Shown: positions 1 through 36,629 of the stretch, in pieces
Layout: each line of letters opens with the position of its first letter
Position numbering within the stretch: position 1 is the stretch's first letter
NCBI GenBank assembly: GCA_024276075.1
Contig: JAJRXX010000024.1
Location: 1-36,629, forward strand
Origin: Planctomycetota bacterium
GTDB lineage: Bacteria; Planctomycetota; Phycisphaerae; Phycisphaerales; Phycisphaeraceae
Direction of reading: 5' to 3'
DNA: 36,629 nucleotides
Notes under the pieces: model-generated
What the model saw: only the letters and a program-made list of their open reading frames with translations
Database searches by the model: none
Told to the model about the DNA's origin: nothing
Program-made: the position numbers and the translations under genes

Positions 1-90
1 CATGATGGCCATAACCAGCACGACCTCGACTAAGCTCATGCCGAATGGACCGCTTAAAATAGGCTTGGGACACTTTGATTTAAGCAACAC
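1..90 (-). CDS. Prepilin-type protein, N-terminal fragment (runs off left edge)
   Basis: Reading the minus strand from a GTG at 90 gives 30 codons that run off the window. The sequence contains a prepilin cleavage site, SGPFG|MSLVEVVLVMAIM, with Gly at -1, Glu at +5 of the mature protein and a hydrophobic helix. This is the class III signal read by prepilin peptidase (PilD/GspO) in type II secretion pseudopilins and type IV pilins. GTG at 90 is chosen because GGAG lies 7 nt upstream and it gives a 17-residue leader; another in-frame GTG lies upstream but has poorer spacing. The next gene upstream on the same strand (267-767) is also a prepilin, so this is probably a minor pseudopilin of the same set. 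Which one (GspH, I, J or similar) cannot be told from 30 residues. Confidence 0.7.
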   Translation of the reverse strand, partial: MLLKSKCPKPILSGPFGMSLVEVVLVMAIM

Positions 91-150
91 AGCCCCGCTC
101 CGATCAGCCGCGATACGGTGCCAGCCAATCACACACGACTATTTCTACCT

Positions 151-193
151 TTTAAAAAATAAGCCGATCGCCCTTTTACAACAGGCGATCGGC
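151..193 (-). terminator. Rho-independent terminator between two prepilin genes
   Basis: On the minus strand a perfect 10-bp stem (gccgatcgcc, 193-184; ggcgatcggc, 172-163) closes an 11-nt loop and is followed by TTATTTTTT. It lies about 75 nt beyond the stop of the pseudopilin gene ending at 267 and before the partial prepilin starting at 90. It should therefore end or attenuate the pseudopilin transcript, leaving the next prepilin to read-through or its own promoter. Confidence 0.85.
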
Positions 194-266
194 ATCACAA
201 TCAAATATCGCTAATTACAGCCCGGCAAAGATGCCTTAGCTACTGCCTCTACACCCGCCGACACGA

Positions 267-767
267 TCAATACGTGTTATACTTCGTGCCGTCGTCGTCG
301 ACGTCGGTGTCCGGCAGATTCGCACGGATGACCTGAGTCGTCGTGCTGTACCACCAACCTGTGCCTGACACACCGTCGGGAGCGGCGGCAACAACCTCTA
401 CAGCCGCAGAACCCTTGTTTGCCCCAACTGGCAACGGGGGCATTTCTTTTAGGTACGGTCCATACACGACGCCGGTCCCTGAGTTCTTCGTTGCGCTGGT
501 GGTGCCACCCGTGATATCAGAATATTGTACGAGCTGCACCGCGATCGTCGTGCCCGGGTATTTCCCGTCGTGCTCAGCAGCATATAGTTCGATGGCGTTG
601 CGTAGCGCCGCCAGGTCACCTTTCAGAGCACTGCCACCCGCGGTGCGAGCACCCCGGCTGAGCCTCGGAATGGCGATAGCAGCAATGATCCCCATAATCA
701 CAATTACAATCACCAGTTCAACCAAACTAAATGCTTGGTGGTGATTCGGCTTTGGTCTGCTATTCAT
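267..767 (-). CDS. Type II secretion/type IV pilus-like pseudopilin (GspG-like)
   Basis: A 166-aa protein with a short basic leader and a prepilin motif, HHQA|FSLVELVIVIVIMGI: Glu17 is +5 of the mature protein and a roughly 20-residue hydrophobic helix follows. The -1 residue is Ala rather than the usual Gly, which most prepilin peptidases tolerate. After the helix come a GspG-like segment (LKGDLAALRNAIELYAAEHDGKYPG), a Gly/Thr-rich globular part and an Asp-rich tail (DTDVDDDGTKY) that could bind calcium as in GspG; that role is inference. ATG at 767 has AAGGGG about 10 nt upstream. Planctomycetes carry many such single prepilins outside full secretion operons, so function as a major pseudopilin is not certain. 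A strong terminator follows. Confidence 0.85.
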   Translation of the reverse strand: MNSRPKPNHHQAFSLVELVIVIVIMGIIAAIAIPRLSRGARTAGGSALKGDLAALRNAIELYAAEHDGKYPGTTIAVQLVQYSDITGGTTSATKNSGTGVVYGPYLKEMPPLPVGANKGSAAVEVVAAAPDGVSGTGWWYSTTTQVIRANLPDTDVDDDGTKYNTY

Positions 768-1010
768 CTTGAAGTTGCCCCTTACGTAATTTACCTACCT
801 ACGCGATCCGCCCTCACTTAACACAAGGTCAAACATTAACACCCGTTACTGAATTTCATCGACACAAACTGATTAGCCCTTAATAAACCTGTCTTAGAGC
901 GTTATTTGTAACAGTTTTTTGGACCTGACATACTGCGGTATGAGTGAGAACGGGGCAAGTAACCGAGTATAGATGTACATGTCGCCATTTGATTATTGGA
1001 CATAACTAGG
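768..1010. other. Gene-free upstream region of the pseudopilin
   Basis: About 240 bp, relatively A/T-rich, lying upstream of the minus-strand pseudopilin, so its promoter should be here. No convincing -35/-10 pair was found. A short inverted repeat, gttatttgtaac, occurs near 901-912 with no obvious role. Confidence 0.5.
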
Positions 1011-1033
1011 GGGCCAGCGAGATTGTGCGCGGC
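1011..1033. repeat. 23-bp repeat, copy 1 (matches 18810-18832)
   Basis: The 23 bases beginning gggccagcgagattgtgcg are identical to 18810-18832 in the same orientation, with no similarity on either side. This copy lies just beyond the C-terminal end of the decayed transposase at 1071-1720, so it may be the terminal sequence of that insertion sequence. The second copy has no transposase beside it. Confidence 0.6.
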
Positions 1034-1070
1034 GTTGGATGGCAATTCAAAAGCGGAATGGAATTTTTAA

Positions 1071-1720
1071 TTACAGATTTTTGCGTGTCACTTTAAATGA
1101 AGGGTCTACGCACCTTCGCCAGTGGATCGGTATGGGTTCGGAGAATCGATGCCCGGCAACCGCTTCGTTTGGCGTCAGGATTCCAAGTGACGTGTATGAC
1201 CGATGCCGGTTGTACCACACGCGGTACATATTTAATTGCTGTTGAATCGATCGGGTCGACAATGCCAATAGAGACAACGGTTGCCGAGCTTCAATATTTG
1301 CGGTGGCCCACGAACCGATGAGTCACCTGTTTAGCCGACCAGCGCCGAAGACGCATGGCATGGAGGATCTCGGCTCGTTGTTCGGGGGAGGAGTGAGGTC
1401 GGTGGTGGGGGACAAACGAGTCCGTTGACCGCGAAAGATGGCCAATTCTCGCTCCAGCATGCGGGCTTCCCAACGGGGGTGGTCGCGACGGGCCATCATG
1501 CGGAAAACCGGGGATGGACAGGAGGCTGCGCGGGTTCGAGCATGTATGCACGGCTAATACGCATTGCGTATAGTTCTAGCGCGTTGTAAAAGATGTAAGT
1601 GATTGTCTGTTTTGCCTTCGCGTTCGCAGATGCCGCGCAAGTATTAATCTTGATTGGTATAAAACGGTGGCCACGTCATCAATAATCTGCCATAGATGGG
1701 CTCGAAGGAGGTTTGGGCAT
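1071..1720 (-). pseudogene. Decayed integrase-type transposase, remnant 1
   Basis: On the minus strand, fragments in different frames belong to one DDE integrase-like transposase. It starts with MPKPPSSP at 1720, matching remnant 2 at 11580. The HTH-like segment EQRAEILHAMRLRRWSAKQ follows (about 1300-1400), then the C-terminal integrase phrase YRVWYNRHRSYTSLG..TPNEA (about 1277-1071), typical of the rve_3 end of IS3/IS481-like enzymes. The catalytic core between the HTH and the C-terminal part is missing, and frames break after MPKPPSSP and in the C-rich stretch near 1410. A ~105-bp element sits inside the N-terminal part. The IS family is inferred; the gene is dead. Confidence 0.7.
1557..1661 (+). 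mobile_element. ~105-bp non-coding element inserted in transposase remnant 1
   Basis: Compared with remnant 2, where ..cggctaaatacgatggccac.. is continuous (11516-11536), remnant 1 has about 105 extra bases between cggcta and aaacggtggccac. The insert begins atacgcattgcgtat, a near-perfect palindrome, and ends attaatcttgattggta. A related copy lies at 8566-8670. Boundaries are accurate to a few bases and fit a TA duplication. There is no coding capacity and no long terminal inverted repeats, so it is a small passively moved element or structured repeat. Confidence 0.6.
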
Positions 1721-1744
1721 GGTTTCTCCGGTGGCGTGTTTCCG

Positions 1745-3145
1745 CTACCCCTCTTGCGTTACGGGATCGGAGGTTATGACCGTAGGGACTCCATCGGGGG
1801 TGGGAGTTTGGACGATAATGTAGGTGTTAAAACCGTCGCGGACGAGAAAGCGTAGACGTTTTTCTCGACTACCAGGGTGGCCGCGTCGTCCAGCGCGGAA
1901 CACAAACTCGTGCTCACCAGCAGACAATTCGATACGGACGACCTGAAAGCTTGCCGGCAGAAAGCTCCAGCAGCGTAGATCAGCCTGTTCCGCGCCCGTC
2001 CATATCGAGCCCGCCGCTGAGAGGATGATGTCCAGCGCGTTCCGTGTGTCTTTCGTTTTGTCACGGAGTTTGCGGCTTGCAATCTCCTTAGCGCTCTCGG
2101 TCGAGACGATTTTTAGTGCACGGCGAAGCACGGCACGCGCGATAATATAACTCTTCATCGCTGCGAACTCTTTCCTGGCGGTTGTCTCCACGTCGGTGAT
2201 GGTCGCGGTATGCCCAATTGCAAGGCCGTTTAGCGATATGTGTACCTCCGTCGGGTTATCTCGCCAATAGGCCATCGCGGGGATATTGACCTTCGTGATA
2301 TTCGGAAACGGAATCCGCTCTCGGCGCAGCGCCCAAATCACCTGCGCGATTGCCAATGCCCTGCCGCTAACGGGTTCCTCAGCCTCGACCCTGTACGGGC
2401 CCTTACCAACGAATGCCAATACGTGTACGACTCCATTGCCTTTCTTTGAGTGTTTGCCGTTTGTGGCCCGTTCTAGGTCGTCGTCCGCATATGGAAAGCT
2501 CGGCTCTAAAAGCTTGACCTTATCGAACGACGCACGTGCAACGCCTAGCTTAAGGGGGTCTTCTTCGTTGAGAATGGCACGGAGGTATGCGCCGAAGGCA
2601 ACCAGTTTGTAGGCCTTCTTGGGCTCATACCCGTCATCATCGCGAAACGACTCAATAATCTGTCGCTGTTTTTCGAGTACCTGAAGCGCGTAGGCATCCG
2701 CGTCACCGCCGCTTTGCACAAGGTTAACAACAGCCAACACGGCGCGCACTAAAACTTTTTCGAAATCGGTACCCGCATAGCCTAACTGCCGATCGTCGAG
2801 CAGCAACGCATTGATCTCACCATTCCAATCCTGTTTTTCTAGGTAATCGAGCCGGTTTCGAGCTTGGCGAAGCGTCTGTTCGGCCTCATAAGGCTGACCA
2901 AGCGCCAACTCGACAATTCCGCGTTCGAGTTGAAATACGTGACGGTTGCCAGGGTCGTCTATTTCGAGTTGCACGAGACGTTCCCGGGCCTGTTCTAGCC
3001 GACCCTGATGGTACAGCCGTTGGACTTTTTGCATCGGATCGGATGCACAGCCGACAAGTAACGCAAGCACAAGCGCCCAGCGTGCGCAAACGTCGTGCTT
3101 TATAGGATGGAGGGTGTCAGCGACTAGTCGGTGATGACCGATCAT
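1745..3145 (-). CDS. COG3014-like lipoprotein with N-terminal TPR-like region
   Basis: A 466-aa protein with an n-region of about 20 residues, a hydrophobic stretch and a lipobox, LALLVGC|AS (Cys33), so it is probably a lipid-anchored envelope protein. Residues 35-110 look like helical TPR repeats (LYHQGRLEQARERLVQLE). The middle (GNGVVHVLAFVGKGPYRVEAEE..) and the C-terminal DLRCWSFLPASFQVVRIEL followed by GEHEFVFRA are the conserved segments I associate with COG3014, a family of unknown function. That family often sits beside LpoB-like proteins in gammaproteobacteria. Here its ATG overlaps the stop of the LpoB-like gene (ATGA, 3142-3145), so the two are translationally coupled. The pairing suggests a role in envelope or peptidoglycan assembly; this is inferred from neighbours only. 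Confidence 0.8.
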   Translation of the reverse strand: MIGHHRLVADTLHPIKHDVCARWALVLALLVGCASDPMQKVQRLYHQGRLEQARERLVQLEIDDPGNRHVFQLERGIVELALGQPYEAEQTLRQARNRLDYLEKQDWNGEINALLLDDRQLGYAGTDFEKVLVRAVLAVVNLVQSGGDADAYALQVLEKQRQIIESFRDDDGYEPKKAYKLVAFGAYLRAILNEEDPLKLGVARASFDKVKLLEPSFPYADDDLERATNGKHSKKGNGVVHVLAFVGKGPYRVEAEEPVSGRALAIAQVIWALRRERIPFPNITKVNIPAMAYWRDNPTEVHISLNGLAIGHTATITDVETTARKEFAAMKSYIIARAVLRRALKIVSTESAKEIASRKLRDKTKDTRNALDIILSAAGSIWTGAEQADLRCWSFLPASFQVVRIELSAGEHEFVFRAGRRGHPGSREKRLRFLVRDGFNTYIIVQTPTPDGVPTVITSDPVTQEG

Positions 3146-3750
3146 CGTGAAAAAGTCTTGCGCAACCGCTCAGAAACCTTGTCGTTCCAGCCGGTCTGTA
3201 CATCTACGAGTTCCAGAGTCAACATGTAGTTACGCTGTGTCTGGTCTCGGCTTGCACGAGTGGTGCCGCGCGTTAGTTTCGGGAATAAAAGGCACTCGAC
3301 CGGTGTACCCCTCGTTTCAAGGACGCCCATAAACGCGCGTCGATGCTTGGGAAGAAAAAGTTGTTCAGTACGCAGCCGTGTTTCTCGCAATGCCTCATTC
3401 ACGAACCGCGTGCTGATCGTCTGATATCGGCCAGAGCGATTGATACTTGTGTCGATCAACTCGAAGATATGGTCGTTCCAGTCGCCGAGTTCCTCTCCGC
3501 TAGCGTTTTCGATTGCTAATGTCGCGATTTTGAGTTTGCCTGTGCCTTGGTTCGATGCGCTGTGCAACTGTAATAGCTTCTGTACGGCGCCCTCTATCAA
3601 GCGGTCATATGTAGCAGCCCCCGCTCCGCGGTTGTCTATCAAATCATTTTCATCAGCTGTCATGATACGCCCTTGAGGATGGGACGAACACGCCCCCAGG
3701 ATCAGCACCAGGGAAGACAAAAAAAGAAAGATGCGTGCGGTTCTGCTCAT
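3142..3750 (-). CDS. LpoB-like penicillin-binding-protein activator lipoprotein
   Basis: The start is ATG at 3750 (MSRTARIFLFLSS), with GGAG 8 nt upstream; a TTG 30 nt further up would only lengthen the signal peptide. The product is 202 aa with lipobox LVLILGAC|SS. The body fits the LpoB/CsgG-related fold: KIATLAIENASGEEL, DTSINRSGRYQTIST and a C-terminal strand with YMLTLELVDVQTG followed by KVSERLRKTFSR. In E. coli, LpoB is an outer-membrane lipoprotein that activates the peptidoglycan synthase PBP1b. Whether this homologue does so in a planctomycete is unknown. It is the first gene of a two-gene operon with the COG3014-like lipoprotein. Confidence 0.75.
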   Translation of the reverse strand: MSRTARIFLFLSSLVLILGACSSHPQGRIMTADENDLIDNRGAGAATYDRLIEGAVQKLLQLHSASNQGTGKLKIATLAIENASGEELGDWNDHIFELIDTSINRSGRYQTISTRFVNEALRETRLRTEQLFLPKHRRAFMGVLETRGTPVECLLFPKLTRGTTRASRDQTQRNYMLTLELVDVQTGWNDKVSERLRKTFSR

Positions 3751-4056
3751 CGAAAAAACTCCAAAATAATATGATATCAATGTACAGGATTCACGTTTAG
3801 CTATCTATGGGGTGTTCGGTCTGTAAAGAGTGTTGGTGGGTTCATCAGCAACACGAACAATGGCTGGGGCGACCTTTTATCGAATTAGGCCTCCTGGCCG
3901 TGGCAACCGATGGATGTAATGATTTTACCTATTGACGTTAACGATTTGTCCACCAATACCCCAGCCGTGACACTTATTGCCGCCTCGTAGGTTTTCCCAC
4001 GAAACGCCGGGGAGTTATCATTATTAAATAACTCTATTGTCATACCGGGGGTTCCT
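3751..4056. promoter_or_regulatory. Divergent intergenic region with inverted repeat at 4012-4034
   Basis: These 306 bp separate the minus-strand lipoprotein operon from the plus-strand operon starting at 4057, so promoters for both should be here. A perfect 7-bp inverted repeat, gagttat/ataactc (4012-4018, 4028-4034, 9-nt spacer), lies 22 nt before the ATG at 4057, within the likely 5' leader. It has no T-run, so it is not a terminator; it could be an operator or leader hairpin. No confident -35/-10 pair was found. Confidence 0.4.
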
Positions 4057-6531
4057 ATGAAATTTACGCGAGCAATTTCATTATTTCTGATCGTAAATCT
4101 AACTTTTTCTCCATACTTCAGCTACTCGTTGTCCAGAGTCCAAGCAAAGGAGCTAACATCCAAGGATATCGCAGGCATAGCGGAACACTTGGAGAAGCGC
4201 TTCTTCCCGCTCGTTGAGGACCTCCTTGGGGTCTACCCGCGCGAGACTTTCGATGTTTCGTATCGTGCCGCGCTTCTTCCCAAAAGTGTTAAGACGATTT
4301 TCGAATGGGTTCGCGATAGGACCTTTCTTGTGCCCTATCAGGGGCAACTCCGCGGCGCGCGAGGCGTCCTTATGGACCGGCGCGGCAACAGCCTCGACCG
4401 CGCGCTGTTGCTCCAAGAATTACTGCGTGAGAAAGGCTTCGAGGCTCGTTTGGTGCGCGGGGATTTGGGCCCGGATATTTCTGCCCGGTTACTCGACGAA
4501 GCCCCACTCTACCCAGAAGATGGCCTCGATGAAGCGTCGCCCGAGTTCGACGAGCTAGAGTGGTTGAAACTTTCAAATCGCTACGGTCTGACAGATGTCC
4601 CAGATGAAAGTTACCCCAAGCATCAGGCTGTTATGTCCGTCATGGAAGACCTGATTGAGCGAGTTATTGAGACCTCCAATGCACTTGGAGAACTCGGCCT
4701 TCGCCCCGCCGCCTCGTCGGATAGGGCGCGTGCACTCACAGACCTCAGCGATCACTGGTGGGTCCAATATCAAGAAGGCGGGGATTGGATTGACCTCGAC
4801 CCCTCGCTGCCGAATGCTCGTCCCGGTGAGCGTCTGACCGAGCCCCGCATGGATGAGGTTTCACAGGCGCTGTTGCATAGGGTGCGCATCAAAGTGATCG
4901 TCGAGCGTTGGGAGAAGGACATGGGCCTCGTGGAAGAGGTGGCACTTGATCAGAGCGTGTCGCCGATGAATTATATGGGTAAAGCTTTCACGCTCGTTCA
5001 TGAGGGTGCAAATTTACAATCATTCGTAAAAGCCGATTCGTCAAAAAAATTCGAAGAGAATTTGCTTTCTCAAGACACGTGGCTACCCGTCCTGCGGGTA
5101 GTCGATAAGAGCGCTGTCGGCCAGGAAATCGACGCGTTCGGACAGCTATCCACCCCCAGTACGGACCCGGAAGTGCGCAGAGCGAAAAAAACTCGTGAGA
5201 CCCTAGAGACGGGTTGGAATGTTTTGAATCGCGTGATGGAGGGGACGAATGGACAGGCTCAGAAGGAGTCCAATCATGACAACCCAGCTTGGACCGCCCA
5301 GTGGCTTGAGTTCGAGGTCACGTCGCCGGGACGGGAGCCTCGCCGCACCCGTCGAACCGTCTTTGATTTGATCGGTGAAGCGCAGCGTACCCGACCTCTG
5401 ACGGCTCGGCCCGCACTGACCGACGAGCAAAAAATCGGGCGAGCACTAGCGCTTCTCAGTCAGGTCCGCTTCGTATTGCTTTGTTCGGACATCAACCCCG
5501 ACTTTGGAACTGTCGAGGCGCTCACGAGCACCCTTGCTCAGCGCGAGCGCGTCATGCGCGTCATCAAGAGCGAAAGTACAGATCCGACAGAACTCTTGAA
5601 ATTACTCTCTGGCGACGAACCCTTCCCCAGTTCACTTATGGGCCTTATATCCCTGCGCCGCTTGATAGGCCCGCAGAGCCTGAGCTATATAGACAGCCCG
5701 GGTATTTTGGCCCAGGTCAAGATACTCGATCGCCATGAGGGACAAATATATGCACGCAGTGGTATCGATTTCGTCGTCGGTAGCATAGGTATTCATCCTA
5801 GAGCGGGAACAAAGAGCGCGACGATGCGCTTTCAGCAGGGCATCATGGATACCTGGGCCGAGACTAAATTTCTCGATCAATCGGCATTCTTCGACGAAGA
5901 ATTGACAGAGGTCGAAAATACGGCTGTGTTCTTCGCGCAGCGCGATGCGCTAGGGAGTCAGTGGCGCACAATCAAGAGCAAGGACGACCAGGCTTGGCAA
6001 GAGATTGCATTGGACGACGACGAACGAGTTCGGCTCGAGGCGGTCCTCGAAAGTGGTTTTTGGATTGTGCTTCCCAAAGAAAAAATCCAATTCGACGGGC
6101 GACGGGTTCTGAGTTGGTGGCAGTTCGACCCGACAAGTGGCGACATTCTGGGGATGGGGGGGCGTGGTCATGGCCAAGCTATGTGGGAGTATCGCAAAGT
6201 AATCGGGGTGGGGACAGCCCTCATCGTGGGCCTATTCACCTTCCTCGGTTGTGCTGGCGGGCCCGAGTGGGCGGGGGGGCAAGGTTACGATGAGGTCTCC
6301 AGAACCAAGATAGCTCTATGCATCACTTGCGGTGTGGCCGCAGCGATTTTTACATATATCTCGGTCCTGGGTGCTATACAAGGCATTAAAGCTGCTTCAA
6401 TTGGCCCTCGCATGATGGGGATGCGTGGTGCTTTCATATCTCCCGAGGCTCTTAGGCAAGCTCTCAAGTTAGTTTTTGCTGGTGCAGGAGTAGGTGTAAT
6501 TTGTAACGTGATTGCCTTCAGAATGAGGTGA
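4057..6531 (+). CDS. Exported transglutaminase-fold protein lacking the catalytic Cys, with C-terminal membrane segments
   Basis: An 824-aa protein with an N-terminal signal peptide (MKFTRAISLFLIVNLTFSPY.. to about residue 31). Residues ~80-260 show a transglutaminase-like core: IFEWVRDRTFLVPYQGQLRG, then RRGNSLDRALLLQELLREKG (normally the Cys helix), then DHWWVQYQEGGDWIDLDPSLP (His and Asp strands). The position normally held by the nucleophilic Cys appears to be Ser (GNSLDRA), while His and Asp are present, so enzymatic activity is doubtful. The middle 400 residues are not recognised. The C-terminus has three hydrophobic segments, near residues 720-740 (VIGVGTALIVGLFTFLGCAG), 752-775 and 800-820, so the protein should be anchored with its large domain outside the cytoplasm. 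First gene of a three-gene operon: 30 nt to the next, which overlaps the third. Confidence 0.75.
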   Translation: MKFTRAISLFLIVNLTFSPYFSYSLSRVQAKELTSKDIAGIAEHLEKRFFPLVEDLLGVYPRETFDVSYRAALLPKSVKTIFEWVRDRTFLVPYQGQLRGARGVLMDRRGNSLDRALLLQELLREKGFEARLVRGDLGPDISARLLDEAPLYPEDGLDEASPEFDELEWLKLSNRYGLTDVPDESYPKHQAVMSVMEDLIERVIETSNALGELGLRPAASSDRARALTDLSDHWWVQYQEGGDWIDLDPSLPNARPGERLTEPRMDEVSQALLHRVRIKVIVERWEKDMGLVEEVALDQSVSPMNYMGKAFTLVHEGANLQSFVKADSSKKFEENLLSQDTWLPVLRVVDKSAVGQEIDAFGQLSTPSTDPEVRRAKKTRETLETGWNVLNRVMEGTNGQAQKESNHDNPAWTAQWLEFEVTSPGREPRRTRRTVFDLIGEAQRTRPLTARPALTDEQKIGRALALLSQVRFVLLCSDINPDFGTVEALTSTLAQRERVMRVIKSESTDPTELLKLLSGDEPFPSSLMGLISLRRLIGPQSLSYIDSPGILAQVKILDRHEGQIYARSGIDFVVGSIGIHPRAGTKSATMRFQQGIMDTWAETKFLDQSAFFDEELTEVENTAVFFAQRDALGSQWRTIKSKDDQAWQEIALDDDERVRLEAVLESGFWIVLPKEKIQFDGRRVLSWWQFDPTSGDILGMGGRGHGQAMWEYRKVIGVGTALIVGLFTFLGCAGGPEWAGGQGYDEVSRTKIALCITCGVAAAIFTYISVLGAIQGIKAASIGPRMMGMRGAFISPEALRQALKLVFAGAGVGVICNVIAFRMR

Positions 6532-6561
6532 TATTTCAAGACACATGATCAGGAATTCGCT

Positions 6562-7479
6562 GTGCCAAGGTCGCAAATACCCCTGCTCTTACTGTTGCTT
6601 ACGCTTTCGAATGTCCATGCGAGCGAGCCCGTTACCCTTGTCGTTACCGCCGACGGCGAAGGGCATGTCCACGCCTGCGACCGCTGCCCCGGCCGCAAGG
6701 GATTGGGCGGCTTGGCCCGACGCGCAACGATCGTCAAGGCGCTGCGTCACAAGACGCCGGACATCATCTTGCTCGACGCGGGCAATTCCCTGTTCGGTGC
6801 CGAAAGCACTTCTAGTGGCGGAAAGGTCATCGTCCGTGCCTACGAGCAGCTCCGGTACGTCGCGCTGAACGTTTCCTACCGGGATTTCCGCTACGGCAAG
6901 GATGCGACTCTGGCCCTGGCCGCCTCATCGGAGGTTCCCTTTTTATCCGCGAACCTGCTTGATGCCCAGAGCGGCAAGCCGTTATTTAAGCCCTACGAAA
7001 TCTGCCGGGTTGGGACGCGCAAAGTCGCCGTTATTGGTTTGACAAAGCGCCCCGTCGGGATCGATACGCTGCCCCATCTACGCCTCGAACTTGCTGGTAT
7101 CCAGGTCGCCGATCCGGTTGAGACCCTTGCGGAGTTGCTGCCGAAAGTGAAGAAGCACAGCGACGAAATTGTGCTGCTTTACTACGGGACAATCGAGGAA
7201 CTGAAGAAGATCGACCGGCGTTTTTCCGAGGATTTGATTGCCATCGCGATGGGCGGCCGCCGCACAGCCGAGATACCTCGCAACCCTGATGTTCCTATTG
7301 TCGCTTCGATGAACCACGGCCGTGCGCTGGGTATCCTCGATCTTGTCGCTGACGCCTCTGTAAGCATCCGGGTACAGCTTATCGATCCTGATACCGCTCA
7401 AGATACTGCGATGGAGAAGGCCCTGTCGGGTTTCCCGATCTTTGCGGACAGGAAGAATACAGAAAGCAAGGACGAATGA
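6562..7479 (+). CDS. 5'-nucleotidase/UshA-fold metallophosphatase-like protein, probably inactive
   Basis: A 305-aa exported protein. The start is GTG at 6562 with AGGA 7 nt upstream and gives a clean signal peptide (MPRSQIPLLLLLLTLSNVHA|SEP). The fold signature is CDRCPGRKGLGGLARRATI followed by IILLDAGNSLFG, like the N-terminal calcineurin-type domain of UshA-like 5'-nucleotidases, especially the subgroup with a CxxCP loop. The usual metal ligands look replaced: the first D-x-H is ADGEGH, LDAGD is LDAGN, GNHE is VSYRD, the later His strand is LLYYGT and GHxH is GGRR. A C-terminal nucleotide-binding domain is absent. The protein is therefore probably a non-catalytic relative. It lies 30 nt after the transglutaminase-fold gene and overlaps the next gene by 4 nt. 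Confidence 0.7.
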   Translation: MPRSQIPLLLLLLTLSNVHASEPVTLVVTADGEGHVHACDRCPGRKGLGGLARRATIVKALRHKTPDIILLDAGNSLFGAESTSSGGKVIVRAYEQLRYVALNVSYRDFRYGKDATLALAASSEVPFLSANLLDAQSGKPLFKPYEICRVGTRKVAVIGLTKRPVGIDTLPHLRLELAGIQVADPVETLAELLPKVKKHSDEIVLLYYGTIEELKKIDRRFSEDLIAIAMGGRRTAEIPRNPDVPIVASMNHGRALGILDLVADASVSIRVQLIDPDTAQDTAMEKALSGFPIFADRKNTESKDE

Positions 7480-8360
7480 AGGCTCTTACGAATTTGAGGT
7501 TTTTGTACCGTTATTCCTTTGCGACCATGCCCGGCCTCGGGAAGTTGTTGTGTGGCGGGATTATCGTCTTGTCTCATACACTGACGGCCCACGGCCTCTT
7601 CGTCGAACCCGATCGTGAAAATATCGTCTCGATGCGGCTCGAAGGTACTTGGTATCTTGCCCGTGAGTCAGTCGCCCCACCGACCGACAAGCCAATCGGT
7701 ACTATTCACAATGAACTCGTCTTAGAGTTCCGCAGCGAACGCCAGATTGCCGCGAATCTCCCCCAAGCCTTCACAGCATTTCTTGCCAAGAAACGGATAT
7801 TCATGGCGGGCACAATGAACCGAAACGGAACGACCCACCCGTTTGTGCTCATCGAGCACCACGGCAACCCACACGTCCTTTATTTTCGTGAGCACGACGG
7901 CGACCCGGTGGGCGATGCGGAGTCGTTCAACCTGCTCATAGCCGTTGCCGCAGACCGGGCGGACGATGTCCTGTTCGTCGGTGGCCGCACTCACAACCAA
8001 CCGATGCGCAAGCTCACACGCAGTCGGCGTGCAATTGCCGACGAGACCCCGGAGATGGCGCTGCGTCGCTCGATTGCGGAGATGCTACGCCTGCTGACTG
8101 AAAAGGAATACCGCAAACTGATTATTGATTATGCCCAACCAACTCAGATCGCGGAGCTAGACGAATCGGGATTAATAAAACTGGTAGAACAATACGCCCG
8201 GGGAACAGCGGCTCATTTGTTCGCCGCCCTGGAAAAAACACACGCCATGAAGCCGACCTTTAATGAAGACCAAACAGAGGCACGGTTTCCCCTCACGGGC
8301 GTACCCGGTGGCGCACTGGTATTCAAGCAAATCAACCGCCACTGGTACCTTATCAACTGA
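7476..8360 (+). CDS. Exported or membrane-anchored protein of unknown function
   Basis: A 294-aa protein not recognised as a known family. Its ATG overlaps the preceding stop (ATGA, 7476-7479), so it is translated with the metallophosphatase-like gene. An N-terminal hydrophobic stretch, PGLGKLLCGGIIVLSHTLTAHG (residues ~19-40), preceded by basic residues, looks like a signal peptide or anchor. Residues ~45-195 read as an antiparallel beta domain (LEGTWYLARES, NELVLEFRSERQ, THPFVLIEHHGNPHVLYFRE, DVLFVGGRTHNQPMRKLTR). Residues ~205-260 are helical (RSIAEMLRLLTEKEYRKLII). A last strand pair, GALVFKQINRHWYLIN, resembles the end of NTF2-like or SnoaL-like domains. Its job is likely tied to its two operon partners in the envelope. 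Confidence 0.65.
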   Translation: MKALTNLRFLYRYSFATMPGLGKLLCGGIIVLSHTLTAHGLFVEPDRENIVSMRLEGTWYLARESVAPPTDKPIGTIHNELVLEFRSERQIAANLPQAFTAFLAKKRIFMAGTMNRNGTTHPFVLIEHHGNPHVLYFREHDGDPVGDAESFNLLIAVAADRADDVLFVGGRTHNQPMRKLTRSRRAIADETPEMALRRSIAEMLRLLTEKEYRKLIIDYAQPTQIAELDESGLIKLVEQYARGTAAHLFAALEKTHAMKPTFNEDQTEARFPLTGVPGGALVFKQINRHWYLIN

Positions 8361-8565
8361 TCGTCAATATCAAGGATGTTGTCGCCGGATTGGATGTGCC
8401 GTGAGGTCGGACCGGTGATGCCTCACCGCCAGTGGGTCGCGACCACGCGGCTTAACCCGCCTAGGGTAATCTCTCTCTACATGTAGCGACGTGCGATTTG
8501 TCTAGAGGCCGATCACCTTAAAGACACAGCTTGCTTCGGCATCTGTATCAAAAGAAAAACCGTTT
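8361..8565. other. Gene-free spacer between convergent genes
   Basis: About 205 bp between the end of the plus-strand operon and the ~105-bp element. It contains a weak hairpin, gtgagg..cctcac (about 8401-8426), without a T-run. No gene or clear terminator was seen. Confidence 0.4.
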
Positions 8566-8670
8566 TATACGCATTGCGTATATTTCTAGCGCGTCGGAAG
8601 TAGCATAAGTGATTGTCTATCCTGCACCCGCATCCGTGGATGCTGCGTAAGTATTAATCTGAATTGGCAT
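8566..8670 (+). mobile_element. ~105-bp non-coding element, copy 2
   Basis: This stretch aligns over its whole length, with scattered substitutions, with the insert at 1557-1661. It shares atacgcattgcgtat at the start, the block taagtgattgtct in the middle and aagtattaatct near the end. It has the same orientation as copy 1, 7 kb away, and ends at the stop codon of the minus-strand gene at 8670-11036. Boundaries are accurate to a few bases. Confidence 0.6.
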
Positions 8671-11036
8671 TAGTAATTGCCTCTCCGGATAAAGTCGAAC
8701 AGTTCTTTGGCACCCTTGCCGGGGTGTACGATGCTCAGGTATGGCTCCTCGAGCTGAATCCTCTCGCCAGGCTCGGAGACCTCCATGAGCGCGTGCTCCT
8801 TGCCATCCCAAATCGCCACCGCTCCCGCGTTTTTTTCGCTGGTGAAGATGCGGGATCGCTCAATGACGTTGCCGCGAGTGGAGCGGACCTCTCTGTGCAC
8901 GTTTAATTTGGCTCTGTCCATCTTGAACTCGTAGAGGACGGTTATTTTCTTGGTGTTTTTTTCGGCGAGTTCGAACCACCCTTCGCGTGCTTTGTCGCTG
9001 TGAGAAAACCTATAAGTCCTGTTTTCCTGCCACGCAAACTTCGGCAACAAATCACGCTGGGACAGGTACTGCAAATAGTGTCTGCGGGCCGTCTGCAGTA
9101 CCAATTCGGGGAATCGAGCATTGCCCTCTCGCTGCAACGCAGGGAAATCGATTAAATCCAGGTCGGGCTTGTCGATCACGGTGTGATAAAAATGGTCGGC
9201 ATACCATAGCGCGCTAGACAAATGTTCGTACCCAGGCTCAGATTCCAGGCCGCTGCAAAGCTCCGCGTTTCGGTTGATTTGCGATGACGGTTGTGCCTTC
9301 GATTTGTCCGAATAAATCTCAATGCTCTCGAGCAAGGAACCAGCGGCGACCTTTGCCAGCTTGCGTTTGAGTGCTTCGGTATTCTTCTCGCTGCGGTCGG
9401 CCAATTCTGCTGGCGGGTCTATGCGCACGTCATATCTCGCTACCCAACGTGGCTTGTAGGCCTCCACAGCCTCGATCAGTTGCCGGTAGGAGCGCAGTGT
9501 GTCGTCAAATAATTTCTCGGCAAGTTCGATGTCCCGGCGCTGTCCAGAGTCGTAGGCTGCGGACAGTTGGCCGCGGACTCGGTCCCACGCGGCGCGGACT
9601 TGACCGAGCCGGGATTCGATGTCCTGCCGAGAGGGTGTTTGTGCGTCGTGCGAAGTCTTTTCGATCGTAATCTTGAAGATCAAATTCGAGTCAATCATGT
9701 GTCGGACGTCCGCACGGCAGATCGCGTTCCAAACGATGATTCCGGTTTTAATCTCAATAAGCTTCGCATTGAGCTGCGCGAATATGCCGGGGAGTTTGAT
9801 GGCCGACGGGAGATCGGCCTCAGGGACCTGTTGAGCCAGTGACTGATATGAGTTGCTTGCACGCGCGTTAACCGCAATGCTGTCGCCGACACCCACATCG
9901 AAAGTGTTGATCTGGAGCATATAGTCAGCCCCGAGATCAGTTCCTCTAGCCATCTGAAACAGTTCCGCCGCGTCTCTGAGATACTTCGGTGCATCCTTGT
10001 CGCTGGCAGCGGTTGCTTGTCGCAGCTTGGCTTCAAAGGCTGTCCGGTCGACCACACGCAACCCCATACGCGTCAGAGTCATTTCGATAGCCTGCTCGAC
10101 ACGATCAAAGTATCCGGTGGTATGAAAGACCTTGCCTCGATCGGCAGCCGAGGGCGTTGCGGGAACACCTATTACAAACCTGCTGCTGGCCGGTATGGCC
10201 TTTGTCATAACCCCTTCTGCTGCGGGAGGCGCCCCGTTATTAACTTTCACAACGGCCGTATGCCGCTTCGTACGCGGTGCCTGGTGGTTGTTCCAGCGGA
10301 CCCGGGGCAGATCGATCTCAAGCCGCTTGCGATTCACGGTCCGCGTCCGCCGAGTATCCGAGCCGGTTTTTCGGGGTAGTCGCGACGCGCTGTCATCACC
10401 AAGCCAATGACTGCCAAGCTCGTGGTACCGAAAGAGTTCGCGAGCGCCTAAGCCCGATAAAACCTGGCGGTACTCTGCTATTACCTGCCGGTCGGCTGTA
10501 CGCTGGCATGCCCAGTCAATCTTAAGCACGTCGTCACGTTTCAGACGATCAAAGACTTGGTGCTCGACCTTACCAAAGATGACATAGTCAGCCTCGATCA
10601 GATCAGCTATCGGGTAGACATCCTCAAGCCCATTCAGAGAGGCGGGACTCGTGCCCCCAGCGAGAATATCGTTTTTCAACTCAGAACCCGAGAGAGCTGA
10701 TTTTATACCTAAAGCCCGCAAGCCCAACGCGGTCTGCTCCATAAGCAATTCACCGAGCCCGGTCACGTGCATAGCATCGGTGTCCGGGGTCGGTGTTAGT
10801 GCTGGAAACACCGCCACGACGCCGGGTTTTCTACCGATCGCCACCGCAGTCTTCGCTACGAAGTCGCCCAGCCCGTCAAGTCCGAGGGATTGCCCCTGCG
10901 GCACGTCATACGGGTTGACTACCTGGTTTTCCGGCGTGTTAACCCCTGGGATGGATCGGTGAGGTGCTTGATTAACAGCGCATGCGCTTAGTAGTAAGAC
11001 AAACGGTATGCCGACGCTGACGAATATCTTGTTCAT
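8670..11036 (-). CDS. Large lipoprotein with CsgG/LpoB-like segments
   Basis: A 788-aa protein starting at ATG 11036 with AAGGA about 10 nt upstream. Signal peptide and lipobox: MNKIFVSVGIPFVLLLSAC|AV (Cys19). Residues ~75-160 (KPGVVAVFPALTPTPDTDAM, LLMEQTALGLRALGIKSAL, IEADYVIFGKVEHQ) and ~295-450 (FDRVEQAIEMTLTRMGLRVVDR, LGADYMLQINTFDVGVG, LNAKLIEIKTGIIVWNA) each look like a CsgG/LpoB-type alpha/beta domain. A helical stretch (~475-600) and an unrecognised C-terminal domain (~600-788) follow. The fold calls rest on pattern only. The size and doubled domain differ from the ~200-aa LpoB-like protein at 3142-3750. Together with that gene and the COG3014-like gene it gives three envelope lipoproteins in one block, around the plus-strand operon. 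Confidence 0.7.
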   Translation of the reverse strand: MNKIFVSVGIPFVLLLSACAVNQAPHRSIPGVNTPENQVVNPYDVPQGQSLGLDGLGDFVAKTAVAIGRKPGVVAVFPALTPTPDTDAMHVTGLGELLMEQTALGLRALGIKSALSGSELKNDILAGGTSPASLNGLEDVYPIADLIEADYVIFGKVEHQVFDRLKRDDVLKIDWACQRTADRQVIAEYRQVLSGLGARELFRYHELGSHWLGDDSASRLPRKTGSDTRRTRTVNRKRLEIDLPRVRWNNHQAPRTKRHTAVVKVNNGAPPAAEGVMTKAIPASSRFVIGVPATPSAADRGKVFHTTGYFDRVEQAIEMTLTRMGLRVVDRTAFEAKLRQATAASDKDAPKYLRDAAELFQMARGTDLGADYMLQINTFDVGVGDSIAVNARASNSYQSLAQQVPEADLPSAIKLPGIFAQLNAKLIEIKTGIIVWNAICRADVRHMIDSNLIFKITIEKTSHDAQTPSRQDIESRLGQVRAAWDRVRGQLSAAYDSGQRRDIELAEKLFDDTLRSYRQLIEAVEAYKPRWVARYDVRIDPPAELADRSEKNTEALKRKLAKVAAGSLLESIEIYSDKSKAQPSSQINRNAELCSGLESEPGYEHLSSALWYADHFYHTVIDKPDLDLIDFPALQREGNARFPELVLQTARRHYLQYLSQRDLLPKFAWQENRTYRFSHSDKAREGWFELAEKNTKKITVLYEFKMDRAKLNVHREVRSTRGNVIERSRIFTSEKNAGAVAIWDGKEHALMEVSEPGERIQLEEPYLSIVHPGKGAKELFDFIRRGNY

Positions 11037-11264
11037 AAATCAGATGTCCTTCTGCGGTTTCCATAATTGACAACCGAGCTAAGCGTCGCAAGAACGAAGT
11101 GGAACGCCCACCGCTTCGGATTTTCTATTTTCCGATCTCCATGTTGGTCGAAAACGTTATGAGGTTACTCGGCCGTCGCCCATTTATCCAAAAAGTTTTA
11201 TAATAATAGCGGAGCAACAAGTGTATACGCAGTGCCGAATGACTGTTTTACGGTAGTTCTCAAA

Positions 11265-11580
11265 TCCGTATCTTCTCGATGGAAACATCTGGCCGACCAA
11301 CCCCGAAGCCGCATGATCTGGATAATCTCGGCCCGTTGTCCTGGGGTGTACTGCGGTCGTCGGTGGGGGGCCAAAAAGGGTACGCTGACCGCGGAAGACG
11401 GTCAATTTTTGTTTCAGTATCCGGGCTTCCCCAACGGGTGTGGTCTCGTCGGGCCATCATCCGAAGAACAAGGGATGGGCAAGAGGCTGTGCGCGTCCGA
11501 ACAAGCATGTACGCACGGCTAAATACGATGGCCACAGCGTCGATAATCTGCCATAATGGGCTCGAAGGAGGTTTGGGCAT
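11265..11580 (-). pseudogene. Decayed integrase-type transposase, remnant 2 (N-terminal part)
   Basis: Starting at ATG 11580, the minus strand encodes MPKPPSSPLWQIIDAVAIV, then MMARRDHTRW, and after two frame changes GQRAEIIQIMRLRGWSAR. These match remnant 1 (1071-1720) segment by segment. An extra G in cgttgggg breaks the frame relative to remnant 1. The integrase core and C-terminal domain are absent; the similarity stops near 11265. The start codon lies only 14 bp from the 126-bp element at 11593-11718. Same orientation as remnant 1. Confidence 0.65.
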
Positions 11581-11592
11581 GGTTTCTCCGAC

Positions 11593-11718
11593 TAGAGCAA
11601 CTGGCGTCAATATTTTCCATCTTGATTGGATAGTAGGTGTAACAAACATCTGTATTTCACGGCTTGCAAGCAAGCCGTGCCACCCGGTCAATGAAGATTA
11701 ATGACGCCAGTTGCTCTA
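11593..11718 (+). mobile_element. 126-bp TA-flanked MITE-like element, copy 1
   Basis: Terminal inverted repeats of about 20 bp begin TAgagcaactggcgtc and end with the inverse complement gacgccagttgctcTA, with TA at both ends as in target duplications of IS630/Tc1-mariner transposases. A central hairpin (arms cacggctt/aagccgtg, 11658-11679) is conserved. Non-coding. Copies of exactly the same length lie at 23513, 26447 and 35536. It sits just upstream of transposase remnant 2, which is an integrase-type gene and an unlikely source of its mobility. Confidence 0.85.
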
Positions 11719-11719
11719 G

Positions 11720-11807
11720 TGTGTCAGGGTACTACAGGCATGACAGCACTCAAGTATTTTACGATAAAGTATTTGAGTGGAAATCGTAGGTGCCTGTCAC
11801 TGACACA
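11720..11807. repeat. 88-bp inverted-repeat element
   Basis: The ends are tgtgtca (11720) and tgacaca (11807). Inside, acaggca and tgcctgt pair again, and the centre can fold as cactcaagtatttta/taaagtatttgagtg with two G-T pairs. The whole stretch can form one long hairpin. It abuts the 126-bp element on one side and the ~104-bp repeat on the other. It may be a REP-like or MITE-like element; no second copy was seen in the window. Confidence 0.55.
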
Positions 11808-11906
11808 TCGGCCACCGGTAACAATCCCCAGGCCCACCTGGTAGCGGCCAAAAACAGGCCGCTCACCGGGCTATCTCCAGGTCGCCATATCGTGCCCCCG
11901 CTATTC
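11803..11906 (+). repeat. ~104-bp dispersed repeat, copy 1
   Basis: Aligns throughout with 19867-19971: acacat(c/t)ggccaccggta at one end, gccgctcaccgggctatctc in the middle and ctattc at the other end. It contains a hairpin, agcggcc-aaaaaca-ggccgct, which is weaker in copy 2. Non-coding. Confidence 0.65.
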
Positions 11907-11924
11907 AGGCGAAAACTCTACTCA

Positions 11925-11977
11925 GCACCGGTAACAATTAAGGGGTATGGACAATAATGTGATGCCCCTGCTATTGT
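11925..11977 (+). repeat. Partial relative of the ~104-bp repeat
   Basis: It begins caccggtaacaatt and ends gatgcccctgctattg, matching both ends of the 11803-11906 repeat but lacking its central hairpin. It may be an internally deleted copy. Confidence 0.4.
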
Positions 11978-12076
11978 GGGATGGAGATAACTTCGTATTT
12001 TTTAATAGATTGCGAAAATTTTCTCTGTCCTGATCCCTTAAAAGAACCAGTACCGGATCGGTCTGAAGGGGGCGGG

Positions 12077-14482
12077 TTACACTTCTAGCCGGAGACTGAT
12101 CCGCGGTATACGCCGACGGGTTAGCAGAACACTTGTAATCAGAAGCACGCCGAACGTCCCGGGCTCGGGAACGGGCGTGAATCGTAAAAAGATATCACCC
12201 GTGTCAGCGCCGCCGCCCACAAATGTATCAAACGATCCGGAAGAGAACGCGGCATTGCTGAGCAAGCTGAAACCCGCGTTGCCCGGATTGCTCGCGAGTC
12301 CCGTCACATCGATGACCTTCCACGTGCGGGGTGCGGTCCAGAAAGGGTCGCTCGATTGCGGCAGAAGACTTGGATCGTCGAAGCCGATTACCAGCGTCGC
12401 CAAGGGGTCAATCCGCAGTTGCCCACCGCTGACAACGATCAAGTCGAATTCGGTTCCGCCTGCTCCCGTGGCGGCGTCGGCCAAGGCGCCCAGGCCCCAC
12501 TCGTAAAGGGAAGAACTCCCGAACGCAACGCCGTTCAGGAACATCATCGAGCCGGAATGATTGATAATCGCATTCACATTGCCGGATACCAAGGCGGTGT
12601 TGGAGGTAACAGACAACCCGGTTTGAGTGGTATTCGTATTCACATCGCCGGGCGCCAAGGCCGTGTCGGCAGTGACGGACAGGTTGCGTGTGAATTGGGC
12701 TGTTCCACCGATGCGGGTGTTGGCTAGCGTCACGATATCGGTATTGACCACGCCCTGGAACTGTACCGCACCCTCTGCTAATCCGAAGATGCCTTCGTAT
12801 CCGCTGGCGTCTTGAATCTTGAGGAGGCCGAAACCGAACTTGGCCAAACCGGCGCTTGGCAAACCCGAAAGGCTACCGAGCGTCACCGCGAAGCTGTTCG
12901 TGTCGATCGTGCTGCCCGCAGTCCCGTCCACCACCAACGGCACACCGGCCGAGGCGAAGTCCAGGTCCCCTCCCGCAAGCAGCGTTCCGTTATCGAGACG
13001 TACCGCACCGGTGCCCGCAGCCAAGGGGTTGTCCAACTCCAGCGTCGCCTGGTTTACGATCGTCTCGCCCGCTCGGCTGCCGATGCCACGAAGGGTCAAC
13101 CGGCCGTTGCCCATGACGGCTAAGGGGATCGTACTCGTCGATGTCAAGGCCGCAATGTCCCTGGCCGTCACCGCGAAGGCGTTCGTGTCGATCGTGTTGC
13201 CCACAACCCCGTCCAACACCACCTGCACACCGGCCGAGTCGAAGTCCAGGTCCGCTCCCGCACGCAGCGTCGCGTCATCGAGCCGTACCGCACCGGTGCC
13301 CGCGGCCAAGGGGTTGTCCAACTCCAGCGTCGCCTGGTTTACGATCGTCTCGCCCGCTCGGCTGCCGATGCCACGAAGGGTCAACCGGCCGTTGCCCATG
13401 ACGTTTAAGGGGATCGTCGTCGATGTCGTGCCCGTAATGTCCCTGGCTGTCACATCGAAGCTGTTCGTGTCGATCGTGCTGCCCGCAGTCCCGTCCACCA
13501 CCAACGGCACGCCAGCAAAGTCGAAGTCCAGGTCCGCTCCCGCACGCAGCGTCCCGTCATCGAGACGCACACCGCCGCCCGCGCCCTGGGCGCTAAAGAG
13601 TTCTACCGATGAATTGGTCGCTTGTACCTGGTTCGGGTTGTTGCCGAGGATGGTCAGACGCCCACCACCGATGACATTTACGGGAACTGTCGATGACGCC
13701 ACAGAACCAAGGTCGTTCACCATCGTGTCGACGAACGAGGTGTTGAAGGTGCCCCCGCCATCACCCACATTGATTGTGCGCGAGGTCAGATCACCGTTCC
13801 CGGTGATAAAAAGTTCACCATTATGCAAGCCGATCGGGCCGGTGCCCAAGCCAGAGATACCGCCGGTGTGTATGGCTGAACCGCCGGATATGTCGATACC
13901 CCCGGTGGTGGTGTTGGTGGCGAATATCCCCAGGATACCGCCGCCCGTGACGCGTATGGTGGCGGGTACGGTATCTTCAAAAATCGGTCCAAAAAAAAGC
14001 ACGGCCCCCGCCGGAGTCGGGTTGACCACGTTTACCGTCAGCTCGCTGTCGGCGATGATTATCGGCGCGAAAAACGTGAAGCCTGGTGATCCCGGCACCT
14101 CAACAATGGCGGGGGGTTTGGAGGACGAATTATTGGTAAAACGAAGGGGGTCCCCCCCGATTTGGCCCGGATTCACCCCCCCGTTGACCAGGTTGAGGCT
14201 GTTGAGTTCGTAAATGCCCAGATCGTTCTCGGCGGTATAGAACGTGTCGGTACCCGGGAAGGTGAGGGAAGTATCCGGGCCGCCCGCAGGGACCGTTCCC
14301 GAACCCCATGCCGTCGGATCGCTAAAGGGATTATTGCCGTTTGTGGCGATCCAAAGGTCTATGTGTTGGCCCACAGCGGGGTCGGGTCGTATTGCTAAAC
14401 CCACCGCAACCAAAGCCGACCCGCGCAGCAAACTACGGCATCGAACCTGGCGATGCTTTCTTCCTTTCCTACGCTTGCTCAT
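12077..14482 (-). CDS. PEP-CTERM surface protein with autotransporter-type beta-strand repeats
   Basis: An 801-aa secreted protein. The basic N-terminus (MSKRRKGRKHRQVRCRSLLR) is followed by a signal-peptide core ending near AVGQ. Residues ~40-560 are Gly/Thr/Asn-rich beta repeats (GGGRLTILGN, GNGRLTLRGIGS) like autotransporter-associated beta strand repeats. Two ~95-residue units are almost identical, with a third partial unit. The C-terminus is a PEP-CTERM signal: VPEP (~771), a hydrophobic stretch, then TRRRIPR. This signal is cut by an exosortase in Gram-negative-type cells that make exopolysaccharide; no exosortase gene is in the window. ATG at 14482 has AAGG 6 nt upstream and a good promoter further up. 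Probably a surface or biofilm matrix protein. Confidence 0.9.
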   Translation of the reverse strand: MSKRRKGRKHRQVRCRSLLRGSALVAVGLAIRPDPAVGQHIDLWIATNGNNPFSDPTAWGSGTVPAGGPDTSLTFPGTDTFYTAENDLGIYELNSLNLVNGGVNPGQIGGDPLRFTNNSSSKPPAIVEVPGSPGFTFFAPIIIADSELTVNVVNPTPAGAVLFFGPIFEDTVPATIRVTGGGILGIFATNTTTGGIDISGGSAIHTGGISGLGTGPIGLHNGELFITGNGDLTSRTINVGDGGGTFNTSFVDTMVNDLGSVASSTVPVNVIGGGRLTILGNNPNQVQATNSSVELFSAQGAGGGVRLDDGTLRAGADLDFDFAGVPLVVDGTAGSTIDTNSFDVTARDITGTTSTTIPLNVMGNGRLTLRGIGSRAGETIVNQATLELDNPLAAGTGAVRLDDATLRAGADLDFDSAGVQVVLDGVVGNTIDTNAFAVTARDIAALTSTSTIPLAVMGNGRLTLRGIGSRAGETIVNQATLELDNPLAAGTGAVRLDNGTLLAGGDLDFASAGVPLVVDGTAGSTIDTNSFAVTLGSLSGLPSAGLAKFGFGLLKIQDASGYEGIFGLAEGAVQFQGVVNTDIVTLANTRIGGTAQFTRNLSVTADTALAPGDVNTNTTQTGLSVTSNTALVSGNVNAIINHSGSMMFLNGVAFGSSSLYEWGLGALADAATGAGGTEFDLIVVSGGQLRIDPLATLVIGFDDPSLLPQSSDPFWTAPRTWKVIDVTGLASNPGNAGFSLLSNAAFSSGSFDTFVGGGADTGDIFLRFTPVPEPGTFGVLLITSVLLTRRRIPRISLRLEV
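12870..13573 (-). repeat. Tandem ~285-bp coding repeats in the PEP-CTERM gene
   Basis: Two full units (about 13573-13287 and 13286-13001) and part of a third encode RLDD(G/A)TLRAGADLDFD..VVDG followed by NGRLTLRGIGSRAGETIVNQ. The stretch 13003-13116 is repeated nearly base for base at 13288-13401, 285 bp (95 codons) away. Such near-identity at DNA level points to recent duplication or gene conversion. Confidence 0.85.
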
Positions 14483-14527
14483 TCATTGCCTTTTTGTTGC
14501 CCATCTAACTTTCTATAACCCCTTTAA

Positions 14528-14557
14528 AATATACAGCCGAAGTAGCGATCCTGTCAA
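14528..14557 (-). promoter_or_regulatory. Sigma70-like promoter of the PEP-CTERM gene
   Basis: On the minus strand, TTGACA (14557-14552) and TATATT (14533-14528) are separated by 18 bp. They lie 46 nt upstream of the ATG at 14482, in the short gap after the upstream glycosyltransferase gene. This suggests that the surface-protein gene is transcribed on its own and not only by read-through. Confidence 0.65.
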
Positions 14558-14593
14558 GGTTTTTCTGACTAAATCGGCTGGAAAATAACGAAA

Positions 14594-16561
14594 TCAGGCA
14601 CCGTTTGAGCGATTGCACATGTCGCGGTATGCCTTTTCGATGTCGGTTGTTAAGCGTTGGCCATCGGTTAGCGCCGACGAAGACATCTTTTGCCGCAGGC
14701 TCGAGCGGGTCTGACTCAGCCTGGGCAGGTCACAGGCCAAGCTCGCCGCAACCTGCAGATACCCATCGACCGTATCCGAAGCCAGGCCATTTAACCCCAC
14801 GTTCGATAGCAGGCTCACACCCATGCGAGACACGTGTGAACCGCCAGCGAGGCTCACCACGGGCACACCCATCCACAAGCAATCACATGTAGTGGTCTGG
14901 CCGTTATAGGGGAATGGGTCCAGCGCGATGTCGATATCGTGAAAAAGCCTCAGGTACGCGCCCCGCTTCCGTTTGCTCAAGAACGTGATCCGGCCCGGGT
15001 CCACGCCACGCTCGCAGAACATCGCGGTGAACCGCTGAGCCATCGCCTGGCCGCCACCGATCAGCATGTTCAGCCTGGAACCGGGAACCATTGCCAGGAG
15101 GCGCGACCAAGCGTCCACCGCAGCCTCGGTGATCTTGTAGGCACCATTAAACGACGCAAACGTTACATAACCTTTTGTCAACGCTGGCAGCTCATTGATC
15201 GGCGGGCTGTCGTCCGGTGGTCGGTAGCACAGGAAGCAACCATCGAGCCGAACCAACTGTTCCGTGTAATACCGATCGGTCATCCCAACCGGGTCCAGGT
15301 GCGCGTCGGTGAAGCGGTAGCCCATCGCGGTCATGCCGGTGGTGTACGGGTAGCCGAGGTAGCTTACCTGAACCGGCGCGGGGCGGCGGGCAAACATCAA
15401 CAGCCGGTTTTCAGCGGTGTGCCCCGACAGATCGACCAAAACATCAACCTCATCGCGTCGAATCAGCTCCGCGGCGTCTTCGTCCGACAAGCCCACCAGG
15501 CTCTTCCAGCCATCCGTGTAATCATGCAATCGCCTCGTCGTCTCGTCGGGCTGTGTGACATCGGAATAGCACGTGATCGTGAAACGCGAACGATCGTGAT
15601 TCGACAATAGCGGTTCTAAAAAAAACGCCACCGCGTGATCGCGCAGGTCGGGTGAAACGTACCCGACGCGCAGCTTTCGGCTGCGATCTTGATCGCGGTG
15701 ATGCGGGTGAGCGGCCCGGGTCAGCGGCTGTGCGTGGCGATCCGCCCACTCTCGGTGCTCTTGCCACAGCGCCTGGTTGTCCCACGAAGGGTCGTAATGC
15801 AGTGTGAATAACAGGTTGCTGTGCGCTTCGGCGAAATCCGGGTCCAGCCGCACCGCTTCGCGAAACGAGGTGATCGCTTCGGGCACGCGGGCGGATTCGA
15901 GTAATGCTTTTCCCAGGTTGTTGCGGGCCTCGACCACCCCGCTATCCAATCGCAGCACGGTCTCAAAACACCCGATCGCCTCGGCAGCGGCGCCCGTGCG
16001 TAGCAACGCGACCCCGAGGTTGTTGTGCGCTTGCACGTAGAGGGGATTGAGCCTGATGGCTTGCTCGTGGTGGCGGATCGCCTGCTGGGTCTGACCCATT
16101 GCCAAGAGCGCCACCCCCATGTTTGTCCAGGCTTCCACGTGATGATCCTCAAGCCCGATCGCCCGCTGGTATGAATCTACAGCTTGTGCGAATCTGCCTT
16201 GCTGTAACTGAACGTTTCCGAGGTTATAAATCGCATCGGCGTAATCGGGCTCCAGCCGGATCGCCTCGTGGTATGACGCCTGGGCCTCCGGGAACCTTCC
16301 GATACCGCGATACGCTTCGCCCAAGTTGTTGTGGTAGCGCGGGTCGGTGGGGTGTTTCGCGATCGCCTGGTTGATCAGATTAATGGCTGTTTCGTGCTGA
16401 TCCTGTTGGTGTGCCAGCACACCCAGCAGGTGCAAGGCCTCGTGGTGCCCCGGCACCAGATGCAGCGCCTGGTGGTAGAACTGCTCGGCACGGGCGAGGT
16501 CGCCGGCTTGGTGGCAGTCCAGACCCGATTGGATCAGGTGGTCAACGGGTGGCACAGTCAT
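14594..16561 (-). CDS. TPR protein with GT41 (SPINDLY/O-GlcNAc-transferase-like) catalytic domain
   Basis: A 655-aa protein, apparently cytoplasmic since no signal peptide is seen. Residues ~5-255 hold about seven TPR repeats (e.g. NNLGEAYRGIGRFPEAQASY, YNLGNVQLQQGRFAQAVDSY). Residues ~285-650 are a GT41 domain: LRVGYVSPDLRDHAVAFFLE, VDVLVDLSGHTAENRLLMFA, APVQVSYLGYPYTTG, FASFNGAYKITEAAVDAW, DIALDPFPYNGQTTTCDCLW, GVPVVSLAGGSHVSRMG. The His of LRDHAV and the Lys of FNGAYKI correspond to residues important in human OGT, so it should be active, transferring a sugar from a nucleotide donor to protein Ser/Thr. Substrates are unknown. It starts 3 nt after the DUF707-TPR-glycosyltransferase gene, so the two form an operon just upstream of the PEP-CTERM gene. 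Confidence 0.9.
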   Translation of the reverse strand: MTVPPVDHLIQSGLDCHQAGDLARAEQFYHQALHLVPGHHEALHLLGVLAHQQDQHETAINLINQAIAKHPTDPRYHNNLGEAYRGIGRFPEAQASYHEAIRLEPDYADAIYNLGNVQLQQGRFAQAVDSYQRAIGLEDHHVEAWTNMGVALLAMGQTQQAIRHHEQAIRLNPLYVQAHNNLGVALLRTGAAAEAIGCFETVLRLDSGVVEARNNLGKALLESARVPEAITSFREAVRLDPDFAEAHSNLLFTLHYDPSWDNQALWQEHREWADRHAQPLTRAAHPHHRDQDRSRKLRVGYVSPDLRDHAVAFFLEPLLSNHDRSRFTITCYSDVTQPDETTRRLHDYTDGWKSLVGLSDEDAAELIRRDEVDVLVDLSGHTAENRLLMFARRPAPVQVSYLGYPYTTGMTAMGYRFTDAHLDPVGMTDRYYTEQLVRLDGCFLCYRPPDDSPPINELPALTKGYVTFASFNGAYKITEAAVDAWSRLLAMVPGSRLNMLIGGGQAMAQRFTAMFCERGVDPGRITFLSKRKRGAYLRLFHDIDIALDPFPYNGQTTTCDCLWMGVPVVSLAGGSHVSRMGVSLLSNVGLNGLASDTVDGYLQVAASLACDLPRLSQTRSSLRQKMSSSALTDGQRLTTDIEKAYRDMCNRSNGA

Positions 16562-16564
16562 CGC

Positions 16565-18673
16565 TCACAATTCGGTGGGCTCGATCAATACATAGGGCGG
16601 ACCGAGACGTTCGTCTTCGTTGTAGTTACGCACTCTGCTCATGTGCAGATGGTACGTTTTAATCGTTTTGCACGGATTCGAAAGCGCGTAACCCGCTTCC
16701 GCGAACGCGTGCGCGACCCGGTTGTCGCAGGCGAGCTTGCCTAGCAGGAAGTCCGCGTTGACGCCCTGGAGCTTACCCTGCCAAACCCATGTGTCCTGAG
16801 ATGTGTTCCGAGCGAAATCCGTGACACAACCGTCCTCTTGCACGTCCCATCGTGATAGAGCGAACACCTTGTTGCGCAGGTCCGCCTTCAGGAGGTGATT
16901 GACCGCCTCTTGGTCGAGGTAAATGTCGCTGTTGGTGACGATATTGATATCGCGATCGCAGCAGTAATTATTCACAACGCGGAAGTAGTCATTAAAGGTG
17001 GGGCGGTGGTCGATCACGACGGGTACGACTTTCGGGTGCGACCGGCCGATCAGCGTCAGCAACCTGGGCATCGCGCTGTTAGCGACTAAGACCAAGACCC
17101 GGTCGATATTCGGATTGTTGATGTTGCTGGCGAGACATGTCTCGATCTCTTTTTGCCGTTCGGGTACGTTGTCTACATAATAATTGACATACAGCAGCGT
17201 CCTACGGCCCTTGCTGAGAACATCGGCGATCTTAAAATTCGTCCTGGCTTCCTTGAGCCGGGGGTTGAGCCTGCTCGCCTCCAAAAAGGCTTGTTTGGCC
17301 TCGTCGAATTTATCCTGCTTCAGATAGGCGGTACCCAGGTTGTTGTAGGCCTCGGCGTAATCAGGCCGGTGCTGGATCGCCGCTTGGTAACACTGGATCG
17401 CTTCTTCGTATCGCTGCTGATCGGCCAACATCAACCCGAGATTGTTGTGCGCCTCGGGCATGTCCGGTCGGCGTTGCAGGGCTTCCCGGTAGGCATTTAA
17501 TGCCTCATCGAATTGGCCCATCAAATACAACACACGGCCAAGGTTGTAATGCGCATCGGCCTGATCGGCATCCAGCCGGATCGCCTCCTTGTAGCAGCCG
17601 ACCGCTTGGTCGAATTGCCGGGTAGCGGTTAGCACCTCGCCAAGGTTGTTGTGCATGGCGGCTGTGGCGGGGCTTAACATGATGGCGTGGCGGATCAGTT
17701 GCTGGGCCATATCCCGATGACCCTGTTGATAAGCGATCACACCCAGGTAGTGCAACGCGTCTCCGTGCTGAGAGTCGTGCCGCAACACCTGTTCGTAAGC
17801 AGCCTCCGCCTCTTGGAGCCGCCCCGCGCCGTGGTGCGCCAGGGCATCGTTCATGATCTGCTCAATCTGTGGTGTCGATTCCCGCTCGCCTGCGTCCGGA
17901 GCTGTAAGGGATTGGGACGCTTTGTCTGTGACCGATGACAGGGGCACATAGCCGTACTCAACATGCGGCACACGGTCACGATTGATGCCGTAAAACGTTT
18001 TGATACGCTGCCACGTGCTTATCCGAACGTCGGTTGGCTGTAGCCGGTCAATCTCCCGCTCCCCTTTCTTGTTGTCGTGGGGATTGACACAAGCGATCTC
18101 GTCGACGATCGCCACCTTACCCTTCACGTCGTGGCCCAGCACGTCCAAATACCAATAGTCGATTCCCCAACCCACCAGCACCGGATCATAAACTTCCATA
18201 AAACGGTCAAGTTTCTCCCTCTGAAACAGCGGGCAACCCAGTTCCACAAAATTTGTATACCGAAGCCGAGAGAAAGGACGAGTTCGTGTGATCCAGTGGC
18301 TGATCTTCGAGCCAAGATCAAACGAGGGTTGAAGCAGCCACAAGCCGTGTTCTTGCCGTATCTCAAATAGCCGACTCAGCGCCGAGCCGTCGATTAATAT
18401 GTCATCGTCCAACACCATGATGGCGTCGTAACGGTCCAGAACCGATCTCCACCGCTCGTAGACATAGTGAAGATTCGGAAACTTACCGCCTTTGCGTTGG
18501 ATGTAGTGGTCAGCCAAGTCTCGAAACCGTTGATCCTCGTCGCCGTAGTAGGCCACCCACAGATCAAAGTTCCGGCTCCCCTCAAGCCATCCCAGCAGAT
18601 TGGAGCGGTCCCCAGCGGATGTGAAGAGTAAAAACTTATTCCGGGGCGTGCCGATTTTTTCACTAATAGTCAT
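16565..18673 (-). CDS. Three-part fusion: DUF707-type glycosyltransferase, TPR repeats, second glycosyltransferase-like domain
   Basis: A 702-aa protein. Residues ~10-245 resemble DUF707 (FLLFTSAGDRSNLLGWLEG, FDLWVAYYGDEDQRF, DAIMVLDDDILIDG with a DxD-like motif, VLVGWGIDYWYLD). Residues ~265-490 are TPR repeats (NNLGEVLTATRQFDQAVGCY, YNLGRVLYLMGQFDEALNAY). Residues ~495-702 form another alpha/beta domain: RTLLYVNYYVDNVPERQKEI, PTFNDYFRVVNNYCC, INIVTNSDIYLD, VFALSRWDV and a tail with YHLHMSRVRNY. VTNSDIYLD fits a GT-A nucleotide-sugar/metal site. Donors and acceptors are unknown. It is co-transcribed with the GT41 protein, 3 nt downstream, suggesting one glycosylation pathway with TPR-directed acceptor recognition. 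Confidence 0.8.
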   Translation of the reverse strand: MTISEKIGTPRNKFLLFTSAGDRSNLLGWLEGSRNFDLWVAYYGDEDQRFRDLADHYIQRKGGKFPNLHYVYERWRSVLDRYDAIMVLDDDILIDGSALSRLFEIRQEHGLWLLQPSFDLGSKISHWITRTRPFSRLRYTNFVELGCPLFQREKLDRFMEVYDPVLVGWGIDYWYLDVLGHDVKGKVAIVDEIACVNPHDNKKGEREIDRLQPTDVRISTWQRIKTFYGINRDRVPHVEYGYVPLSSVTDKASQSLTAPDAGERESTPQIEQIMNDALAHHGAGRLQEAEAAYEQVLRHDSQHGDALHYLGVIAYQQGHRDMAQQLIRHAIMLSPATAAMHNNLGEVLTATRQFDQAVGCYKEAIRLDADQADAHYNLGRVLYLMGQFDEALNAYREALQRRPDMPEAHNNLGLMLADQQRYEEAIQCYQAAIQHRPDYAEAYNNLGTAYLKQDKFDEAKQAFLEASRLNPRLKEARTNFKIADVLSKGRRTLLYVNYYVDNVPERQKEIETCLASNINNPNIDRVLVLVANSAMPRLLTLIGRSHPKVVPVVIDHRPTFNDYFRVVNNYCCDRDINIVTNSDIYLDQEAVNHLLKADLRNKVFALSRWDVQEDGCVTDFARNTSQDTWVWQGKLQGVNADFLLGKLACDNRVAHAFAEAGYALSNPCKTIKTYHLHMSRVRNYNEDERLGPPYVLIEPTEL

Positions 18674-18976
18674 GGGTAGATATGAAGCGCCATGGGTCGG
18701 TAGTTAAATCGCCATACTAATCTTAGAGACTTAGGAAGTTGAACGGCCAGTAAATTGTATCTGGCCCTACGCCTACCGTTAAAAACAAGTATCGCGATCG
18801 TGCAGTAGCGGGCCAGCGAGATTGTGCGCGGCACAGATGCTAAATTGAAATGAATCTGCCAACGTGACGTTGTGAACGACTCGGCGGAACGCTTAAATTA
18901 GACTATCGAGAGACCGCCTGAATTTTCGTCTATATAATTGGAACCATACAGGATCGATTAGTCGGGAGCGATTGCC
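18674..18976. promoter_or_regulatory. Divergent region upstream of the glycosyltransferase operon and trhO
   Basis: 303 gene-free bp between divergent genes, so both promoters should be here. A TATAAT at 18933-18938 lies 39 nt before the trhO start but has no good -35. The 23-bp repeat (18810-18832) lies in the middle. Nothing else was recognised. Confidence 0.4.
18810..18832. repeat. 23-bp repeat, copy 2 (matches 1011-1033)
   Basis: Identical over 23 bases, gggccagcgagattgtgcg and onward, to 1011-1033. The flanks are unrelated and no transposase fragment is adjacent. It may be a solo transposon end or a conserved binding site. Confidence 0.6.
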
Positions 18977-19885
18977 TTGCGATACGTGGTTTGTGCGATT
19001 TATAAGTTCGTAGCCTTGGATCACGTCGGTGCGTTGCGTGAGTCCTTGTTAACTGCGATGCAGGACAACGGTATCCGGGGCACGCTCCTGCTAGCCAGTG
19101 AAGGGATCAACGGTACCGTGGCGGGGACGCGTGAGGGTATCGATCGTCTCTTGGCACACATCGGGTCTGATCCTCGTTTGGAAGGGTTCCGTGCCAAGGA
19201 GTCGTATTGCGATGAGGTCCCCTTTCATCGTACGAAGGTTAAGCTAAAGAACGAGATCGTAACGATGGGCGTCCGGGGCATTGATCCCAACAACCTTGTC
19301 GGGACCTACGTGAAGCCAAAGGATTGGAACGCTTTAATCTCCGACTCCAGCGTGACGACGATCGACACCCGCAATCAATACGAAGTGGGGATCGGCACCT
19401 TCCAAAATGCGGTGAATCCTCGCACCGATAGTTTTTGCCAATTCCCCGATTATGTGAATAAGCACCTGGACCCAGCTCGCCACAAGCGGGTTGCGATGTT
19501 CTGCACCGGCGGTATCCGCTGTGAAAAAGCAACGGCTTACCTGAAAGGACAAGGGTTCGACCACGTCTATCACCTGCAAGGCGGCATCCTGAACTACCTG
19601 CATGAGGTGCCCGAGCCCGAATCGCTGTGGCGCGGTGAGTGCTTTGTGTTCGATCGCCGTGTGGCTGTAACCCATGGCCTCAAGCAGGGGCGGTACGATC
19701 TGTGCTACGCCTGTCGGTACCCGATCAGCGAAGATGACAAAAAGCAAGGCACCTACACGAAAGGCGTGAGCTGCCCCCGGTGTTACGATCAAACCACAGC
19801 CCCGCAACGCAAACGCTTCCAAGACCGCCAGACCCAGGTGCAGCTAGCTCAAGCCCGAGGAGAACAACACATTGGCCACCGGTAA
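18977..19885 (+). CDS. trhO: tRNA uridine(34) hydroxylase TrhO (rhodanese family)
   Basis: A 302-aa protein of the TrhO/YceA family, which makes 5-hydroxyuridine at the wobble position of tRNAs using oxygen; cytoplasmic. The N-terminal domain (residues ~1-95, [23 protein letters not shown]) is followed by a rhodanese domain (~115-215) with [20 protein letters not shown] and the active loop [12 protein letters not shown] (Cys176, Cys181), as in E. coli TrhO. The C-terminal part has paired cysteines (CYACRYP, CPRC). The start is TTG at 18977 with GGGAG 8 nt upstream, which fits the family's N-terminus exactly. The last codons (HIGHR, stop) lie inside the ~105-bp repeat 19867-19971, so the extreme C-terminus may have been altered by that repeat. 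Confidence 0.93.
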
Positions 19886-19971
19886 CAATCCCTTGGCTCA
19901 CCTGGTAACAGGCAAAACAAGCCGCTCACCGGGCTATCTCCTGGTCGCCATCTCGTACCCCCACGCTATTC
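19867..19971 (+). repeat. ~105-bp dispersed repeat, copy 2
   Basis: Aligns over its length with 11803-11906 (acacattggccaccggta .. gccgctcaccgggctatctc .. ctattc). It overlaps the last codons and stop of trhO and fills most of the 128-bp gap to the next gene. Same orientation as copy 1. Confidence 0.65.
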
Positions 19972-20013
19972 CAGAACAACGTATCATTCCATATGTTATA
20001 GGTATGCGCAGTT

Positions 20014-21465
20014 ATGACGCAGGCAGATCCCACATATCAGTGTCTCAGCGTCATCATGCCGGTGTACAATGAGGCGTTTACATTACGCCAAATCGTCGCG
20101 CGTGTGCTTGCCAGCCCTGTGACGCTCCGGATCGAGTTGATCTGTGTGGATGACGCCAGCAGCGACGGCTCTCTAGGGGTATTGCAAGGGCTCGCCGAAA
20201 GTGACAGCCGAATCAAGGTATTGCACCACGAAGTCAACCAAGGCAAGGGGGCCGCGATCCAGACGGCCATCTCGTCGGTCACGGGCCAAATTGTCGTGAT
20301 CCAGGACGCGGACCTGGAGTACGACCCGAACGATTACCCCGTCTTGCTGGCGCCAATCCTGGAAGACAAAGCGGATGCGGTATTCGGGTCGCGCTTCGCG
20401 TCTTCCGCGCAACGGAAATTATTGTTGTATTGGCACTCGGTCGCCAACCACTTTTTGACGTGGGTGGCCAACGTGCTCAATGACATCAACATGACCGACA
20501 TGGAAACCGGTTACAAAATGATTCGGGCTGATATCCTCAAGCAGATTCCGCTTAAGAGTAAACGTTTTGGCTTCGAGCCGGAGATGGTCACTCGTTTGGT
20601 TCAGATGAATCTTCGTTTATACGAAGTGCCGGTCAGCTATCACGGCAGGACCAGGGCAGAGGGTAAAAAAATTGGCCTGAAAGATGCCATTGAGGCATTC
20701 TGGTGTCTGATCAAGTTTCGATTTATCGACACGCGCTTCACAATACACGACGGGTATTACATCCTCGAAAGCATGCGGCGGGCCAAAGGATTCAACGCGT
20801 GGGTGCTCAGGCAGTTCAAGAGTTTTGTGGGGCAGCGTGTGCTTGAAGCGGGCTGCGGGATCGGCAACTTTACACAGCTTTTGTTGGATCGACCGCGGCT
20901 CGTGTGCGCCGATAGCGATCCGGTTTATCTCCGTATCATCGAACGTCGATTCGGGCATCTGGAAAACCTGGATGTGGCTCGTATCGACCTCGCATCCGCT
21001 TCGGATATGGCGGCACTCAAACACGAGCGTTTGGATACAATCATTTGCCTCAATGTCATAGAGCATATCGAGGCTGACGAGGAGGCTTTGTCGCGGTTTT
21101 ATGATCTGTTGGAGCCAGACGGCAATGCGATCATCCTCGTGCCGGCGCACCCCTGGCTCTACAGCGTCTGTGATGAAAAGTTGGGGCACCATCGAAGGTA
21201 CACGACCGAAGAATTGACTGATAAAATCAAGGCCGCGGGATTTGACCTTGTGAGTATCCGCCAATTCAATCGTGGGGGAGTATTCGGATGGTACATCAAC
21301 AAGCTACGCCGAAGATCACACCTTTCGCCGCGTGTTATGATCGTTTACGAAAGGCTCTTGCCGATCATAAAGCTTGTAGAAAAGATTGGGATAGGTCCGG
21401 GCCTTAGCTTAATTGCGGTTGGGCGCAAACCGGAATCGGATAGTTCATCGGCTACGGATGCATGA
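20014..21465 (+). CDS. GT2 glycosyltransferase fused to a SAM-dependent methyltransferase
   Basis: A 483-aa protein. Residues ~8-225 are a dolichyl-phosphate-mannose-synthase-like GT2 domain: LSVIMPVYNEAFTLRQIV, ELICVDDASSDGS, NQGKGAAIQTAI, VVIQDADLEYDP (DxD), GSRF, NDINMTDMETGYKM, RFGFEPEMVTRL. Residues ~265-420 are a class I methyltransferase: VLEAGCGIGNFTQLLLDRPR (SAM loop), LVCADSDP, DTIICLNVIEHIEADEEAL, KLGHHRRYTTEEL. No transmembrane segment is obvious until a weak hydrophobic stretch near the end. It probably loads a sugar onto a polyprenyl phosphate or lipid and methylates an acceptor; this is inferred. The GT39-like gene 85 nt downstream could use such a lipid-linked sugar. Confidence 0.9.
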   Translation: MTQADPTYQCLSVIMPVYNEAFTLRQIVARVLASPVTLRIELICVDDASSDGSLGVLQGLAESDSRIKVLHHEVNQGKGAAIQTAISSVTGQIVVIQDADLEYDPNDYPVLLAPILEDKADAVFGSRFASSAQRKLLLYWHSVANHFLTWVANVLNDINMTDMETGYKMIRADILKQIPLKSKRFGFEPEMVTRLVQMNLRLYEVPVSYHGRTRAEGKKIGLKDAIEAFWCLIKFRFIDTRFTIHDGYYILESMRRAKGFNAWVLRQFKSFVGQRVLEAGCGIGNFTQLLLDRPRLVCADSDPVYLRIIERRFGHLENLDVARIDLASASDMAALKHERLDTIICLNVIEHIEADEEALSRFYDLLEPDGNAIILVPAHPWLYSVCDEKLGHHRRYTTEELTDKIKAAGFDLVSIRQFNRGGVFGWYINKLRRRSHLSPRVMIVYERLLPIIKLVEKIGIGPGLSLIAVGRKPESDSSSATDA

Positions 21466-21550
21466 TACAGGTAGATAGAGCGTATTCGCCGAAAACTCGA
21501 CAACAGGCAAAAGAAGGTTTGATGCCGGCGAGTATAAGAGGATAAAAGAA

Positions 21551-23461
21551 ATGCAAGCGGCCTTAATCGTCTTGCCTGTAACAGCATATACCCTGCTCAC
21601 TTTGGTTTTTGCTCAAAAAGCGGGCAGTAAAAGTATTTCAGCGGGGCTAATCAAAGCGCATCTAGTTGTCTTTCTATTCATTGCAATTTCCACAGAAGCC
21701 CTCTCAGCAATTCAGGCGATTACCTTTCCTGCCATCCTAACGGCTTGGCTGGCATTTCTGTTGGCTTGTTCCGTGTTTGCCGGGTTACGCAGATACAAAA
21801 TTCGTCAAGGCCTAGCCGTGTCCGTGTGGCGGCCGACGGCTCCTCTGGAGTGGGTCCTCGTCGGAGCGTTGGTGTTCATCCTTGTGGCAACGTTGGTAAC
21901 GGGTTTCCTTTACCCGCCCAATACATGGGATTCCATGGCATACCACATGCCCCGTGTGGTTCACTGGATCAGCAATGGTAGTGTCGCGTTTTATCCAACC
22001 GCGGATGTGCGGCAGAATTACTTGGCGCCTCTGGCCGAGTTCGCCATCATGCATTTCCAGATTCTTACCGGGTGCGATTTATACGCCAATATGGTTCAAT
22101 GGACGAGTTTTCTTGTTCTTATCTGTCTCGGCATATCGGTTGCAGCCGAGTTTGGTCTTAGTCGATGGCAGCAGCTTGTATCAGCCGTGATTGTCGCCAC
22201 GATACCCATGGCGATCCTTCAGGCATCGAGTACGCAGAACGATCTTGTCGTGGCAAGTTTTGTTATGTCGTTCGGTCTTTTTATGGTTCGATTACGAAAA
22301 ACGCCAGACCGTGAAAGTCTAATACTTGCAGCAATAGCACTAGGGCTTGCTCTGTTGACCAAGGGAACCGCGTATATGTACGGCGCTGCTGTCGGCATAT
22401 CTCTTTCGATTCCTATCGTGATGGCGTCAAGATGTGTGCGTGCCGAGTTGATAAGAACTATGACCGGCTTGACATTGATAATAATCATTGCGCTTTTGTT
22501 AAACACAGGACACTTGTGGCGAAATTATCATCTGTACGGCCATCCTCTATCGACGGAAACGGATGCTCTTCACAACGAAGACATGTCCGCGTCAGCCTTA
22601 TTGAGCAACATCGTAAGAAATGGAGCTCTGCATATTGGAACGCCGTCTAGTCGTGTCAGGGGATATCTGGATCAAGCGGTACAAGCGATTTTGGGGTCTC
22701 GGCTAAACGATCCAAAGACAACATGGGCCGGCGCTTCGTTTAAAATACCATACACCCGCCATGAAGATACAGCGGGTAATTTAATACATGTTCTTGTGAT
22801 AATGTTCAGCGTGGTGTCATTGCCGATTATGTGGGCCCGGCGCCATTGCCTGCATACGAGAGGCTATGCAATCGGCATAATATTGGCGGGCATATTGTTT
22901 TGTTGGTTGTTGAAATGGCAGCCGTGGTCGAGCAGGCTTCATACGCCACTGTTTGCGATGGCTGCGCCGTTGATGGCCGTCACAATAACATCAGGTGTTT
23001 CAAAAGTTAGAAAGCATGTTGGCCATCTAATTATCTTGTTAATGATTCTCTACAGTATTCGGTTTGTTGTGGCTAATAATAGTCGAGACCTCGAATCGCT
23101 CAGATGGGTTCAGAAAGATAGAAAAGAGCTTTATTTTGAGAATAGAAAAACCCTCTTCCATGGATTTGATGAAGCAGTGCGCATTGTCCAGGGGTCAACA
23201 TCGAAAATCGTCGGGTTGTATAGTGGTGGTGACGGATACGAGTATCCATTTTGGGCTCTTGCAAATGTAGCGGGAAAGGATACGGACCCTGTGGTGTTTA
23301 GACATGTTGGCGTAGAGAACCTTTCGGCTACTCTTGGTAAAGAGAGCATCATTCCCGCTTATGTGATTGCAACAAAAAAAATCCAGAGATGGAAGCACGC
23401 GGCGAAATACGTGTCTATTTATGATTCTGATTACGTCAGTGTCTACAAAAGTGTGGATTAG
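21551..23461 (+). CDS. GT39/ArnT-like integral membrane glycosyltransferase
   Basis: A 636-aa polytopic membrane protein with roughly ten or more hydrophobic segments in the first 500 residues. The start ATG has AGAGGA 8 nt upstream. The first large loop carries YPPNTWDSMAYHMPRVVHW (Asp127), the acidic catalytic position of GT39/PMT/ArnT-type enzymes that use polyprenyl-phosphate sugars on the outer face of the membrane. STQNDLVVASFVMSFGLFM and ALGLALLTKGTAYMYG are typical later segments. A soluble C-terminal part (~510-636) follows. It probably transfers a lipid-linked sugar made by the GT2-methyltransferase protein just upstream to a surface glycan or protein; acceptor unknown. A/T content is higher than in its neighbours, which may hint at different ancestry. 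Confidence 0.85.
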   Translation: MQAALIVLPVTAYTLLTLVFAQKAGSKSISAGLIKAHLVVFLFIAISTEALSAIQAITFPAILTAWLAFLLACSVFAGLRRYKIRQGLAVSVWRPTAPLEWVLVGALVFILVATLVTGFLYPPNTWDSMAYHMPRVVHWISNGSVAFYPTADVRQNYLAPLAEFAIMHFQILTGCDLYANMVQWTSFLVLICLGISVAAEFGLSRWQQLVSAVIVATIPMAILQASSTQNDLVVASFVMSFGLFMVRLRKTPDRESLILAAIALGLALLTKGTAYMYGAAVGISLSIPIVMASRCVRAELIRTMTGLTLIIIIALLLNTGHLWRNYHLYGHPLSTETDALHNEDMSASALLSNIVRNGALHIGTPSSRVRGYLDQAVQAILGSRLNDPKTTWAGASFKIPYTRHEDTAGNLIHVLVIMFSVVSLPIMWARRHCLHTRGYAIGIILAGILFCWLLKWQPWSSRLHTPLFAMAAPLMAVTITSGVSKVRKHVGHLIILLMILYSIRFVVANNSRDLESLRWVQKDRKELYFENRKTLFHGFDEAVRIVQGSTSKIVGLYSGGDGYEYPFWALANVAGKDTDPVVFRHVGVENLSATLGKESIIPAYVIATKKIQRWKHAAKYVSIYDSDYVSVYKSVD

Positions 23462-23512
23462 TACGAGCAGCAGCAGTCCAACAAGATTGTGCGAGACCTC
23501 TTGATTATTATT

Positions 23513-23638
23513 TAGAGCAACTGGCGTCAATATTCTCCATCTTGATTGGATCGCAGGTGTAACAGACATCTGTATTTCACGGCTTGCAAGCAAGCCGTGC
23601 CACCCGGTCAATGGAGATTAATGACGCCAAGTGCTCTA
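23513..23638 (+). mobile_element. 126-bp TA-flanked MITE-like element, copy 2
   Basis: Same orientation and length as the copy at 11593-11718, with few substitutions. One terminal repeat has a change (gacgccaagtgctc). It lies between the membrane glycosyltransferase and dienelactone hydrolase genes. Its sequence extends an open frame upstream of the hydrolase, but that extension is not part of the gene. Confidence 0.85.
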
Positions 23639-23728
23639 GTATCTGCTAATACTCGCGTAGGTTCGATTCAGGACCTCGCTATTTATTATGGGCTTCTAGT
23701 GTGTTCCCATAACAGGATTCTCCATGCC

Positions 23729-24469
23729 ATGACCATCCTAGAACCTGAACCCATGGATATTGAAACATCTTCCGGCCCGATGCGTTGCCACCTTTTTCGG
23801 CCCGCTGGCGAGGGGCGGTTTCCGGGAATCGTTTTGTTTTCGGAAATTTACCAGGTAACGGGCCCAATCAGGCGGACTGCGGCGATGATAGCTGGCCAAG
23901 GTTACATTGTGTCGGTGCCTGAAATCTACCACGAGTTTGAGTCCCCCGGCGTGGCGTTCAACTACGACCCCGAGGGAACCGACCGCGGCAACACGCTTAA
24001 GACGACCAAGGAACTGGCCCACTACGACGCCGACGCACGGGCAGCGCTGGATATGCTAAAAACCCACCAAGCCTGCAGCGGGCGGTTGGGTGTTCTGGGG
24101 ATCTGTATCGGAGGGCATCTGGCCTTTCGCGCAGCGATGAACCAAGACGTTGAAGCCAGCGTGTGTTTTTACGCCACCGACATCCACCAGCGTAGCCTCG
24201 GAAAAAATATGAACGACGACACCCTCGATCGGATGGACAAGATCAAAGGCGAGATGCTCATGATCTGGGGCCGGCACGATCCGCACATCCCCGCCGAAGG
24301 ACGGCGTGTCATCTACGACGCGATGACCGAAGCCGGTATTAACTTCAGTTGGCACGAGTTCAACGGCCAACACGCGTTCATGCGTGACGAGGGCCACCGA
24401 TACGATCCGGCGATCGCCCATGTGGCTTGCGGCATGGTGTACGAATTGTTCGGGCGTCGGTTGAAGTAG
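23729..24469 (+). CDS. Dienelactone hydrolase family protein
   Basis: A 246-aa alpha/beta hydrolase, cytoplasmic. The catalytic triad is visible: Cys126 in GVLGICIGGHLAF, Asp184 in WGRHDPHIP and His215 in NGQHAFMRD. The Glu of FSEIYQVTG matches the Glu36 region of dienelactone hydrolase. The start is ATG 23729 (MTILEPEP), with AGGA upstream; the frame stays open further upstream through the 126-bp element, but that part is not family-like. The classical enzyme opens dienelactone in chlorocatechol breakdown, but most family members act on unknown esters or lactones, and no aromatic degradation genes lie nearby. Confidence 0.9.
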   Translation: MTILEPEPMDIETSSGPMRCHLFRPAGEGRFPGIVLFSEIYQVTGPIRRTAAMIAGQGYIVSVPEIYHEFESPGVAFNYDPEGTDRGNTLKTTKELAHYDADARAALDMLKTHQACSGRLGVLGICIGGHLAFRAAMNQDVEASVCFYATDIHQRSLGKNMNDDTLDRMDKIKGEMLMIWGRHDPHIPAEGRRVIYDAMTEAGINFSWHEFNGQHAFMRDEGHRYDPAIAHVACGMVYELFGRRLK

Positions 24470-24561
24470 AGCCGTGTAGGCAACAGGCGCCCTTGGCGTT
24501 CAGATTCGCGTAATTGTTTTGTGATCGGCTAGCTTGCGATCAAGTACACATCCCGTCGCTA

Positions 24562-25821
24562 TTAACGGCTGGGACGCTTGGTCCTCGGATACTTGGGCCT
24601 AAAGGTTCGACGCTTGTTAAATCGAGCAGGCCCCCCCTTGCCGCGCGAGACTGAGCCGCGTGTGCGTAGCGAAGCCGTCATGTCGCAGTGGTAGGGGTGA
24701 TCGTTGAACGCGGTGAGCGAGCATTTCGTTAGCTTTTCTATTCCTCTGAGCATCGATACTTCTTGGGCATCACAAAGCGACATCGCGATACCGATCGCAC
24801 CGGCACGAGCTGTCCGTCCGATCCGATGTACGTAGCTCTCGGGATCGTTGGGCATTTCATAATTGATGACGTGTGAAATCCCCTTCACGTCGATCCCTCT
24901 GGCCACGATGTCGGTCGCGACAAGAACCCGAGTCTTGCCGCGATCAAATGTCGCTAGGATTCGCTGGCGTGCGTTCTGGCTCTTGTTCGAGTGGATTGCA
25001 TCGGCACTGATACCCCGGCTCGAAAGGTGCCTTACCACGCGGTCAGCCCCGTGTTTGGTGCGGGTGAACACCAAGGCCCTGTGGACATCGCTGCTTTTCA
25101 AGAGGTCGGTCAGCAGTGCGCGTTTGTGTTTTTGATCGACGAAATAAACTTTCTGGTCAATATTCAGAGCCACCGAAGCCGTCGGCGCCACACGCACTCT
25201 CGATGGGGACTGAAGCATACACGAAGCCAACTGCTCAACCGCAGCCGACATCGTCGCTGAAAACAGCATCGTCTGCCGAGCTTTTGGGAGCTTTGAAACG
25301 ATTTTGCGAACATCGGGGACAAACCCCATATCCAGCATCCGGTCGGCTTCGTCTAAGACGAATATTTCGATCTGATCAAGACGCAGGTGTCGTTGGCTCA
25401 GCAGGTCCAGCAGCCGCCCCGGCGTGGCCACGAGGATGTCGGGTTGTTTTCGCAGAGCCCTGATCTGTGGAATAGCCGACACACCTCCTAGTACCACCGT
25501 TGTGCGCAACGGGAGGTAGCGGCCATAGCTTTTGAAGCTCTCGTCAATCTGAAGGGCCAGCTCACGGGTAGGAGCAAGAATCAACGCCCGCAGCCCCTTT
25601 TTATCGCTCGCTGCCCGCTCATGTAGCTGATGCAGTATTGGCAAAGCAAACGCGGCGGTCTTGCCCGTGCCTGTTTGTGCGGTCGCAAGCAGGTCCTTCC
25701 CCTCAAGCGCCAACGGGATGGCTGCCCGCTGGATATCGGTGGGCTCCAGATAGCCTTTCTGCGATAAGGCACGGATAATGGGTTTGCTTAGTGAGAGATT
25801 TTTGAACAAGTCTGTATTCAT
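24562..25821 (-). CDS. rhlE: DEAD-box RNA helicase, RhlE-like
   Basis: A 419-aa protein with all DEAD-box motifs: Q motif GYLEPTDIQ (Gln31), motif I AQTGTGKT (48-55), PTRELA, GG, TPGR, DEAD (157-160), SAT (198-200), a helicase C domain with ARGIDVKGISHVINYEMP, and HRIGRTARAG. The basic Arg/Gly/Lys-rich tail (RGSVSRGKGGPARFNKRRTF) fits an RNA-binding end. It unwinds short RNA duplexes, with roles in ribosome assembly or RNA decay; the specific one is not readable here. ATG at 25821 has AGG 5 nt upstream. A perfect hairpin stands just before the ribosome-binding site (25836-25861), which may regulate the gene. Confidence 0.93.
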   Translation of the reverse strand: MNTDLFKNLSLSKPIIRALSQKGYLEPTDIQRAAIPLALEGKDLLATAQTGTGKTAAFALPILHQLHERAASDKKGLRALILAPTRELALQIDESFKSYGRYLPLRTTVVLGGVSAIPQIRALRKQPDILVATPGRLLDLLSQRHLRLDQIEIFVLDEADRMLDMGFVPDVRKIVSKLPKARQTMLFSATMSAAVEQLASCMLQSPSRVRVAPTASVALNIDQKVYFVDQKHKRALLTDLLKSSDVHRALVFTRTKHGADRVVRHLSSRGISADAIHSNKSQNARQRILATFDRGKTRVLVATDIVARGIDVKGISHVINYEMPNDPESYVHRIGRTARAGAIGIAMSLCDAQEVSMLRGIEKLTKCSLTAFNDHPYHCDMTASLRTRGSVSRGKGGPARFNKRRTFRPKYPRTKRPSR

Positions 25822-25835
25822 AAATACCTATTTGC

Positions 25836-25861
25836 ATGGCCTATAGAGATGTATAGGCCAT
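25836..25861 (-). promoter_or_regulatory. Perfect inverted repeat in the 5' leader of the helicase gene
   Basis: Ten-base arms, atggcctata and tataggccat, with a 6-nt spacer (gagatg), 15 nt upstream of the helicase ATG and about 7 nt before its AGG ribosome-binding site. There is no T-run, so it is not a terminator. It could act as an RNA leader hairpin controlling translation or as a dimer-bound operator. Confidence 0.6.
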
Positions 25862-26007
25862 GAATGTACCCGCGCAATGTTAGTTTGGCTTGGGCATTTA
25901 TCGTCGATGTTATACCGATTACGCCATCGAGCGATTATGGAAGTAGATTAATTATACCAGTTTAACCAAACCGAAATTCTTCCTCACTATTCTATTACAC
26001 TCTTTGG

Positions 26008-26463
26008 GTGGATCCACGTGCCGTCGAACAACTCGCCCGCCGCCTCATGGCTCAGCACGGCTTGATCAAACGCGGCTGGTCCTTTGCGTTTAATCGCCGT
26101 AAGCGTTCCCTCGGGATATGCAACTACACCGCCAAGCGTGTCGAGTTATCGCAATACTTCATTGACAGAAACGACCCCTCATCCATCCGCGATACCCTCC
26201 TCCACGAGATCGCCCACGCTCTTGTTGGCCGCCGATCCGCGCACGGCCCCGCCTGGGTCGACGCCTGCCGACGCATCGGCGCGATTCCCAGCCGCACCTG
26301 TTCCACCGCCATCATGCCTCAAGGTCTATTTCAGGCCAAATGCCCGACCTGCGGCATGTGCCATGACCGACACCGCCGCCCCTCAAAAAAATCGACTTAC
26401 TACTGCCGATCCTGTGGTCCCGAGGATGGCAAGTTACGATTTTTATTAGAGCAACTGGCGTGA
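26008..26463 (+). CDS. SprT-like zinc metalloprotease-domain protein
   Basis: A 151-aa protein. Residues ~1-90 form an SprT-like domain with TLLHEIAHALVG (His66, Glu67, His70) and a third His in RSAHGPAW. A C-terminal zinc ribbon has CPTCGMCH and YYCRSCG. Relatives include bacterial SprT and the Spartan/SPRTN protease that cleaves DNA-protein crosslinks; the bacterial role is poorly known. GTG at 26008 is taken as start; ATG at 26047 (MAQHGLIKRGW) is an in-frame alternative and neither has a strong ribosome-binding site. The final codons (..EQLA, stop) come from the inverted repeat of the 126-bp element inserted at 26447, so the original C-terminus was changed a few residues after the zinc ribbon. 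Confidence 0.88.
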   Translation: MDPRAVEQLARRLMAQHGLIKRGWSFAFNRRKRSLGICNYTAKRVELSQYFIDRNDPSSIRDTLLHEIAHALVGRRSAHGPAWVDACRRIGAIPSRTCSTAIMPQGLFQAKCPTCGMCHDRHRRPSKKSTYYCRSCGPEDGKLRFLLEQLA

Positions 26464-26572
26464 TTAATCTTCATTACTCGGGTGGCACGGCTTGCTTGCA
26501 AGCCGTGAAATACAGACGTTTATTATGCCCATGATCCAACAAGATAGAGAATGTTGGTGCCAGGTTGCTTTA
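26447..26572 (-). mobile_element. 126-bp TA-flanked MITE-like element, copy 3 (overlaps SprT-like gene end)
   Basis: Reverse orientation relative to copies 1 and 2, same 126-bp length, TA at both ends, with the central cacggcttgcttgcaagccg hairpin. This copy is the most diverged (one end reads gccaggttgctt). Its left end lies inside the coding frame of the SprT-like gene and gives it a TGA stop at 26461-26463. Confidence 0.8.
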
Positions 26573-26632
26573 GCCACCTTCGATCATTGGCTCCGTCCCA
26601 AGTAGCCGTCTCATTGTGCCGATAACAACTCC

Positions 26633-27250
26633 ATGAAACCTGCAAATCCGGTGGTCGATCACCCGGAAAACCTTACGGATCAGAGCGACAGCCCGTTGTC
26701 GCCGCAGGACCGCCAAGACCTGTCCCAAGCTAATCAACAGGCACGCAACATCCTCCGGGCTGGAAATGTCGCGACCTTCAACGGCTGGAGCGCGTCAATA
26801 TTTGCAGGGGTATCCCTGCTCTCCGCATTATTCAGTGTGACAGCCCTGTGCGTGGGGGTGGGCTTGGCGGTAATCGCACGCAACGAGTTTCGTGGCCGAA
26901 AGCTCCTGCGATGGTTTGATCCTCGTGGCACACGACTACTCGGGTGGAACCAAATCGGGTTCATCGTCTTGCTCATTGCCTACAGCCTCTGGTCTATCTA
27001 CGTCACACTAACCGGACCCAATACCTACGATGTCTATATTGCCAAACACCCCGAACTAGCCCAGGTGCTCGGACCCATCGGATCGATGTACACAACGCTA
27101 ACCCTCGCGGTCTACAGCGGCGTGATCGTATTCAGCGTGATCTTCCAAGGCCTCAACGCTCGCTACTACTTCAAAAAAGACAGGCTCCTCAAAGCCTACC
27201 TCCGTCAGACCCCCGATTGGATCGTCGATCTCCAGCGGGCTTCACTCTAG
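26633..27250 (+). CDS. Small integral membrane protein of unknown function
   Basis: A 205-aa protein with a polar N-terminus (~1-40, rich in Gln, Asp and Ser) and about three to four hydrophobic segments: ~43-82 (GVSLLSALFSVTALCVGVGL, possibly two passes), ~104-125 (IGFIVLLIAYSLWSIYVTL) and ~155-175 (LTLAVYSGVIVFSVIFQGL). A cytosolic-looking basic tail follows (RYYFKKDRLLKAYLRQTP). No family is recognised. It sits alone on its strand between the 126-bp element and the convergent ABC-F gene. Confidence 0.7.
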   Translation: MKPANPVVDHPENLTDQSDSPLSPQDRQDLSQANQQARNILRAGNVATFNGWSASIFAGVSLLSALFSVTALCVGVGLAVIARNEFRGRKLLRWFDPRGTRLLGWNQIGFIVLLIAYSLWSIYVTLTGPNTYDVYIAKHPELAQVLGPIGSMYTTLTLAVYSGVIVFSVIFQGLNARYYFKKDRLLKAYLRQTPDWIVDLQRASL

Positions 27251-27263
27251 CGCGACCCCACCT

Positions 27264-27305
27264 AAAACCAGAGACGGTAGCGGCTCGAGGAATCACCCTG
27301 GTTTA
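27264..27305. terminator. Possible hairpin between convergent genes
   Basis: aaaccag (27265-27271) and ctggttt (27298-27304) form a 7-bp stem around a 26-nt loop in the 60-bp gap between the convergent membrane protein and ABC-F genes. The T/A-rich arms could give a weak bidirectional terminator; the large loop argues against a strong one. Confidence 0.3.
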
Positions 27306-27310
27306 GATTG

Positions 27311-29275
27311 CTAGGCTTCCGCGCGTCGGGCCCATTCAGCTTCCAAAGGTGCCAACTCGTTTGCTAGTTGAGTCCGTTGGTTTTGTAGTTGTTTGGCCTT
27401 GTCTCCGTCACGGTAGGTGTCGGGATGGGATAGTTCCCCGTCGATTTGCGTGAGTTTCGATTCGAGGGTTTCTATCTGTTTTTCCAAAGCCTTCTGGTTG
27501 AGCTTGGATAGACTCGATAGCTTGTTTGTGGTTTTGGCGCGAGCGGATGTTTTTGTGTCAGTCGTTTTTTGCTTGTTGGGTTTAGTCTGTTTGCGCGACG
27601 GGGTGGTAGGGGGGGTTACCTGTTTCCGCTGCGAAGCGATGTGTTGGCTATAGGTTCCCAGGAAGTATTGGGCGTTGCCTTGGTCGTCCAAGACGATCAG
27701 TTGATCTACGAGGTCGTCGAGCAGCATGCGGTCGTGTGAGATCAAGATCAGTGTTCCGCCGCCGCCGATATTTTGGCCGTAACCCTGAGGTGTAGCGGTA
27801 AATTGTTTAAGTGCGGCTTCGAGTCGTTCTGTGCTGGAGATGTCGAGATGATTGGTCGGCTCGTCGAGTACGAGCAGGTTGTGCCCACCGACGACGAGGC
27901 CCGCGAGGACAGCTCTGCTGCGTTCTCCGCCACTGAGTACAGCGAGGGGTTTTTTCTGTTCGGTTCCGGAAAAAAGGAAAGCCCCAGCGAGGTTTCGGGC
28001 TTCCTCCTCAAGGCCGGATGACGTGAAGCCTTTGAGATACTCAATGACAGTGAGGTTCAGGTCCAAGCCTTCGTGGGTTTGCCGGTAGTGGCCAACGTCG
28101 ACGGAGCTGCCGATACGGACGTGGCCGGCATCGGGTGGCTGCTCGCCAAGGAGTGTGCGCACGAGTGTGGATTTGCCAGCACCATTTGGGCCGATGATGC
28201 CGACGCGGTCGCCGCGTTTGATCTCAAGGCTAAGGTCTTTAAACAGGGTCTTGCCCTCATAGCCTTTGGTGATCGAATCGGCAGTGATGATGAGGTCTCC
28301 GCAGCGCGCGGTGGGGCGGAAAATCAGGTTGATCTCATCAAGCCCCGCTTGTCGCTCGATGAGTTGGGTCTGCTTAAATCGTTCAAGCTTCTTTTCTCTC
28401 CCCTGGGCTTGCGAGGCGCGTTGACCGGCGCGGTAGCGATCGATAAAAGCCTGCTCCTGGCGGATTTTGCCCTGTTGCTTTTCGTACAGGCGTTGCTGGG
28501 TAAGACGGCGCAGGGCGCGTTGTTCACGGAAGGCTTGGTAGTTACCGGGGTATTCCACGAGTTGACCATTCTCAAGCTCATAAATGGAATTGACCACGCT
28601 GCCAAGCAGCCAACGGTCGTGGCTGACAAGGATGACCGCTCCGCTGTAGGCCAGCAGATATTCTTCAAGCCATTGGCGGCCGGCGATGTCCAGGTGGTTC
28701 GTGGGTTCATCCAACAGCAGGACATCGGGTAGGCGCAGGAGCAATTTGGCCAGGGACAGGCGTCCCTTCTGTCCGCCGGAGAGATCGTAGACCTTGACGT
28801 CGAAAAATTCATCGGTCAGGCCAAGGCCGTGGAGAGTGGCATCAATCCGATGGTCTACAGCGTAGCCGCCAGCGGCTTGGATCTTATTCTCGATCTGCTC
28901 GTAGCGATTGAGCAGCTTGTCGAGTGGGTTACCTTCGGCGGTAGCCATGTGCGCAGATACAGCCTCGAGTTCTTTGTGAAGATCGTACAACTCTGCAAAC
29001 GTACTAGCGGCTTCATCGCGGAGGGTATTTTGGAGGTTTAGATCGGGGTCTTGAGTGAGGTACCCTACCGTCGTTCCTCTCGAAAGCTGTACCCGTCCGG
29101 ATTCGGGTTTGAGGCTGGTTTGCCCAGCGATGAGCTTGAGCAGGGTGGACTTTCCGCATCCGTTGCGCCCGACAAGCCCCACGCGTTTGCCGGTTTCGAC
29201 GGTCAGGTTCAGACCGTTGAGCAGGCGTCGGTCGCCGATCGATAGCACCAGATTGACTACGCTCAATAATGCCAT
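27311..29275 (-). CDS. ABC-F family ATPase (Uup/EttA-type)
   Basis: A 654-aa soluble protein with two ABC domains and no membrane segment. First domain: GRNGCGKST (36-44), LSGGQKGR, VLLLDEPTNHLD. An Arg/Gln-rich linker (RLTQQRLYEKQQGKIRQEQA) corresponds to the ABC-F inter-domain arm. Second domain: GPNGAGKST, LSGGERSR, LLVLDEPTNHLD. A Thr/Lys-rich stretch (~555-590) and a C-terminal coiled coil (LESKLTQIDGELSHPDTYRD) are Uup-like. ABC-F proteins bind the ribosomal E site and rescue or regulate translation; some give antibiotic resistance. This one's assignment within the class is open. No clear ribosome-binding site precedes the ATG. Confidence 0.92.
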   Translation of the reverse strand: MALLSVVNLVLSIGDRRLLNGLNLTVETGKRVGLVGRNGCGKSTLLKLIAGQTSLKPESGRVQLSRGTTVGYLTQDPDLNLQNTLRDEAASTFAELYDLHKELEAVSAHMATAEGNPLDKLLNRYEQIENKIQAAGGYAVDHRIDATLHGLGLTDEFFDVKVYDLSGGQKGRLSLAKLLLRLPDVLLLDEPTNHLDIAGRQWLEEYLLAYSGAVILVSHDRWLLGSVVNSIYELENGQLVEYPGNYQAFREQRALRRLTQQRLYEKQQGKIRQEQAFIDRYRAGQRASQAQGREKKLERFKQTQLIERQAGLDEINLIFRPTARCGDLIITADSITKGYEGKTLFKDLSLEIKRGDRVGIIGPNGAGKSTLVRTLLGEQPPDAGHVRIGSSVDVGHYRQTHEGLDLNLTVIEYLKGFTSSGLEEEARNLAGAFLFSGTEQKKPLAVLSGGERSRAVLAGLVVGGHNLLVLDEPTNHLDISSTERLEAALKQFTATPQGYGQNIGGGGTLILISHDRMLLDDLVDQLIVLDDQGNAQYFLGTYSQHIASQRKQVTPPTTPSRKQTKPNKQKTTDTKTSARAKTTNKLSSLSKLNQKALEKQIETLESKLTQIDGELSHPDTYRDGDKAKQLQNQRTQLANELAPLEAEWARRAEA

Positions 29276-29575
29276 AGCCGCGAGAGTGTACTGGACAGGT
29301 GAAAAGGGTGGAAGGTCATGGATCCAACTGGTTTTTAGAGGCAGTCACGGCCCGCTATTGTTTAGAGCGTTTTCTGATTTAGTATGCGGGATTCCCAGCG
29401 AGCCGCGCGCGTCAGCAAGCGGTTTTTTGGCTCTAAGGGGTTCGCTCTCTGACGGTCGCGGCTCGTCGCGAAGTCCTGTCAACCGTACACTCATTCAGAA
29501 AACGCGCTAAGCCTTGCAAATAATCACAGACACAGCGAAGGCGGCTAGACGAAACCGAATATACTTAATCCGATC
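29276..29575. other. Divergent intergenic region largely filled by a 147-bp element
   Basis: 300 bp between the divergent ABC-F and BaiN-like genes. About half is the inverted-repeat element 29363-29509. Promoters for both genes should lie in the flanks (29276-29362 and 29510-29575), but none stands out. Confidence 0.5.
29363..29509. mobile_element. 147-bp TA-flanked MITE-like element
   Basis: The ends TAgagcgttttctga and tcagaaaacgcgcTA are inverted repeats of about 13 bp with one mismatch, bounded by TA. The interior is GC-rich with stem-forming segments (agcgagccgcgcgcgtcagc). The terminal TAGAGC is shared with the 126-bp family although the rest differs, so a related transposase may move both. 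Non-coding. Confidence 0.65.
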
Positions 29576-30850
29576 ATGGATGAAACATGTGACATTGCGG
29601 TCATCGGTGCCGGCGCCGCGGGGCTGGCGGCTGGGATCTTCGCCGCTCAACGCCTGCCCGCTGCGCGAGTGGTGTTAATGGATGGCGCAGCACAGATCGG
29701 AGCGAAAATCCTCGTCTCAGGTGGCGGGCGGTGCAACGTGGTGCATCGGTCTGTTGGAGCGGATGACTTCAACGCGGATCAACCGTTTGTACGCCACGTG
29801 CTCTCCGCGTTTGACCAAGACGATGCCATCCGCTGGTTCGAGTCATTGGGTGTGTTGCTTAAGCAGGAGCCAACTGGGAAATTATTCCCCACTACAAATC
29901 GGGCACGGACTGTGCTCGACGCATTACTGGCGCGCTGCCGGGAACTGAAAATACAGGTGCTGCGACAACACCGTGTACACAGTGTGGATGCGGTCGGTGA
30001 CGATGACGGTGACGAACCGCGGTTTGCCATACACCATGAAGCAGGAATAGTGACGGCCCAACGGGTTGTCATGGCGACCGGCGGGCGCTCGTTGCCACGG
30101 ACGGGCAGTGACGGCCAGGGGTGGCGGATCGCACAATCGCTGGGACACAGCGTCACGCCGACCTATCCAGCACTGGTGCCGTTGGTGTTGGAGCCGTCAT
30201 TTTTTCATCGCACCTTGCAAGGCATTTCGCAGGAAGTCGAGCTCTCGACTTACCAGGGCGGTAAGCAGATCGATCGCCGTCGCGGGAGCCTGCTATGGAC
30301 GCACTTCGGTGTCAGTGGGCCGGTTGTCTCGGATGCCAGCCGATTCTGGGTCATCGCTCAAACAGTCGGTAAACAAAACGGTGACCGCGCGCAGGTGCGG
30401 TGCAACTTGGTACCCAGTGCGGATTTTCAGGAGATTGATCGTTGGCTGGTGGCGGCTGCGGCGCATAGCCCAAAACGCGGCGCTGTTTCGGTGCTATCGG
30501 AAAAACTGCCGCAACGGGTAGCGTCTGTGTTGGCTGACCAAGCCGGTGTGGACCGCAACGTCTCGATAGGGCAAATGCCCCGTGATGATCGGCGTAAGCT
30601 AGTCCATTACCTAATTGATTTGCTGCTGCCGGTGGTGCGCGACAGAGGCTGGAACTATGCGGAGGTCACGGCCGGCGGCGTACCGCTACAGGAGGTCGAC
30701 TACCGATCGATGGCGTCGAAACGGATAAAAGGCTTGTACCTGATAGGCGAGATGCTCGATTGCGAAGGCAGGATCGGCGGGTTTAACTTCCAGTGGGCGT
30801 GGTCAACGGGTCATGTTGCGGGCTGCGCCGCCGCCGCGTCGTTATCATAG
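29576..30850 (+). CDS. BaiN/HI0933-family FAD-dependent oxidoreductase
   Basis: A 424-aa flavoprotein. N-terminal FAD-binding loop AVIGAGAAGLAAG (residues ~9-21), then the family hallmark AKILVSGGGRCNVVH, MATGGRSLPRTGSDGQGWRI in the middle and the C-terminal GEMLDCEGRIGGFNFQWAWSTG that closes the FAD site. Members include HI0933, YhiN and the bile-acid dehydrogenase BaiN; most have no known substrate. No membrane segment. The length is normal for the family. There is no obvious ribosome-binding site before ATG 29576, so it may be leaderless or weakly translated. No operon partner. Confidence 0.9.
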   Translation: MDETCDIAVIGAGAAGLAAGIFAAQRLPAARVVLMDGAAQIGAKILVSGGGRCNVVHRSVGADDFNADQPFVRHVLSAFDQDDAIRWFESLGVLLKQEPTGKLFPTTNRARTVLDALLARCRELKIQVLRQHRVHSVDAVGDDDGDEPRFAIHHEAGIVTAQRVVMATGGRSLPRTGSDGQGWRIAQSLGHSVTPTYPALVPLVLEPSFFHRTLQGISQEVELSTYQGGKQIDRRRGSLLWTHFGVSGPVVSDASRFWVIAQTVGKQNGDRAQVRCNLVPSADFQEIDRWLVAAAAHSPKRGAVSVLSEKLPQRVASVLADQAGVDRNVSIGQMPRDDRRKLVHYLIDLLLPVVRDRGWNYAEVTAGGVPLQEVDYRSMASKRIKGLYLIGEMLDCEGRIGGFNFQWAWSTGHVAGCAAAASLS

Positions 30851-31080
30851 GTGGCTCAGAATAGTTGTTAAAAAAAAGCTTTGGTATTGAAGCCCAAGCG
30901 GTTACAATTTAAGTTACTTGGTGGGAGAGTTGCTTTGGCCAACCGAATTTAGCTGTGATGAAGCCATTGGTAATAAATTTTCGCTACGGCTAACCAAAGT
31001 GTTTGGCGGGTGTTATTTATTCGAACCAGCCCTAGCCCGTCGATTACATCTTAAAAATGAATAACCCCTAGGAGGTGTTT

Positions 31081-34000
31081 ATGATTTTGTCTGAGAAAAT
31101 TAACCCCAGAGGTGGCCATGTCTGCCTGTTAGCCCTTCTGGTGGCGTTCCTTTTTTACACCCCAGCGCACGCGATTGTTTTTGATTTTACATACGAAGCG
31201 GGAAGTTCCGCTCCGCCGGCTTTCGAGGATGCGAGTGGCACACAATTGCTCAATATCATGAACGCCGCTGGAGCCTTATGGGGAGATATCATCGAAGACC
31301 CCTTGACGATCAACGTCGCTGTGCGCTGGCAGGTGCCCACCATCGGCGCCAATTTTTCGGGGCAGATGTCGCTTTATGGAAACCATCCCAACAACACCAA
31401 CGGCGATCCTTCGGAGCAGAACAGCCGTGCTGTGTGGGCACTGATCCGGATGAACCCAAACCGCACATGGTGGGTCGATCCGACACCGCTTAACAACTCT
31501 GAATTCGACATGAACCAGACCCTCTTTCGGGACCTTACGCTGGGCCAACAAACAGGCGTATTTTCACAAGGCACTCCGCCGGACCTGCTCGAAGTCGGTT
31601 TCCGTGGCGCACCGAACGCATCCGCTCCCGCGCTGATGCAAGCTGCGGGCACGCGGGACCTGCTCACCGTCTCCATACACGAATTGGGCCACACCGTCGG
31701 TATCGGTGGCACACAGGCGGCTGCCAACGAGTTCGGTACCGACGGCACTTACGACATCCCTACCTCACTTGTTAACGGTGCCAGTTTTGATGTGAATACG
31801 GAGTCCCTGACCAACAGCCACATCCACCCTTCCTCCGTGGGTGGCGCCCAGGTCCTCATGTGCAGGTGTAGCTTGGCAAACGTGCGTATTTTGCCCAGTG
31901 CGATTGACGTTTTCGCGGGTGCCACCACCGCCAACTGGACCGATATCGACCTGCAGCGACAGGACTTCCTAGGCGGCAACGATTGGAACACAGGTTTTAA
32001 TTGGGAGGGCAACGCGCCGCCTGGTTTTTTGGACGATGCTTGGGTCCGTAATGGCAATCATATCTCGCTCAGCGCCAACGGCTCTGCAAATGATCTGGAG
32101 ATCAGCGCCAGCAGCGAAGTCACCACCAATGCAAACACGCTCAGCGTCGTTAACACCATCACCGTCGAGCACGACACCGGCGGGCTACGGCCATTTCTCA
32201 GGGTATCGGCAGGCGGAGAAGTCAACGCCAACGACCTGAACCTCAACGGCGGTGAGCTGCTGCTGCTCGGCGGAACCGTCGACCTCGACGACGACCTCAC
32301 CGTGCGCATCACCAACGGTCAGCGTGGTCGTATTACCGGGCGAGGCACCATTGATATCGACGGCGACCTGACCAACGGCGGCACCATCCGCCCATTCGGT
32401 GGGACACTGACCATCAACTCCAACGCCGCGTTCGCTGCGCTTAACCTCGACGGCCTCGGCGGTGTGGGTATCGTCGATGCCACCGTCGGCGACCTCACGA
32501 TTAATGGAGACCTACTAGGTTCATACGACGGCCTGATCACCGTGGGCGATGATCGTACGGTCACCTTTAATGACGGGTGGACCCTGGGCAGCTCCGGACA
32601 GTTAATCTTAGAAGGCGGAGCCACCGCAACCGACGCGGCCACCATCGCCGGGCCCGACACCACGCTCGAGGGGCCAGTCGAGGTAGACGGATTCGCCCGT
32701 ATCAGCAACACCACCATCGACGGGGCATCGATTGACCTGGCTGCAAATACCGCTTCCGGGACACTCATACTCAGTGGGCCGACCACCTACACCTCGGGTA
32801 ATACCCTGGGCTCGGGTGTACTCAGGCAGGACGGTGATCTAACCGTCAACGGCACCTTCTCAATCGGAAACGCCACCTACGACTGGGATGGAGGGTTTGC
32901 CTCGCCCAGCGATACAACCATTACGCCTAACGGCAGCCTCTCTATATCTTCCGGTACCATTGACCCTTTCGACAACGCACACGACGGTACGATCAACGTG
33001 AACAGCGGCTCTCTGAATGTGCTTACTGCTTGGGAACTCGACGGAACGCTAAATATGACCCGAACAAGCGGGCAAACGCCGGTGCTCGACGGCATCGGCG
33101 GCGTGACGATCAATACCGGCGCTCAGCTTAATACCGTCGGTACTGTGACGATCAATACCCCCGTGACCGTGGATGGCGAAGTTAACGTGGGCCAATTCGG
33201 TCAGCTCACGGGCACGACATCTTTTAACGGAGCCGTTGACTTTAACGCTACCGCTGACGTCACCATCGAGTCGGGCTCCACTCTTTCTATCAACGATACC
33301 GCTAATTTCGACGATGGCTCGTATGTCGGCAACGGTACCCTGCGCATCAACGGCACCGCCGACATCATCGACGACGTCAGTTGGGGCATGATGAACCTCG
33401 ACTGGGACGGCATCACCGGTACCGGCGTCACCAATATCGGACTAGGCCGCTCACTCTCCATCGCCTCCAATACCGTGGAAGTCGCCGCCAACGACGGCTT
33501 CGACGGCACCGTCAACGTCACCAGCGGCACACTCTCTGTGTTGCCCGCGTGGCGGCTCGATGGCGTACTGAACCTCAACCAGATTACGCCACAGTTTCTC
33601 CGACCCACACTCAATGGTACGTTTGGCTTGACCATACACACCACCGGCCAACTCAATACCGACGGAAATGCGAACATTAACACAGCGGTCACCGTCAACG
33701 GCGGCGTGCAGGTCACCGACGGCACCGCGTCATTTAACAACAACATCGACTTCAACAGTACAGCCAGTGTGGTCGTCAGTATCAGTTCATTGAGCGTTAC
33801 CGGGTCGGAGGTCTTGGAACTCAATGGCCTGACCACCTACAGCGGCGGTTCATACGGCGGCAACGGCACCATCCGCCAAGTCGGTGATGCGACCGTGCTT
33901 ACAGATACCACCATTTCCGTTGGTCGTTTTGACGCCGACGGCGAAGAAAACGCGCCAAGCACGCTCCAACTCAATGCCGACCTCACACTTAATGTAGAGC

Positions 34001-35394
34001 AAATCGATGTGCCGGGGCTTACCAAGTTCAGCCGCAACCGGTTCGACGGGACACTGAGCATCGCCAGCGGTGCCACGCTTACCGTCAATACACCCGACCC
34101 CTGGACGTTTAACGGCGGCGCGATACTTGGCGACAACGGTGCGGGCCCGGCGGCCATCGACGGCTCGCTGGTCAACATCGGAAATGGCGCTGTCGCCGCG
34201 TCTATCGTTGTGCACGGCCTTGGCCAAATCAACGCGCCCGTGGCATTTCAGGCAGACGCATCTCTCAGTGTGCCGGTTGTCGCCGATCGACTCGAAGTCA
34301 ACGGGCCAGCCACCTTCAGCGGCGGCACCTACACGGGCAGTGGTACCTTGGCAATCGATAACGACGCCATCATCTTAGAAGACACCACGATCAATACGGC
34401 CGGCCTAGACCTGGACGGCTCTACCGACGCCGACCACACGATCACCATCAACGCCAAGAAAACATTTACGATCAACTCGAATAGTCTTGACGACACCTCG
34501 GTGCAATTCGGCGATATGTTGCTGCTGCAAGAGGACGCTCACCTCGTCGTGAACACCGCCTCTCGCTGGGCCACTTCACCCTCAGGTACGCTACGTTTTG
34601 AAGGGCAAGCCATCGCAAGCCCCACACCCACACTCTCAGGCCAAGACCTCGCTAATTCCGGGCTCATCGAGGGCAACGGCACGCTTAACGTAACCGTGAC
34701 CAATCGTAACGGTACCATCAGGCCCGGGCTTTCTGCTGGAACACTGGTTTTTGATGATCTAGCAATTATCACCGGGCTGGTCGAGGTCGAATTGGGGGGC
34801 ACCAAAGCCATTACTGAGTACGACCAAGTGGTCGTTACCGGAAGAGTTTCACTAGCCGATCATCTTGACATCACACTGATCGATGACGTCACGCCCAACT
34901 ACCTGCCGAACTACGGCGATACGTTTGAGATTCTCACCTACGGCTCGCGGAATGATACGTTCGATCTGATTACCTTTAAAGGCTCAATCTTGGCGCTGCA
35001 GACCGACTTGGCTCTGGCACCGGTCTACGACTTCCCGGGCAACAGCGACCCGCTGTTTGCTGCCACCCCGTTTGCTGCTATGCCCAATAGCCTCACCCTT
35101 TTCACCACGCTGCCCGGCGACGCGAACCTTGACCTGGAAGTTGAGGACGCCGACCTGAGTCTGCTTCTGAGCAATTTCGGCATGACCGACGCCGATTGGA
35201 TCGATGGCGACTTTACCGGCGATCGCATCGTCGACGACGCTGACCTGAGCCTGCTTTTGACTAACTTCGGCTCAATCGCCGTGTTTGGCAGCAGCGCAAG
35301 CCTCGCCGGGAATGCTGCCACCATCCCCGAGCCCGCTTCGCTGAGCGTATTTATGTTGGGATGCCTACTGTTGGCAAGGCGACGTGCGGTTTAA
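31081..35394 (+). CDS. Giant secreted protein: metalloprotease-like domain, beta repeats, dockerin, PEP-CTERM
   Basis: 1437 aa from ATG 31081, preceded by AGGAGG with 5-nt spacing; a GTG two codons upstream overlaps that site and is rejected. The signal peptide ends near HA|IVFDF. Residues ~30-270 look like a zincin domain with VSIHELGHTVGIGGT (His200); the third zinc ligand of the matrixin-type HExxHxxGxxH is not in place. Residues ~300-1320 are beta-rich Gly/Asn/Thr/Asp repeats; one phrase (TYSGGSYGGNGTIRQ and variants) recurs at ~566, 744, 917 and 1076. Residues ~1345-1397 are two EF-hand dockerin repeats (GDANLDLEVEDADLSLLLSN, GDFTGDRIVDDADLSLLLTN). The end is a PEP-CTERM signal: IPEPASLSV, a hydrophobic segment, RRR. 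It is probably exported and processed by exosortase; activity as a protease is uncertain. Confidence 0.88.
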   Translation: MILSEKINPRGGHVCLLALLVAFLFYTPAHAIVFDFTYEAGSSAPPAFEDASGTQLLNIMNAAGALWGDIIEDPLTINVAVRWQVPTIGANFSGQMSLYGNHPNNTNGDPSEQNSRAVWALIRMNPNRTWWVDPTPLNNSEFDMNQTLFRDLTLGQQTGVFSQGTPPDLLEVGFRGAPNASAPALMQAAGTRDLLTVSIHELGHTVGIGGTQAAANEFGTDGTYDIPTSLVNGASFDVNTESLTNSHIHPSSVGGAQVLMCRCSLANVRILPSAIDVFAGATTANWTDIDLQRQDFLGGNDWNTGFNWEGNAPPGFLDDAWVRNGNHISLSANGSANDLEISASSEVTTNANTLSVVNTITVEHDTGGLRPFLRVSAGGEVNANDLNLNGGELLLLGGTVDLDDDLTVRITNGQRGRITGRGTIDIDGDLTNGGTIRPFGGTLTINSNAAFAALNLDGLGGVGIVDATVGDLTINGDLLGSYDGLITVGDDRTVTFNDGWTLGSSGQLILEGGATATDAATIAGPDTTLEGPVEVDGFARISNTTIDGASIDLAANTASGTLILSGPTTYTSGNTLGSGVLRQDGDLTVNGTFSIGNATYDWDGGFASPSDTTITPNGSLSISSGTIDPFDNAHDGTINVNSGSLNVLTAWELDGTLNMTRTSGQTPVLDGIGGVTINTGAQLNTVGTVTINTPVTVDGEVNVGQFGQLTGTTSFNGAVDFNATADVTIESGSTLSINDTANFDDGSYVGNGTLRINGTADIIDDVSWGMMNLDWDGITGTGVTNIGLGRSLSIASNTVEVAANDGFDGTVNVTSGTLSVLPAWRLDGVLNLNQITPQFLRPTLNGTFGLTIHTTGQLNTDGNANINTAVTVNGGVQVTDGTASFNNNIDFNSTASVVVSISSLSVTGSEVLELNGLTTYSGGSYGGNGTIRQVGDATVLTDTTISVGRFDADGEENAPSTLQLNADLTLNVEQIDVPGLTKFSRNRFDGTLSIASGATLTVNTPDPWTFNGGAILGDNGAGPAAIDGSLVNIGNGAVAASIVVHGLGQINAPVAFQADASLSVPVVADRLEVNGPATFSGGTYTGSGTLAIDNDAIILEDTTINTAGLDLDGSTDADHTITINAKKTFTINSNSLDDTSVQFGDMLLLQEDAHLVVNTASRWATSPSGTLRFEGQAIASPTPTLSGQDLANSGLIEGNGTLNVTVTNRNGTIRPGLSAGTLVFDDLAIITGLVEVELGGTKAITEYDQVVVTGRVSLADHLDITLIDDVTPNYLPNYGDTFEILTYGSRNDTFDLITFKGSILALQTDLALAPVYDFPGNSDPLFAATPFAAMPNSLTLFTTLPGDANLDLEVEDADLSLLLSNFGMTDADWIDGDFTGDRIVDDADLSLLLTNFGSIAVFGSSASLAGNAATIPEPASLSVFMLGCLLLARRRAV

Positions 35395-35949
35395 AGAGAC
35401 ATGCAGTTAAAATGGTGGCTTGTAAAGGCTGGTCCCCTTCTTCAGCCGGAGCAGCTTTTGATTCCGGATAATCCTGGGCAGAGCTGCTATCTAGGATTAG
35501 GGTTGAATACTGAATTTTTACTATCATAAGCGCCTTAGAGCAACTGGCGTCATTAATCTTCATTGATCGGGTGGCACGGCTTGCTTGCAAGCCGTGAAAT
35601 ACAGATGTGTGTTACACCTACTATCCAATCAAGATGGAAATTATTGACGCCAGTTGCTCTAGCGGAGGGCCAAGCGTTACGTTTTGGTATGAACACACAG
35701 GCGATATTGTCATTTTGCACTTGACAAATCGCAGTACGTAGTAGAGAATACCTTTCAGATTCAAAACTAGGAAAGCAACTTTCTTAGTGTGCAGCCCCTC
35801 AAGCTGCTTCGTTCGGTGGTGGTGAAGTCCAAAAAATGTTCCTGCGATATTCAAGGAATTGAGAAGTAGAGAGAGTAGGGTTCTCCGAAGAACCGCCCCC
35901 CCTGGTTAATTTTTTCCTGGCATAAATACCAACACGGGAGTTAGACATC
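35395..35949. other. 555-bp gene-free region before the LEPR-XLL gene
   Basis: It contains the 126-bp element 35536-35661. A small hairpin, ggttct-ccga-agaacc, at about 35880-35895 is followed after 15 nt by aatttttt, perhaps a leader structure or weak terminator for the giant upstream gene. No open frame here looks real. The promoter of the LEPR-XLL gene should lie between 35662 and 35940. Confidence 0.5.
35536..35661 (-). mobile_element. 126-bp TA-flanked MITE-like element, copy 4
   Basis: Same length, TA ends and hairpin as the other three copies; same orientation as copy 3. Its terminal repeats (TAgagcaactggcgtca and inverse) are intact, so it may be a young copy. Confidence 0.85.
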
Positions 35950-36629
35950 ATGGCTAAAAAGCTCCATCGCCGACGTTTCCTGCGCGCATTAAAAAGTCAG
36001 CATCGAAGAAGGTGCAAACAACTAGCGGCAAAGACGAGACTCGCCCAGTCGACGCAGGCCACGCAAGACTCGGGGTTGGGGCTAGAGATGCTTGAGCCGC
36101 GTGTGTTGCTGTCAGCCAACTCATTACTTGTCGATCTAACAGGTACGACAATCATGGATTCGCCTGCCTCAGCACAGATTGTGGTGGCAAATGAAACCAG
36201 TGCCGGAGTGTTATTGAGCACAACCGGTAACACTGCAACGGCACCAGCCACGCAGCAAAATGTGACTCAACCCACCACGCCTGGCGACGCGAATCTAGAT
36301 TCGCTAGTTGACGATGCGGATTTGAGCCTCTTGCTGACTAACTTCGGTTCTAGTGGTATGGGTTGGAACAACGGCGACTTTACCGCTGACGGCCTGATTG
36401 ATGACGCTGATCTAAGTTTGCTGCTGACTAGTTTCGGTAACATTGCGCAAACTCCCGGCACGGTACTGCATGAAGCCGGTCCGCTAACGTTCAGCGGTCA
36501 GAACGATGATTTTATGGAGGTCGCACACAACAGTGATTTGGAATTGTCGAATGGGACGGTGTCGCTTCGGTTCACGTCCGACGACGTGAGCGGTTGGCGT
36601 GGTTTGTTTTCTAAGGATGCAAGGGGTCA
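35950..36629 (+). CDS. LEPR-XLL protein with dockerin and LamG-like start (runs off right edge)
   Basis: 226 codons are in the window, starting at ATG 35950 with GGGAG about 9 nt upstream, and no stop occurs before the edge. The basic N-terminus (MAKKLHRRRFLRALKSQHRR) leads to LEMLEPRVLLSAN (residues 45-57), the LEPR-XLL motif found at the start of very large planctomycete surface proteins. Residues 111-163 are two dockerin-like EF hands (GDANLDSLVDDADLSLLLTN, GDFTADGLIDDADLSLLLTS), almost the same as those of the giant protein at 31081-35394. From ~175, LTFSGQNDDFMEVAHNSDLE and TVSLRFTSDDVSGWRGLFSK fit the beginning of a LamG/concanavalin-like domain. The full protein is probably much larger. 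Surface or matrix role inferred. Confidence 0.85.
   Translation, partial: MAKKLHRRRFLRALKSQHRRRCKQLAAKTRLAQSTQATQDSGLGLEMLEPRVLLSANSLLVDLTGTTIMDSPASAQIVVANETSAGVLLSTTGNTATAPATQQNVTQPTTPGDANLDSLVDDADLSLLLTNFGSSGMGWNNGDFTADGLIDDADLSLLLTSFGNIAQTPGTVLHEAGPLTFSGQNDDFMEVAHNSDLELSNGTVSLRFTSDDVSGWRGLFSKDARG

What the first reader, a model, noticed from the sequence alone, without database searches (positions are those of the whole stretch)
4057..8360. Operon whose two recognisable enzymes both look catalytically dead
The transglutaminase-fold protein has Ser where the nucleophilic Cys should be (GNSLDRA). The 5'-nucleotidase-fold protein lacks all usual metal-ligand motifs (LDAGN, VSYRD, LLYYGT, GGRR) but keeps the CxxCP loop and GGLARRA. 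The third, tightly coupled gene is unrecognised. All three are exported or anchored. Two pseudoenzymes kept together suggest a structural or sensing complex in the envelope rather than metabolism.
Basis: partly seen in the sequence, partly recalled or inferred. Interest (0 to 1): 0.6.

Follow-up and report, generated by a model that had tools for sequence, protein, structure and literature searches.

The report
Enzyme look-alikes in a bacterial envelope operon
Two neighbouring proteins of the cell envelope look like well-known enzymes but lack their catalytic parts, and related bacteria keep the pair together inside a larger surface-protein gene set, so they more likely bind, anchor or sense than metabolise.

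Summary
ORF1 (4057-6531) is a transglutaminase-fold protein with Ser112 where an intact transglutaminase of the same genome has Cys; His233 and Asp248 are kept. None of 33 rows covering that column has Cys. ORF2 (6562-7479) folds like the UshA metallophosphatase domain (Z 31.9) but keeps 1 of 7 metal ligands. Relatives share both losses, so this is not decay. The pair recurs: 7 of 7 high-scoring members of the ORF2 clade lie directly behind an ORF1 homologue. The trio does not: ORF3 found no homologue. The usual partners are a CsgG-family lipoprotein and a von Willebrand A protein, both ending in zinc ribbons; neither was found in the window's genome. ORF2 is not simply dead: its CxxC falls on the CGU/CGC motif of UshA-like (seleno)proteins, whose examined members have lost the metal ligands too. 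Best reading: a metal-free, thiol-bearing binding domain plus a catalytically inactive transglutaminase in an envelope complex. Both ingredients are known kinds; my paper searches did not find the combination.

The parts
4057..6531 (+). ORF1: Cys-less transglutaminase-fold protein, 824 aa, C-terminal hydrophobic (membrane) segments
4390..4392 (+). Ser112, at the catalytic Cys position (GNSLDRA)
   Evidence: alignment to own-genome transglutaminase L165 and to homologues; codon checked
4753..4755 (+). His233 of DHWWV, catalytic His position, kept
   Evidence: invariant in the 9 rows of A5
4798..4800 (+). Asp248 of DLDP, catalytic Asp position, kept
   Evidence: invariant in the 9 rows of A5
6562..7479 (+). 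ORF2: UshA-like metallophosphatase-fold protein with lost metal site, 305 aa, N-terminal domain only
6676..6687 (+). CxxC (Cys39, Cys42), aligned with the CGC/CG-Sec motif of UshA-like (seleno)proteins
6784..6786 (+). Asn75 in place of the UshA metal ligand Asp (GD to GN)
6877..6882 (+). Tyr106-Arg107 in place of the Asn-His of GNHE
7183..7185 (+). Tyr208 in place of a UshA metal-ligand His (LLYYG)
7476..8360 (+). ORF3: 294-aa protein without detected homologue, ATG overlaps the ORF2 stop by 4 bp
3142..3780 (-). divergent neighbour, LpoB-like lipoprotein (sub-threshold 15.6 bits, cut-off 22.3); possible CsgG/LpoB-fold counterpart of the module's CsgG gene (inference; no match to the CsgG profile)

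Best explanation
ORF1 and ORF2 are a pair from an envelope protein module of Phycisphaerae. In its fuller form the module is an operon-like row: a CsgG-family lipoprotein with a C-terminal zinc ribbon, then the Cys-less transglutaminase-fold membrane protein, then a long protein made of the metal-free UshA-like domain, DUF4352-like segments, a cyclase-like repeat region, a von Willebrand A domain and the same kind of zinc ribbon (gene order and domains shown; export inferred). The transglutaminase fold most likely binds peptide or wall ligands without catalysis and is held by its C-terminal membrane segments. The UshA-like domain most likely binds a partner or ligand in its old active-site cleft, where the metal centre has been replaced by a Cys pair (inferred). 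The complex would serve cell-surface assembly, adhesion or sensing rather than nucleotide metabolism or cross-linking (inferred). In the window the pair stands without the CsgG and VWA genes and with an orphan third gene; the LpoB-like and large lipoprotein-like genes next to it may stand in (inferred).
For: Nucleophile column without Cys in 33 of 33 distinct rows that cover it, window included, with an intact Cys protein of the same genome as control. His and Asp kept in 12 of 13 rows that cover those columns; the exception is L082. ORF2 clade: 0-1 of 7 metal ligands and CxxC in 7 of 7; UshA fold Z 31.9. The 7 ORF2 clade rows over 400 bits all lie directly downstream of an ORF1 homologue on the same strand. 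Co-occurrence in 298 class genomes: TG with VWA protein 7 genomes, TG only 2, VWA only 2; TG with CsgG 7, TG only 2, CsgG only 1. VWA over a Pfam cut-off in 6 of 6 module proteins scanned; CsgG over cut-off in 2 of 2. Published inactive transglutaminases in other envelopes have proposed peptide-binding/anchoring roles (PMC3482391) or mutant phenotypes in stress tolerance, biofilm or vesicle formation (PMC12239564, PMC12096838); passages only.
Against: No binding, localisation or interaction data. The UshA domain is not universal in the module: not recognised in L134, L135, L136, L137, L139, and only partly in L073 and L138. In L136 and L137 the TG and VWA genes lie on opposite strands and no CsgG gene is in view; L072 also shows no CsgG gene. 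The window's genome (95.8% complete) showed neither the full-length VWA protein nor the CsgG-zinc-ribbon protein, so its copy cannot work in exactly the same way. The ORF1 model is poor (pLDDT 53.6) and Foldseek gave no match at E 0.001. The trees do not place the window's copies.
Confidence: 0.5

Rival explanations
1. ORF2 is an active thiol protein, not a pseudoenzyme: UshA-like (seleno)proteins exchanged the di-metal phosphatase centre for a Cys/Sec redox centre, and ORF2 is a CxxC form that does dithiol-disulfide chemistry or thiol-ligand transfer in the envelope complex.
For: In-frame TGA at EPCG(TGA)RPP in L027-L030, and a TGA nearby in L031 (KPAT(TGA)), aligned on the window CxxC. Of 50 UshA-like rows, 28 with CxC/CxxC keep 0-3 ligands, 5 with TGA keep 1-2, while the 8 rows with 5-7 ligands lack the motif. 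The over-cut-off NF041198 loci fetched from 11 of 11 genomes (L148-L158) keep 1-3 of 7 ligands. Six of ten proteins scanned (L044, L045, L047, L004, L050, L057) show cytochrome c554-like matches, all under that model's cut-off. CxxC in 7 of 7 ORF2 clade members. Reviews list CxU and CxxU motifs for these families (PMC13188914, PMC9312934, passages).
Against: 9 of the 17 rows without the motif have also lost the ligands (0-3), so loss does not need the thiols. The CxxC could be a structural disulfide in an exported protein; it is missing in the degenerate module member L073; the module members show no heme region. One paper sets UshA-like apart from families with redox motifs (PMC2398784 passage). 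Rows are related and not a random sample, so the test overstates.
Confidence: 0.3
2. ORF1 is an active Ser-His-Asp hydrolase on a transglutaminase fold.
For: Ser112 with His233 and Asp248 kept; Ser in 9 of 33 rows.
Against: The position is His in L021/L022, Thr in L072, Ala in L134/L135, all with His and Asp kept, and Asp or Ala in most outgroup rows; a nucleophile would not vary so.
Confidence: 0.05
3. The genes are decaying remnants of active enzymes.
For: The window lacks the other module genes; ORF1 has a long branch; one module copy elsewhere (G293, L137) has two stops in its VWA gene.
Against: Reading frames are intact, motifs are conserved at 23-41% identity, and the same active-site losses are shared by several genera.
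Confidence: 0.05

Closest known systems
Inactive transglutaminase domains of polymorphic toxins (PMC3482391)
   Same: transglutaminase domain after an N-terminal export signal, one or more triad residues lost, proposed peptide binding/anchoring (passages read); several outgroup rows sit in frames of 2,590-5,402 aa
   Different: no RHS repeat or toxin family matched ORF1 in Pfam; ORF1 has C-terminal membrane segments and a CsgG/VWA module context in relatives
RloB / HM2192 type inactive transglutaminase with seven membrane helices (PMC12239564, PMC12096838)
   Same: inactive transglutaminase as a membrane protein of the envelope (passages)
   Different: RloB's operon partners are a retropepsin-like protease and an ATP-grasp protein, not UshA-like or VWA; homology to ORF1 not tested
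UshA-like (seleno)protein NF041198 (PCGU) and family 2 NF049981 (CxxU)
   Same: UshA-type domain, Cys/Sec motif after the first strand; metal ligands lost in the NF041198 members examined
   Different: 130.6 and 44.9 bits, under the cut-offs 275 and 140; CxxCP instead of CG(C/U); no heme-like C-terminal part
UshA / CD73 5'-nucleotidase
   Same: N-terminal metallophosphatase domain fold (Z 31.9), GGLARRA
   Different: 1 of 7 metal ligands, no C-terminal substrate domain (305 aa)
CsgG curli-type lipoproteins (PF03783)
   Same: family of the first gene of the fuller module (73.7 and 64.5 bits)
   Different: C-terminal zinc ribbon; not found in the window's genome at E 1e-20

Membership tests
Active transglutaminase-like enzymes (PF01841) | Pfam match over cut-off | tested here: met
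   24 bits, cut-off 23
Active transglutaminase-like enzymes (PF01841) | catalytic Cys | tested here: not met
   Ser112 at the Cys column; 0 of 33 rows Cys
Active transglutaminase-like enzymes (PF01841) | catalytic His and Asp | tested here: met
   His233, Asp248
Active transglutaminase-like enzymes (PF01841) | transglutaminase/NAT fold | tested here: inconclusive
   best VIA match NAT 1e2t Z 7.4, rmsd 3.8, 111 residues, model 64-273; tied with other rows; Foldseek none at E 0.001
Inactive transglutaminase domain of polymorphic toxins | triad residue lost | tested here: met
Inactive transglutaminase domain of polymorphic toxins | followed by RHS repeats and a C-terminal toxin domain | tested here: not met
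   no RHS or toxin family in ORF1 by Pfam at E 1
UshA-type 5'-nucleotidase | metallophosphatase fold | tested here: met
   Z 31.9 to 1ush, model-based
UshA-type 5'-nucleotidase | seven metal ligands (positions recalled) | tested here: not met
   1 of 7
UshA-type 5'-nucleotidase | C-terminal substrate-binding domain | tested here: not met
   ORF2 ends at 305 aa after the N-terminal domain; aligned UshA range 27-365 of a 550-residue chain
UshA-like (seleno)protein NF041198 | model cut-off 275 bits | tested here: not met
   130.6 bits
UshA-like (seleno)protein NF041198 | PCG(U/C) motif | tested here: not met
   ACDRCP: Cys pair at the same place with one residue more between
UshA-like (seleno)protein NF041198 | metal ligands lost (pattern found here, not part of the family definition) | tested here: met
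   over-cut-off loci of 11 of 11 genomes keep 1-3 of 7; window 1 of 7
UshA-like (seleno)protein family 2, NF049981 | model cut-off 140 bits | tested here: not met
   44.9 bits, residues 24-116 only
Phycisphaerae CsgG-TG-VWA module (this report) | TG homologue directly followed by UshA-like domain | tested here: met
Phycisphaerae CsgG-TG-VWA module (this report) | CsgG-zinc-ribbon gene and VWA-zinc-ribbon protein | tested here: not met
   none in the window; none in its genome at E 1e-20 (CsgG) or at full length (VWA)

The most novel reading that the evidence does not exclude
UshA-like (seleno)proteins are a class in which a di-metal phosphoesterase fold was emptied of its metals and refitted with a thiol or selenol pair at the same cleft, and ORF2 is a CxxC form built into an envelope complex with a catalytically inactive transglutaminase, so that the complex is assembled or switched by the redox state outside the inner membrane.
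Probability: 0.25. Interest if true: 0.75.

Novelty: new variant of a known kind. Interest (0 to 1): 0.5.

Why it matters
It turns an odd pair into a recurring gene module that can be recognised in other Phycisphaerae, and it suggests why a 5'-nucleotidase-like family was ever a selenoprotein: in the rows examined, no protein with the Cys/Sec motif keeps an intact metal site. That is directly testable by metal content, redox titration and structure. It also warns against annotating these genes as nucleotidase or transglutaminase.

Tried and rejected
Foldseek on the whole ORF1 model gave nothing usable, and VIA matches under Z 8 are not proof of fold. The NAT and DRC7 rows cover the expected transglutaminase region but are tied with coiled-coil and arrestin-like rows.

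PDB sequence searches with the ORF1 profiles gave no match at E 0.01 and eight weak ones at E 0.19-0.96, among them DRC7 and an arylamine N-acyltransferase. PADLOC gave no hit for five proteins. ORF3: no PDB match at E 1, no homologue at E 0.001 in the 150 other order genomes searched, four matches at E 0.016-0.027 in the 50 other family genomes, taken as chance.

Hoped to find the window's own CsgG and VWA proteins: profile searches of the window ORFs gave only chance scores and the class searches found none at full length in G000. The best G000 match to the VWA profile covers only positions 170-351 on another contig; 219 of 298 genomes drawn have some match to that profile.

The trees do not show whether the window's pair is a reduced or an early form. 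Hairpins after the TGA codons of L027-L030 look alike, but only L029 beats its shuffles clearly (z -2.79; the others -0.37, -0.97, -1.35), so I do not claim a SECIS element.

In one search the last ligand column was off by one; it was corrected, which is the one cited. Rows dropped: L039 and L037 (gaps in the ligand columns). Rows whose nucleophile column was a gap, and rows with identical context, were dropped. The 50 UshA-like rows came from similarity searches seeded by the ORF2 clade, so they are not a random sample; L031 is counted as a TGA row although no Cys stands before its TGA. The alignment was made anew and its last ligand column can differ by a residue.

Co-occurrence cut-offs (TG E 1e-30, VWA 1e-60, CsgG 1e-20, UshA 1e-60) were chosen after seeing the score gaps; G234 and G293, whose weaker TG hits lie beside VWA genes, were counted as TG-absent; G283 (TG only) is a short contig of a 65% complete genome.

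In one search the second own-genome transglutaminase (L164), added in full length, pulled the alignment apart at the Ser region; it is therefore no independent support for the column, and its Cys motif was read by eye.
Full report
What is there. The window is a whole 36.6-kb contig of a 2.88-Mb genome in 77 contigs. ORF1, ORF2 and ORF3 lie head to tail on the + strand with a 30-bp gap and a 4-bp overlap. To the left, divergently, lie an LpoB-like and a TPR-type lipoprotein-like gene; to the right, convergently, a large lipoprotein-like gene (LpoB match sub-threshold).

ORF1. The Pfam match is just over cut-off. As an internal control I looked at the other two transglutaminase-type genes of the same genome. 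L165 aligns with its GDC on the GNS of ORF1, its His on DHWWV and its Asp on DLDP. L164 shows a GNC motif by eye, but a joint alignment with it failed in this region. ORF1 has a long insertion between the Ser and the His. In the loci held the nucleophile column reads Ser 9, Thr 1, His 2, Ala 7, Asp 12, Pro 1, Val 1, Cys 0 in 33 distinct rows, window included. Twelve of the 13 rows that cover the His and Asp columns keep both. The only Cys invariant among the nine aligned module proteins is C758, near the C-terminal membrane segments. Outgroup rows in very long frames also lack Cys, in line with the published inactive transglutaminases of polymorphic toxins (PMC3482391, passages only). So the loss is old and widespread, and Ser is only one of several replacements.

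ORF2. The AlphaFold model is good (pLDDT 86.4, pTM 0.85) and matches the N-terminal domain of E. coli UshA (Z 31.9, rmsd 3.9 over 280 residues, 21% identity; Foldseek query TM 0.70-0.76 in the rows shown). The C-terminal substrate domain of UshA is absent. HMMER alignments to solved nucleotidases show lost ligands directly. Of seven ligand columns (UshA numbering D41, H43, D84, N116, H117, H217, H252, recalled) only D41 remains; six of the seven clade members keep one and one (G192) keeps none. E33, C39, C42, P43 and GGLxRR are invariant in all seven.

The Cys pair. It may be more than a leftover. In four Chloroflexota relatives found by the same search (L027-L030) the frame runs EPCG-TGA-RPP(K/T)GGLARR, and in a fifth (L031) a TGA stands at nearly the same place without the Cys. 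This is the PCGU motif of UshA-like (seleno)proteins, NF041198. Counting ligands in 50 UshA-like rows: with CxC or CxxC, 28 rows, 0-3 ligands; with TGA, 5 rows, 1-2; without the motif, 17 rows, of which 8 keep 5-7 and 9 keep 0-3 (Fisher p 4.5e-5 without correction for relatedness). So thiols go with loss, but loss also occurs without thiols. A search of 169 phylum genomes found 11 with an NF041198 match over the curated cut-off; those loci (L148-L158) keep 1-3 ligands and carry CGC, CDC or CAC, and six of them show a second copy with a TGA in the fetched stretch. Of ten proteins scanned with NCBIfam, L044 is over the NF041198 cut-off and shows the same loss. Reviews list CxU and CxxU for these families (PMC13188914, PMC9312934, PMC2398784, passages only). 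None of the passages I read mentions loss of the metal ligands; I did not read those papers in full.

The neighbourhood in relatives. Sixteen loci including the window were scanned with profiles. In ten (L021, L022, L023, L026, L070, L073, L134, L135, L138, L139) a CsgG-type gene with a C-terminal zinc ribbon stands directly before the transglutaminase gene. In eleven (L021, L026, L070, L072, L073, L134-L139) the repeat-VWA protein, whole or in part, lies on the same fetched stretch, in L136 and L137 on the opposite strand; L022 and L023 end before it could be seen, L140 and L141 are short contigs. The UshA-like domain is N-terminal in a longer frame in L021, L023, L070 and L072, cut by the contig end in L022, partial in L073 and L138, a separate gene in L026 as in the window, and not recognised in L134-L137 and L139. 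VWA is over a Pfam cut-off in the six proteins scanned; the cyclase-like region and some DUF4352 and zinc-ribbon matches are below cut-off. In 298 genomes of the class the genes go together: 7 genomes with TG and VWA, 7 with TG and CsgG, against 2 or fewer with one alone. G000 has the transglutaminase and UshA-like genes and neither partner was found in it. The UshA-like gene occurs once in G000.

How it most likely works. Shown: tight gene order, a transglutaminase fold without its nucleophile, a UshA fold without its metal site but with a conserved Cys pair, recurrent linkage, partners with CsgG, VWA and zinc-ribbon domains. Inferred: the transglutaminase fold binds peptide or wall material and is held by its C-terminal membrane segments; the UshA fold binds a ligand or partner and may use its thiols; the VWA domain and zinc ribbons join the parts. 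Published inactive transglutaminases in other envelopes affect stress tolerance, biofilm and vesicle formation (PMC12239564, PMC12096838, passages), which makes a structural or regulatory role plausible. The window's version is either a reduced or a variant form; the trees could not decide.

Novelty. Paper searches for CsgG with transglutaminase, Phycisphaer/von Willebrand/CsgG, CsgG/von Willebrand/transglutaminase/Planctomycetes and transglutaminase/pseudoenzyme/planctomycete listed no paper that, from title and start of abstract, describes this module. The ingredients are known kinds; the combination and the metal-for-thiol pattern appear new within what I could search, which leaves out most subscription journals.

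Noticed in passing
G509:C241, G494:C13, G523:C59, G479:C76, G537:C44, G397:C24, G424:C2, G462:C30: UshA-like (NF041198) matches in tandem, one with an in-frame TGA and a neighbour without stop: possible Sec/Cys paralogue pairs. CGU was read in the fetched stretch of six (L151, L152, L155-L158), CGC in the neighbour.
   Followed up: partly
L027, L028, L029, L030 (51 nt from the TGA): A similar short hairpin about 20 nt after each TGA; only L029 folds clearly better than shuffles. Possible bacterial SECIS, not shown.
   Followed up: partly
L021:6896-7837, L026:4298-5281 and other CsgG genes; C-termini of the VWA proteins: Lipoprotein-type CsgG proteins and VWA proteins end in the same kind of zinc ribbon, which seems unusual for envelope proteins; the two profiles cross-match only at their C-terminal ends.
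   Followed up: no
L070:5401-10433: Two different transglutaminase genes in tandem within one module (G278), both with Ser at the Cys place.
   Followed up: no
window 8670-11036 and 1745-3145: Large lipoprotein-like genes beside the operon without Pfam or NCBIfam match over cut-off; by eye the first resembles CsgG/TolB-N folds.
   Followed up: no
window 12077-14482 and 31075-35394: Long repetitive proteins with PEP-CTERM-like ends (by eye).
   Followed up: no
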